Shown here one piece after another: positions 1 through 64,000 of a DNA stretch of 64,000 nucleotides (its first letter is position 1; each line of letters opens with the position of its first letter). Source of the DNA: Pedobacter roseus. GTDB lineage: Bacteria; Bacteroidota; Bacteroidia; Sphingobacteriales; Sphingobacteriaceae. The stretch spans positions 1,798,001-1,862,000 of the forward strand of contig NZ_CP060723.1 in the NCBI RefSeq assembly GCF_014395225.1, given 5' to 3'. The notes under the pieces were generated by a model. The model made no database searches. It saw only the letters and a list, made by a program, of their open reading frames with translations, and had not been told where the DNA came from. The position numbers and the translations under genes were made by a program.

Positions 1-3000
1 GGTGGATTCAGAACATAGGTAACGGAAATGTTAAGGTACATCTGGAAGTTGCTATGACGGACCAAGAAGATAATGTGCGAAAATCTGCATTAAAGGTTAA
101 AAAGAGCTTAACATTAGGCCGTGGTCCTCTTGTTAAAGCTATTATTTTCAAAGGTAAGGACAAGGATCGTCTGTTGATCGTAATTCATCATCTTATTGTC
201 GATGGTGTATCCTGGAGAATAATTTTGCAAGATTTATCTACTTTATATGCCCAATATTTATCAAATGAAGCCTTGAGGTTACCTGCTAAAACCGAATCAT
301 TTCAGCACTGGTCAAAACAACAGTGGGAATATGCCAAAAGTATTACCCTATTAAAAGAAAAAACTTATTGGACTACAATCGATCAGGCTCATTCAGATAG
401 TATACCGATGGATTATGAAGAAAGGGGAAGTTTGGAGAAAGATTCTTCGATTTTGACATTTGTTCTGACTGAAATAGCTACTAAAAAGCTTACCAGCGAT
501 TGTTACTCGGCATATAGTACAGAAGTTAATGACATACTTCTTACTGCACTAAACTTTGCGCTCCTAGATACTTTCCAGATGCAGGACGTGGGGATATATC
601 TTGAGGGCCATGGTAGAGAAGATATAGATGGTGATATGGATGTGACAAGAACCGTGGGATGGTTTACTACTATGTATCCTGTCATATTAAAAATGAAATT
701 TTCCAACGAACCCACTCGTCAATTACTTGAGGTCAAAGAAACATTGCGAAATGTACCAAATAAAGGAATTGGTTATGGTATATTGAGGTACTTAAATGAG
801 GTTGATTTCAAAAACCATACTGACATTGCTTTCAATAATTTGGGGGAATTTAAAGATGGGGAAAACAACAATGAAGAATATACCAAAATTTTTAGATTCT
901 CTAAAGATGATCATGGGAGTGATGTATCAGAGAAGCGGAGGCGGGACCACATACTTTATTTCAATGCAATCATTGTAAACGGAAAGATGTCTCTATCTGT
1001 TAACTACAGTCGTAAACAATTCAAGACTAAAACTATTGACAGCTTGGCAAAAGCGTATGAAAATAGACTGTTGGATTTGATAAACAATCTTGCCGCATTT
1101 GACTTTGCTTCTGTAACTCCCAGTGATTTAACCTTCAGAAATATAAACATTGACGATTTATTGAAGTTTAATAAAGAGAATAATATAGAAGATGTATATA
1201 CGCTGAGCCATATGCAGAAGGGACTATATTTTCATTGGCTATATTCAAGGTATTCTTTTTCCTATTTTGGTCAATTAACGTATAAAATAAGGGGAGAGAT
1301 TAGTGTTCCAGATTTGAATATTAGCTACGATAGATTAGTTGCCAGATATCAGGTGCTCAGAACCTTCTTCACTGATGAGCTTTCGGACGAAATTTTACAA
1401 ATTGTCGTAAAAAATGTAGGATCAAACTTTATTTATATTGATTCCACCTCAGATAAAGATTTTTCACTGGATGATTTTAAAAGAAAGGATAAATTAAAGG
1501 GCTTTGATCTAAATCGTGGTTCACAAATGCGACTTACTGTAATTAGATTGGATGACCATCACCATGAATTTATCTGGAGTCATCATCATATTTTAATGGA
1601 TGGCTGGTGCTTGAATAGGCTTATAACCGAATTTTTTATGATATATCAGGGAGTAATTTCCAAAACGGCCATAGATCTTCCTTTACCAATTCCATACTCC
1701 CGATATATAGACTGGTTAGGTGGTGTCAATCAGACAAAGAGCCTTGATTACTGGAAGAAATACCTTTTAAATTTCAATGAGGTAACAGGAGTGCCAAGAC
1801 AGAAGGCCCAAAGCTCAGCAGGTTTTACTGAAGAAAAACTTAAATTCTCAATCGAAGAAAGTTTAAGTCTATCAATCAGGCACCTTACAAGAGGACTTGG
1901 AATAACAGAAAGCATTTTCTTTCAGTCAGTCTGGTCGATCGTTTTAAGCAGGTATAATAATACAACCGATATTTTATTTGGCACGGTAGTTTCAGGAAGG
2001 CCGCCTACGATTGAGCATGTGGAACAGATGATAGGCCTATTTATCAATACGGTTCCGGTTCGAAATGAAATTATACCAAGTTCTACGTTTAGTGAATTTG
2101 CTATTGGATGCCAAAAACGTTCAATTGAATCTGCAGATTTTCATTACTCTCAGTTGGCAGATATTCAAGCATTGAGTTCTCTCGGAAGAGATTTATTTGA
2201 TCATATAATGATTTTTGAAAACTATCCTATACAGGATAGTTTAAATGATAATATAGCAAATGAAACGTCTGGTGATAAGATTTCACTGGTATCGTCAGAT
2301 ATAGCTGTCGAAACCAATTATGACCTCACTTTGATCATCGTTCCTGATGATGAAATTAAGTGTCAGTTTAATTTTAACAGTCATGTTTATGGAAAAGACC
2401 AGATCGAAATTCTTAGGAATCATTTTCTTGCAACCATAGGCTCTGTACTCGTTGATCCGGGAATTAATTTATGTGAGATATCAATTACGTCAAATAATGA
2501 AAGAAAATTAATACTGGAAAAGTTTAATGCAACTTTTGTAGAATTCCCTCCTAATGATACCATACTTCAATTGCTTGATAAGTCATTCAAAGGCAATTCA
2601 GGTAAAACCGCAATTACATATGATACGAGAACTGTGTCCTATTCGCAACTAAATGATATTTCTAATAAGTTTGCTAGATACCTCAGAGATAATTATGGTA
2701 TTAAGCCTAATGAGATCGTTGCGATAATGCTTGATCGAAGTGAATGGCTGGTAATTTCCATATTGTCAATTTTGAAAGCAGGTGGAGCATATGTGCCGCT
2801 CGATCCAGATTTCCCCAAAGATAGAATTGATTATATTGTTAGTGACTGCAGTTGTAGACTTATAATCGATGAAGAGGAAATTAAGCGTTTTATGTTCTTC
2901 CTTTCTAGTCTTTCATCGAAGAACTTATCTTATGCAAATAAGATGTCCGATCTAGCATATGTTATTTTTACATCAGGATCAACAGGAACCCCAAAAGGCG

Positions 3001-6000
3001 TTATGATTGAACATCGTGGTCTATCAAATCTGATGCAATTTTACTCTGTTAAGGGCATTATCAACTGTACTTTAACATGTAATTATATCTTTGATGTTTC
3101 AGTGCTGGAGATTTTTAGAACTCTTCTAAGCGGAGGGAATTTAGTGATTCCTGAGCGAGAGTTGGTTTACTCCCCTAATGATTATGCAGAGTTTCTCTAT
3201 TCAAATAAAATTACACATTGCTACATCCATCCCTTTCACATTGGTGAAATAGCTAGCTTTCTTGCCCAGAAAACCGATTTCTTCCTAAAAGAAGTAATTG
3301 CTGGGGTTGAGTCTATCAGGGTAACTGATATCTCATTATTGCTTGATTATGATGTCAAGGTTGTTAACGGATATGGCCCTACAGAATGTACCATTACCTC
3401 AACCACATTGGATTTGAATGAAATTGATTTGGCATCTACCAACGTTCTTCCTATCGGTCGACCTGTATCAAATAGCCGGGTTTATATAATTGATTGTTTT
3501 GGTGGTCTCAGCGGTATCGGTGTCCCGGGGGAGATCTGTGTTGGTGGTGCAGGGGTTGCCCGGGGTTACCTTAACCTTCCTGAACTGACCTCATCACGGT
3601 TTGTTCCCGACCCTTATTTTCCAGGGGAGCGGATGTACCTAACGGGTGACCTTGGCCGTTGGCTTCCTGATGGCAACATCGAGTTCCTTGGCCGTTCTGA
3701 CGATCAGGTCAAGATCAGGGGCTACCGTGTTGAGCTGGGCGAGATCGAGAACGTGCTTGTTGGACATCCCGGTATTGAGAGCTGTGTAGCTGCCGTTCGC
3801 GGCATCGGTTCGGATCGTGAGCTTGTATGTTACTTTACCGGCTCTTCTGAGCTTTCCAGCGGGGATCTCCGTTCCTATCTTTCCGGTCTACTTCCATCTT
3901 ACATGGTGCCCGGGCACTATGTGCTCCTTGCGTCGCTTCCCCTTACGGGTAACGGAAAGGTGGACCGCCGCGCACTTCCGGACCCTGCGGGACTTGGTGT
4001 TTCCACGGGCATGGATTATGTTGCTCCCTCGACAGATATAGAGCGGGAGTTGTCAGAGGTCTATGGAGATGTGCTGAAACGACAGCTTGTTGGTGCCCTT
4101 GATGATTTTTTTGTTCTTGGTGGGGACTCTATTAAGTCGATCCAGATAGTTTCTAGGCTTAAACAACGGGGCTATATGCTGACGATCCAGGATGTCATGC
4201 TATATCCCACTGTACGGGATCTCTCGCTGCGCGCCAAGCCATTGGGACGGAGTTCGGAGCAGGGTGTTTACCAAGGTATTGTTCCACTTGGGCCTGTTCA
4301 GCTCTTCTTTTTTGCCGATGATTCGCCCGATAAGCATCACTACAACCATTCTGTACTTCTAAATAGCAATGTTCCTGTTTCTGAGGAGGCCCTTCGAATG
4401 TGCCTTGGCTACCTTGTCCTGCACCACGATGCTCTACGCATGGTCTACAGGGAGGGCCCAGAGGGTTGGGAGCAGGAGAACCTGGGGTCTGCGCAGGGTT
4501 ATTCTCTTGACGTGCTTCCATATATTGCTGGCGAATCTTTCGCGGCGACCTGTTCGCTGGTTCAATCTGGGATAGACTTGGAGAAAGGACCACTTTTACG
4601 GGCGGTGCTCTTCAGGGACGGTGGCTCAGACCGCCTTCTTCTTGTTGCGCACCATCTTGTTGTTGACGGTGTCTCTTGGCGTATCCTTTTTGAGGATCTT
4701 TCAACGCTTTATCGCCAGTACCTTACTGGGACCATCCTTTCTCTTCCAGCGAAGACCGACTCTTTTGGGTATTGGCAGCAAAAGCTGGTTTCCTATGGAC
4801 ACAGCGCTGGCCTTGCAATAGAGCGTGAATACTGGTCTGCCGTGGATTCTTCTAAGCCGGCCGTCCTTCTTCTGGATGATCCCTCAGGAAGCAATCTGGT
4901 AGGCGATGCGTCCTCTCTCTCTTTCGTTCTGAATAGGGAGGAAACTAGACTTCTGCTTACCAAATGCTACCATTCCTTCCATACTGATATTAACGATATC
5001 CTTCTGTCCGCACTGTCGCTTGCACTTTCCGATGTCTTCGATCTTGACCGAGTTTGTTTAAAGCTCGAGGGCCACGGCAGAGAGACGATCGACAGTGATA
5101 CGGATGTAAGCCGTACAGTCGGTTGGTTTACCACGATATTTCCTGTTGTCTTCGAGATGTTGCACCGAGGCGATAAATTGCGTCATCTGATCGAGGTTAA
5201 AGAGGCTCTTCACCGCATTCCCAATAAAGGTATCGGCTACGGAATCTTACGCTATATCTGCGGGTCTGGCTATAGCCTATCACCTGAGGTGAGCTTTAAC
5301 TACCTTGGAGACTTCGGTTCTGGTGTGGGCGGCGACGGTGATGACTCCCTTTTCAGCTTTTCCAGTGAATACCATGGGAGTCCAGTGTCGCCTCTGCGCC
5401 AGCGTGACTCATTGCTCTCGGTTTCCGGCATTCTTGTGAACGGAAGGATTAGCCTTTCAGTCGCCTATAGCCATGCCCAGTTCCGGGAGGAAACAATTTC
5501 AAGGTTTGTTTCAAGCTACCGCGCCCAATTGGTTAGCATGATCAATATCCTTTCATGCGAAACCGAGCGGCATATCACGCCTGTTGACCTGACCTACAAG
5601 GGGCTTTCCGTACCCGATGTAAGTGAGATTGGAAGTGGCCATACCCTGGAGGATGTTTATCCGCTAGGCCCTCTCCAAGAGGGTCTCTATTACCATTGGT
5701 TTTCTTCGCCTTCTTCTCCCGCCTACTTCGAACAGATGAGCTACCGCGTGTATGGCGAGCTGGATATTTTTCGCCTAGAGTCGAGTTACCGCACTCTGGT
5801 CTCACGGCATGCGGTCCTGCGCACTTTCTTTACCCAAGATTATGGGGATCGTTTGTTACAGGTGGTTAGCCATAGCATCGATGGCTGCTTTAACTATCTT
5901 GATGTTTCAGGGGACGAGAATTTCTCGATGGACTCTTTCAAGTCAGCTGATCGTTTGCGTGGGTTCGACCTCCACAGAGGCTCGCAGATGCGCCTGAGCG

Positions 6001-8750
6001 TTATTTGTCTGGGCAGCAAAGAATATGAGTTTGTCTGGAGCCACCATCACATACTGATGGACGGCTGGTGCGTTGGGATATTGATCCGGGAATTTTTCCA
6101 GATGTATTATAGTCATCTTGTTGAAGATTCCCCAATGCTGGGACGGATCTATCCTTATTCTGATTACATCAAATGGCTCGGAACCATCGACAGGGAAAGC
6201 AGTATTTCCTACTGGCGGGGCTATCTTTCGGGGTACGATAGTATTTCTGAGGTTCCAAAGTCGAGAAAGGCCGGTCCCCCTGTCCGTAAAGAACAAGCTC
6301 TTGTGATAAGTGACGGGCTGTATGATAAGCTCCGCTTGCTGTCAGGGGAAATGGGTGTAACTGAGAATAGTTTTATCCAGACGGTATGGGGAATGCTTCT
6401 TGGGATATACAACGGAAGCAGTGACGTTGTTTTCGGTTCTGTTGTGTCCGGACGTCCCCCGGATATTGCTGGCATCGAGGAGATGGTCGGTCTGTTCAGT
6501 AATACCATACCAGTACGGGTACGCTCTGTGCCCGGTACAAGTTTCCGTGATCTCTTAAGGGCGGTACAGGAACAGGCCATAGACAGTCTTGATCATCATT
6601 ATGTGCAACTTGCCGAGATACAGTCTTGCAGCAGCACTGGCGGGATACTTTTTGATCATATATTGGTATTCGAGAACTATCCCATCGGGGAGATTGTATC
6701 GACGTCAAGTGGGAGTGAAGGCTTTTTGGTATCCCGAACCGATATGTTTAATGAAAACAGTTTTGATCTTACGGTAGTTGTGGTTCCTGGGGAAAAGCTT
6801 GGTATAAGGTTTACTTACAATAACAATATTTACTCAGATAGAACTATTTCCCGTCTTGGGGAGCACCTGCTTGAAGTTATCAGTTCAGTGCTATCCCATC
6901 CCGACCGTTCTATTGGTGAGGTTGGTTATGTTGGCGATGCAGAGCGTGCAGTTATACTTGGAGAGTTCAATGCTACCTTATCAGCCTATCCTTCTGAAAA
7001 GACGCTCGTGAGCCTTTTCGAGGAACAGGTATCCCTGAAAGGGGATTCTACAGCTCTTGTTTTTGGGAGCAATCGTCTTACATATGATGAGCTAAATACC
7101 CGTTCGAACCGTCTTGCACACTATCTTAGGGATGAGTACGGGATCCGTAGCGGCGAGCTGGTTGGAATTCTTTTAGATCGCAGCGACTGGATGGTGGTAT
7201 CTCTCCTTGGGGTACTAAAGTCTGGGGGTGCCTATGTTCCCATCGACCCTGATTATCCCGCTGATCGAATTGCCTACATACTTTCAGATAGCGGCTGCCG
7301 AACTGTTATAGACAGTGCGGAGCTTGCACGTTTCTTCCTTGTGATGGATGGTTTTTCCGTTTCAAATCCTATCTTGAGCTGCATTCCGACGGATCTTGCG
7401 TATGTGATCTACACCTCTGGCTCGACGGGTACACCTAAGGGTGTAATGATTGAACATAGGAACGTGGTCAACTATATTTCTTGGTTTATCACCAATTTCG
7501 GAGATAACTGCAATACTTTGCTTTTGTCGAACATAACCTTTGATGGGGTAAAAACCGCACTTTTTGGGGCTTTATTGAGTGGAAGTACCCTGCACGTGGT
7601 CGAGCGGGATGTGTTATATGCTCCTTTAAAGCTAACAAGATATATATTTGACAATGGCATCGGTTTTTTAAAAATTATCCCCTCTTTGCTGAAATTGCTA
7701 GTATCCGAGGTCGAAAGTTTTGATCTCCTTGCCAGATCTAGAGAACTGGGACTTCTTGTTATAGGTGGGGATGCGATTGATCTAGGGGATGTTTCAAAGC
7801 TCAGGGCCTGTGGGCGAGAAATAAGAATGATCAACCATTATGGTCCTACCGAGACCACGGTTGGTGTTTTAACATATGAGATCGGGAGTGTGTGCAGCAG
7901 TATACCTATCGGTCGTCCGATATCGAACAGCCGGGTTTATATAATTGACGGTTTTGGTGGTCTCAGCGGTATCGGTGTACCGGGGGAGATCTGTGTTGGT
8001 GGTGCAGGGGTCGCCCGGGGTTACCTTAACCTTCCTGAACTGACCTCATCACGGTTTGTTCCCGACCCTTATTTCCCAGGGGAGCGGATGTACCTAACGG
8101 GTGACCTTGGCCGTTGGCTTCCTGATGGCAACATCGAGTTCCTTGGCCGTTCTGACGATCAAGTCAAGATCAGGGGCTACCGTGTTGAGCTGGGCGAGAT
8201 CGAGAACGTGCTTGTTGGACATCCCGGTATTGAGAGCTGTGTTGCTGCCGTTCGCGGCATCGGTTCGGATCGTGAGCTTGTATGTTACTTTACCGGCTCT
8301 TCTGAGCTTTCCAGCGGGGATCTCCGTTCCTATCTTTCCGGTCTACTTCCATCTTACATGGTGCCCGGGCACTATGTGCTCCTTGCATCGCTTCCCCTTA
8401 CGGGTAACGGAAAGGTGGACCGCCGTGCACTTCCGGACCCTGCGGGACTTGGTGTTTCCACGGGCATGGATTATGTTGCTCCCTCGACAGATATAGAGCG
8501 GGAGCTCGTATCTATCTGGGAAGAGGTGCTCGGCCGTGAGGGCATAGGTGTCATGGACAATTTTTTCGAGCTCGGGGGCAATTCTATAAAGGTAATTTAT
8601 CTATATCGCGAGATCAAAAAGCGTTATTTAGATGAAATACAAATACATGAAATATTCAGTAACCCAACAATTTTCCAACTAAATAAGCTGATACGGATAA
8701 AAAATAACTTGGAACTGGATGAAAATATACTTAAAAAAGGAAATTTTTAA
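1..8750 (+). CDS. orf1: NRPS, E / C-A-PCP-E / C-A-PCP (5' end outside window)
   Basis: Non-ribosomal peptide synthetase adding two residues. The frame is open from base 3, so the ATG at 54 is internal and the gene begins upstream. Order: remainder of an epimerization domain (to about 1160; HHLIVDG and EGHGRE), a D-residue-accepting condensation domain (about 1186-2500; SHHHILMDG), A domain (about 2520-4040), PCP with its phosphopantetheine serine at 4128, epimerization domain (about 4255-5620; HHLVVDG, EGHGRE, NKGIGYG), condensation domain (about 5650-6940), A domain (6965-8480) and PCP (serine at 8583). Pocket residues read by eye are D-V-L-Y-I-G-G-I-T (unassigned) and D-G-T-K-V-G-H-V-G, close to the Asp/Asn codes (DLTKVGHIG, DLTKLGEVG) but with Gly for Leu at position 236. 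The first residue would be epimerised to D. The C-terminal tail (about 40 residues) has no thioesterase, so the chain passes on, probably to the ketosynthase of orf3. Confidence 0.96.
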   Translation, partial: WIQNIGNGNVKVHLEVAMTDQEDNVRKSALKVKKSLTLGRGPLVKAIIFKGKDKDRLLIVIHHLIVDGVSWRIILQDLSTLYAQYLSNEALRLPAKTESFQHWSKQQWEYAKSITLLKEKTYWTTIDQAHSDSIPMDYEERGSLEKDSSILTFVLTEIATKKLTSDCYSAYSTEVNDILLTALNFALLDTFQMQDVGIYLEGHGREDIDGDMDVTRTVGWFTTMYPVILKMKFSNEPTRQLLEVKETLRNVPNKGIGYGILRYLNEVDFKNHTDIAFNNLGEFKDGENNNEEYTKIFRFSKDDHGSDVSEKRRRDHILYFNAIIVNGKMSLSVNYSRKQFKTKTIDSLAKAYENRLLDLINNLAAFDFASVTPSDLTFRNINIDDLLKFNKENNIEDVYTLSHMQKGLYFHWLYSRYSFSYFGQLTYKIRGEISVPDLNISYDRLVARYQVLRTFFTDELSDEILQIVVKNVGSNFIYIDSTSDKDFSLDDFKRKDKLKGFDLNRGSQMRLTVIRLDDHHHEFIWSHHHILMDGWCLNRLITEFFMIYQGVISKTAIDLPLPIPYSRYIDWLGGVNQTKSLDYWKKYLLNFNEVTGVPRQKAQSSAGFTEEKLKFSIEESLSLSIRHLTRGLGITESIFFQSVWSIVLSRYNNTTDILFGTVVSGRPPTIEHVEQMIGLFINTVPVRNEIIPSSTFSEFAIGCQKRSIESADFHYSQLADIQALSSLGRDLFDHIMIFENYPIQDSLNDNIANETSGDKISLVSSDIAVETNYDLTLIIVPDDEIKCQFNFNSHVYGKDQIEILRNHFLATIGSVLVDPGINLCEISITSNNERKLILEKFNATFVEFPPNDTILQLLDKSFKGNSGKTAITYDTRTVSYSQLNDISNKFARYLRDNYGIKPNEIVAIMLDRSEWLVISILSILKAGGAYVPLDPDFPKDRIDYIVSDCSCRLIIDEEEIKRFMFFLSSLSSKNLSYANKMSDLAYVIFTSGSTGTPKGVMIEHRGLSNLMQFYSVKGIINCTLTCNYIFDVSVLEIFRTLLSGGNLVIPERELVYSPNDYAEFLYSNKITHCYIHPFHIGEIASFLAQKTDFFLKEVIAGVESIRVTDISLLLDYDVKVVNGYGPTECTITSTTLDLNEIDLASTNVLPIGRPVSNSRVYIIDCFGGLSGIGVPGEICVGGAGVARGYLNLPELTSSRFVPDPYFPGERMYLTGDLGRWLPDGNIEFLGRSDDQVKIRGYRVELGEIENVLVGHPGIESCVAAVRGIGSDRELVCYFTGSSELSSGDLRSYLSGLLPSYMVPGHYVLLASLPLTGNGKVDRRALPDPAGLGVSTGMDYVAPSTDIERELSEVYGDVLKRQLVGALDDFFVLGGDSIKSIQIVSRLKQRGYMLTIQDVMLYPTVRDLSLRAKPLGRSSEQGVYQGIVPLGPVQLFFFADDSPDKHHYNHSVLLNSNVPVSEEALRMCLGYLVLHHDALRMVYREGPEGWEQENLGSAQGYSLDVLPYIAGESFAATCSLVQSGIDLEKGPLLRAVLFRDGGSDRLLLVAHHLVVDGVSWRILFEDLSTLYRQYLTGTILSLPAKTDSFGYWQQKLVSYGHSAGLAIEREYWSAVDSSKPAVLLLDDPSGSNLVGDASSLSFVLNREETRLLLTKCYHSFHTDINDILLSALSLALSDVFDLDRVCLKLEGHGRETIDSDTDVSRTVGWFTTIFPVVFEMLHRGDKLRHLIEVKEALHRIPNKGIGYGILRYICGSGYSLSPEVSFNYLGDFGSGVGGDGDDSLFSFSSEYHGSPVSPLRQRDSLLSVSGILVNGRISLSVAYSHAQFREETISRFVSSYRAQLVSMINILSCETERHITPVDLTYKGLSVPDVSEIGSGHTLEDVYPLGPLQEGLYYHWFSSPSSPAYFEQMSYRVYGELDIFRLESSYRTLVSRHAVLRTFFTQDYGDRLLQVVSHSIDGCFNYLDVSGDENFSMDSFKSADRLRGFDLHRGSQMRLSVICLGSKEYEFVWSHHHILMDGWCVGILIREFFQMYYSHLVEDSPMLGRIYPYSDYIKWLGTIDRESSISYWRGYLSGYDSISEVPKSRKAGPPVRKEQALVISDGLYDKLRLLSGEMGVTENSFIQTVWGMLLGIYNGSSDVVFGSVVSGRPPDIAGIEEMVGLFSNTIPVRVRSVPGTSFRDLLRAVQEQAIDSLDHHYVQLAEIQSCSSTGGILFDHILVFENYPIGEIVSTSSGSEGFLVSRTDMFNENSFDLTVVVVPGEKLGIRFTYNNNIYSDRTISRLGEHLLEVISSVLSHPDRSIGEVGYVGDAERAVILGEFNATLSAYPSEKTLVSLFEEQVSLKGDSTALVFGSNRLTYDELNTRSNRLAHYLRDEYGIRSGELVGILLDRSDWMVVSLLGVLKSGGAYVPIDPDYPADRIAYILSDSGCRTVIDSAELARFFLVMDGFSVSNPILSCIPTDLAYVIYTSGSTGTPKGVMIEHRNVVNYISWFITNFGDNCNTLLLSNITFDGVKTALFGALLSGSTLHVVERDVLYAPLKLTRYIFDNGIGFLKIIPSLLKLLVSEVESFDLLARSRELGLLVIGGDAIDLGDVSKLRACGREIRMINHYGPTETTVGVLTYEIGSVCSSIPIGRPISNSRVYIIDGFGGLSGIGVPGEICVGGAGVARGYLNLPELTSSRFVPDPYFPGERMYLTGDLGRWLPDGNIEFLGRSDDQVKIRGYRVELGEIENVLVGHPGIESCVAAVRGIGSDRELVCYFTGSSELSSGDLRSYLSGLLPSYMVPGHYVLLASLPLTGNGKVDRRALPDPAGLGVSTGMDYVAPSTDIERELVSIWEEVLGREGIGVMDNFFELGGNSIKVIYLYREIKKRYLDEIQIHEIFSNPTIFQLNKLIRIKNNLELDENILKKGNF
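3434..4045 (+). repeat. Shell family I, back half of A domain (copy 1 of 4)
   Basis: A direct repeat of about 0.6 kb encoding A motifs from SNSRVYII to the A-PCP linker (VAPSTD). Near-identical copies lie at about 7905-8575, 15417-16070 and 25282-25950. It is GC-richer than the cores beside it. Confidence 0.9.
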
Positions 8751-8761
8751 TTTATTGTTTT

Positions 8762-10444
8762 ATGAGAATTTGCGGATTGAAACTTACACATGACGGTGCT
8801 ATAGCTTTGATTGAAGATAATAGGTTGGTCTTTTGTATGGAGCTTGAAAAGTTAGATAACAATTCAAGATATAGTATGATCGATGAGGCTTCCATAATTG
8901 AAGAAATCTTAAATGAACAGGGATACGAGATTTCACAAATAGACCATTTTGTGATAGATGGTTGGGGAGGCTATAATCCTGATGAACTTGCAATACAACC
9001 TCGTCTCAAACTCGGGAAGGAGTTTAATTATCTCTCGATCTTTAATAATAATAACATCTACGAATTGAAAGTGGCCCAATATCAAGAGGAAAATTTAAAG
9101 AGAAATATCCTTGAGCCCTTGAAATTTGACGGATTGAAAATTAAACAGCATCAGATCTCTTACGAAAGCTACTTACATGTTACAGGGCATGTATTAAGCT
9201 CATATTGCACAAGCCCTTTTGCTCAAAATGGAGAAGATGCATTTGTGTTGATTTGGGACGGCGGAATGTTTCCAAACTTATATCACGTTGAATATAAAAC
9301 CAATACGATAGTAAATTTGGGGCCATTATTTCTTTTAATAGGGAATACGTATACCATCTTTTCACAACATTTCCATCCTTTTAAAACAACAGGTGTTTTC
9401 GCTAAAGATGATCTTGGACTCGCAGGGAAAATAATGGCATATGTAGCTTTAGGAGACTGTAAACCTCAACTGTTTGACATCTTTGATGATTTAATTGGGA
9501 GGGGTTTCAAGAATGCGATGGGATATGCAAATGTTTTTGCAAATGACCTTAAAAAAGAATTAAATAATCAACAGATCGTTTATGAAGATCAAGATATACT
9601 TAGAACATTTCACGAATATATGGGTAAAATGTTGGTGGAGAAATTATCAAAGAAAGTAAAGCGGACAGACAGGGCTCCCCAAAATTTATGCTTGGCAGGC
9701 GGTTGCGCGCTCAATATTAAGTGGAATAGTATAGTGCGGGATTCTGGTATTTTTAAACACGTCTACGTACCACCCTTTCCGAACGACTCTGGTAGTGCCA
9801 TAGGGGTAGCGTGTGCAAAAATGGTTGAAACATCCAATAAAATGTCATTAGAATGGAATGTTTATAGTGGGCCTACTATTATCAAGAACAATCCGACCTC
9901 AGGTTGGGGCAGTAAGGCTTTTGATAAGAAGCAATTAGCTCAACTTTTATTCAGCGATGGGGATCCTATAATAGTCCTAAGTGGAAAAGCGGAACTGGGG
10001 CCAAGAGCTCTTGGGAACAGAAGTATAATAGCTCCCGCCGTAGCTAAGGATATACGGCAAAAACTTAACTTAATAAAATTACGGGAAGATTACCGGCCGA
10101 TATCACCGATATGCTTAGAACAATTTGCAGGTGAGATATTTGTGCCAGGTACACCTGACCCTTATATGCTGTTTGATCACCAGGTAAAAGATAAATGGAA
10201 GGATAGGGTGCCAGGCATCGTGCATTTGGATAACTCCTCTCGGCTACAAACAATCAATAAGTTACAGAATCCTTTTTTGGCTGAATTGATATATGAATAT
10301 TATTTGTTAAGCGGCATTCCGTTGATATGTAATACCAGTGCCAACTTTAACGGACGAGGCTTTTTTCCAGATGTTTATTCAGCTACCGAGTGGGGCATGT
10401 GTAGATATGTTTGGTGTGATAACACGCTATATTATAAAAATTAA
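8762..10444 (+). CDS. orf2: NodU/CmcH-family carbamoyltransferase
   Basis: A 560-residue enzyme of the NodU/CmcH O-carbamoyltransferase family, which moves carbamoyl from carbamoyl phosphate (through carbamoyl-AMP) to a hydroxyl group, as in nodulation factors and cephamycin. Visible family motifs: N-terminal HDGAIALIED, a His-rich HVTGHVLSSY segment near residue 140, LAGGCALN near residue 310 followed by VPPFPNDSGSAIG, GPRALGNRS near residue 415, and REDYRPISP near residue 440. The length is normal for the family. It starts 11 bp after orf1 stops and ends 13 bp before orf3, so it is co-transcribed with the synthetases and is probably a tailoring enzyme. The accepting hydroxyl cannot be read from sequence; the beta-hydroxyl made by the orf4 ketoreductase or a Ser residue are candidates. 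Base composition is AT-rich, like the PKS genes. Confidence 0.93.
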   Translation: MRICGLKLTHDGAIALIEDNRLVFCMELEKLDNNSRYSMIDEASIIEEILNEQGYEISQIDHFVIDGWGGYNPDELAIQPRLKLGKEFNYLSIFNNNNIYELKVAQYQEENLKRNILEPLKFDGLKIKQHQISYESYLHVTGHVLSSYCTSPFAQNGEDAFVLIWDGGMFPNLYHVEYKTNTIVNLGPLFLLIGNTYTIFSQHFHPFKTTGVFAKDDLGLAGKIMAYVALGDCKPQLFDIFDDLIGRGFKNAMGYANVFANDLKKELNNQQIVYEDQDILRTFHEYMGKMLVEKLSKKVKRTDRAPQNLCLAGGCALNIKWNSIVRDSGIFKHVYVPPFPNDSGSAIGVACAKMVETSNKMSLEWNVYSGPTIIKNNPTSGWGSKAFDKKQLAQLLFSDGDPIIVLSGKAELGPRALGNRSIIAPAVAKDIRQKLNLIKLREDYRPISPICLEQFAGEIFVPGTPDPYMLFDHQVKDKWKDRVPGIVHLDNSSRLQTINKLQNPFLAELIYEYYLLSGIPLICNTSANFNGRGFFPDVYSATEWGMCRYVWCDNTLYYKN

Positions 10445-10457
10445 ACTGTAGGCGCAT

Positions 10458-13322
10458 ATGAGTTCAAAATTTGAAAAGATTGCTGTTATTGGAATGTCGG
10501 GTAGGTTTCCAGGTGCCGAAAATCTAGACGATTTATACAGGATATTATGTAGTGGAGGAGATGCCGTAAATGAATTGTCTACAAAAAGGAAAGTAGATAC
10601 AACTTTAAATATGAAAGACACTTATACAGTTGGTGGTTTTCTAGAGGATATAGATAAATTTGATTACAACTTTTTTAACTACGCGCCAATTGAAGCAATT
10701 TCAATGGACCCGCACATCAGACTGTCGTTGGAAAACAGTTATCACTGTTTTGAAAATTCAGGATATGCTCCTGAGTTTTTTAAAGGAAGCAATACAATAG
10801 TCGTAAGTTCCGTATCATCTTTAGAATATTATCGTCATGCTGACGAATTCAATTCGTCATTGGTTACCGGGAATACCCCAGCATTTCTCTCTGCGGCAAT
10901 AAGTCGTAAATTTGATTTGAGGGGAAGTTCTATCGTAGTGGACACATCTTGTTCTTCTAGTCTTTCTGCAATACAGATAGCCTGTGACTCGATTAATTTA
11001 GGACGTTCGGATTACGCTCTTGTTGTTAGTACCTGTCTTAACTTATTTCCCAACAAAAACAATGCCCATCCCCTAGGATTGAGTTCAAAAGAGGGCAGAT
11101 CAAGATCATTTTCATACGATGCTGATGGAATGGCACTTGGAGAAGCTGCTGCTGTTTTATTACTTAAGCCACTAGTGAAAGCTTTACGCGATAAAGATAA
11201 TATTCATGCTGTTATTAGAAGCATTGCGGGAAATAACAATGGGAATATGTCCGCAAGCCCTACAGCTCCGGATAGTCTTTCTCAAGCGACGCTACTTCTA
11301 GAATCATGGAGTATGGCGGGTATAGTTCCACGAGATATTGGATTGATAGAAGGGCATGGATCTGGGACCGAACTTGGTGACTCTATCGAAGTTGCAGGTA
11401 TAGACTTAGCATTTAAAAAAAGCATTCAGGACATTCATTTTTGTTCGTTATCTACAATAAAAACTAATATCGGTCATGCAGGAAAGGCATCTGGAATAGC
11501 AGGTTTTATTAAAGCGATCCTGTCGGTGAAAAACGGTAAGCTTTTCAAAAACCTACATTTCACGAAACCCAATCCGTTGATCAATTTTCAAAATTCTGCC
11601 GTTAGAATTCAGGAAAGGCTAGAGGAGTGGTCAACGGCAGAAGATAAGCTCCGAATTGCAGGGGTGAGTTCAATGGGATTAAGTGGTACGAATTATCACT
11701 CGATTATCGAACAGGCACCTCAACGGGAAGACAAAAACAGCGGTAGGCAACAACTCTTGTTCATTTCAGGTACCTCAAAAGCAGCAGTTAGAGGAAAAGT
11801 CAAACAGCTTATTGAGATGAATCTTGATATGGTAAACATACACGATCTTTGCCATACACTGATTGTCGGTCGCGATCATTTTAAGGTAAGAGAAGCAATT
11901 ATTGTTCGTAATAAAAAAGACGTAACAACTTTTTTAAACGAATACATTGAAAATAAGTCCCATTCCCTTCCTTTTGATTGTAAACTGAATCCGGTGTTAC
12001 TATCCCTTCAGCCAGTTAGCTATATTGATAAGGCCAATCTCTTAGCCCACTACCCGTTGTTCAATGAAGTATACAAAAGATGCTTGTCATTCTCTGAGTA
12101 TCCGGAGAACCCAATGGTGTTAGAACTTGCATATGAGTACAGTTTTCTACAGCTTTTAAAACAAACCGGTATCAATGCGAGGACGATCTTGTCAGTTGGG
12201 TTGGGAGACGTTATCTTACAGATAGAAAACGATACTATATCTCTTGCAACGGCATTATCAGTAGTTCATAATGTTGATTATCAGGAGATTAATGATTTGG
12301 AAGTGCGAACGGAGGAAATGTTATTGCGTGAAAAAGAATTCGGATATCCATTTTTTATTGACCTATGTGGCAGCAGCGTTGTAGGGGAAATATTGAAGAA
12401 ACATGATAAATTTGGTGAGGAGTTTACAATAGTAGCAGATCAATTAACCGACCCCTTATTGAACGTTTTACTCCATTGGTATAAGTTGGGTGGTAATTTA
12501 AATTGGTCATACGTTTCGGACTTGAATCCAGGTAACAAGATTGTTTTGCCAGGTTACCCATTTGAGAGGAAACATTGTTGGTTAAGAGAACTACCTAGAA
12601 GTCCAATTACCGAAGCAACTGATACAGTTATTAAAAGTGTCAGCTCTGATATTAATGATATTGAGTCAATCATTTTGAGGGTGTGGGAAGAAGAAGCTAA
12701 ACTTTTTCCTTCAACTAACGAGGATGATTTTTTCGAATTAGGAGGAAGTTCGCTTGCGGCTACAAAAGTAATAATAAGATTGAATTCAATGTTTGAACTC
12801 TCATTAGCTTTTGAAGACATGTTTGATTTTTCAACGGTTGTTAAGCTTACAAAATTTGTCGTTGACAGAATCGATACTTCATTTTACATAAAACAGCTCT
12901 GGAAAAGATATCTCAAAATTGACATTATCAAAGATGATGATGATTTTTTCAGCCTTGGGGGACACTCACTTATCGCTAATAATCTTATAAATGGAGTATG
13001 GAAACAGTTTGGAATCAGGTTAAATTTTGAACATATCTTTACTAATAGAACTTTTGGCGAGTTTGTTTTGCTTATCAAGAATCTTGAGCTTATCCAGAAT
13101 AATAAATCGGAATATATACCAAAGATAAATGTTGGAGAAGAGTCTGTCCTTTCTTCTTCACAACGCCGCCTATGGATACTCGGGCAGTTATTAGTTGGGA
13201 ATACTGCCTATAACATGCCTGGAGTTTATGTTTTCTCCGGAGCACTTGATAGCATGGCACTGTCCCGGAGTTTTCTTTCTCTTCTGGAGCGTCATGAGAT
13301 CCTGCGTACTGTCTTTCGGGGG
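10458..13322 (+). CDS. orf3, 5' part: ketosynthase, degenerate AT, tandem ACPs, start of C domain
   Basis: First part of a hybrid PKS-NRPS gene that continues after a frame break at 13318-13322; the literal frame runs to a stop at 13532. The ketosynthase (residues about 6-425) keeps its triad: Cys165 in DTSCSSS, His300 in EGHGSGT and His340 in NIGHAG. About 320 residues that look like a decayed acyltransferase follow: the expected GHSLG nucleophile box reads SVGLGD with no serine at the active position, while the post-AT linker (LPGYPFERKHCW) is recognisable. Two carrier domains follow in tandem (DDFFELGGSSL near 12730 and DDFFSLGGHSL near 12950), then the start of a condensation domain (SSSQRRLWIL). 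The module therefore needs malonyl supplied by another AT, possibly that of orf4. No ketoreductase is present, so the extension product would stay a beta-ketone unless acted on in trans. Confidence 0.92.
11735..12590 (+). other. Degenerate acyltransferase-like region in orf3
   Basis: This region sits between an intact ketosynthase and the post-AT linker LPGYPFERKHCW. The region that should carry GHSLGE reads SVGLGDVIL (near 12192), with no serine nucleophile, and no GQGxQ or AFHS motif is present. The length (about 280 residues) is close to a normal AT, which argues for decay in place rather than clean loss. Confidence 0.75.
12655..13100 (+). other. Tandem carrier domains in orf3
   Basis: Two consecutive carrier proteins, each with a phosphopantetheine serine: DDFFELGGSSL (near 12722) and DDFFSLGGHSL (near 12945). 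Doubled ACPs in one module are a known way to raise flux in polyketide synthases. Confidence 0.85.
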
Positions 13323-14960
13323 ACGATGAGGGCAATGTGCTCCAAGTGGTTGTCGAACTGGATTTCCTGGGGCTTTCTTTGGTCGAGAGTGACCACCGTG
13401 GATCTGGTCGGGATGCTGTGGATGGTCTCATCGAACTTGACTTTGGTACATCATTCGATCTTTCGTCAGGTCCGCTTCTGCGTGCTCACCTTTACCGTAC
13501 CGGAGATGATGAGTGGGTGTTCACCTATGTGATGCACCACATCATCAGTGATGGCTGGTCGATGGGTATTCTGGTCCGCGAGCTTCTGGATCTTTACAAT
13601 GGCGAGGTTACGGGCATTCCCGCAGATCTTCCGGTGCTTGGCATCCAGTACCGTGACTATGCTGCCTGGGAGCAGTCTAACCTTTCGGGGGATGTTTATG
13701 CCGGGCACCGTGATTACTGGTTGGATCAGCTTTCCGGGGATCTACCCGTTCTTGATCTGTGGAGCGACCGCCCGCGTCCTGCAGTGAAGACCTATACTGG
13801 CGGTGTAGTTCACTGTATACTTGACAGAGAGTTGTCGGATAGCCTCCGTTCGCTGTGCCACCAGAGCGGATCGACGCTTTTCATGGGGCTTCTTTCTGTG
13901 GTGAACATCCTTCTCTACCGTTATAGTGGCCAGGACGATATTATTGTTGGCACGCCGATGGCCGGGCGTGAGCACCCTGACCTTGAGGGCCAGATCGGTT
14001 TCTATGTGAATACGCTTGCGCTCCGGACCCGCCTCAGCGGAAGTAAGAGCTTCCGTGAGGTACTGGGGGATGTGCGTGGGGTCTGCCTTGATGCATATGA
14101 GCACCAGGCCTATCCGTTCGATAAGCTTGTAGAGGAACTTGGCCTGCAGCGGGATATGAGCAGAAACCCTCTGTTCGATGTTGCTGTCGTGTTACAAAAT
14201 ACCGAGGCCGTTTTGGAACGGAATTTTAACGGCCTTCTTGTTTCTAAATATGGTACGAAGGAGTATCAGATCAGCAAGTTTGACCTCACATTTACCTTCT
14301 TTGAGGTAGATGGGGGCATAGCCCTGAATATCGAGTACAACAGCGACTTGTATGATATTACAAGCATCGAGCGGATGTCTGGTCATTTCTGCCTTCTCCT
14401 AGACCAGTTGCTAACCTCTCCTGATGGCGCTTTGGGTGAGGCCGATTATATTGGCCAGGCAGAGCGTGACGTTCTGCTTGGGGAGTTCAATGCCACCTCA
14501 ACAGCCTTTCCATCCAAGCAGACGATCGTGGATCTTTTCGAGGAACAGGTATTGTTGATGGGGGATTCTACAGCTGTTGTTTTCGGCAGCGATCGCATCA
14601 GCTATGCAGAGCTTAACGCCCGTTCGAACCGTCTTGCGCATTATCTTCGTAAAGAGCACGGGATCCGTCGCGGCGAGCTGGTTGGGATCCTTTTGGATCG
14701 CAGCGACTGGATGGTTGTTTCTATTCTTGGTGTATTAAAGTCTGGCGGGGCCTATGTTCCCATTGACCCTGAGTATCCCGCTGATCGGATCGCCTACATA
14801 CTTTCAGACAGTGGCTGCAGGACTGTTATAGACAGTACAGAGCTTTTGCGTTTCTTTCAGGTAATGGGTAGTTTTTCCGCCGCAGATTCAGTAGCTGTAT
14901 GCATTCCTACCGATCTTGCATACGTGATCTATACCTCCGGTTCGACTGGCACACCTAAAG
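13203..14960 (+). repeat. Shell family I, C domain plus front of A domain (orf3 copy)
   Basis: A direct repeat of about 1.75 kb with 26187-27943 in orf7. The copies are almost the same except for a replaced segment (14187-14270 against 27186-27253) at the end of the C domain. Confidence 0.9.
13318..13322 (+). other. Frame break 1 in orf3 (G5, intact copy G6)
   Basis: The same C-domain sequence in orf7 (26301-26306) has six Gs and reads through; here there are five. Adding one G joins both parts of orf3. Confidence 0.9.
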
Positions 14961-16297
14961 GAGTGATGGTCGAGCACCGGAACATGGCGCATCTTGTGAG
15001 GTCGCAAGGGCCTTTGGAACTTAAAGGCAACAAGACTCTACTTTGTACTGCAGGTACATCATTTGATGTTAGTGTTTATGAATACTGGGGTATCCTGGCC
15101 CATGGTGGTCAGCTTGTACTTTGCGGAACCGATATCCTGCTGGAACCAGCGCGTCTTTCCGGCGAAATGATCAGTGAGAATGTCGATACGATGTGGCTGA
15201 CCTCAGGCTGGCTGAATCAGCTGGTAGATTTCGATATCGAGATGTTTGGAAAACTCCGGACACTTATCGCGGGCGGTGATATTCTATCCCCTGACCATAT
15301 CAACAGGCTTGTAGGGAGATATCCTTTATTAAATATAGTAAATGGTTATGGTCCTACAGAGACCACTGTGTTCTCTACATCATTCGCTATTAATGGTGAA
15401 CAAATGGGCAGTATACCAATCGGTCGTCCGATATCGAACAGCCGGGTTTATATAATTGACGGTTTTGGTGGTCTCAGCGGTATCGGTGTCCCGGGGGAGA
15501 TCTGTGTTGGTGGTGCAGGGGTCGCCCGGGGTTACCTTAACCTTCCTGAACTGACTTCATCACGGTTTGTTCCCGACCCTTATTTCCCAGGGGAGCGGAT
15601 GTACCTAACGGGTGACCTTGGCCGTTGGCTTCCTGATGGCAACATCGAGTTCCTTGGCCGTTCTGACGATCAGGTCAAGATCAGGGGCTACCGTGTTGAG
15701 CTGGGCGAGATCGAGAACGTGCTTGTTGGACATCCCGGTATTGAGAGCTGTGTAGCTGCCGTTCGCGGCATCGGTTCGGATCGTGAGCTTGTATGTTACT
15801 TTACCGGCTCTTCTGAGCTTTCCAGCGGGGATCTCCGTTCCTATCTTTCCGGTCTACTTCCATCTTACATGGTGCCCGGGCACTATGTGCTCCTTGCGTC
15901 GCTTCCCCTTACGGGTAACGGAAAGGTGGACCGCCGCGCACTTCCGGACCCTGCGGGACTTGGTGTTTCCACGGGCATGGATTATGTTGCTCCCTCGACA
16001 GATACAGAGCGGGAGCTCGTATCTATCTGGGAAGAGGTGCTCGGCCGTGAGGGAATAGGTGTCAGGGACAATTTCTTCGAACTGGGAGGAGATTCCTTAA
16101 AAATTATAAGGGCAGCTAAACATATGTCTAAACAATTAAACTTTATGATAAAACCAACAGATCTGTTTCAGCATGTAAATATTCGTACAATTGTTGATGA
16201 GCTGTTAAATAAAAGTTCGTCTTATCTAGATGAAGAGATCTCAGCCAACGAACTCCTTTCTAACTTAAATAAGTTCAAAACAAATGAATCCGACTAG
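13318..16297 (+). CDS. orf3, 3' part: C-A-PCP module
   Basis: Continuation of orf3 after the one-base break; the first ATG in this frame is at 13337, but coding similarity resumes at the G run. It holds the rest of an L-accepting condensation domain (MHHIISDGWSMG near 13530), an A domain (about 14480-16000) and a PCP (ELGGDSLK near 16085). Pocket residues read by eye are D-V-Y-W-I-G-G-V-F. This resembles the Val code DAFWIGGTF and shares the unusual core segment TSGWLNQLVD with the two Val domains of orf10, so a branched aliphatic residue is likely but not certain. The last 30 residues (ELLSNLNKF) look like a C-terminal docking helix. The stop overlaps the orf4 start by 14 bp, so translation is probably coupled. 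The C and A shells are near-identical to orf7. Confidence 0.92.
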
Positions 16298-16953
16298 CAA
16301 ATATAATGGCTTAGAAATCGCTATAATTGGGATATCTGCAAAGTTCTCTAAAAGTAATGATTACAGAGAGCTTTGGGAAAGTCTCAAACATGGGAAAGAA
16401 CTAATAGAGGATTTATCTTCGGACGACATAATCGCAAATGAATTTGGTAGCAATGGTGCACCTAATAAACCTTTTATAAATAGGGGCAGCAGGATAATCA
16501 ATAAGGATTGCTTTGATAATTATTTTTTTGATTATAGTCCGCTGGAAGCATCTCTGATGGATCCACAAATTAGACATTTTTTACAATCAAGCTGGAATGC
16601 ATTAGAAGACGGAGGCTATTCATCGCAAAGGGATAAATTAAAAATTGGCCTGTTCGCTTCTGCATCTGAAAACGACAATTGGAAATTGTACGTACATTCT
16701 AAGAGTGCAGAAAGCTTGATTGATCCATATTATCTGCACCTGATCTCCAACGCACGAAATATACATACCATTACCTCAAACAAACTAAATCTAAGGGGGC
16801 CATCAATATTTGTAGATACAGCATGTTCATCATCATTGGTTGCTGTACACCTTGCTTGCAGAAGTTTATTGACTTTTGAATGTCAGATGGCTCTTGCGGG
16901 AGGGATTTCCTTGAGGAGTATAAAACAAAGTGGCTATTATTATCAGGCTGGGG
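16284..16953 (+). CDS. orf4, 5' part: N-terminal half of ketosynthase
   Basis: Start of a modular polyketide synthase gene that continues in another frame after a missing G at 16950-16953; the literal frame stops at 17027. This part holds the first half of the ketosynthase, with the active-site cysteine Cys181 in VDTACSSS. The ATG lies inside the last codons of orf3. Restoring one G joins the two halves at a point where ketosynthases normally read continuously (the text becomes YYYQAGGVGSKDGYCRSFD), so I treat both as one gene. There is no second copy of this region in the window to compare with, unlike the other breaks. Confidence 0.9.
16950..16953 (+). other. Frame break 2 in orf4 (G4, five needed)
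   Basis: One added G restores a continuous ketosynthase. No second copy exists in the window for comparison. Confidence 0.85.
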
Positions 16954-19900
16954 AGTCGGTTCCAAAGATGGTTATTGCAGATCATTCGATCACGAAGCAT
17001 CTGGGACAATTTTTACTGAGGGGTTAGGAATAGTTTTATTGAAGAGATTAAGTGATGCAATAAAGGATAACGACAATATTTATGCCGTCATAAAATCAAG
17101 CTTTGTAAATAACGACGGAAGTGATAAGGTTGGATATACGGCGCCAAGTGTAAAAGGTCAAATGATGTGTATCAAAGGAGCTCATAAACTTGCGGGGATA
17201 TCAGGCGATGAAATCTCCTACGTGGAAGCCCACGGCTCAGCTACAATTTTAGGTGATCCAATTGAAGTTAGGGCGTTGAATGAAGCATTTGGCGTTGACA
17301 GCAGGAAGTTTTGCGCAATTGGTTCTATAAAAACAAATATTGGTCATACTGGCGTTGCGGCCGGTATTGCCGGCCTTATAAAGACTACATTATCTCTTCA
17401 CCATAAAAAAATTCCGCCTTTAATTAATTACAGCATTGCGAATCCTGCGATCGAGTTTGGAAAAGGACCATTTTACATTAATAAGGATCTGATAAATTGG
17501 CCGGATAATAAAAAAACTGATAGGCTTAAAGCTGGAGTAAGTTCTTTTGGCATTGGAGGCACTAACGTTCATATGATCCTCGAAGAAACACCTATCATTG
17601 AGAAACTACCCCAAAAGAATAACTACAAAATACTAAAAGTATCGGCAAAGACAAAAGAATCCTTGGTACGTAATGTTGAGGATTTAAAAAAGTTTATCAG
17701 CGAATATCCAGAATTGAACTTGAATGATTTATGTTATACTCTTCAGGTAGGTAGACAAGATTTTCTCTTTAGAAAGGCTATTGTATTCAATGACAGGAAT
17801 TCTCTTGTCAACCAGTTAATAAATTATAACGATCAAAAAAAATGTAACGTTAATCAACCTGAAATTGTTTTTATGTTTTCTGGGCAAGGAACCCAATATA
17901 GAAATATGGGCGCCGATTTATATCGGACCGAGACATTGTTCAGAATGCATATGGACCAAGGTTTTGACCTACTAAAAAAACTAACTGGTAAATGTTTTAA
18001 AAAGGTCTTGTATCAAGAGCAAGGGACTAGTGATGAAATCAATAACACCCAGTTTACTCAACCCCTGATATTTATTTTTGAATATGCCCTATGTAAACTT
18101 CTCATGTCTTTCGGGATATCTCCTGATTATATACTTGGACATAGTTTAGGGGAATATGCCGCCGCCTGTATAGGCGAAGTATTTGATTTTGAGCAGGCCG
18201 TAGCAATTGTCGTTAAGCGCGCAGAAGTTATGGGTAGACTGCCAGTCGGAGGAATGTTGAGTGCGAATATGAATAAACAGGTTGCCGCATCTTTTGCCGT
18301 TAATGGAATTAAAATTGCGGCTGTCAATAGCGCAACTCAGGTCGTATTTTCAGGCAGCGTAGAAGATATTGGGATTCTTAGGCAAAAACTTAATTCCATA
18401 GGTATCCCAAATATATTGTTAAATGTTTCTCATGCATTTCATTCAGCAGAGCATTCACCAAACTTGGAAGATTTCAATATCGAATTCGAAAATGTAAAAT
18501 TACATAAGTCAAAATTTAGATATATCTCGGGTATTTCAGATAGTAGATTTTTGGACACGGAACTGACATCGGCTGATTATTGGGCTTCACATTTAACGAC
18601 TGAAGTTGATTTTGAAAAATGTATCGCAAAGGTATTTTCTATAAAAGGAAGAAAATTATTTATCGAGATCGGAGCGGGAAATATTCTCACTAACCTTGTT
18701 AAGGATAATGCCCCCGCTGAAGTAGAGTACAATGTTACAAATCTCGTAAGACCGTCTAATTTCATGACAGATGACTCTAAATACTTTTCTCGTAAAATCG
18801 CCGATCTTTGGGAGTTAGGTATAGAAATCGATTGGCAATCCCAAGATAATACTGGCTTATATAAAACTTCTCTTCCTACATATTCATTTGAAGAAAATAA
18901 ATTCCCTACGGAGGTATCTCTTTCCTCTAACGATCTTTTTTTTGATAAACTTGGGGAAAAAGAAATCGGAGCAAAAGTATATTTTCCAATTTGGGCTCAG
19001 GATAGAACTTTTTCACCCAACTTGACCCAGGGATCCAAAATCTATCTGTTTTTCTCCGTCAATAACAAGCTGATACAAAAAGCCATTGAAAGCTTAAGAC
19101 TAAAAAACAGAGTAATTGAGGTTATAGTTGGGGAAACTTTCAAACAGAAATCTTCCGATGAAATCTCTATAAATCCAGTTTCTGTTGAGGATTATGAGAA
19201 ATTACATTTTTTCTTGCAAGAAAATTATATTAATATTTCTGATGTTATATATTCATGGCCAATACTTGCAAAAGAATTTGAGCTTGAGGTAAAAAATGGA
19301 AATCAATCATTAGATTTTACATACTTTAATGTTGTAAAATTGCTGCAAGCGTTTGCAAATGAAAGTATTATTTCATTTAAGTCGTTATATATAGTTACCG
19401 ATCGACTACATAGGATACTTGAAAGTGAGGCTATCTATAGTCAACAATCAATGGTTCTAGGGATTTTAAATTCATTACCACAGGAATATGATGTTTTATG
19501 CTCCAATATAGACCTCGATTTGTCTAAACGGTTTCTTGGTAGTGATCTTCAAGCTTTTTTAAGAATTATAGAGGACAGTAAAGTTCAAAAGATCATAGGT
19601 ATTAGAAACGGTTGCAAATGGATTCGTTCTTTTCAGCCAATTGAAATTAACCCGTCAAAGGAAATATCATTAATTAGAAAAGGCAGTACAATCTTGATTA
19701 CTGGGGGGCTAGGAAGTGTTGGTTATAATATTGCGAGGGATTTAATTTATAGTTTCGGAGCGCAGATAATTATAATTGGTAGAACTGATCTTGAATCTGA
19801 AGGAGTTGATTCTAAATTTCGCAGTATTTATCTGGACAGATTAAAGTATTTAAAACGTATGAATCCAAATACAGAATACGTTACTGCGGATATTTCTACT

Positions 19901-20737
19901 AAGGGTGAATTAGAAAAAGTGGTTGAAGGCCTGCATACTAAAGTTAATGCTGTAATTCACTCTGCAGGTGAGGTGGGTCATAAATATTTTGAGTTGATTG
20001 AGGATATAGGGTTTTCAAACAGCGAAAAACTTTTTCTACCCAAAATCCAAGGTATACATAATATCTATGATGTTTTCAAAGATAAAAATTTAGATTTCTG
20101 TCTCATAATATCCAGTTTGTCGGCTGTTCTTGGGGGTATTAGTCATTCATCTTACTCGTCTGCAAATGCATATATGGAGTATTTTATGTTAGAAAAGTGT
20201 AGGACCCTGAAAAACTGGAAATGTATAGGTTTTGACAGAATATCCTTTAAACCAAATGAGCTGGAAATTGAAAAGGGAGACGAGTTTTTGAATTCATATA
20301 AGATCTCCCTACAATTTGAAGAAATTTCGGTTTTGCATGAATGCACTAATGGAATAATAAATGAAAATTTTAAATTGGATATCACTAAGTCTGAGACTGG
20401 TGACGATTTTATTCTGAAGGGCATTGTAAGGGTTAAACGCCCCGAACAGATATCAACCTACGTAGAGCCACAGTCCGTTGTTGAGATAGAATTGATAAAA
20501 ACTATCGAAAACCTTTTTGGTTTTCAGGGCATTGGAATTGAAGACAATTTTTTCGACTTGGGCGGTGACTCTCTCAAAGCTATGGTTTTACTAAGACAGA
20601 TAACAAAACAATTCGGTATAAAATTTTCTCTCAAGGATCTTTTTGAGTTCAAGAATGTTAAGGAGATTTCGATTCAAATTGAAGGGCTAACCTCTAGCTA
20701 TACACGTAGCAATAAAAAAACCTTGAGGATTAGCTAG
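16950..20737 (+). CDS. orf4, 3' part: KS (C-terminal half)-AT-KR-ACP
   Basis: Remainder of the PKS module. The ketosynthase histidines are present (EAHGSAT near 17226, NIGHTG near 17338). The acyltransferase is intact: GQGTQ near 17880, catalytic GHSLGE near 18136, and HAFHS near 18430, the form associated with malonyl-CoA rather than methylmalonyl-CoA. About 250 poorly conserved residues (structural KR subdomain) precede a ketoreductase with NADPH motif TGGLGSVG (near 19700) and catalytic SSYSSAN (near 20147). An ACP follows (DLGGDSLKA near 20555). No dehydratase is seen, so the product is a beta-hydroxy acyl unit. Acting on the Val-like residue loaded by orf3, it would make a 4-amino-3-hydroxy (statine-like) acid. 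Its AT is the only intact one in the window and may also serve the orf3 ketosynthase module. Confidence 0.93.
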
Positions 20738-20790
20738 GTACTCAACCGCTGCTTCCTAATTATAATATTTTTTATCAAAATCTAAAATAA

Positions 20791-21750
20791 ATGAGAAAAT
20801 TTACTTCAGTGAAAGATGTTGCAGATATCCACAAGATTGTAGGGGATGCAATTGAACTAAAAGAAAAACCACTTTTAGATTCGAAATTAGGTATAGGTAA
20901 AACTTTGGGAATAATCTTTATGAACCCAAGTTTAAGAAGCCGTATCAGTACACAAAAAGCCGCAATGAATTTAGGCTTGAATACAATTGTTATTAATATG
21001 GAAAAAGATTGTTGGGCATTAGAAACTAGAGACAATGTTATTATGGACGAAATAGCAGGTGAGCATATTAAAGAAGCTGCAGCGGTACTTGGGGAATATT
21101 GTGACATAATCGCAGTCCGAGATCTTCCAAAGATGAAGAGTCGAGATGATGATTATAGTGAGAATTTCCTAAAGAAACTTATTGAATATTCGGATGTACC
21201 TGTAATAAGTCTTGAGTGCGGTACATTACACCCACTACAGAGCCTGGCAGATTTAATTACGATTGAAGAAAATAAAAGAATCAAAAAACCAAAAGTAGTG
21301 CTTACCTGGGCCCCACATATAAAGCCTCTCCCTCAAGCTGTTCCCAATTCATTTTCAGAATGGATGTGCCGGGCACAAAGAGAAGGTCTTCTAGATTTTG
21401 TTATTACACATCCAAAAGGTTTGGAGCTTAAATCAGAATTTACGGAAGGTGCAACAATTGATTATGATCAGAACCATGCGTTATCCGACGCAGATTTCGT
21501 GTATGTGAAAAGTTGGTCCTCATATTCCGATTATGGTGAAAACTTCTCCAATGGGGGAGATTGGTTTTTTGATAACCAGAAGCTAAAGTTTACTAATGAT
21601 GCTTATGTTATGCATTGCCTTCCCGTAAGAAGAGGAGTTGATATTGCAGATGAGATACTTGATGGACCAAATTCATTGGTTATTAAAGAGGCAGGAAATA
21701 GAGTATATGCTGCACAAATCATATTAAAAGAAATTTTAGGTAAGTTGTAG
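20791..21750 (+). CDS. orf5: N-succinyl/acetyl-ornithine-type carbamoyltransferase
   Basis: A 319-residue member of the aspartate/ornithine carbamoyltransferase superfamily. The carbamoyl phosphate loop is NPSLRSRISTQKA near residue 45, HPLQSLADL lies near residue 147, and the C-terminal HCLPVRRG box near residue 275. The segment TWAPHIKPLPQAVPNSF is characteristic of the N-acyl-ornithine carbamoyltransferase branch, whose N-succinylornithine enzyme serves arginine synthesis in Bacteroidota. Here it sits between a PKS gene and a sulfotransferase gene, 53 bp after orf4, so it is more likely a cluster enzyme that carbamoylates the side-chain amine of ornithine or a shorter diamino acid. The OTC homologue VioL of viomycin synthesis is a precedent for such recruitment. 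The substrate is inferred. A relocated primary arginine gene cannot be excluded from this window. Confidence 0.92.
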   Translation: MRKFTSVKDVADIHKIVGDAIELKEKPLLDSKLGIGKTLGIIFMNPSLRSRISTQKAAMNLGLNTIVINMEKDCWALETRDNVIMDEIAGEHIKEAAAVLGEYCDIIAVRDLPKMKSRDDDYSENFLKKLIEYSDVPVISLECGTLHPLQSLADLITIEENKRIKKPKVVLTWAPHIKPLPQAVPNSFSEWMCRAQREGLLDFVITHPKGLELKSEFTEGATIDYDQNHALSDADFVYVKSWSSYSDYGENFSNGGDWFFDNQKLKFTNDAYVMHCLPVRRGVDIADEILDGPNSLVIKEAGNRVYAAQIILKEILGKL

Positions 21751-21773
21751 TGTCAGTCAATTAAAATGCAATT

Positions 21774-22664
21774 ATGGTTATAGCTAAAAATAAATTTTCG
21801 TTTGGCAGGATGAGATTGTCGGTCTTAAAATTTTTCGAAGTACCGATTCGATATTTTTCGGCGCATTTGGCTGCTCTTAGCAAAATAGTAAAATATAGGA
21901 GGTATCTCGAAGAACTAAATCTTTCTTCCAGAAATGATATCTATATATCTACTTTCATGAAATCTGGAACGACTTGGATGCAAATGATTCTTTATCAGTT
22001 AACATCACATGGTGAAATGGATTTTAAGCATATATATGAAATATCCCCTTGGCTTGAACTCTATATGGAACGTGATCAAAGAATTAAATTCAAATCTAGC
22101 TTGATGTTTTTTAAAACGCATTTGGACTATAGACTTTTCCCTAGGAAATTTTCAGGAAAATTTATTGTCGTTTTGCGGAATGGTATGGATGCATCTGTAT
22201 CTCAATATCATCATTTCAAAGACTGGGGGATGCCAAACTTGACCTTTCAGGAATCTTTTCATAAATTTTTTGCAGGTGATAGTGGGCATAAAAATTGGTT
22301 CGAGTATACTCGACGCTGGATGGAAAACCGGAAGAAATTAAATATATTATATATTAAGTATGAGGATTTGATAGCTAATTTTGAAGAGGTTTTATTAAAG
22401 ATAGCCGATTTCTGTGGACTATCAATCAATGAAGACGAAATGCCCAGAATACTTAAGAAGTGTTCGTTCGACTATATGAAGTTACATGAAGATAAATTTG
22501 GTGCACCTAGACCAAATTTTGACATCCTTAGAAATTTTATTCGAATAGGCAAAGCTGGAAAGGGAAGTACGTATTATGATGATGAATTAATCCGGTCTTA
22601 TAAAAAGCAATTCACTAAACAGTTATCAAAGTTCGAACTTCTCAGGGAATATATGCCCGATTAG
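21774..22664 (+). CDS. orf6: PAPS-dependent sulfotransferase
   Basis: A 296-residue cytosolic-type sulfotransferase transferring sulfate from PAPS to a hydroxyl or amine. The 5'-phosphosulfate loop is FMKSGTTWMQM near residue 62. The 3'-phosphate-binding motif is LRNGMDASVSQYHHF near residue 134. A C-terminal RIGKAGKGSTYY near residue 257 matches the RKGxxG region. The length and motif order fit the family. It begins 23 bp after orf5 and is followed by the largest gap in the window. Three aromatic-type A domains in orf7 and orf9 and one Ser-type domain in orf9 offer phenol or hydroxyl acceptors, so sulfation of the peptide is the natural reading. Which residue is sulfated is not visible. Confidence 0.92.
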   Translation: MVIAKNKFSFGRMRLSVLKFFEVPIRYFSAHLAALSKIVKYRRYLEELNLSSRNDIYISTFMKSGTTWMQMILYQLTSHGEMDFKHIYEISPWLELYMERDQRIKFKSSLMFFKTHLDYRLFPRKFSGKFIVVLRNGMDASVSQYHHFKDWGMPNLTFQESFHKFFAGDSGHKNWFEYTRRWMENRKKLNILYIKYEDLIANFEEVLLKIADFCGLSINEDEMPRILKKCSFDYMKLHEDKFGAPRPNFDILRNFIRIGKAGKGSTYYDDELIRSYKKQFTKQLSKFELLREYMPD

Positions 22665-22775
22665 CAAAGTGAAATTATTTTGGTAAAATTCAATAAGTTT
22701 TGTGATTTTTTAAATGCTATTTGGCTGGAAATCCACTTCATAGATCAAAAAAAATAGGATTGTTTATAATGTTTT
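22665..22775. other. Largest intergenic gap, between orf6 and orf7
   Basis: This 111-bp AT-rich stretch separates the tailoring genes from the orf7-orf10 synthetase series. It is the most plausible place for an internal promoter, but I found no exact TAnnTTTG -7 element of the Bacteroidota type and no clear terminator hairpin. A run of eight A residues lies at about 22746-22753. Confidence 0.4.
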
Positions 22776-25395
22776 ATGGATATTAAAAATTTAGTCCAAA
22801 AAATCAAGGGTAATGGAATCGATCTCTCAGTTGATGGTGACGAACTTCTTGTTAGTTTTGACCAATTTAAAATTCCGTCTCATCTGTTAGCCACCATCAG
22901 GCACTATAAGAAAGAATTAGTAGAGTATCTTACATCTATCCTTGAGTATGAGTCTATTCCAAGGCTTCCAGATCAAGACAGTTATCAATTGTCATTTGCC
23001 CAGAATCGATTATGGATAATGAGCCAATTTTCTGAGGCTGGTTCTGCGTATAATGTATCTGGAGCATATATTTTTACTGGAAAGGTCGATAGCACTGCGC
23101 TTTCCCATAGCTTTTGGTCACTTATAGGCAGACATGAAATATTACGTACAGTTTTCAGAGAAGAACATTTTGGAAATACATGCCAGGTTGTATTGAATCT
23201 GTTTGATATTGCCTTTAGTCTTGGTATTTCTGATTGTAGAATCGATCGAGAAATAGATGGACGTATTAGTAATGACTTCGGTTCCCCTTTTGATCTTTCG
23301 GTAGGTCCGCTTCTGCGTGCCCACCTCTACCGTACAGGTGATGAGGAATGGGTGTTTACTTATGTGATGCACCACATCATCAGCGATGGCTGGTCGATGG
23401 GAATTCTTTTCCGTGAGCTTCTCGAACTTTACAACGGCGAGATTAAGGGTATTCCCATAGAACTTCCCACGTTGGGCATCCAGTATCGGGACTATGCCGC
23501 CTGGGAGCAGTCTAACCTTTCCAGAGATGTTTATGCCGGGCATCGGGATTACTGGCTTGGACAACTTTCCGGAGAACTTCCCGTTCTTGATCTTTGGAGC
23601 CACCGTCCCCGTCCTGCGGTGAAGACTTATAACGGTGGCGTTGTACATGGTATGGTTGAAAAGGATGTATCCGATGGTCTCCGTAACTTATGTCAACAGA
23701 GCGGATCGACGCTTTTTATGGGGCTTCTTTCTGTAGTGAACATCCTTCTCTACCGCTATAGCGGTCAGGATGATCTTATCGTTGGCACTCCGATGGCTGG
23801 CCGTGAGCACCCTGACCTTGAGGGCCAGATCGGTTTCTATGTGAACACGGTTGCACTCCGTACACGTCTCAACGGGAGCGAGAGCTTCCGTGATATTTTG
23901 GGACATGTGCGTGGTGTCTGCCTTGATGCATATGAGCATCAGGCTTATCCTTTCGATAAACTTGTAGAGGAACTTGGAATAAAGCACAACATGGGGCGCA
24001 ATCCCTTGTTCGATGTTCAGGTAATACTAGATGTTGATGTAAAAAGTTTTTCTGTGCATGGTTTTGAAGATTTCTTAGTTGCAAATTACCATCTATCTAA
24101 GGAAACTTCCATCTTTGATTTGGTCTTTAGTTTCTCTGTAATTGAGAATGCTATAAAATTGACACTTAGATACAACAGTGATCTTTACGATTTTGCGAGC
24201 ATCGAGCGAATGTCATCCCATTTCTTTGTTCTCCTTGACCAGCTGGTAACCTGTCCAGATGCTGCTGTAGGGTCGGCTAATTATGTTAGCGATGTGGAGC
24301 ATAGCATTATTCTTGAGAAGTTTAATGCTATCTCAACAGCCTATCCTTCCGAAGAGACAGTTATGAGCCTTTTCGAGAAACAGGTATTGCTGAGGGGGGA
24401 GTCTCCGGCTGTTGTTTTTGGCGGAGATCAGCTCAGCTATGCAGAACTTAACGCCTATTCGAACCGTCTTGCGCATTACCTTCGGAATGAGCACGCGATC
24501 TGTGGCGGCGAGCTGGTTGGGATCCTGCTGGATCGCAGCGACTGGATGATTGTTTCTATCCTTGGTGTATTAAAGTCTGGCGGTGCCTATGTTCCCATTG
24601 ACCCTGAGTATCCCTCTGAACGGATTGCCTATATGCTCTCGGACAGCGGGTGCCGCCTATTACTGACCCAGACGGCACATATGTTCGTTCTTGAGGGTTA
24701 CCAAGGTGAGCTTTTTGCCGTTGACCTCCAACTGTCTTGTCTGTCGACTCCCTCTTTAAACCCTTTTGTAACCTGTGCTCCTACGGACCTTGCATATGTT
24801 ATCTATACCTCGGGCTCAACGGGCGCCCCTAAGGGGGTGATGATCGAGCACAGGGGGGTCGCCAATACGATCTTGGGTCAGCAGGCTTTTTTTGGCATAA
24901 AACCAGGAGAGGCTGGCCTTCAGTTTGCCTCCGCTTCATTTGATGCCTCTGTTTCAGAAATATTCATTATCCTGTGCAGCGGGGCTACACTTTATATAGT
25001 TGAGGATTCTGTAAAGCAGAATCCTGTGCTTTTCTGTGAATACCTTTCATCCAATTCGATAGATATACTGACACTTCCGCCATCTTATTTGCATCTTCTT
25101 GATTTCGACAAAATCGGGACTGTTAGGAAACTTATAACTGCTGGCGAACCTGCAATCATATCGGATGCATCACGTTTTTTCCAACAGGGTAAATATTATA
25201 ATGCATATGGCCCCACGGAATGCAGTATCTGTGTAACGATGTTTGAACTGAACAACAATTCTGGTTTCGAGAAATTTGTTCCTATCGGTCGTCCGATATC
25301 GAACAGCCGGGTTTATATAATTGACGGTTTTGGTGGTCTCAGCGGTATCGGTGTACCGGGGGAGATCTGTGTTGGTGGTGCAGGGGTCGCCCGGG
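22776..25395 (+). CDS. orf7, part 1: docking domain-C-A (front)
   Basis: First part of a two-module NRPS gene (22776-29255) broken by three missing bases; the literal frame stops at 25418. The first 60 residues form a TubC-type N-terminal docking domain (KIKGNGIDLSVDGDELLV pattern), then an L-accepting condensation domain (about 22980-24250; MHHIISDGWSMG) and an A domain up to motif a6. Pocket residues by eye are D-A-S-T-I-A-A-I-C, close to the GrsA Phe code DAWTIAAIC with Ser for Trp at 239, so Phe or Tyr is likely. The C-domain end (about 24030-24170) differs from all other copies in the window. No strong ribosome-binding site precedes the ATG, which is usual for Bacteroidota. Confidence 0.93.
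25393..25395 (+). other. Frame break 3 in orf7 (G3, intact copies G4)
   Basis: At motif a6 (VARGYLN) the copies in orf1 and orf3 read GCCCGGGGTTACC; here one G is missing. Confidence 0.9.
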
Positions 25396-27547
25396 TTACC
25401 TTAACCTTCCTGAACTGACCTTATCACGGTTTGTTCCCGACCCTTATTTCCCAGGGGAGCGGATGTACCTAACGGGTGACCTTGGCCGTTGGCTTCCTGA
25501 TGGCAACATCGAGTTCCTTGGCCGTTCTGACGATCAAGTCAAGATCAGGGGCTACCGTGTTGAGCTGGGCGAGATCGAGAACGTGCTTGTTGGACATCCC
25601 GGTATTGAGAGCTGTGTTGCTGCCGTTCGCGGCATCGGTTCGGATCGTGAGCTTGTATGTTACTTTACCGGCTCTTCTGAGCTTTCCAGCGGGGATCTCC
25701 GTTCCTATCTTTCCGGTCTACTTCCATCTTACATGGTGCCCGGGCACTATGTGCTCCTTGCATCGCTTCCCCTTACGGGTAACGGAAAGGTGGACCGCCG
25801 TGCACTTCCGGACCCTGCGGGACTTGGTGTTTCCACGGGCATGGATTATGTTGCTCCCTCGACAGATATAGAGCGGGAGCTGGTATCTATCTGGGAAGAG
25901 GTGCTCGGCCGTGAGGGCATAGGTGTCATGGACAATTTTTTCGAGCTCGGGGGACACAGCCTTAAGGCTGTGCTGCTAAGCGGGCAAATACACAGAAGAA
26001 CGGGCATCAAGATCGGTCTGGGAGATCTTTTCGGGCATCCAGTCCTTGCGCACCAGGCCATATTGTTATCTGAGGATATGAATATGCCGCACATTCCGAT
26101 CCGTAGGATTGAGAAAACGGGTAGTTATCTACTCTCTTCATCCCAGCGCCGCCTATGGATAATAAGTCAGATAACGAATGCGGACGTTGCCTATAACATG
26201 CCTGGAGCCTATGTTTTCTCCGGAGCACTTGATAGCATGGCACTGTCCCGGAGTTTTCTTTCTCTTCTGGAGCGTCATGAGATCCTGCGTACTGTCTTTC
26301 GGGGGGACGATGAGGGCAATGTGCTCCAAGTGGTTGTCGAACTGGATTTCCTGGGGCTTTCTTTGGTCGAGAGTGACCACCGTGGATCTGGTCGGGATGC
26401 TGTGGATGGTCTCATCGAACTTGACTTTGGTACATCATTCGATCTTTCGTCAGGTCCGCTTCTGCGTGCTCACCTTTACCGTACCGGAGATGATGAGTGG
26501 GTGTTCACCTATGTGATGCACCACATCATCAGTGATGGCTGGTCGATGGGTATTCTGGTCCGCGAGCTTCTGGATCTTTACAATGGCGAGGTTACGGGCA
26601 TTCCCGCAGATCTTCCGGTGCTTGGCATCCAGTACCGTGACTATGCTGCCTGGGAGCAGTCTAACCTTTCGGGGGATGTTTATGCCGGGCACCGTGATTA
26701 CTGGTTGGATCAGCTTTCCGGGGATCTACCCGTTCTTGATCTGTGGAGCGACCGCCCGCGTCCTGCAGTGAAGACCTATACTGGCGGTGTAGTTCACTGT
26801 ATACTTGACAGAGAGTTGTCGGATAGCCTCCGTTCGCTGTGCCACCAGAGCGGATCGACGCTTTTCATGGGGCTTCTTTCTGTGGTGAACATCCTTCTCT
26901 ACCGTTATAGTGGCCAGGACGATATTATTGTTGGCACGCCGATGGCCGGGCGTGAGCACCCTGACCTTGAGGGCCAGATCGGTTTCTATGTGAATACGCT
27001 TGCGCTCCGGACCCGCCTCAGCGGAAGTAAGAGCTTCCGTGAGGTACTGGGGGATGTGCGTGGGGTCTGCCTTGATGCATATGAGCACCAGGCCTATCCG
27101 TTCGATAAGCTTGTAGAGGAACTTGGCCTGCAGCGGGATATGAGCAGAAACCCTCTGTTCGATGTTGCTGTCGTGTTACAAAATACCGATTCTCCGGCCG
27201 GTAGCGGCATTCCTGGGATTACGGTTTCGGCGTACCAGGCAGGCCAGACGACAATCAGCAAGTTTGACCTCACATTTACCTTCTTTGAGGTAGATGGCGG
27301 CATAGCCCTGAATATCGAGTATAACAGCGACTTGTATGATATTATAAGCATCGAGCGGATGTCTGGTCATTTCTGCCTTCTCCTTGGCCAGTTGCTAACC
27401 TCTCCTGATGGCGCTGTGGGTGAGGCCGATTATATTGGCCAGGCAGAGCGTGACGTTCTGCTTGGGGAGTTCAATGCCACCTCAACAGCCTTTCCATCCG
27501 AGCAGACGATCGTGGATCTTTTCGAGGAACAGGTATTGTTGATGGGG
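25393..27547 (+). CDS. orf7, part 2: A (back)-PCP-C-A (start)
   Basis: Continuation of orf7; the first ATG in this frame is at 25463. It contains motifs a7-a10 of the first A domain, a PCP with its serine at 25958 (ELGGHSLK), a complete L-accepting condensation domain (about 26115-27420; MHHIISDGWSMG near 26514) and the first residues of the second A domain. From about 26187 the sequence is almost the same as 13203 onward in orf3, apart from a replaced segment at 27186-27253. The frame is lost again at the G run 27544-27547. The literal frame stops at 27721. Confidence 0.92.
27544..27547 (+). other. Frame break 4 in orf7 (G4, intact copy G5)
   Basis: The copy in orf3 (14560-14564) has five Gs and is in frame. 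Confidence 0.9.
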
Positions 27548-28828
27548 ATTCTACAGCTGTTGTTTTCGGCAGCGATCGCATCAGCTATGCAGAGCTTAAC
27601 GCCCGTTCGAACCGTCTTGCGCATTATCTTCGTAAAGAGCACGGGATCCGTCGCGGCGAGCTGGTTGGGATCCTTTTGGATCGCAGCGACTGGATGGTTG
27701 TTTCTATTCTTGGTGTATTAAAGTCTGGCGGGGCCTATGTTCCCATTGACCCTGAGTATCCCGCTGATCGGATCGCCTACATACTTTCAGACAGTGGCTG
27801 CAGGACTGTTATAGACAGTACAGAGCTTTTGCGTTTCTTTCAGGTAATGGATAGTTTTTCCGCCGCAGATTCAGTAGCTATATGCATTCCTACCGATCTT
27901 GCATACGTGATCTATACCTCCGGTTCGACTGGCACACCTAAAGGAGTAATGATCGAACATAAGGGCGTTGCTAATACAATCTTTGCTCAGCAGGCTTTCT
28001 TTGATATAAAGCAAAAGGAAGCAGGACTTCAGTTTGCTTCTGCTTCGTTTGATGCCTCTGTTTCAGAAATATTCATTATCCTATGCAGCGGAGGAGTACT
28101 TTATATAGTGAATGAAGCAGCCAAGCGGAACCCTATCTTATTTTCTGAGTATCTCTCTATCAACGCAATTGAAGTAATGACACTCCCCCCATCATATTTA
28201 CACCTTCTCGATTTTAACAAAATACGGACCATTAAGAAACTTATAACTGCTGGCGAACCTGCGATTATACCAGATGCATTAAATTTTTCAAAGTATGGTA
28301 AATATTATAATGCATATGGTCCAACCGAGTGTAGCATTTGTGTAACTATGTCAGTTATAGAAGACGGAGATAATTTCGATGGACCGATTCCTATCGGTCG
28401 TCCGATATCGAACAGCCGTGTTTATATACTTGACGTTTCGGGCCATCTTTGCGGTATCGGCATTCCGGGTGAGATCTGTGTTTCCGGTGCGGGGCTAGCG
28501 CGGGGCTACCTTAACCGTCCCGAGCTGACTGCGGAGCGTTTTGTTCCGAACCCTTATCTGGCTGGGGAGCTGATGTACCTTACGGGTGACATCGGCCGCT
28601 GGCTGGCTGACGGTAACATTGAGTTCCTGGGGCGTGCTGATGACCAGGTGAAGGTCCGTGGTTACCGGATCGAGCTTGGGGAGATCGAGAGTGTTCTCCA
28701 GGGTCATGCGGATGTTGATTCGTGTGTTGTGGTTGCGCGTGAGAACAGTTCGGGGGATAAGGACCTTATCGCTTATGTGGTGGGTTCGGAAGGCCTTGAC
28801 GTATCGGTCCTGCGGGGCTACCTTGGGG
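27544..28828 (+). CDS. orf7, part 3: second A domain (chimeric shell)
   Basis: Bulk of the second A domain of orf7; the first ATG in this frame is at 27676 and the literal stop at 28887. Pocket residues by eye are again D-A-S-T-I-A-A-I-C, so this module probably loads the same kind of aromatic residue as module 1. The front of the domain (to about 27945) matches shell family I, shared with orf3. The back (from about 28386, SNSRVYILDVSGHLCGIG) matches shell family II, shared with orf9 and orf10. The junction between families lies within or beside the core. The frame is lost at the G run 28825-28828. Confidence 0.92.
28825..28828 (+). other. Frame break 5 in orf7 (G4, intact copies G5)
   Basis: The copies in orf9 and orf10 read CCTTGGGGGCAT; one G is missing here, at the same site as break 12. 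Confidence 0.9.
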
Positions 28829-29255
28829 CATCCTTCCCCAGTACATGGTTCCCGGCCACTATGTGGGGCTTGCCTCTCTTCCGCTGACGCCAAACGGTAA
28901 GGTGGACCGCCGTTCCCTTCCGGATCCAGAGAGGCTTGAGCTTGGCAGCGGGAGGGAGTATATTGCTCCGCGCACAGAGACGGAGCGTGCACTGGTTTCG
29001 ATCTGGCAGGATGTACTTGGAAAGGAGGGGATTGGGGTAAAAGACAACTTCTTCGAGCTTGGGGGAAATAGCTTAAGTATACTCAAAATAATTATTAAGT
29101 TGAGGAACAGATTTAGGATAGAAGTAAATTTTAATGAAATTCTTGTGTATCCAGTTTTAGATGAATTTGCACGAAAAATTGAAATTCAGTTTTGGTTGAA
29201 GAATACTAACGATACCAATAGTTTAACTTCTGATAATGAACGATTCATATTTTAA
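28825..29255 (+). CDS. orf7, part 4: end of A domain and PCP
   Basis: Last part of orf7; the first ATG in this frame is at 28845. It holds A motif a10 (NGKVDRRSLPDP), whose lysine completes the pocket, and a PCP with its serine at 29070 (ELGGNSLS). The protein ends in an acidic then hydrophobic tail (DNERFIF), the form expected of a short C-terminal motif that binds a TubC-type docking domain. orf8, which starts 49 bp later, begins with such a domain. No thioesterase is present. Confidence 0.92.
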
Positions 29256-29303
29256 TTTGAATTGGGTGTTTTATAATTATTTAACAAATCTATAATTAAA
29301 TAT

Positions 29304-32300
29304 ATGATAAGAAATAATATTGATGGGATAGAAGAAATTTTGCAGACCTTAAAATCATTGAATGCAATTGTATCTGTAAGCGAAGGGCGGTTGATCGTAG
29401 ATGCGAAAGCTGGAGTAATTAATCAGGATTTGAAATTCCGTATCAATAAATATAAGCTACTGCTAATTGAACATATTCTCAAAGCCCAAAAGGATTCTTT
29501 TTCTGTCATTTCCGCTGTTCCCGGATCTGGTTCTTATGCTTTGTCATCGTCCCAGCGCCGATTATGGATATTGAGCCAGTTTCCTGAGGCGAATGTGGCA
29601 TACAATATGCCCGGTGTTTATGTTTTCAGCGGTTCGGTGAACGCGGATGGTCTTTTTCACAGTTTTTCACAGCTGCAGGAGCGGCATGAGATCCTGCGTA
29701 CGGTTTTCCGGGAGGATGGTGAGGGTGTTGTCCGTCAGGTCGTTCTTACTTCGTCTGAGAGCGGTTTCTTTCTTGAGCAGCGGGACCTTCAGGGAAAAGA
29801 TGCTTCTTTTGTCGATTCGGTTGTTGAGTCCGATTTTGTTCGTCCCTTTGATCTTTCGTCAGGCCCTCTTTTCCGGGCTGGTCTTTACCGTGTATCGCAG
29901 GACCGCTGGGTCTTCACCTATGTGATGCACCATATCATAAGCGATGGCTGGAGCATGGGTATACTTATCCGTGAGCTTCTTTCTCTCTACAACAGTTATG
30001 TTCTTGGTGAAGAGAACGCTTTGCCTCCCTTGCGTATCCAGTACCGGGATTACGCCGCCTGGCAGCAGGCCGAGTTGTCGGGTTCCCGTTATGAGGAACA
30101 CCGTTCCTACTGGCTGGACCATCTGTCGGGTGAGCTTCCTGTTCTTGAGCTCTTAGGTGGCCGAGCCCGCCCATCGGTAAAGACATACAATGGTGGTGTT
30201 GTACACCGTATGCTCGGTTCAGATCTGAGCAGTGGCCTGAGATCTTTGAGCCAGGAACGGGGCGCTACGCTTTTCATGGGCCTACTGGCGTGCGTTAATG
30301 TTCTGCTATACCGCTACAGCGGCCAGAGCGATCTGATCATAGGTACGCCTATGGCCGGTCGTGAGCATTCTGACCTTGAGGACCAGATCGGTTTCTATGT
30401 GAATACGGTAGCACTACGGAGCCGTTTTTCGGGTTCGGACAGTTTTCTTGAACTGGTTGACCATGTCCGTGGGGTAAGCCTTGGGGCCTATGAGCACCAG
30501 GCCTATCCGTTCGATGAGCTGCTGGAAGAACTTCACCTGCAGCGTGACATGAGCAGAAGTCCCCTGTTTGATGTTCAGGTTGTCTTAAATGAAATCAAAG
30601 AAGAAAACAGAAATCTTTCTGAGCTAAATGTCGAAAAATACGACGTAAGCTTGAAAACGAGTCGGTTTGATATTGTTTTTAGTTTTGTCGATAACAATGA
30701 GAAGTTAGGATTAAGTATTGTCTACAACAGTGACATTTATGATGAGCCGGCGATGTTGCGTATGTCCGGCCATTTTGAGCATCTCCTTTCCGGCCTGCTG
30801 TCCAGTCCAGATGCTCCCGTTGGGGATATTGATTACCTTGGTACTGTGGAGCGTTCGCTGTTATTGGGGGATTTCAATTCGACAGGTTCAGACTATCCGC
30901 GGGACCGCAGTATAGTTGATCTTTTCGAGGAGCAGGTTCTGCTCTGCCCCGAGCATACAGCAGTAGTTTTTGGTTCAGTGCGTCTGAGCTACAGCGAACT
31001 GAACATGCTTTCCAACCGTCTTGCCCATTATCTCCGGGAGGTCCATGGCATCGGTGCGGGCGATCTTGTGGGAATCCTTCAGGACCGCAGTGATTTGCTG
31101 ATCGTTTCTATTCTGGGTGTTCTTAAATCTGGAGGGGCCTATGTTCCCATCGACCCTGACTATCCCCGGGATCGGATTGATTACATGCTAAAGGAAACAA
31201 ACCCCAAAACCCTTCTCACGCAGACCGAATATGTCTTTGGTCTGGAGTCTTTTCCGGGCGAACTTTTCGCTGTCGATATCCAGCTGTCAGGTCTGGATAC
31301 CTCGGCAGAGAACCCTGTAGGAGTTTCTGGGGCTGATGACCTTGCGTATGTGATCTACACTTCGGGTTCGACCGGAACCCCAAAAGGTGTAATGATTGAA
31401 CATGGAGCTTTGGTTGATCTATCGGTTTGGCAGAAAAAATATTTTAATTTAAAAATTGGAAATAGGATATCTCAAATGGGGTCATTGAGTTTCGATGCAT
31501 CCGTTGGAGAAATCATAATGTCACTTACTAATGGATGTGAACTAATTATTATTGAAAATCGTGAATTCTTTAATCTGATAAACATTATAAACGAACATAA
31601 TATTGATATTGTTGTAACAGTTCCATCCTTGCTAAAACAATTAAATCCGCGTGAATTGTATACTAATCCCAAAATCATATCTGTTGGTGAAAAATGTTCG
31701 GCAGAACTGTTTAATGCCTGGAAAAATAATTGTTATTTTATAAACGGCTATGGGCCGACGGAATATACTGTTTACTCACATGTATGGCATGGTGAGGTAG
31801 GCGTTGATACTGTGCCCATTGGGAAACCTAGGTTTAACCTTAAAACCTATATTTTAGATCCATATTTGAACTTGGCCCCTATTAACGCATATGGTGGAAT
31901 CTATTTAAGTGGACCAGGTGTTGCAAGAGGTTATTTTAATGATACAGAGAAAACTTTTAAAGCATTTATACCAAATTATTTCTATTTAAACGAAATATGT
32001 TTTGATAAGGATGAGCTTGTTCAGGAAATAGCTTTACGTTCAATAAATGTATCTAAAGCTACAGAGACAATCAATTTAGTGAATAAACTGATTGAAACTA
32101 ATACTGTTGAAGAAGTTATTTCGGACGTTAGACATTGCTTTGATCATGAATTAAGAGAGAAAACCCTACAAATTATTAGAGAAAACTTTCACGATGAGGA
32201 ATTCAAACAGGGGTTTATAAGATACTATTACGAAGGAAAACTAAACAATTATCATTCTGAAGGAATTACATGGGATTTGTTACAAAAAATCCTAGGTGTT

Positions 32301-33386
32301 ACATTATCGACATCATCAAAGATTGTTGACCTAGGATGTGGAAATGGAGAATTATTGATAAACATCCAAAAACATGGATTTAAAAATATTGTAGGTATTG
32401 ATACTAACCCCTTCTTTGTCCAAAATTTATTAGGAAAAGATATTAATTGTATTAGTTCTAGAATAGATTGTAAGTCAAACGATTTTTTTTCTCAGAAAGG
32501 GTTAACTCATGCTTCTTTTGACGTTGTTGTTAGTATACTAACTTTAGATAGAGTACAATATCCCTTAAATTTAATTCAAAACATGTCTTTATTGCTTAGA
32601 GAAGGCGGTGAATTTATTTTAGGAACATTATTGCCGGTAATAGAATTTGAAGATGGACTGGATCAAAGTATTGATAGGTATACAAGAAAAGAAAATAAGA
32701 TTTCCCCCGGCAACAATGAAAGAGAAGATAAATATTATCTCCTTGCTACTTTAATCGATTTTGATATTAATGATATACAGATTCATAAAATAAAGAATAC
32801 CGTTCAAAGCAAGAATGGTTTGCAGGATTATACACTACATGTTTTTCATGGAACTAAAAAGAAAAATCCCTTCACCAAGGATTATAATAGGATGTACCTT
32901 ACAGGTGATATCGGCCGCTGGCTGCCTGACGGTAACATTGAGTTCCTGGGACGTGCTGATGACCAGGTGAAGGTCCGTGGTTACCGGATCGAGCTTGGGG
33001 AGATCGAGAATGTTCTCCAGAGGCATGCGGATATTGATTCGTGCGTGGTGGTTGCTCGTGAGAACAGTTCGGGGGATAAGGACCTTATCGCTTATATGGT
33101 GGGTTCGGATGGTCTTGATGTATCGGCTCTCCGGGGCTACCTTACGGGCATCCTTCCCCAGTACATGGTTCCCGGTCATTATGTTCGTCTGTCCACGCTC
33201 CCGCTGACTTCGAATGGTAAGGTGGACCGCCGTTCCCTTCCGGATCCAGAGGGGCTTGAGCTTGGCAGCGGGAGGGAGTATGTTGCTCCGCACACAGAGA
33301 CGGAGCGTGCACTGGTTTCGATCTGGCAGGATGTACTTGGAAAGGAGGGGATTGGGGTAAAAGACAGCTTTTTCGAACTTGGGGGG
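29304..33386 (+). CDS. orf8, part 1: docking-C-A with inserted methyltransferase-PCP start
   Basis: First part of a two-module NRPS gene (29304-36797). It starts with a TubC-type docking domain (residues about 8-60), then an L-accepting condensation domain (about 29530-30850; MHHIISDGWSMG) and an A domain from about 30880. Pocket residues by eye are D-A-G-V-I-V-G-V-Y, which I cannot assign. After motif a6 (SGPGVARGYF) about 300 residues of methyltransferase intervene, and the A domain resumes at a7 (MYLTGDIGRW, 32892). Motifs a8-a10 and the start of a PCP follow (FFELGG). The core plus methyltransferase (about 31391-32887) is AT-rich and sits between GC-richer shells. The frame is lost at the G run 33381-33386; the literal stop is at 33395. 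Confidence 0.92.
29533..30590 (+). repeat. Shell family II, C domain (copy 1 of 5)
   Basis: About 1.05 kb encoding the C domain from YALSSSQRRLW to DMSRSPLFDV. Near-identical copies start at 37088, 44536, 47663 and 55303. The sequence diverges abruptly after PLFDV. Confidence 0.92.
30799..31390 (+). repeat. Shell family II, front of A domain (copy 1 of 7)
   Basis: About 0.5-0.6 kb from SSPDAPVGDIDYL to the a3 loop. Other copies start near 38355, 45817, 48935, 53434, 56583 and 61090, whichever kind of C domain precedes them. Confidence 0.9.
31985..32880 (+). other. Class I SAM methyltransferase domain inserted between A motifs a6 and a7
   Basis: SAM-binding motif I is VDLGCGNGELL at about 32325, followed by VGIDTNPFF (motif acidic residue) and SFDVVVSILTLDRV. 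The insertion follows SGPGVARGYF (a6) and ends just before YLTGDIGRW (a7). Residues upstream of motif I (about 31990-32290) look helical and resemble no A-domain sequence. It probably methylates the residue held on the adjoining PCP; whether the target is nitrogen, carbon or oxygen cannot be told from what is visible. Confidence 0.85.
33381..33386 (+). other. Frame break 6 in orf8 (G6, intact copy G7)
   Basis: The orf9 copy (40062-40068) has seven Gs. The break falls just before the PCP serine, so without correction the first PCP of orf8 is lost. Confidence 0.9.
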
Positions 33387-33466
33387 ATTCTATAAAGATC
33401 CTGCGAATGATAAGTGAGTTTCGTAATGCCATGCATATTGATCTGAACATATCAGAAGTTTACAAA

Positions 33467-33470
33467 GGGG
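33467..33470 (+). other. Frame break 7 in orf8 (G4, intact copy G5)
   Basis: The orf9 copy (40149-40153) has five Gs. Between breaks 6 and 7 the coding frame is the third one for about 80 bp. Confidence 0.9.
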
Positions 33471-34784
33471 AACTATTGAGAATATACTAAATCAGTTTTC
33501 CTTGGGACATATGATTCGTGAAGATAATGGGCTGCGATTACAGGAGATCGATAATTGGATTGAAGAGCTCAAGCTTAAAATTCTTTCTGTAGATAACTTT
33601 TTAGATAAGGAAAATATAGAAGATATCTACCCAATGAGCGATATTGAGAAGGGAATGACATATGGATCTGTTTTAAATCGGGACTCCAGCGTTTACCATA
33701 GTCAAATGGTTCAGAGAAAAATTTTCAGCGATTTTGACATCGGTCGTTTCTCTTCCGCATTAGACTTTCTTATTGAAAAACATTCTATTTTGAGAACCGG
33801 ATTCAATCTTACAGATTACGAAACTGAAATTCAAATCGTCTATAAAAAAGTATCAATCCCATTGACCTATGAAAATATATCAGATATTTCAAGGGGAGAA
33901 CAGGAAATTGCTATACAGGAGTTTATGAAGGCGGAAATAGGCAGTTTTAACGATATATCAAGGGCTCCTCTTTGGCAGATGAATGTTTTTAATTTAGGTG
34001 AAAATGAGTTAGTGTTTGTTTTTCAGTCCCACCATGCGATAATAGACGGATGGAGTGAATCCATGTTTTTGACTGAACTGAATAATTTATATTTACGTTT
34101 AGAAAAGGAACCTGATTATAGGCCAGACAAGCTAAAAACAAGTTATAGAGATTTTATACTCCAACATGAACTAGACAAGAGCAATGTTTCTATAAAATCT
34201 TTCTGGAAAAAGGAATTGGAAGGGCATACACGCTTAGACATCTTTGCGGGTGAGGAGGAGACGGAGCGCTACTCATTCTCTGTGGACAGCGATACTGTTG
34301 CGGCAATAACAGATTTTGCACAAAAATCAAAGATTAGCGTCAAATCAGTTGCATTAAGTGCGTTTGTTTACCTGTTAAAGGTTCTGGAATACGGAGAAGA
34401 AGTAATCACAGGTGTTGTAACCAATACGCGTCCAACATGTGAGGATAGTGACAAGATCTTAGGTTGCTTTCTAAATACAATTCCTTTCAGGGTAAAATTT
34501 GATGAGGACAAATCCTGTTCTTCCTTTATGGCTGATATTAACCAGAAATTAATTGAGCTAAAAGCCTACGAAAGATTGAGCCTGTTAGAAATTGCAAAGG
34601 GTGAGGATAAACCATCTAAATCAGTTAATCCATTCTTCGATGTGATTTTTAACTATGTCGATTTCCACAGCTATAACGATATCCTACACGAAGAAAAAGA
34701 TAACGAAAATGTTGAGTCAATTAATCTTTTTGGTAACGACCGCACTAATACTTATTTAGATTTTACGGTCAATGTCACGGGGGG
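33467..34784 (+). CDS. orf8, part 2: linker and second condensation domain
   Basis: Middle part of orf8 after two nearby missing bases; the first ATG in this frame is at 33502. The short piece 33387-33466, in a third frame, carries the PCP serine (GGDSIK) and helix. A charged helical linker (IDNWIEELKLKIL) leads to an unusual condensation domain that begins EDIYPMSDIEKGMTY and has SHHAIIDGWS (near 34029) as its HHxxxDG motif. It is nearly identical to the second condensation domain of orf9 (about 40210-41500) and unlike the other C domains here. The frame is lost at the G run 34779-34784; the literal stop is at 34809. Confidence 0.9.
34779..34784 (+). other. Frame break 8 in orf8 (G6, seven needed)
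   Basis: The orf9 copy reads ACT GGG GGG CAA and is in frame. Here the Thr codon is ACG, so seven Gs are needed and six are present. Confidence 0.88.
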
Positions 34785-36797
34785 CAATTTGGTATTGGTG
34801 TTAATCTAAGCAAAAAGCTAAAATCCAACTTTGGCGCCGAGAGATTTTGTAATATATATTCCTCAATTTTATCAGCTCTTATTTTTAATTCAGGTTTATC
34901 CCTTAGTTCTTTAAACTATCTATCGTCAACTGAACGGGAAAAATTATTGTATCAGTTCAACCCGCCTTACATTCCTTATGATGGGAAGATGACTGTTTTG
35001 GATCTTTTCGATAAGCAAGTTTGGCTTAATCCTTCCTCTGTTGCGATAGTTTTTGAAGAGGAGCGTTTAACTTATGCAGAGCTAAATGTAAAAAGTAACC
35101 AATTATGTAACTATATTCTGTCTTCAGGTGTAACAGAAGGTGAATGTATCGGAGTACTTCTTGAGCGCTCATTATGGAGTGTTTTGTGTATGCTTTCAGT
35201 ATTGAGGCTAGGATGTATTTACGTTCCTATTGATGATTCGTATCCTTCCATCCGAATAGAACAGATAATAAAGAAGAGTGGAATTACCTTTCTTCTAAGG
35301 GATTCATCAAATAGCGATTTTTCACATATTTGTCCCAACATTGTTTTATTTCCAACTTATGAATTTTTACAAAATGAGAATTCAAAGGATTTGAAAACTG
35401 TGATTACCGCTAATCAATCATCATATATAATCCATACATCGGGTTCAACAGGTCAGCCAAAAGGGATAGAACAGAGCCATCTTACACTCTTCAATCTAAT
35501 TAATTGGGCTATATCAGACAATAGTTCTAATGGACCTGATAAATATTTGCAGTTTTCTTCCTTCAATTTCGACATGTCTATTTATGATGTGTTCTATAGT
35601 CTCTGCACCGGCAGCGAGCTTCATATATTAAGTAATTACCTGCGTTCAGATATGTTTGGTTTGAGGAAATATATAAAAGAGAATAACATCACAATAGTTT
35701 CTATTCCTTGTGCTATTTTGAGAACCTTTTTTGATAGATCTTTAGGTGAATTTTTAAACCATCAGTTGAGTAGGATTATTTGTGCTGGGGAACAACTTTT
35801 TATTATTGGGGGAATCAGAGATTTTTTGTTGAATAATCCAAATGTCATGATTCAAAATTTATACGGTCCATCTGAAACCCATGTCGTTACTGGTATTACC
35901 TATAGTTTTTCAAACCAAGAGATCCCAGAAAAAGCAAGCATAGGTAGACCTGTGGATAACACTAACATTTATATTTTGGATAAACACATGAATTTAGCAC
36001 CAATTGGAGTTGAGGGGGAAATTTATATTGGTGGGATGCATGTTGCAAAGGGTTATCGCGGCCTGCCTGACCTCACTGAGGAAAGGTTTCTCAAGGATAT
36101 TTATTTTGGCAAGGGGATGATGTACCGAAGTGGTGATGTAGGACGATGGGATTCGAATGGAAATATAGAGTACTTGAGGAGGGAAGATGATCAGGTAAAG
36201 ATAAATGGATACAGAGTCGAATTAGAAGAAATTGAAATAGCTTTGCGTGGCTTCAATAATATTAATGAGGCAGTGGTATCTGTTAGTGAATTGGACTCTG
36301 AGGAAAGGGAACTCGTGGCATATATCGAAACCAGTGAACTCTTTGATATCAATGAGATCAAGAAGTATTTGCTGAGTTATCTTCCGGGCTATATGGTTCC
36401 AAATAAATACGTATTCTTAGAGAAATTACCTATCGGTCCAACAGGTAAGATAGATAAGAGGAATTTACCTGAACCCGAAAAAACCAAAGGAAAGAGAAGA
36501 GAATATGTAGCTGCCAGAAATGAGCTTGAAATGGCAATGGTAGAAATTTGGCAAAGCATCTTGAAGCATGATTCTGTAGGAATTAATGATGACTTCTTTG
36601 AATTGGGGGGAGATAGTATAAGAATTACCAAACTAATTATGGCCGTTAGAAAACGGTTCAATATCAACCTGAAATTTGAAGGAGTCTTGATGGAACCAAC
36701 TATTAGTGCTTTAATGGAAGCTATTAGCTTAGATCTATGGCTAAACACATCAAAAATAGACGACCATGGAAATGGTTACGACGAGATTAAACTTTGA
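34779..36797 (+). CDS. orf8, part 3: second A domain and PCP
   Basis: End of orf8; the first ATG in this frame is at 34947. It contains the end of the second condensation domain, an A domain (about 34970-36490; HTSGSTGQPKG at a3, YRSGDVGRW at a7, a10 TGKIDKRNLP) and a PCP (ELGGDSIR near 36600). Unlike most A domains here, its shell is AT-rich and belongs to neither repeated family, so it has escaped homogenisation. Pocket residues by eye are D-M-Y-S-I-A-L-V-V, which I cannot assign. The tail NGYDEIKL is a candidate short docking motif for the TubC-type domain that opens orf9, 81 bp downstream. Confidence 0.92.
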   Translation, partial: GGQFGIGVNLSKKLKSNFGAERFCNIYSSILSALIFNSGLSLSSLNYLSSTEREKLLYQFNPPYIPYDGKMTVLDLFDKQVWLNPSSVAIVFEEERLTYAELNVKSNQLCNYILSSGVTEGECIGVLLERSLWSVLCMLSVLRLGCIYVPIDDSYPSIRIEQIIKKSGITFLLRDSSNSDFSHICPNIVLFPTYEFLQNENSKDLKTVITANQSSYIIHTSGSTGQPKGIEQSHLTLFNLINWAISDNSSNGPDKYLQFSSFNFDMSIYDVFYSLCTGSELHILSNYLRSDMFGLRKYIKENNITIVSIPCAILRTFFDRSLGEFLNHQLSRIICAGEQLFIIGGIRDFLLNNPNVMIQNLYGPSETHVVTGITYSFSNQEIPEKASIGRPVDNTNIYILDKHMNLAPIGVEGEIYIGGMHVAKGYRGLPDLTEERFLKDIYFGKGMMYRSGDVGRWDSNGNIEYLRREDDQVKINGYRVELEEIEIALRGFNNINEAVVSVSELDSEERELVAYIETSELFDINEIKKYLLSYLPGYMVPNKYVFLEKLPIGPTGKIDKRNLPEPEKTKGKRREYVAARNELEMAMVEIWQSILKHDSVGINDDFFELGGDSIRITKLIMAVRKRFNINLKFEGVLMEPTISALMEAISLDLWLNTSKIDDHGNGYDEIKL

Positions 36798-36878
36798 AAA
36801 GCCCTCAAAGACTCTATTATCGAGTGGTATCATACTAGAACTTGATGTCCCAACATTTCTAATCAAATTTTTATTCCT
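36798..36878. other. Gap between orf8 and orf9
   Basis: 81 bp of AT-rich sequence. A 6-bp inverted repeat (36792-36797 with 36805-36810) overlaps the orf8 stop but has no following T run, so I do not call a terminator. Confidence 0.3.
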
Positions 36879-39800
36879 ATGGTGAAAGAACTTCTAACTA
36901 AACTAAAAAGTCATAATGTTTTGCTGAAATTAGTAAACGATGAACTGATTGTTAAATTTCCTAAAGGAAAAACTAGTGCATCTTTGATAAACGAAATTAA
37001 GAATAACAAACAAAATATCATTCAGTATTTGTTAGCTACGTATACATATTCTGATACAAAAATTCCAAAGATTGACTTTCAAACTAATTCTTATGCTTTG
37101 TCATCGTCCCAGCGCCGATTATGGATATTGAGCCAGTTTCCTGAGGCGAATGTGGCATACAATATGCCCGGTGTTTATATTTTCAGCGGTTCGGTGAACG
37201 CGGATGGTCTTTTTCACAGTTTTTCACAGCTGCAGGAGCGGCATGAGATCCTGCGTACGGTTTTCCGGGAGGATGGTGAGGGTGTTGTCCGTCAGGTCGT
37301 TCTTACTTCGTCTGAGAGCGGTTTCTTTCTTGAGCAGCGGGACCTTCAGGGAAAAGATGCTTCTTTTGTCGATTCGGTTGTTGAGTCCGATTTTGTTCGT
37401 CCCTTTGATCTTTCGTCAGGCCCTCTTTTCCGGGCTGGTCTTTACCGTGTATCGCAGGACCGCTGGGTCTTCACCTATGTGATGCACCATATCATAAGCG
37501 ATGGCTGGAGCATGGGTATACTTATCCGTGAGCTTCTTTCTCTCTACAACAGTTATGTTCTTGGTGAAGAGAACGCTTTGCCTCCCTTGCGTATCCAGTA
37601 CCGGGATTACGCCGCCTGGCAGCAGGCCGAATTGTCGGGTTCCCGTTATGAGGAACACCGTTCCTACTGGCTGGACCATCTGTCGGGTGAGCTTCCAGTT
37701 CTTGAGCTCTTAGGCGGCCGAGCCCGCCCATCGGTAAAGACATACAATGGTGGTGTTGTACACCGTATGCTGGGTTCAGATCTGAGCAGTGGCCTGAGAT
37801 CTTTGAGCCAGGAACGGGGCGCTACGCTTTTCATGGGCCTACTGGCATGCGTTAATGTTCTGCTATACCGCTACAGCGGCCAGAGCGATCTGATCATAGG
37901 TACGCCTATGGCCGGTCGTGAGCATTCTGACCTTGAGGACCAGATCGGTTTCTATGTGAATACGGTAGCACTACGGAGCCGTTTTTCGGGTTCGGACAGT
38001 TTTCTTGAACTGGTTGACCATGTCCGTGGGGTAAGCCTTGGGGCCTATGAGCACCAGGCCTATCCGTTCGATGAGCTGCTGGAAGAACTTCACCTGCAGC
38101 GTGACATGAGCAGAAGTCCCCTGTTTGATGTTCAGGTTGTCTTAAATGAAATCAAAGAAGAAAACAGGAATCTTTCTGAGCTAAATGTAGAAAAATACGA
38201 TGTAAGCTTGAAAACGAGTCGGTTTGATATTGTTTTTAGTTTTGTCGATAACAATGAGAAGTTAGGATTAAGTATTGTCTACAACAGTGACATTTATGAT
38301 GAGCCGGCGATGTTGCGTATGTCCGGCCATTTTGAGCATCTCCTTTCCGGCCTGCTGTCCAGTCCAGATGCTCCCGTTGGGGATATTGATTATCTTGGTA
38401 CTGTGGAGCGTTCGCTGTTATTGGGGGATTTCAATTCGACAGGTTCAGACTATCCGCGGGACCGCAGTATAGTTGATCTTTTCGAGGAGCAGGTTCTGCT
38501 CTGCCCCGAGCATACAGCAGTAGTTTATGGTTCAGCGCGTCTGAGCTACAGCGAACTGAACATGCTTTCCAACCGTCTTGCCCATTATCTCCGGGAGGTC
38601 CATGGCATCGGTGCGGGCGATCTTGTGGGGATCCTTCAGGACCGCAGTGATTTGCTGATCGTTTCTATTCTGGGTGTTCTTAAATCTGGAGGGGCCTATG
38701 TTCCCATCGACCCTGACTATCCCCGGGATCGGATTGATTACATGCTAAAGGATAGTGGATGCGGAATCCTTCTCACGCAGACCGAATATGTCTTTGGTCT
38801 GGAGTCTTTTCCGGGCGAACTTTTCGCTGTCGATATCCAGCTATCTGGTCTGGATACCTCGGCAGAAAACCCTGTAGGAGTTTCTGGGGCTGATGACCTT
38901 GCGTATGTGATCTACACTTCGGGTTCCACGGGAATCCCAAAGGGTGTAATGATTGAACATGGAGCTATTGTAAATACAATTTTAAGCCAAATAAAGACAT
39001 TTAAGATTAAGGCAAAAGCTTCGGGGATTCAGTTCGCTTCATCGTCGTTTGATGCTTCTGTTTCAGAGATATTTATTATACTGACATCGGGTGGAACCCT
39101 TTTTGTTGTCGAAGAGGTCACTAAATTGGACCCGTCATTATTTGAAGATTATCTTCAGGTCAATGTGATTGATATTCTAACCCTTCCACCATCTTACCTT
39201 CGATTGCTTAATTTGGATAAAATCAAAACTCTCGATACATTAATTTCTGCTGGTGAATCCGCAGATTTACAAGATGCTAAAGAATTTTCGAAATACGGAA
39301 ACTATTTCAATGCCTATGGCCCAACTGAGTGTAGTATTTGTGTTTCAGTATTTAAAGTTATAGATAAACTCACTAATGTTCGCTTAATTCCTATCGGGCG
39401 TCCTATTTCAAACAGCCGTGTTTATATACTTGACGTTTCGGGCCATCTTTGCGGTATCGGCATTCCGGGTGAGATCTGTGTTTCCGGTGCAGGACTAGCG
39501 CGGGGCTACCTTAACCGTCCCGAGCTGACTGCGGAGCGTTTTGTTCCGAACCCTTATCTGGCTGGGGAGCTGATGTACCTTACGGGTGACATCGGCCGCT
39601 GGCTGGCTGACGGTAACATTGAGTTCCTGGGGCGTGCTGATGACCAGGTGAAGGTCCGTGGTTACCGGATCGAGCTTGGGGAGATCGAGAGTGTTCTCCA
39701 GGGTCATGCGGATGTTGATTCGTGTGTTGTGGTTGCGCGTGAGAACAGTTCGGGGGATAAGGACCTTATCGCTTATGTGGTGGGTTCGGAAGGCCTTGAC

Positions 39801-42800
39801 GTATCGGTCCTGCGGGGCTACCTTGGGGGCATGCTTCCCCAGTACATGGTTCCCGGCCATTATGTGGGGCTTGCCTCTCTTCCGCTGACGCCAAACGGTA
39901 AGGTGGACCGCCGTTCCCTTCCGGATCCAGAGGGGCTTGAGCTTGGCAGCGGGAGGGAGTATGTTGCTCCGCGCACAGAGACGGAGCGTGCACTGGTTTC
40001 GATCTGGCAGGATGTACTTGGAAAGGAGGGGATTGGGGTAAAAGACAACTTTTTCGAACTTGGGGGGGATTCTATAAAGATCCTGCGAATAATAAGTGAG
40101 TTTCGTAATACCATGCATATTGATCTGAGCATATCAGAAGTTTACAAAGGGGGAACTATTGAGAGTATACTAAATCAGTCTTCTCTGGGACATATGATTC
40201 GTGAAGATAATGGGCTGCGATTACTGGAGATCGATAATTGGATTGAAGAGCTCAAGCTTAAAATTCTTTCTGTAGATAACTTTTTAGATAAGGAAAATAT
40301 AGAAGATATCTACCCAATGAGCGATATTGAGAAGGGAATGACATATGGATCGGTTTTAAATCGGGACTCCAGCGTTTACCATGATCAAATGGTTCAGAGA
40401 AAAATTTTCAGCGATTTTGACATCGGTCGTTTCTCTTCCGCATTAGACTTTCTTATTGAAAAACATTCTATTTTGAGAACCGGATTCAATCTTACAGATT
40501 ACGAAACTGAAATTCAAATCGTCTATAAAAAAGTATCAATCCCATTGACCTATGAAAATATATCAGATATTTCAAGGGGAGAACAGGAAATTGCTATACA
40601 GGAGTTTATGAAGGCGGAAATAGGCAGTTTTAACGATATATCAAGGGCTCCTCTTTGGCAGATGAATGTTTTTAATTTAGGTGAAAATGAGTTAGTGTTT
40701 GTTTTTCAGTCCCACCATGCGATAATAGACGGATGGAGTGAATCCATGTTTTTGACTGAACTGAATAATTTATATTTACGTTTAGAAAAGGAACCTGATT
40801 ATAGGCCAGACAAGCTAAAAACAAGTTATAGAGATTTTATACTCCAACATGAACTAGACAAGAGCAATGTTTCTATAAAATCTTTCTGGAAAAAGGAATT
40901 GGAAGGGCATACACGCTTAGACATCTTTGCGGGTGAGGAGGAGACGGAGCGCTACTCATTCTCTGTGGACAGCGATACTGTTGCGGCAATAACAGATTTT
41001 GCACAAAAATCAAAGATTAGCGTCAAATCAGTTGCATTAAGTGCGTTTGTTTACCTGTTAAAGGTTCTGGAATACGGAGAAGAAGTAATCACAGGTGTTG
41101 TAACCAATACGCGTCCAACATGTGAGGATAGTGACAAGATCTTAGGTTGCTTTCTAAATACAATTCCTTTCAGGGTAAAATTTGATGAGGACAAATCCTG
41201 TTCTTCCTTTATGGCTGATATTAACCAGAAATTAATTGAGCTAAAAGCCTACGAAAGATTGAGCCTGTTAGAAATTGCAAAGGGTGAGGACAAACCATCG
41301 AAATCAGGTAATCCATTCTTCGATGTGATTTTTAACTATGTCGATTTCCACAGCTATAACGATATCCTACACGAAGAAAAAGAAAATGAAAAAATGTTAT
41401 CAAAAATGGAGATCGGCAGTTTTGGTAAAACGAATACTTATTTAGATTTTACGGTCAATGTCACTGGGGGGCAATTCGGTATCGGTGTTAGTCTAAACAA
41501 AAAATTAAAATCCAATTTTAGTTCAGAGAAATTTTGTAAGACATATTCCGCGATTCTATCCGCTCTGATTTTGACTCCAGATTTACGCTTCAGTTCTTTA
41601 AATTATCTATCATCAACTGAACAGGAGGAAATACTATATCGATTCAATCCACCAGCGGCACCTTATTCAAATGAACGAACTTTGATCGAACTTTTTCAAC
41701 AGCAGGTAATTCAAAATCCAGAGAATGTTGCTGTACATTTTGGAACCCAAAAACTAAGCTATAGAAAGCTAGATACCATATCGAATCAATTGGCCTTTTT
41801 TTTAATAGATAATTATCGAATAAAACGTGGAGATTTTATTGGGATAGCTCTACAAAGAAGCGAATGGATTATTGTTTCAATTTTAGCAGTTATAAAAACA
41901 GGTGCCGCTTATGTTCCAATAGATGTTGATTTTCCAAGAGAACGGATTGATTTTATTAAAGACGATTCCAATTGCAAATTAATAATTGACAGGTCCTTTC
42001 TGAATAGATTTAAGGCTGTAGATAAGACAGGGACAGATCATGATTTGCCTAGAGTAAATCAACCGACAGATTTAATTTACTTGATGTATACTTCAGGTTC
42101 AACCGGTAGTCCCAAAGGCTGCATGCTTCAGCACAATAGCATCATAAACAGAATAGAATGGATGTGGCAGAAGTATAACTTTACTTCCAATGATGTTTTT
42201 TTGCAAAAAACATCGTTTACATTCGATGTTTCGGTTTGGGAACTTTTGATGCCAATTTGTTTCGGAGCATCTATGGTTGTTTGTAATAAGAAAGACATAG
42301 TATCTCCTTTGAGGCTGTTGAAGCTAGTGGAGAGAAATCGAATTTCGTGTATTCATTTTGTGCCAAGCGCTTTGGATTCATTTATGTTTTCAGTATTTAA
42401 TGATGATAAGCTGGTTCGAAGCCTAGAAAGTTTACGTTTAGTTATCACTAGTGGAGAAGAACTCAAATTGTCAACAACAAAGAAATGGTATTCCAAAATT
42501 ATGACACCAATCTATAATTTGTATGGTCCAACTGAAGCAGCAATTGACGTAACATTTTTTGATACAAGTAGAGATGACTTGAAGATTTTAATTGGAAAAC
42601 CAATATGGAATACCCAAATCTTTATTCTAAACGGAGGAAATCAGTTATGTCCGGTCGGCGTTCCTGGTGAAATTTGCATAAGTGGTGTTGGCTTATCTAG
42701 GGGATATCATAATAATGAAAAACTGACTTCTAAAGTATTTGTGACCAATCCCTTCTTCCCAGCACAAAAGATGTATAAAACGGGAGACGTAGGAAGATGG

Positions 42801-44330
42801 CTATGTGATGGAAATATTGAGTTTTTAGGAAGGACTGATGACCAGGTAAAGGTCCGGGGTCATAGAATCGAACTGGGTGAAATTGAATATGCACTGTCAA
42901 ATGTAAGTGAAATCGAGCAGGCCAAAGTTTTGACCCTAAAAGATAAAGATGGCACTAATGCCCTCGCGGCATATTATGTTACTGACAACAATAGTTGTTT
43001 TACCTTAAATAGAATTGTTAAAAATCGCTCCACTTTCAGTAACCCGATTTTGTATGAGGTAGATCAAATGTCCTTTTATTCCACTAATAAGTCAGAACTA
43101 CATTACCTATATAACGAGATTTTTACTGATGCTATCTATAATAGACATGGAATTGTACTTTCTGAGGGGAATACAATAATAGACATTGGTGCAAATGTTG
43201 GTTTATTCAGTATTTATGCTAACCTACAAGCTCCAAATTTAAAAATATTCGCATTTGAGCCAATCCCTGCAATATTTGAGATATTAAAACTCAATACTGA
43301 ATTGTATCGAGGTGATTTTCGAGTCTTCAATTTTGGTATTTCGAGAAAAAGTGAAACAGTTGCGTTAAATTATTATCCAAACGCAAGTATTTTTTCTGGA
43401 AGATATTCTAATGAAGCAGACCTTCCCAACACTCTAAAAACATACTTTAGAAATAGTAACGATTTGAGTGTTAGATATGAAGAAGAGATCGCAGAATTAA
43501 TTGATGATAAACTCTATTTTGAAGCTTGCGAATGTCAACTGAAAAGTCTTTCAGATGTTATTTTTCAAAATAACATCACGAAGATAGATCTTTTAAAAAT
43601 TGATGTAGAGATGGCTGAATTAGATGTTTTAGATGGGATATCGGAAGAAGATTGGAAAAAAATCAATCAGATTGTAATTGAAGTTCATGATGTTGACGGA
43701 AGACTCGACATAATTCGGGAAATTTTGACTTTGAAAAATTTCAGCTACTTGGTTGAACAGAGTAAACATTTAACGAACACTAAACTATATAATATTTTTG
43801 CCTTTTCTCAGTCTTTTAATGACAATATTCCTAGGAAAATTCAAATCGGTAAAGATAAAAAGGAGTGGTATAGTCTCAGTTCTTTTAACTTATATCTTAA
43901 TCAATCCTTGACTAGATTTTTACCTGATTATATGCAACCGGATTTTTTTATTCCGGTTTCAAGCATTCCTTTAAATCATAATGGAAAGGTTGATAAAAGA
44001 TCGTTGTTATTAAATATATCATTATCTAATGATCTTATTGAATTTATTGGTCCAGGTGACGAAATACAGAGTAGACTAATTGACATTTGGCAAAATATCT
44101 TGGATGTGCCCAAAATAGGGATTTTGAATAGTTTTTTCGATTTAGGAGGGCATAGTCTCAAAGTTGCAAATCTTGTTGCCTCTATACATAGAGCGTTTGG
44201 TGTTAAGATTAGTGTAAAAGAGATCTTCGCAAATCCTACAATCGAAAAACTTAGCGAAGTTATAAAAGCTAACCAATGGCTATCAAAACCACAGTCTGAT
44301 TTAACTAACGGAAATACTTTTGAGATATGA
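36879..44330 (+). CDS. orf9: NRPS, docking-C-A-PCP-C-A(FkbM methyltransferase)-PCP
   Basis: Unbroken 2483-residue two-module synthetase. Residues 1-60 form a TubC-type docking domain. Module 1: L-accepting condensation domain (MHHIISDGWSMG near residue 203), A domain (about 38430-39930) with pocket D-A-S-T-I-A-A-I-C (Phe/Tyr-like), PCP (Ser1065). Module 2: the unusual condensation domain shared with orf8 (SHHAIIDGWS), then an A domain with pocket D-V-W-H-I-S-L-I-D, the established serine code. This A domain carries an FkbM-type methyltransferase between a8 (RGHRIELGEIE) and the a10 segment (NHNGKVDKRSL), so an O-methylserine is a reasonable prediction. PCP2 has Ser2426. The tail GNTFEI may dock with orf10. 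The stop overlaps the orf10 start as ATGA. Because it is intact, this gene is the best reference for the broken copies elsewhere. Confidence 0.96.
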   Translation: MVKELLTKLKSHNVLLKLVNDELIVKFPKGKTSASLINEIKNNKQNIIQYLLATYTYSDTKIPKIDFQTNSYALSSSQRRLWILSQFPEANVAYNMPGVYIFSGSVNADGLFHSFSQLQERHEILRTVFREDGEGVVRQVVLTSSESGFFLEQRDLQGKDASFVDSVVESDFVRPFDLSSGPLFRAGLYRVSQDRWVFTYVMHHIISDGWSMGILIRELLSLYNSYVLGEENALPPLRIQYRDYAAWQQAELSGSRYEEHRSYWLDHLSGELPVLELLGGRARPSVKTYNGGVVHRMLGSDLSSGLRSLSQERGATLFMGLLACVNVLLYRYSGQSDLIIGTPMAGREHSDLEDQIGFYVNTVALRSRFSGSDSFLELVDHVRGVSLGAYEHQAYPFDELLEELHLQRDMSRSPLFDVQVVLNEIKEENRNLSELNVEKYDVSLKTSRFDIVFSFVDNNEKLGLSIVYNSDIYDEPAMLRMSGHFEHLLSGLLSSPDAPVGDIDYLGTVERSLLLGDFNSTGSDYPRDRSIVDLFEEQVLLCPEHTAVVYGSARLSYSELNMLSNRLAHYLREVHGIGAGDLVGILQDRSDLLIVSILGVLKSGGAYVPIDPDYPRDRIDYMLKDSGCGILLTQTEYVFGLESFPGELFAVDIQLSGLDTSAENPVGVSGADDLAYVIYTSGSTGIPKGVMIEHGAIVNTILSQIKTFKIKAKASGIQFASSSFDASVSEIFIILTSGGTLFVVEEVTKLDPSLFEDYLQVNVIDILTLPPSYLRLLNLDKIKTLDTLISAGESADLQDAKEFSKYGNYFNAYGPTECSICVSVFKVIDKLTNVRLIPIGRPISNSRVYILDVSGHLCGIGIPGEICVSGAGLARGYLNRPELTAERFVPNPYLAGELMYLTGDIGRWLADGNIEFLGRADDQVKVRGYRIELGEIESVLQGHADVDSCVVVARENSSGDKDLIAYVVGSEGLDVSVLRGYLGGMLPQYMVPGHYVGLASLPLTPNGKVDRRSLPDPEGLELGSGREYVAPRTETERALVSIWQDVLGKEGIGVKDNFFELGGDSIKILRIISEFRNTMHIDLSISEVYKGGTIESILNQSSLGHMIREDNGLRLLEIDNWIEELKLKILSVDNFLDKENIEDIYPMSDIEKGMTYGSVLNRDSSVYHDQMVQRKIFSDFDIGRFSSALDFLIEKHSILRTGFNLTDYETEIQIVYKKVSIPLTYENISDISRGEQEIAIQEFMKAEIGSFNDISRAPLWQMNVFNLGENELVFVFQSHHAIIDGWSESMFLTELNNLYLRLEKEPDYRPDKLKTSYRDFILQHELDKSNVSIKSFWKKELEGHTRLDIFAGEEETERYSFSVDSDTVAAITDFAQKSKISVKSVALSAFVYLLKVLEYGEEVITGVVTNTRPTCEDSDKILGCFLNTIPFRVKFDEDKSCSSFMADINQKLIELKAYERLSLLEIAKGEDKPSKSGNPFFDVIFNYVDFHSYNDILHEEKENEKMLSKMEIGSFGKTNTYLDFTVNVTGGQFGIGVSLNKKLKSNFSSEKFCKTYSAILSALILTPDLRFSSLNYLSSTEQEEILYRFNPPAAPYSNERTLIELFQQQVIQNPENVAVHFGTQKLSYRKLDTISNQLAFFLIDNYRIKRGDFIGIALQRSEWIIVSILAVIKTGAAYVPIDVDFPRERIDFIKDDSNCKLIIDRSFLNRFKAVDKTGTDHDLPRVNQPTDLIYLMYTSGSTGSPKGCMLQHNSIINRIEWMWQKYNFTSNDVFLQKTSFTFDVSVWELLMPICFGASMVVCNKKDIVSPLRLLKLVERNRISCIHFVPSALDSFMFSVFNDDKLVRSLESLRLVITSGEELKLSTTKKWYSKIMTPIYNLYGPTEAAIDVTFFDTSRDDLKILIGKPIWNTQIFILNGGNQLCPVGVPGEICISGVGLSRGYHNNEKLTSKVFVTNPFFPAQKMYKTGDVGRWLCDGNIEFLGRTDDQVKVRGHRIELGEIEYALSNVSEIEQAKVLTLKDKDGTNALAAYYVTDNNSCFTLNRIVKNRSTFSNPILYEVDQMSFYSTNKSELHYLYNEIFTDAIYNRHGIVLSEGNTIIDIGANVGLFSIYANLQAPNLKIFAFEPIPAIFEILKLNTELYRGDFRVFNFGISRKSETVALNYYPNASIFSGRYSNEADLPNTLKTYFRNSNDLSVRYEEEIAELIDDKLYFEACECQLKSLSDVIFQNNITKIDLLKIDVEMAELDVLDGISEEDWKKINQIVIEVHDVDGRLDIIREILTLKNFSYLVEQSKHLTNTKLYNIFAFSQSFNDNIPRKIQIGKDKKEWYSLSSFNLYLNQSLTRFLPDYMQPDFFIPVSSIPLNHNGKVDKRSLLLNISLSNDLIEFIGPGDEIQSRLIDIWQNILDVPKIGILNSFFDLGGHSLKVANLVASIHRAFGVKISVKEIFANPTIEKLSEVIKANQWLSKPQSDLTNGNTFEI
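39392..40060 (+). repeat. Shell family II, back half of A domain (reference copy)
   Basis: From SNSRVYILDVSGHLC to the A-PCP linker. Copies lie at about 28386, 46815, 49980, 54453, 57637 and 62088. A shorter copy in orf8 begins only at motif a7 (about 32890). Confidence 0.9.
42970..43890 (+). other. FkbM-family methyltransferase domain inserted in the Ser-type A domain
   Basis: This covers residues about 2031-2338 of orf9. The SAM motif is IIDIGANVGLFSIYA (near 43180) followed by FAFEPIPAIFEIL, and the later KIDLLKIDVEMAELDVL segment is the FkbM signature (usually DVEGAE; here the Gly is Met). FkbM enzymes are generally O-methyltransferases. The surrounding A domain is otherwise complete. 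Confidence 0.88.
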
Positions 44331-46183
44331 AGAACGCAATTGACTTGATTTTAAAATTAGCCCAAAATAACATTTCTATCTTTCTTGAAGGTGGACGGCT
44401 AAAAATTCACACACACGAGAATTCTGTAGATGATCTGATCAGGAAAGAGGTGTTGCTATACAGAGAAGAGCTAATCAATTATCTTTCAACTCATACAGTT
44501 GATACAAAAATTCCAAAGATTGACTTTCAAACTGGTTCTTATGCTTTGTCATCGTCCCAGCGCCGATTATGGATATTGAGCCAGTTTCCTGAGGCGAATG
44601 TGGCATACAATATGCCCGGTGTTTATGTTTTCAGCGGTTCGGTGAACGCGGATGGTCTTTTTCACAGTTTTTCACAGCTGCAGGAGCGGCATGAGATCCT
44701 GCGTACGGTTTTCCGGGAGGATGGTGAGGGTGTTGTCCGTCAGGTCGTTCTTACTTCGTCTGAGAGCGGTTTCTTTCTTGAGCAGCGGGACCTTCAGGGA
44801 AAAGATGCTTCTTTTGTCGATTCGGTTGTTGAGTCCGATTTTGTTCGTCCCTTTGATCTTTCGTCAGGCCCTCTTTTCCGGGCTGGTCTTTACCGTGTAT
44901 CGCAGGACCGCTGGGTCTTCACCTATGTGATGCACCATATCATAAGCGATGGCTGGAGCATGGGTATACTTATCCGTGAGCTTCTTTCTCTCTACAACAG
45001 TTATGTTCTTGGTGAAGAGAACGCTTTGCCTCCCTTGCGTATCCAGTACCGGGATTACGCCGCCTGGCAGCAGGCCGAGTTGTCGGGTTCCCGTTATGAG
45101 GAACACCGTTCCTACTGGCTGGACCATCTGTCGGGTGAGCTTCCTGTTCTTGAGCTCTTAGGTGGCCGAGCCCGCCCATCGGTAAAGACATACAATGGTG
45201 GTGTTGTACACCGTATGCTCGGTTCAGATCTGAGCAGTGGCCTGAGATCTTTGAGCCAGGAACGGGGCGCTACGCTTTTCATGGGCCTACTGGCGTGCGT
45301 TAATGTTCTGCTATACCGCTACAGCGGCCAGAGCGATCTGATCATAGGTACGCCTATGGCCGGTCGTGAGCATTCTGACCTTGAGGACCAGATCGGTTTC
45401 TATGTGAATACGGTAGCACTACGGAGCCGTTTTTCGGGTTCGGACAGTTTTCTTGAACTGGTTGACCATGTCCGTGGGGTAAGCCTTGGGGCCTATGAGC
45501 ACCAGGCCTATCCGTTCGATGAGCTGCTGGAAGAACTTCACCTGCAGCGTGACATGAGCAGAAGTCCCCTGTTTGATGTTATGGTGGTTCTTAGTAATGA
45601 TGGACAGGTTTCGAAAACTAGAGAAAAGCCTAATGGTTTTTTAGTAGATTCATATAAGCCAATAAAAAACATCATCAGCAAGTTTGATTTGCAATTTAGT
45701 TTTTCAGAATTATCGGATGGCATTGCTTTTAATCTTGAATACAACAGTGACATTTATGATGAGCCGGCGATGTTGCGTATGACTGGCCATTTTGAGCATC
45801 TCCTTTCCGGCCTGCTGTCCAGTCCGGATGCTCCCGTTGGGGATATTGATTACCTTGGTACTGTGGAGCGTTCGCTGTTATTGGGGGATTTCAATTCGAC
45901 AGGTTCAGACTATCCGCGGGACCGCAGTATAGTTGATCTTTTCGAGGAGCAGGTTCTGCTCTGCCCCGAGCATACAGCAGTAGTTTTTGGTTCAGTGCGT
46001 CTGAGCTACAGCGAACTGAACATGCTTTCCAACCGTCTTGCCCATTATCTCCGGGAGGTCCATGGCATCGGTGCGGGCGATCTTGTGGGGATCCTTCAGG
46101 ACCGCAGTGATTTGCTGATCGTTTCTATTCTGGGTGTTCTTAAATCTGGAGGGGCCTATGTTCCCATCGACCCTGACTATCCC
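44327..46183 (+). CDS. orf10, part 1: docking-C-A (front)
   Basis: Start of the largest gene in the window, which runs past base 64000 and is broken four times. It opens with a TubC-type docking domain (LAQNNISIFLEGGRLKI) overlapping the orf9 stop by 4 bp. The condensation domain of module 1 (about 44535-45860; MHHIISDGWSMG) has a unique end segment (about 45585-45740). The front of the first A domain follows. Its frame is lost at the C run 46181-46183; the literal stop is at 46207. The shell is near-identical to the copies in orf8 and orf9. Confidence 0.93.
46181..46183 (+). other. Frame break 9 in orf10 (C3, intact copies C4)
   Basis: At the DYPRDRIDY segment the other copies read CTATCCCCGGG; one C is missing here. 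Confidence 0.9.
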
Positions 46184-48603
46184 GGGATCGGATTGATTAC
46201 ATGCTAAAGGACAGTGGATGCCGTGCTGTTCTGGATTCGGATGAGATCAGCCGTTTTGTTTCCTGTTCTGAAGATTACCGTGCAGAGAATCCTGTAGGAG
46301 TTTCTGGGGCTGATGACCTTGCGTATGTAATGTATACCTCTGGTTCTATTGGATTAGCCAAAGGGGTTTTAACCGAACATAGTAATGTGGTTCGTTTAGT
46401 AAAAAATACGAACTACATAAATTTCTCGGGAGATGAGGTACTTCTTTCCACAGGTTCAATTTCCTTCGACGCTACAATTTTCGAGTATTGGGGGATGCTG
46501 TTAAATGGTTGTATATTGGTGTTGTGTAAGCAGTCGGTTTTATTAGATCCTGTAGAGCTTTCAAAAGAAATGCGCCTTCATGGGATTAACACGATGTGGT
46601 TTACTTCCGGGTGGCTTAATCAATTGGTTGATGCTGATATTGAAATCTTCAGGGGATTGAGAACACTGATTGCGGGAGGAGATAGGCTATCTGTTTTACA
46701 TATTAACAAGCTAGTTTCAGTATATCCTTATCTGAAGCTTATAAATGGTTATGGTCCTACAGAAAATACAACTTTTTCGTTGACCTATGAGATATCCGGT
46801 AATGTTTCATCGATTCCTATCGGGCGTCCTATTTCAAACAGCCGTGTTTATATACTTGACGTTTCGGGCCATCTTTGCGGTATCGGCATTCCGGGTGAGA
46901 TCTGTGTTTCCGGTGCGGGGCTAGCGCGGGGCTACCTTAACCGTCCCGAGCTGACTGCGGAGCGTTTTGTTCCGAACCCTTATCTGGCTGGGGAGCTGAT
47001 GTACCTTACGGGTGACATCGGGCGCTGGCTGCCTGACGGTAACATTGAGTTCCTGGGGCGTGCTGATGACCAGGTGAAGGTCCGTGGTTACCGGATCGAG
47101 CTTGGGGAGATCGAGAGTGTTCTCCAGGGTCATGCGGATGTTGATTCGTGTGTTGTGGTTGCACGTGAGAACAGTTCGGGGGATAAGGACCTTATCGCTT
47201 ATGTGGTGGGTTCGGAAGGTCTTGACGTATCGGTCCTGCGGGGCTACCTTGGGGGCATCCTTCCCCAGTACATGGTTCCCGGCCATTATGTGGGTCTTGC
47301 CTCTCTTCCGCTGACGACTAACGGTAAGGTGGACCGCCGTTCCCTTCCGGATCCAGAGGGGCTTGAGCTTGGCAGCGGGAGGGAGTATGTTGCTCCGCGC
47401 ACAGAGACGGAGCGTGCACTGGTTTCGATCTGGCAGGATGTACTTGGAAAGGAGGGGATTGGGGTAAAAGACAACTTCTTCGAGCTTGGGGGGCATAGTT
47501 TGAAAGTTATCCTTCTTAGCGGACAGATACACAAAAAAATGGACATACGGCTTGCCCTGAAAGATTTTTTTGAACATCCGCTGCTTGAAGAGCAGTCGAT
47601 GCTAATTGAGCAGGCCCAAAAGGATTCTTTTTCTTTCATTTCCGCTGTTCCCGGATCTGGTTCTTATGCTTTGTCATCGTCCCAGCGCCGATTATGGATA
47701 TTGAGCCAGTTTCCTGAGGCGAATGTGGCATACAATATGCCCGGTGTTTATGTTTTCAGCGGTTCGGTGAACGCGGATGGTCTTTTTCACAGTTTTTCAC
47801 AGCTGCAGGAGCGGCATGAGATCCTGCGTACGGTTTTCCGGGAGGATGGTGAGGGTGTTGTCCGTCAGGTTGTTCTTACTTCGTCTGAGAGCGGTTTCTT
47901 TCTTGAGCAGCGGGACCTTCAGGGAAAAGATGCTTCTTTTGTCGATTCGGTTGTCGAGTCCGATTTTGTTCGTCCCTTTGATCTTTCGTCAGGCCCTCTT
48001 TTCCGGGCTGGTCTTTACCGTGTATCGCAGGACCGCTGGGTCTTCACCTATGTGATGCACCATATCATAAGCGATGGCTGGAGCATGGGTATACTTATCC
48101 GTGAGCTTCTTTCTCTCTACAACAGTTATGTTCTTGGTGAAGAGAACGCTTTGCCTCCCTTGCGTATCCAGTACCGGGATTACGCCGCCTGGCAGCAGGC
48201 CGAGTTGTCGGGTTCCCGTTATGAGGAACACCGTTCCTACTGGCTGGACCATCTGTCGGGTGAGCTTCCTGTTCTTGAGCTCTTAGGTGGCCGAGCCCGC
48301 CCATCGGTAAAGACATACAATGGTGGTGTTGTACACCGTATGCTCGGTTCAGATCTGAGCAGTGGCCTGAGATCTTTGAGCCAGGAACGGGGCGCTACGC
48401 TTTTCATGGGCCTACTGGCGTGCGTTAATGTTCTGCTATACCGCTACAGCGGCCAGAGCGATCTGATCATAGGTACGCCTATGGCCGGTCGTGAGCATTC
48501 TGACCTTGAGGACCAGATCGGTTTCTATGTGAATACGGTAGCACTACGGAGCCGTTTTTCGGGTTCGGATAGTTTTCTTGAACTGGTTGACCATGTCCGT
48601 GGG
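46181..48603 (+). CDS. orf10, part 2: Val-type A-PCP, then C domain of module 2
   Basis: Continuation of orf10; the first ATG is at 46201. The A domain pocket reads D-A-F-W-I-G-G-T-F, the established valine code. Its a3 phosphate loop is altered: TSGSIGLAKG instead of TSGSTGTPKG. Motifs a7-a10, a PCP (serine at 47497, ELGGHSLK) and the condensation domain of module 2 (about 47660 onward; MHHIISDGWSMG) follow. The frame is lost at the G run 48601-48603; the literal stop is at 48606. Confidence 0.92.
48601..48603 (+). other. Frame break 10 in orf10 (G3, intact copies G4)
   Basis: Four other copies of this C-domain site read GTCCGTGGGGTAAGC; one G is missing here. Confidence 0.9.
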
Positions 48604-51600
48604 TAAGCCTTGGGGCCTATGAGCACCAGGCCTATCCGTTCGATGAGCTGCTGGAAGAACTTCACCTGCAGCGTGACATGAGCAGGAGCCCCCTGTTTGA
48701 TATTATGGTAGTTTTGCAAAATGAAGAAAGCGAAACCTCTAAAAATATACAAGGAATTTCCATTTCCAACCATAATACTAAGCAATATCAGATTAGTAAA
48801 TTTGACTTGACCTTCAAATTTTACTGGGTAGGACATCACCTTGCTTTTAATCTTGAATACAACAGTGACATTTATGATGAGCCGGCGATGTTGCGTATGT
48901 CTGGCCATTTTGAGCATCTCCTTTCCGGCCTGTTGTCCAGTCCGGATGCTCCCGTTGGGGATATTGATTACCTTGGTACTGTGGAGCGTTCGCTGTTATT
49001 GGGGGATTTCAATTCGACAGGTTCAGACTATCCGCGGGACCGCAGTATAGTTGATCTTTTCGAGGAGCAGGTTCTGCTCTGCCCCGAGCATACAGCAGTA
49101 GTTTTTGGTTCAGTGCGTCTGAGCTACAGCGAACTGAACATGCTTTCCAACCGTCTTGCCCATTATCTCCGGGAGGTCCATGGCATCGGTGCGGGCGATC
49201 TTGTGGGGATCCTTCAGGACCGCAGTGATTTGCTGATCGTTTCTATTCTGGGTGTTCTTAAATCTGGAGGGGCCTATGTTCCCATCGACCCTGACTATCC
49301 CCGGGAGCGGATTGATTACATGCTAAAGGACAGTGGATGCGGAATCCTTCTCACGCAGACCGAATATGTCTTTGGTCTGGAATCTTTTCCGGGCGAACTT
49401 TTCGCTGTCGATATCCAGCTATCAGGTCTGGATACCTCGGCAGAGAACCCTGTAGGAGTTTCTGGGGCTGATGACCTTGCGTATGTGATCTACACTTCGG
49501 GTTCGACCGGAACCCCAAAAGGTGTAATGATTGAACAAAAGGGTGTTGTGCGTTTAATAAGACAAACAAATTATATTTTAATTGAAAAAGATGATGTTAT
49601 TTTAAGTTTATCGAATTTTTCCTTCGATGGTTTTGCGTTTGATATTTTTACAGCTATTTTAAATGGTGCATCAATCGTCATAACTCCAAGTAATGTTTTA
49701 ACTGATTTAGATAACTTAAAAAGTGTAATTAAAGCCAATAATGTAAGCCAATTTTTAGTTACGACTGCTTTATTTAATGTGCTTGCTGAGAATTTAATTC
49801 TTGAAGATACAGATGTCAAAAATATATTTTTTGGTGGCGAAAAGGTTTCTGTGAACCACGTAAAAAAGTTTAAGATTCAAAATAAACAAATTAAGCTAAC
49901 ACACCTTTATGGGCCGGCAGAAAATACAACTCTTTCTACGTGGTTTCTAATAGAAAAGGTTGATCCAGATGTTTCATCGATTCCTATCGGGCGTCCTATT
50001 TCAAACAGCCGTGTTTATATACTTGACGTTTCGGGCCATCTTTGCGGTATCGGCATTCCGGGTGAGATCTGTGTTTCCGGTGCGGGGCTAGCGCGGGGCT
50101 ACCTTAACCGTCCCGAGCTGACTGCGGAGCGTTTTGTTCCGAACCCTTATCTGGCTGGGGAGCTGATGTACCTTACGGGTGACATCGGGCGCTGGCTGCC
50201 TGACGGTAACATTGAGTTCCTTGGGCGTGCTGATGACCAGGTGAAGGTCCGTGGTTACCGGATCGAGCTTGGTGAGATCGAGAGTGTTCTCCAGGGTCAT
50301 GCGGATGTTGATTCGTGTGTTGTGGTTGCACGTGAGAACAGTTCGGGGGATAAGGACCTTATCGCTTATGTGGTGGGTTCGGAAGGCCTTGACGTATCGG
50401 TCCTGCGGGGCTACCTTGGGGGCATCCTTCCCCAGTACATGGTTCCCGGCCATTATGTGGGTCTTGCCTCTCTTCCGCTGACGCCAAACGGTAAGGTGGA
50501 CCGCCGTTCCCTTCCGGATCCAGAGGGGCTTGAGCTTGGCAGCGGGAGGGAGTATGTTGCTCCGCGCACAGAGACGGAGCGTGCACTGGTTTCTGTTTAT
50601 CAGGACGTGCTCAAAAAAGCAGGTATTGGCATACGCGAAGACTTTTTTGCTTTAGGAGGGGATTCGATAAAATCCATCCAGGTGGTTTCCCGATTGAAAC
50701 AACAGGGTTATTCGCTGACGATCCAGGATGTTTTGCTCTATCCTGTCATAGAGGAACTATCTCTGTATGTTCGGTCTGTCAGCCGTTCTGTAGACCAGGG
50801 GGTTTTCCAGGGGGTTATTCCCTTGAGCCCTATCCAGCATTATTTCCTTGGAGGCAGCTCTGGGGATAAGCACCATTATAACCAGTCTGTTCTTTTGAGC
50901 AGCAGTGAGCCTATTTCGCCCGAAGGTCTCCGCGCATGCCTTGGGCACCTTGTTCTTCACCATGACAGCCTCCGTATGGTATACTTTCAGGATGAGCATG
51001 GCTGGGTTCAGGAGAATCTTGGCAGTGAGCAGGGCTTTTCATTGGATATACTGCCATATGAGCCCGGGGCATCCTTTGTTTCAGCCTGTGAGTCTGTTCA
51101 GTCTGGTATAGATCTTGGTACGGGACCTCTACTGAAAGCCTGTCTTTTTCAGGGCGACGGTTCCGATCGCCTTCTTCTGGTGGTACATCACCTGGTTGTG
51201 GACGGTGTTTCCTGGCGTATTCTCTTTGAGGATCTTTCGGTTCTTTATAGCCAGTACAGCTCGGGCAATGCGTTGGTCCTTCCAGCTAAAACTGATTCCT
51301 TTGGTTATTGGCAATCGGTCCAGATGGATTATTCTCTCAGTCCGCGCTTGTCCGGGGAGTCTGCCTACTGGTCTTCGTTAGAGGATGCCGGTGCGGATCT
51401 GCTTCCAATGGACAAGCCCGGGGGCAGCAATCTTGTTTCCGATGGGGCTTCCTGCTCCTTTACCCTTGGTTTGGAGGAGACTTCGCGCCTGCTTACGGAG
51501 TGTTATAGTTCATACCGTACCGATATAAATGATATTTTGCTCACTGCGCTGAGCCTTGGGCTGACAGATGTTTTTGGACTTGACCGTGTTATGGTTAAGC

Positions 51601-54600
51601 TTGAGGGTCATGGCCGTGAAGATATAGGGGGGGATACGGATATTAGCCGCACGGTGGGCTGGTTTACCACGATGTACCCTGTTGTTTTCGATATGGGTTA
51701 CCGTACAGATACAGTCCGTCAGCTTATCGAGGTGAAGGAGAGCCTTCACCGGGTTCCCAATAAGGGCATCGGTTACGGCATCCTCCGTTATCTGTGCGGA
51801 TGTGACTACCGTCTATCTCCCGGGATAAGCTTCAATTACCTTGGGGACTTTGGCTCTGGGCTGGACAATGGGCAGGGCAGTTCTCTTTTCCGTTTTTCCG
51901 GGGATTACCATGGCAGCCCTGTTTCCGGTCACCGGGAACGGGATTCTGTACTTTCTGTTTCTGGTCTTATGGTGGATGGCCGTATGAACCTTTCGATTAA
52001 TTACAGTAGGGAGCAGTTCCATGAGGAAACAATTCAGGGGCTCCTCTCTGCCTACCGGTCACGTCTGAACAGCCTTATCGGGATCTTATCATCTGAAACC
52101 GGCCATCATCCGACCCCTGTGGACCTTACCTTTAAGGGGCTTGAGATAGAGGATGTACTGAAGCTGGACAGTTCTGTCGGTCTGGAGGATGTGTATCCTT
52201 TGAGCCCCCTTCAACAGGGGCTATATTATCACTGGGCCTCTTCGCCTACTTCTGAGGTTTATTTTGAACAGATGAGCTATCGGGTTGAAGGGCTTCTTGA
52301 TGTGGATAAGATCGAATCTAGCTATCGTTCCCTTGTATCCCGTCATGCTGTTCTTCGTACTTTCTTTACGCAGGATTATGGAGACCGCCTGCTTCAGGTT
52401 GTGGCCAGGTCGTTTTCGGGGGGATTCAGTTATATTGATGCTTCCGGGGATCCCCATTTCTCTATTTCGGATTTCAAGGAGGGGGACCGTTCCCTTGGCT
52501 TTGACCTGCATCAGGGCTCACAGATGCGCCTGAGTGTTGTTTTTCTTGGGGATGGCCGGTATGAGTTTGTCTGGAGCCACCACCACATATTGATGGACGG
52601 CTGGTGCGTGGGCATACTGATCAAGGAATTTTTTGGATTTTATTATAATTCACTGGAAGGTATGCCTACCGAACTGGGGCGTCCCCACCTTTACTCAAGA
52701 TATATAGAATGGCTAGGTGCTGTCGATGAGAAAAAGAGCCTGGGATACTGGACGGACTATCTGAATGGATATAATACCTTGTCGGTATTGCCCAAATCAA
52801 AGAAAGGTAATGGTGGTGCCAGAAAAGAGCAGGTTCTTACAATTGATGGGGACATCCGTTCCAGCCTCCGCTCGCTGTGCATCGAGCTGGGGGTAACCGA
52901 GAATACTTTTGTTCAGGCAGCCTGGGGTCTTCTGCTGGGCCGCTATAACAATACTGATGATGTTGTTTTCGGTTCGGTCGTATCGGGCCGTCCGGCAGAT
53001 ATAGAGGGGATTGAGGATATGGTTGGGCTATTTAGCAACACGATCCCGGTAAGGGTCCGTGCCCGTGGCGGGATGTGCTTCCGGGATCTGCTGAAAGAGG
53101 TTCAGCAGGAGGCGATTTCCGGGATGGAACACCATTATGTTCAACTGGCAGAAATCCAGTCTTTGTCTGGGGTTGGGGGAGCTCTTTTCGACCATATACT
53201 GGTATTCGAAAACTACCCCGTACAGGAAATTATTTCCCAGGGACAAGATAATGCTGAGAATGACCTTTGTATTGATCAATCCAGCATTTATAACGAAAAT
53301 AGTTTTGATCTTAATGTTATTATAATCCCCGGGGACAATCTGGTTGTCAAGCTGGCATATAACGACAGTATCTATGAAGACGCTATGATTGAACGTCTCA
53401 AAGTACATCTGCTAACCTTAATAACTTCAGTCTTGTCCAGTCCGGATGCTCCCGTTGGGGATATTGATTACCTTGGTACTGTGGAGCGTTCGCTGTTATT
53501 GGGGGATTTCAATTCGACAGGTTCAGACTATCCGCGGGACCGCAGTATAGTTGATCTTTTCGAGGAGCAGGTTCTGCTCTGCCCCGAGCATACAGCAGTA
53601 GTTTTTGGTTCAGTGCGTCTGAGCTACAGCGAACTGAACATGCTTTCCAACCGTCTTGCCCATTATCTCCGGGAGGTCCATGGCATCGGTGCGGGCGATC
53701 TTGTGGGGATCCTTCAGGACCGCAGTGATTTGCTGATCGTTTCTATTCTGGGTGTTCTTAAATCTGGAGGGGCCTATGTTCCCATCGACCCTGACTATCC
53801 CCGGGATCGGATTGATTACATGCTAAAGGACAGTGGATGCCGTGCTGTTCTGGATTCGGATGAGATCAGCCGTTTTGTTTCCTGTTCTGAAGATTACCGT
53901 GCAGAGAACCCTGTAGGAGTTTCTGGGGCTGATGACCTTGCCTATGTGATCTACACTTCGGGTTCAACGGGAAATCCAAAAGGTGTAATGATAGAACATA
54001 GAAATATAGTTAATTATATTTGGTGGTTTATTAGAAATAAAAACAATAATTATAATACGGTATTATTAGCTGATATTAATTTTGACGGAGTAAAAACTGC
54101 TCTTTTTGGAGCTTTATTATCTGGAAATAGTGTTCATGTGATAGCAAAAGACCTGCTCTATAATCCTATTGATCTGTCTAACTATATCGCTGGAAATAAT
54201 ATAGGCTTTCTAAAAATCATACCCTCTCTTTTAAAAGTTTTACTCTCTAAGGAAGAAAGCTTCAAAATTATTGCAAATGCCCAAAATTTGAAGTTACTGG
54301 TAATAGGAGGTGAAAAGATCGATATTAATGATGTCGTGAAAATAATGACTCAGAGTAATCGGATTAGGATAATGAATCATTACGGTCCTACGGAGTCAAC
54401 CGTGGGTGTCATCGTGAATGAAGTGGAAAAGGTTGATCCAGATGTTTCATCGATTCCTATCGGGCGTCCTATTTCAAACAGCCGTGTTTATATACTTGAC
54501 GTTTCGGGCCATCTTTGCGGTATCGGCATTCCGGGTGAGATATGTGTTTCCGGTGCGGGGCTAGCGCGGGGCTACCTTAACCGTCCCGAGCTGACTGCGG

Positions 54601-57600
54601 AACGTTTTGTTCCGAACCCTTATCTGGCTGGGGAGCTGATGTACCTTACGGGTGACATCGGGCGCTGGCTGCCTGACGGTAACATTGAGTTCCTTGGGCG
54701 TGCTGATGACCAGGTGAAGGTCCGTGGTTACCGGATCGAGCTTGGGGAGATCGAGAGTGTTCTCCAGGGTCATGCGGATGTTGATTCGTGTGTTGTGGTT
54801 GCACGTGAGAACAGTTCGGGGGACAAGGACCTTATCGCTTATGTGGTGGGTTCGGAAGGTCTTGACGTATCGGTCCTGCGGGGCTACCTTGGGGGCATCC
54901 TTCCCCAGTACATGGTTCCCGGCCATTATGTGGGTCTTGCCTCTCTTCCGCTGACGCCAAACGGTAAGGTGGACCGCCGTTCCCTTCCGGATCCAGATGG
55001 GCTTGAGCTTGGCAGCGGGAGGGAGTATGTTGCTCCGCGCACAGAGACGGAGCGTGCACTGGTTTCAATCTGGCAGGATGTACTTGGAAAGGAGGGGATT
55101 GGGGTAAAAGACAACTTCTTCGAGCTTGGGGGGCATAGTTTGAAAGTTATCCTTCTTAGCGGACAGATACACAAAAAAATGGACATACGGCTTGCCCTGA
55201 AAGATTTTTTTGAACATCCGCTGCTTGAAGAGCAGTCGATGCTAATTGAGCAGGCCCAAAAGGATTCTTTTTCTTTCATTTCCGCTGTTCCCGGATCTGG
55301 TTCTTATGCTTTGTCATCGTCCCAGCGCCGATTATGGATATTGAGCCAGTTTCCTGAGGCGAATGTGGCATACAATATGCCCGGTGTTTATGTTTTCAGC
55401 GGTTCGGTGAACGCGGATGGTCTTTTTCACAGTTTTTCACAGCTGCAGGAGCGGCATGAGATCCTGCGTACGGTTTTCCGGGAGGATGGTGAGGGTGTTG
55501 TCCGTCAGGTTGTTCTTACTTCGTCTGAGAGCGGTTTCTTTCTTGAGCAGCGGGACCTTCAGGGAAAAGATGCTTCTTTTGTCGATTCGGTTGTCGAGTC
55601 CGATTTTGTTCGTCCCTTTGATCTTTCGTCAGGCCCTCTTTTCCGGGCTGGTCTTTACCGTGTATCGCAGGACCGCTGGGTCTTCACCTATGTGATGCAC
55701 CATATCATAAGCGATGGCTGGAGCATGGGTATACTTATCCGTGAGCTTCTTTCTCTCTACAACAGTTATGTTCTTGGTGAAGAGAACGCTTTGCCTCCCT
55801 TGCGTATCCAGTACCGGGATTACGCCGCCTGGCAGCAGGCCGAGTTGTCGGGTTCCCGTTATGAGGAACACCGTTCCTACTGGCTGGACCATCTGTCGGG
55901 TAAGCTTCCAGTTCTTGAGCTCTTAGGCGGCCGAGCCCGCCCATCGGTAAAGACATACAATGGTGGTGTTGTACACCGTATGCTCGGCTCAGATCTGAGC
56001 AGTGGCCTGAGATCTTTGAGCCAGGAACGGGGCGCTACGCTTTTCATGGGCCTACTGGCGTGCGTTAATGTTCTGCTATACCGCTACAGCGGCCAGAGCG
56101 ATCTGATCATAGGTACGCCTATGGCCGGTCGTGAGCATTCTGACCTTGAGGACCAGATCGGTTTCTATGTGAATACGGTAGCACTACGGAGCCGTTTTTC
56201 GGGTTCGGATAGTTTTCTTGAACTGGTTGACCATGTCCGTGGGGTAAGCCTTGGGGCCTATGAGCACCAGGCCTATCCGTTCGATGAGCTGCTGGAAGAA
56301 CTTCACCTGCAGCGTGACATGAGCAGGAGCCCCCTGTTCAATATACTGGTGGATTTTCATGACCTAAGAGAGCGGGGTTCAATAAAAGAATTGAGTTACA
56401 ATAGTCTAAATGTCGAGCCATATAAAAATATAGAGCGCGGTATCAGTAAGTATGATATAACTTTTTATTTTAGCTTATCTGTTCAAGGGCTTGGTTTATC
56501 CATTGAATACAACAGTGACATTTATGATGAGCCGGCGATGTTGCGTATGTCTGGCCATTTTGAGCATCTCCTTTCCGGCCTGTTGTCCAGTCCGGATGCT
56601 CCCGTTGGGGATATTGATTACCTTGGTACTGTGGAGCGTTCGCTGTTATTGGGGGATTTCAATTCGACAGGTTCAGACTATCCGCGGGACCGCAGTATAG
56701 TTGATCTTTTCGAGGAGCAGGTTCTGCTCTGCCCCGAGCATACAGCAGTAGTTTTTGGTTCAGTGCGTCTGAGCTACAGCGAACTGAACATGCTTTCCAA
56801 CCGTCTTGCCCATTATCTCCGGGAGGTCCATGGCATCGGTGCGGGCGATCTTGTGGGGATCCTTCAGGACCGCAGTGATTTGCTGATCGTTTCTATTCTG
56901 GGTGTTCTTAAATCTGGAGGGGCCTATGTTCCCATCGACCCTGACTATCCCCGGGATCGGATTGATTACATGCTAAGGGACAGTGGATGCGGAATCCTTC
57001 TCACGCAGACCGAATATGTCTTTGGTCTGGAGTCTTTTCCGGGCGAACTTTTCGCTGTCGATATCCAGCTGTCAGGTCTGGATACCTCGGCAGAGAACCC
57101 TGTAGGAGTTTCTGGGGCTGATGACCTTGCGTATGTGATCTACACTTCGGGTTCGACGGGTATGGCCAAAGGCTGTTCAGTCACGATGTCGAGTCTTTTC
57201 AATTATGTTCATTGGAGTAACGGTTATTATTTCGAGGGCCTTGAGTCGGTGAATTTCGGTTTTTATACCTCTCTGTCCTTTGACCTTACCATAACGAGTA
57301 TTTTTTGTTCTTTAACGCAGGGTGGGATATTAACTGTGTATGGTTCGTATGAAGAACTTACGGATATTTTTTCTTCTGTTTTTAGTGATGATAGTTTTGT
57401 TAACTGTATTAAGCTGACGCCTTCGCATATCCATGTATTAGCGCATCTCAGTCTCAGTTCATCAACTGTGTCCCGCGTAATTATTGGCGGTGAGCAGGTA
57501 TTATCCTTTCATATAAAAACACTGAAAGAACTTGGCGGTTCTTTGATGCGTATCTATAATGAATACGGTCCTACGGAGTCAACCGTGGGTGTCATCGTGA

Positions 57601-60600
57601 ATGAAGTGGAAAAGGTTGATCCAGATGTTTCATCGATTCCTATCGGGCGTCCTATTTCAAACAGCCGTGTTTATATACTTGACGTTTCGGGCCATCTTTG
57701 CGGTATCGGCATTCCGGGTGAGATCTGTGTTTCCGGTGCGGGGCTAGCGCGGGGCTACCTTAACCGTCCCGAGCTGACTGCGGAGCGTTTTGTTCCGAAC
57801 CCTTATCTGGCTGGGGAGCTGATGTACCTTACGGGTGACATCGGGCGCTGGCTGCCTGACGGTAACATTGAGTTCCTTGGGCGTGCTGATGACCAGGTGA
57901 AGGTCCGTGGTTACCGGATCGAGCTTGGTGAGATCGAGAGTGTTCTCCAGGGTCATGCGGATGTTGATTCGTGTGTTGTGGTTGCACGTGAGAACAGTTC
58001 GGGGGATAAGGACCTTATCGCTTATGTGGTGGGTTCGGAAGGCCTTGACGTATCGGTCCTGCGGGGCTACCTTGGGGGCATCCTTCCCCAGTACATGGTT
58101 CCCGGCCATTATGTGGGTCTTGCCTCTCTTCCGCTGACGCCAAACGGTAAGGTGGACCGCCGTTCCCTTCCGGATCCAGAGGGGCTTGAGCTTGGCAGCG
58201 GGAGGGAGTATGTTGCTCCGCGCACAGAGACGGAGCGTGCACTGGTTTCTGTTTATCAGGACGTGCTCAAAAAAGCAGGTATTGGCATACGCGAAGACTT
58301 TTTTGCTTTAGGAGGGGATTCGATAAAATCCATCCAGGTGGTTTCCCGATTGAAACAACAGGGTTATTCGCTGACGATCCAGGATGTTTTGCTCTATCCT
58401 GTCATAGAGGAACTATCTCTGTATGTTCGGTCTGTCAGCCGTTCTGTAGACCAGGGGGTTTTCCAGGGGGTTATTCCCTTGAGCCCTATCCAGCATTATT
58501 TCCTTGGAGGCAGCTCTGGGGATAAGCACCATTATAACCAGTCTGTTCTTTTGAGCAGCAGTGAGCCTATTTCGCCCGAAGGTCTCCGCGCATGCCTTGG
58601 GCACCTTGTTCTTCACCATGACAGCCTCCGTATGGTATACTTTCAGGATGAGCATGGCTGGGTTCAGGAGAATCTTGGCAGTGAGCAGGGCTTTTCATTG
58701 GATATACTGCCATATGAGCCCGGGGCATCCTTTGTTTCAGCCTGTGAGTCTGTTCAGTCTGGTATAGATCTTGGTACGGGACCTCTACTGAAAGCCTGTC
58801 TTTTTCAGGGCGACGGTTCCGATCGCCTTCTTCTGGTGGTACATCACCTGGTTGTGGACGGTGTTTCCTGGCGTATTCTCTTTGAGGATCTTTCGGTTCT
58901 TTATAGCCAGTACAGCTCGGGCAATGCGTTGGTCCTTCCAGCTAAAACTGATTCCTTTGGTTATTGGCAATCGGTCCAGATGGATTATTCTCTCAGTCCG
59001 CGCTTGTCCGGGGAGTCTGCCTACTGGTCTTCGTTAGAGGATGCCGGTGCGGATCTGCTTCCAATGGACAAGCCCGGGGGCAGCAATCTTGTTTCCGATG
59101 GGGCTTCCTGCTCCTTTACCCTTGGTTTGGAGGAGACTTCGCGCCTGCTTACGGAGTGTTATAGTTCATACCGTACCGATATAAATGATATTTTGCTCAC
59201 TGCGCTGAGCCTTGGGCTGACAGATGTTTTTGGACTTGACCGTGTTATGGTTAAGCTTGAGGGTCATGGCCGTGAAGATATAGGGGGGGATACGGATATT
59301 AGCCGCACGGTGGGCTGGTTTACCACGATGTACCCTGTTGTTTTCGATATGGGTTACCGTACAGATACAGTCCGTCAGCTTATCGAGGTGAAGGAGAGCC
59401 TTCACCGGGTTCCCAATAAGGGCATCGGTTACGGCATCCTCCGTTATCTGTGCGGATGTGACTACCGTCTATCTCCCGGGATAAGCTTCAATTACCTTGG
59501 GGACTTTGGCTCTGGGCTGGACAATGGGCAGGGCAGTTCTCTTTTCCGTTTTTCCGGGGATTACCATGGCAGCCCTGTTTCCGGTCACCGGGAACGGGAT
59601 TCTGTACTTTCTGTTTCTGGTCTTATGGTGGATGGCCGTATGAACCTTTCGATTAATTACAGTAGGGAGCAGTTCCATGAGGAAACAATTCAGGGGCTCC
59701 TCTCTGCCTACCGGTCACGTCTGAACAGCCTTATCGGGATCTTATCATCTGAAACCGGCCATCATCCGACCCCTGTGGACCTTACCTTTAAGGGGCTTGA
59801 GATAGAGGATGTACTGAAGCTGGACAGTTCTGTCGGTCTGGAGGATGTGTATCCTTTGAGCCCCCTTCAACAGGGGCTATATTATCACTGGGCCTCTTCG
59901 CCTACTTCTGAGGTTTATTTTGAACAGATGAGCTATCGGGTTGAAGGGCTTCTTGATGTGGATAAGATCGAATCTAGCTATCGTTCCCTTGTATCCCGTC
60001 ATGCTGTTCTTCGTACTTTCTTTACGCAGGATTATGGAGACCGCCTGCTTCAGGTTGTGGCCAGGTCGTTTTCGGGGGGATTCAGTTATATTGATGCTTC
60101 CGGGGATCCCCATTTCTCTATTTCGGATTTCAAGGAGGGGGACCGTTCCCTTGGCTTTGACCTGCATCAGGGCTCACAGATGCGCCTGAGTGTTGTTTTT
60201 CTTGGGGATGGCCGGTATGAGTTTGTCTGGAGCCACCACCACATATTGATGGACGGCTGGTGCGTGGGCATACTGATCAAGGAATTTTTTGGATTTTATT
60301 ATAATTCACTGGAAGGTATGCCTACCGAACTGGGGCGTCCCCACCTTTACTCAAGATATATAGAATGGCTAGGTGCTGTCGATGAGAAAAAGAGCCTGGG
60401 ATACTGGACGGACTATCTGAATGGATATAATACCTTGTCGGTATTGCCCAAATCAAAGAAAGGTAATGGTGGTGCCAGAAAAGAGCAGGTTCTTACAATT
60501 GATGGGGACATCCGTTCCAGCCTCCGCTCGCTGTGCATCGAGCTGGGGGTAACCGAGAATACTTTTGTTCAGGCAGCCTGGGGTCTTCTGCTGGGCCGCT

Positions 60601-60719
60601 ATAACAATACTGATGATGTTGTTTTCGGTTCGGTCGTATCGGGCCGTCCGGCAGATATAGAGGGGATTGAGGATATGGTTGGGCTATTTAGCAACACGAT
60701 CCCGGTAAGGGTCCGTGCC
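48601..60719 (+). CDS. orf10, part 3: end C-A-PCP-E / C-A-PCP / C-A-PCP-E / C
   Basis: The longest unbroken stretch of orf10; the first ATG is at 48678 and the literal stop at 60749. Module 2: A domain with pocket D-G-F-L-F-G-L-T-L (unassigned, hydrophobic), PCP (serine 50664), epimerization domain (50800-52130; HHLVVDG, EGHGRE). Module 3: D-accepting condensation domain (SHHHILMDG near 52574), A domain D-G-T-K-V-G-H-V-G (Asp/Asn-like, same as the second A of orf1), PCP (55137). Module 4: L-accepting condensation domain, A domain D-L-T-K-I-G-E-V-G (Asn code), PCP (58320), epimerization domain. Module 5 begins with a D-accepting condensation domain. The condensation subtypes agree with the placement of the epimerization domains. 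The 3.3-kb segments 49952-53248 and 57608-60903 look identical by eye apart from one missing C. Confidence 0.95.
49952..53248 (+). repeat. 3.3-kb A(back)-PCP-E-C repeat, copy 1
   Basis: Matches 57608-60903 at an offset of 7656 bp. I saw no difference other than the missing C at 60718. The match ends abruptly at a short replaced segment near the C-domain end. Confidence 0.9.
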
Positions 60720-60903
60720 GTGGCGGGATGTGCTTCCGGGATCTGCTGAAAGAGGTTCAGCAGGAGGCGATTTCCGGGATGGAACACCATTATGTTCAAC
60801 TGGCAGAAATCCAGTCTTTGTCTGGGGTTGGGGGAGCTCTTTTCGACCATATACTGGTATTCGAAAACTACCCCGTACAGGAAATTATTTCCCAGGGACA
60901 AGA
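57608..60903 (+). repeat. 3.3-kb A(back)-PCP-E-C repeat, copy 2
   Basis: Second copy of the block at 49952-53248. Its first 1.9 kb also recurs at 62079-64000, where the window ends. Confidence 0.9.
60718..60719 (+). other. Frame break 11 in orf10 (C2, intact copy C3)
   Basis: The otherwise matching copy near 53062 reads GTGCCCGTGG; one C is missing here. Confidence 0.9.
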
Positions 60904-62528
60904 CATATCTAATAAAAAAGCTTCGCTCCTTTCTTTTGATAATTTTGGACATAGTAATTACAGCTTTACCATTATTATAAATCCCGGGGACAATCTGGTT
61001 GTCAAGCTGGCATATAACGACAGTATCTATGAAGACGCTATGATTGAACGTCTCAAAATACATCTGCTAACCTTAATAACTTCAGTCTTGTCCAGTCCGG
61101 ATGCTCCCGTTGGGGATATTGATTACCTTGGTACTGTGGAGCGTTCGCTGTTATTGGGGGATTTCAATTCGACAGGTTCAGACTATCCGCGGGACCGCAG
61201 TATAGTTGATCTTTTCGAGGAGCAGGTTCTGCTCTGCCCCGAGCATACAGCAGTAGTTTTTGGTTCAGTGCGTCTGAGCTACAGCGAACTGAACATGCTT
61301 TCCAACCGTCTTGCCCATTATCTCCGGGAGGTCCATGGCATCGGTGCGGGCGATCTTGTGGGGATCCTTCAGGACCGCAGTGATTTGCTGATCGTTTCTA
61401 TTCTGGGTGTTCTTAAATCTGGAGGGGCCTATGTTCCCATCGACCCTGACTATCCCCGGGATCGGATTGATTACATGCTAAAGGACAGTGGATGCCGTGC
61501 TGTTCTGGATTCGGATGAGATCAGCCGTTTTGTTTCCTGTTCTGAAGATTACCGTGCAGAGAATCCTGTAGGAGTTTCTGGGGCTGATGACCTTGCGTAT
61601 GTAATGTATACCTCTGGTTCTATTGGATTAGCCAAAGGGGTTTTAACCGAACATAGTAATGTGGTTCGTTTAGTAAAAAATACGAACTACATAAATTTCT
61701 CGGGAGATGAGGTACTTCTTTCCACAGGTTCAATTTCCTTCGACGCTACAATTTTCGAGTATTGGGGGATGCTGTTAAATGGTTGTATATTGGTGTTGTG
61801 TAAGCAGTCGGTTTTATTAGATCCTGTAGAGCTTTCAAAAGAAATGCGCCTTCATGGGATTAACACGATGTGGTTTACTTCCGGGTGGCTTAATCAATTG
61901 GTTGATGCTGATATTGAAATCTTCAGGGGATTGAGAACACTGATTGCGGGAGGAGATAGGCTATCTGTTTTACATATTAACAAGCTAGTTTCAGTATATC
62001 CTTATCTGAAGCTTATAAATGGTTATGGTCCTACAGAAAATACAACTTTTTCGTTGACCTATGAGATATCCGGTAATGTTTCATCGATTCCTATCGGGCG
62101 TCCTATTTCAAACAGCCGTGTTTATATACTTGACGTTTCGGGCCATCTTTGCGGTATCGGCATTCCGGGTGAGATCTGTGTTTCCGGTGCGGGGCTAGCG
62201 CGGGGCTACCTTAACCGTCCCGAGCTGACTGCGGAGCGTTTTGTTCCGAACCCTTATCTGGCTGGGGAGCTGATGTACCTTACGGGTGACATCGGGCGCT
62301 GGCTGCCTGACGGTAACATTGAGTTCCTTGGGCGTGCTGATGACCAGGTGAAGGTCCGTGGTTACCGGATCGAGCTTGGTGAGATCGAGAGTGTTCTCCA
62401 GGGTCATGCGGATGTTGATTCGTGTGTTGTGGTTGCACGTGAGAACAGTTCGGGGGATAAGGACCTTATCGCTTATGTGGTGGGTTCGGAAGGCCTTGAC
62501 GTATCGGTCCTGCGGGGCTACCTTGGGG
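60718..62528 (+). CDS. orf10, part 4: end of C domain and Val-type A domain of module 5
   Basis: Continuation of orf10; the first ATG is at 60728. It holds the end of the D-accepting condensation domain, with its own variable segment at about 60904-60975, and an A domain whose core (about 61600-62085) is the same as that of module 1. The pocket is D-A-F-W-I-G-G-T-F (valine), with the same altered a3 loop TSGSIGLAKG. The frame is lost at the G run 62525-62528; the literal stop is at 62587. Confidence 0.92.
61085..62090 (+). repeat. Val-type A-domain core and front shell, second copy
   Basis: Matches about 45817-46815 in the same gene, including the altered a3 loop TSGSIGLAKG. One module is therefore a recent copy of the other, joined to a different C domain. 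Confidence 0.88.
62525..62528 (+). other. Frame break 12 in orf10 (G4, intact copies G5)
   Basis: Same site and same change as break 5; the copies at about 50418 and 58074 have five Gs. Confidence 0.9.
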
Positions 62529-64000
62529 CATCCTTCCCCAGTACATGGTTCCCGGCCATTATGTGGGGCTTGCCTCTCTTCCGCTGACGCCAAACGGTAA
62601 GGTGGACCGCCGTTCCCTTCCGGATCCAGAGGGGCTTGAGCTTGGCAGCGGGAGGGAGTATGTTGCTCCGCGCACAGAGACGGAGCGTGCACTGGTTTCT
62701 GTTTATCAGGACGTGCTCAAAAAAGCAGGTATTGGCATACGCGAAGACTTTTTTGCTTTAGGAGGGGATTCGATAAAATCCATCCAGGTGGTTTCCCGAT
62801 TGAAACAACAGGGTTATTCGCTGACGATCCAGGATGTTTTGCTCTATCCTGTCATAGAGGAACTATCTCTGTATGTTCGGTCTGTCAGCCGTTCTGTAGA
62901 CCAGGGGGTTTTCCAGGGGGTTATTCCCTTGAGCCCTATCCAGCATTATTTCCTTGGAGGCAGCTCTGGGGATAAGCACCATTATAACCAGTCTGTTCTT
63001 TTGAGCAGCAGTGAGCCTATTTCGCCCGAAGGTCTCCGCGCATGCCTTGGGCACCTTGTTCTTCACCATGACAGCCTCCGTATGGTATACTTTCAGGATG
63101 AGCATGGCTGGGTTCAGGAGAATCTTGGCAGTGAGCAGGGCTTTTCATTGGATATACTGCCATATGAGCCCGGGGCATCCTTTGTTTCAGCCTGTGAGTC
63201 TGTTCAGTCTGGTATAGATCTTGGTACGGGACCTCTACTGAAAGCCTGTCTTTTTCAGGGCGACGGTTCCGATCGCCTTCTTCTGGTGGTACATCACCTG
63301 GTTGTGGACGGTGTTTCCTGGCGTATTCTCTTTGAGGATCTTTCGGTTCTTTATAGCCAGTACAGCTCGGGCAATGCGTTGGTCCTTCCAGCTAAAACTG
63401 ATTCCTTTGGTTATTGGCAATCGGTCCAGATGGATTATTCTCTCAGTCCGCGCTTGTCCGGGGAGTCTGCCTACTGGTCTTCGTTAGAGGATGCCGGTGC
63501 GGATCTGCTTCCAATGGACAAGCCCGGGGGCAGCAATCTTGTTTCCGATGGGGCTTCCTGCTCCTTTACCCTTGGTTTGGAGGAGACTTCGCGCCTGCTT
63601 ACGGAGTGTTATAGTTCATACCGTACCGATATAAATGATATTTTGCTCACTGCGCTGAGCCTTGGGCTGACAGATGTTTTTGGACTTGACCGTGTTATGG
63701 TTAAGCTTGAGGGTCATGGCCGTGAAGATATAGGGGGGGATACGGATATTAGCCGCACGGTGGGCTGGTTTACCACGATGTACCCTGTTGTTTTCGATAT
63801 GGGTTACCGTACAGATACAGTCCGTCAGCTTATCGAGGTGAAGGAGAGCCTTCACCGGGTTCCCAATAAGGGCATCGGTTACGGCATCCTCCGTTATCTG
63901 TGCGGATGTGACTACCGTCTATCTCCCGGGATAAGCTTCAATTACCTTGGGGACTTTGGCTCTGGGCTGGACAATGGGCAGGGCAGTTCTCTTTTCCGTT
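62525..64000 (+). CDS. orf10, part 5: end of A, PCP and epimerization domain (cut by window edge)
   Basis: The frame after the last break is open to base 64000; the first ATG in it is at 62545. It contains A motif a10 (NGKVDRRSLPDP), a PCP (serine at 62770, ALGGDSIKS) and most of an epimerization domain (HHLVVDG near 63290, EGHGRE near 63710, NKGIGYG near 63865). So the valine of module 5 would be converted to D and a further condensation domain should follow outside the window. This is the third copy of the PCP-E block seen at 50586 and 58242. Confidence 0.92.

Follow-up and report, generated by a model that had tools for sequence, protein, structure and literature searches.

Mosaic structure of an adenylation domain in a giant NRPS/PKS assembly line of Pedobacter roseus

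Many adenylation (A) domains of a giant NRPS/PKS assembly line in Pedobacter roseus share nearly identical front and back parts (shells) that fall into two families, I and II. The A domain at 27.5 kb begins as family I and ends as family II, which raises the question of how such a hybrid came about, and whether it records one crossover event, as the original prediction had it. The window, that is, the whole 64,000-nt stretch of DNA from 1,798,001 to 1,862,000 of the 6.33-Mb contig NZ_CP060723.1, contains most of the line. Together with 20-kb flanks on each side, 104 kb were analyzed, and the A domains of the line extend from approximately 1.78 to 1.872 Mb. Coordinates are given as window positions, all features described are on the forward (+) strand, and modules are named by the kb coordinate of the A domain (m14.5, etc.); these names may vary by approximately 0.1 (m14.4 is m14.5, and m38.4 is m38.5). 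Of 22 A domains listed in the 104-kb line, 21 were aligned, and the identity of the focal m27.5 to the 20 others was followed in 50-bp steps. The one domain left out is interrupted by an insertion near −6.4 kb and does not enter into any analysis based on the alignment; trees and tests also omit an incomplete A domain at −16.5 kb and the 26-column fragment m43.9. In the interrupted domain (approximately −6.5 to −3.9 kb; L009), the additional sequence is about 1 kb long and keeps a single frame open, and it may represent an inserted tailoring domain. Another A domain, at 29304–33392, harbors an inserted methyltransferase domain, and the portion beyond is family II-like, with 89.6% identity to m27.5.

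The m27.5 domain is the second A domain of the NRPS gene orf7 (22776–29252), which has the order C-A-T-C-A-T (Pfam Condensation, AMP-binding, AMP-binding_C, and PP-binding) and is spread over three frames in the ORF table, with breaks of the reading frame at 25325–25415, 27454–27718, and 28800–28884. A profile search identified m27.5 as an NRPS A domain (PF00501, 8.1e-57, at 27676–28884) with a Condensation domain upstream and a T domain downstream (PP-binding, 1.7e-12, at 28989–29174). Three comparators were of particular use, namely m14.5 (14537–15538), the family I A domain that is nearest to the front of m27.5; m24.4 (24372–25394), which has a family I back, is nearest to the core of m27.5, and is itself frame-broken; and m38.5 (38481–39512), which has a family II front and back and a core within the m27.5 clade.

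The m27.5 domain does not form a single open reading frame, as two frame breaks fall within it. Because codon columns past the second break are out of frame, the back was judged by DNA tracts and without codon identities. Seven frame breaks were counted in the NRPS genes of the window, including the three of orf7 and those at 13298–13529, 46177–46204, 60692–60746, and 62500–62584. All seven are located in tracts that have a paralogue at an identity of at least 95%, and these tracts together cover 49% of the window. In one relative (G019), the 12 A domains detected were all unbroken. The breaks are probably unpolished indels in repeats; a loss of function or decay is possible.

Parts and edges of the m27.5 domain

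The end part of the C domain that precedes m27.5 (26844–27189) belongs to family I and is 100% identical to the m14.5 module. The front of the A domain (27544–27947) is also of family I, reaches slightly beyond motif A3 (the lysine of which is K205, one of the engineered swap points considered below), and is 99.5% identical to m14.5, with two mismatches in 404 nt (at 27851 and 27880) and a 4-column gap at 27540–27543. At 27948 the identity to m14.5 collapses, and mismatches are dense from there onward. The following substrate-pocket core (27948–28387) belongs to neither family. Its nearest relative is m24.4 (76% DNA identity), followed by m38.5 (61%). Across eight 50-bp steps (27944–28343), the identity was 62–94% to m24.4, 50–74% to m38.5, and approximately 20–60% to the others, and it decreased to 52% (m24.4) and 40% (m38.5) in the last step ahead of the back. 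The pocket code of m24.4, m27.5, and m38.5, read by eye at the GrsA pocket positions, is DASSIAAIC in all three.

Behind the core lies a 23-nt remnant of a family I back (28388–28410), an assignment that was read from four third-position sites. At all four diagnostic sites (28398, 28404, 28407, and 28410), m27.5 contains the bases of m7.0, m14.5, and m24.4, from which all nine aligned family II domains differ. This four-site haplotype was absent from the other 17 aligned modules, including m2.6, the family I tract of which begins later. The remnant is followed by 8 nt that are common to both families (28411–28418) and that constitute the interval of the I-to-II join, between motifs A5 and A6 (motifs located by eye). 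The bases at 28419 and 28429 are those of family II, and the family II back (28419–29065) comprises the end of Acore, Asub, and approximately the first two fifths of the T domain. From 28411 to approximately 29065, the back of m27.5 was 97.5–99.5% identical to family II by tract, and with all nine family II domains of the alignment (m38.5, m45.9, m49.1, m53.6, m56.7, m61.2, m65.7, m70.1, and m73.3) the shared tract started at 28411. The first 414 nt (up to 28824) were best matched by m38.5 (99.5%). Behind the join, families I and II differ at approximately one quarter of the bases. A maximum chi-square test of 801 sites that distinguish I from II yielded a value of 467, against a permutation maximum of 19.7 (n = 1000); its single best break falls at 27945/27948, since neither parent accounts for the core.

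The m27.5 domain is therefore a mosaic in which a family I front is followed by a core that predates both flanks, then by the short family I remnant, and finally by a family II back. Sliding identity over the 21 A domains agrees with the chimeric shell that had been proposed, and the join lies beside the core, as predicted, on its downstream side. The edges are abrupt in both tract and diagnostic-site mapping, and the gradual change that would have spoken against a chimera was not seen. On the other hand, the division into two parts held for the ends only, since the domain consists of three parts and a remnant, with a core that comes from neither the 14.5-kb nor the 38.5-kb domain. Likewise, the proposed alignment to the 14.5- and 38.4-kb domains does reveal the switch but leaves out the 24.4-kb A domain, the best parent for the core.

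Two sister families and the history of the mosaic

Along the line, fronts are ordered as four of family I followed by nine of family II (p = 0.0014 under random order), and backs as four of family I followed by ten of family II (p = 0.001), or eleven (p = 0.0007) if the back of m30.9 (89.6% identical) is counted. The predicted arrangement of family I upstream and family II downstream has no exception among the shell-bearing modules, and modules with neither shell are interspersed among them. Family I backs are 98.5–99.6% alike by tract, and family II tracts 97.5–100%. The tract edges vary by module. Many pairs of fronts end at a variable stretch (27767–27856) and others between 27902 and 27959, whereas the starts of back tracts include 28315, 28355–28360, 28376, 28387, 28390–28393, 28411, and 28436. 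The line thus contains the bounded tracts with module-specific edges that characterize concerted evolution, and such edges imply numerous separate exchanges. In some cases, entire domains have recently been duplicated (m56.7/m73.3 and m45.9/m61.2). The identity between m56.7 and m73.3 (L010) is 1.000 over 2156 aligned positions, core included, which represents a recent duplication of a whole segment as opposed to the shell-only homogenization elsewhere. The A domains at approximately −12.8 and −9.7 kb (L009), which are 100% identical over 1545 aligned positions, also resemble a recent duplication.

Trees were constructed with FastTree (LG) for the front (244 leaves), back (241), and core (232); the front and back trees included sequences from the own genome, from five relatives, and from another 74 loci, with two loci (L012 and L014) omitted as copies of genomes already present. 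Families I and II together formed one clade in both the front (support 0.983) and the back tree (0.985), and on this phylogeny they are sister shells. Family II alone had a support of 0.328 in the back tree, in which few differences were left after identical proteins had been collapsed. A join of two unrelated lines was rejected as the main reading in view of the single I + II clade, and also because the protein identity between the families (m14.4 vs. m56.6: 63% front and 69% back) exceeds that of the best matches in other genomes (54–59% front and 60–65% back for the six domains examined).

The core clade of m24.4, m27.5, and m38.4 had a support of 0.995 among 232 leaves, so that the nearest relatives of the core in the tree are two modules of its own line and not another genome. 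In protein-tree distances, the front of m27.5 was 0.03 from m14.4 and the back 0.01–0.08 from family II members, whereas the core was 0.37 from m24.4 and 0.79 from m38.4. Judged by these distances, the core predates both flanks, which have been renewed. Furthermore, the front was only 76% identical to m24.4 at the DNA level, compared with 99.5% to m14.5 by tract. Because front, core, and back differ in age, no fewer than two separate exchanges are required, and the single crossover event of the original prediction does not hold.

No parental form or close relative of m27.5 was detected among 145 genomes of the genus, for each of which the best two candidate places were scored. A match at 1e-20 was present in 15 of the 145 genomes, including the own one, and outside the latter the top identity was 82% over 120 nt (best two places per genome). 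Matches occurred in 2685 plasmid records, and all but one were below 60% protein identity.

Taken together, m27.5 probably owes its present form to homologous recombination among modules within a single assembly line, with gene conversion as the most likely process. The history may have begun with a duplicate of the preceding m24.4, or an ancestor common to both, with family I flanking the core on both sides. The core would then have diverged, as unlike sequences recombine poorly and a change of core would alter the amino acid used. Later, an m14.5-like copy would have overwritten the front, and a family II copy, initially best matched by m38.5, the back from 28411 onward. The family I remnant implies that, prior to the arrival of family II, the back attached to the core was of family I. 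Throughout, divergence and selection on the amino acid used would have protected the core, and m27.5 is predicted to use the same amino acid as the m24.4 and m38.5 modules.

Homogenization of modules was also observed in relatives, where paralogues within a genome were more alike than orthologues between genomes for one module pair in three relatives, in other, orthologous lines of 12 modules. Modules 7 and 10 were 94, 98, and 99% alike (front, core, and back) in G013, and 87, 96, and 90% alike in G024, compared with 71–78% between the module 7/10 orthologues of these two genomes. In G023, the two modules were 98–100% alike and 78–86% alike to the G013 orthologues. Most other modules of these 12-module lines fell short of 95% homogenization.

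A single crossover at 28411–28418 that joined two sub-lines of one parent, one homogenized to family I and the other to family II, is an unlikely alternative to gene conversion within the line. It would explain the perfect order of I and II and the one sharp join, and the similarity of the front to m14.5 would then be ordinary homogenization within the family I half. All shell-bearing modules downstream of the join in this one genome are of family II, and a single crossover would give the same. However, neighbor-biased gene conversion predicts an identical order, the two sub-lines would need to have arisen as sister copies since I and II are sister families, and the front, which differs by 0.5% from m14.5 by tract but by 24% from m24.4, needs a recent exchange of its own.

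Less likely still is a classic core swap, in which a foreign core was inserted into an existing I/II hybrid shell and changed the amino acid. Exchange of the core is the usual direction in the available text of Baunach et al. (2021; PMC8097286), and the core of m27.5 does differ sharply from its shells. However, a family I remnant between core and back would be unexpected if the core had arrived last, and the core is older than both flanks with its nearest relatives in its own line. The newly arrived pocket core that marks the cases of Baunach et al. (2021) is therefore not what m27.5 contains, its core being the oldest part and adjoined by the remnant. Finally, a misassembly of long identical repeats is very improbable, for although all seven frame breaks of the window are in tracts with paralogues of at least 95% identity, which suggests unpolished repeats where mis-joins occur, a repeat-driven mis-join is expected inside shared sequence while both edges here adjoin the unique core, and it could switch which I or II copy is attached but not create an I-core-II arrangement.

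GC composition of homogenized segments

Across m27.5, the GC content at third codon positions (GC3) dropped from 0.46 in the family I front to 0.32 in the core and then rose to 0.58 in the family II back, and along the line homogenized NRPS shells reached a GC3 of up to 0.59, with cores near 0.3. Twenty 20-kb stretches spaced along the genome had a GC content of 36–41%, and their 242 ORFs had a mean GC3 of 0.38 and a maximum of 0.55. Within the 104-kb line, the GC content climbed from 36.6 to 59% with the number of near-identical copies. Two counter-examples were noted: the region at approximately 4251–6750 has no close paralogue yet a GC content of 42–53%, and the A domains at −12.8 and −9.7 kb are not GC-rich despite their 100% identity.

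For a comparison across the genus, segments were considered homogenized at an identity of at least 95% to another copy in the genome (each family counted once) and unhomogenized if the best match was below 85%, within the same segment type and genome. Fifteen genomes of the genus were read in part, with some NRPS clusters per genome taken from among the matches listed; five gave no comparison. GC3 was higher in homogenized segments in all ten comparable genomes and in 42 of 44 strata (Wilcoxon p = 0.002; clusters among the matches listed), and the difference was positive for A domains in 10/10 and for C domains in 6/6 genomes (clusters among the matches listed). Among domains that contained both kinds of segment, 14 of 15 were positive (one by 0.001), ten of the 15 being from this genome and sharing shells. 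First and second codon positions were also elevated in GC in homogenized segments. When each homogenized family was paired with its nearest unhomogenized relative, 14 of 17 fronts and 15 of 18 backs were positive, and the same pairing for cores showed no clear effect (14 of 21, p = 0.20). In an NRPS line of a relative (G153, C1: 3190001–3290000; L140–L144), 17 of 20 A domains belonged to homogenized families, with the same GC pattern, and this line would make a suitable second system. Outside the genus, 12 larger clusters from among the matches listed were read and eight were comparable, of which seven were positive but with small differences (p = 0.11). Pelosinus was negative in 6/6 strata, and Tenacibaculum reached just +0.014 despite up to six copies. 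Short loci outside the genus were positive in 2/8, and pooling them with six genomes of the genus resulted in p = 0.135.

The association between homogenization and GC is thus strong within the genus and weak outside it. One tentative explanation is that gene conversion in the genus is GC-biased, in which case converted NRPS segments may have gained GC while the protected core kept the low GC content of the host. The pattern may also reflect shells that were GC-rich when inherited, or a more frequent recombination of GC-rich DNA. Lassalle and colleagues, in 2015, reportedly argued for such a bias in gene conversion. In the accessible open-licence literature, no paper was found on NRPS evolution by biased gene conversion, and the available text of a preprint on gene conversion in M. 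tuberculosis names GC bias once.

Relation to known recombination of adenylation domains

Recombination of A domains, with hot spots near A2–A4 and A5, and concerted evolution of NRPS have been described in the accessible portions of published studies (PMC8097286, PMC7486941, PMC9205934, PMC4256081), and m27.5 is a clean further case of both. As in the available sections of Baunach et al. (2021; PMC8097286), the edges of the exchanged parts in Acore are near conserved motifs, the C-A linker is kept, and Asub stays with the start of the T domain. In contrast to the usual case in those sections, in which the pocket part of Acore is exchanged and Asub is untouched, the end of Acore, Asub, and the start of the T domain came into m27.5 and the pocket stayed. 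One exception given there, BP 18, had Asub exchanged together with much of Acore and part of the T domain. Intragenomic recombination of A domains was likewise read by sliding identity in the wollamide and desotamide lines, in the text available from Booth et al. (2022; PMC9205934); however, the replaced part there extended from A2 to A5/A6, included the pocket, and changed the substrate, whereas the substrate of m27.5 is predicted to be unchanged. The homogenization of NRPS/PKS domains within clusters by internal recombination, described in the accessible part of Medema et al. (2014; PMC4256081), was based on trees of whole domains, while m27.5 alternates homogenized and protected parts within one domain.

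The edges of m27.5 also lie near two engineered subdomain swap points, among those quoted in the available text of PMC7486941 (Cruesemann, K205/A322; Kries, T221/I352). The front edge is slightly beyond motif A3, and the second edge falls at approximately GrsA residue 354–355, as obtained by range arithmetic on 1amu without residue alignment. In that text, the authors' own partial swaps yielded no visible pyoverdine, whereas nature used similar edges in m27.5, as known here from sequence. The domain thus shows, in a single place, natural cut sites of an A domain and the order of the cuts. It also shows that Asub and the beginning of the T domain can be replaced from another module without a change of the pocket, and its edges bear on where NRPS engineers may cut.
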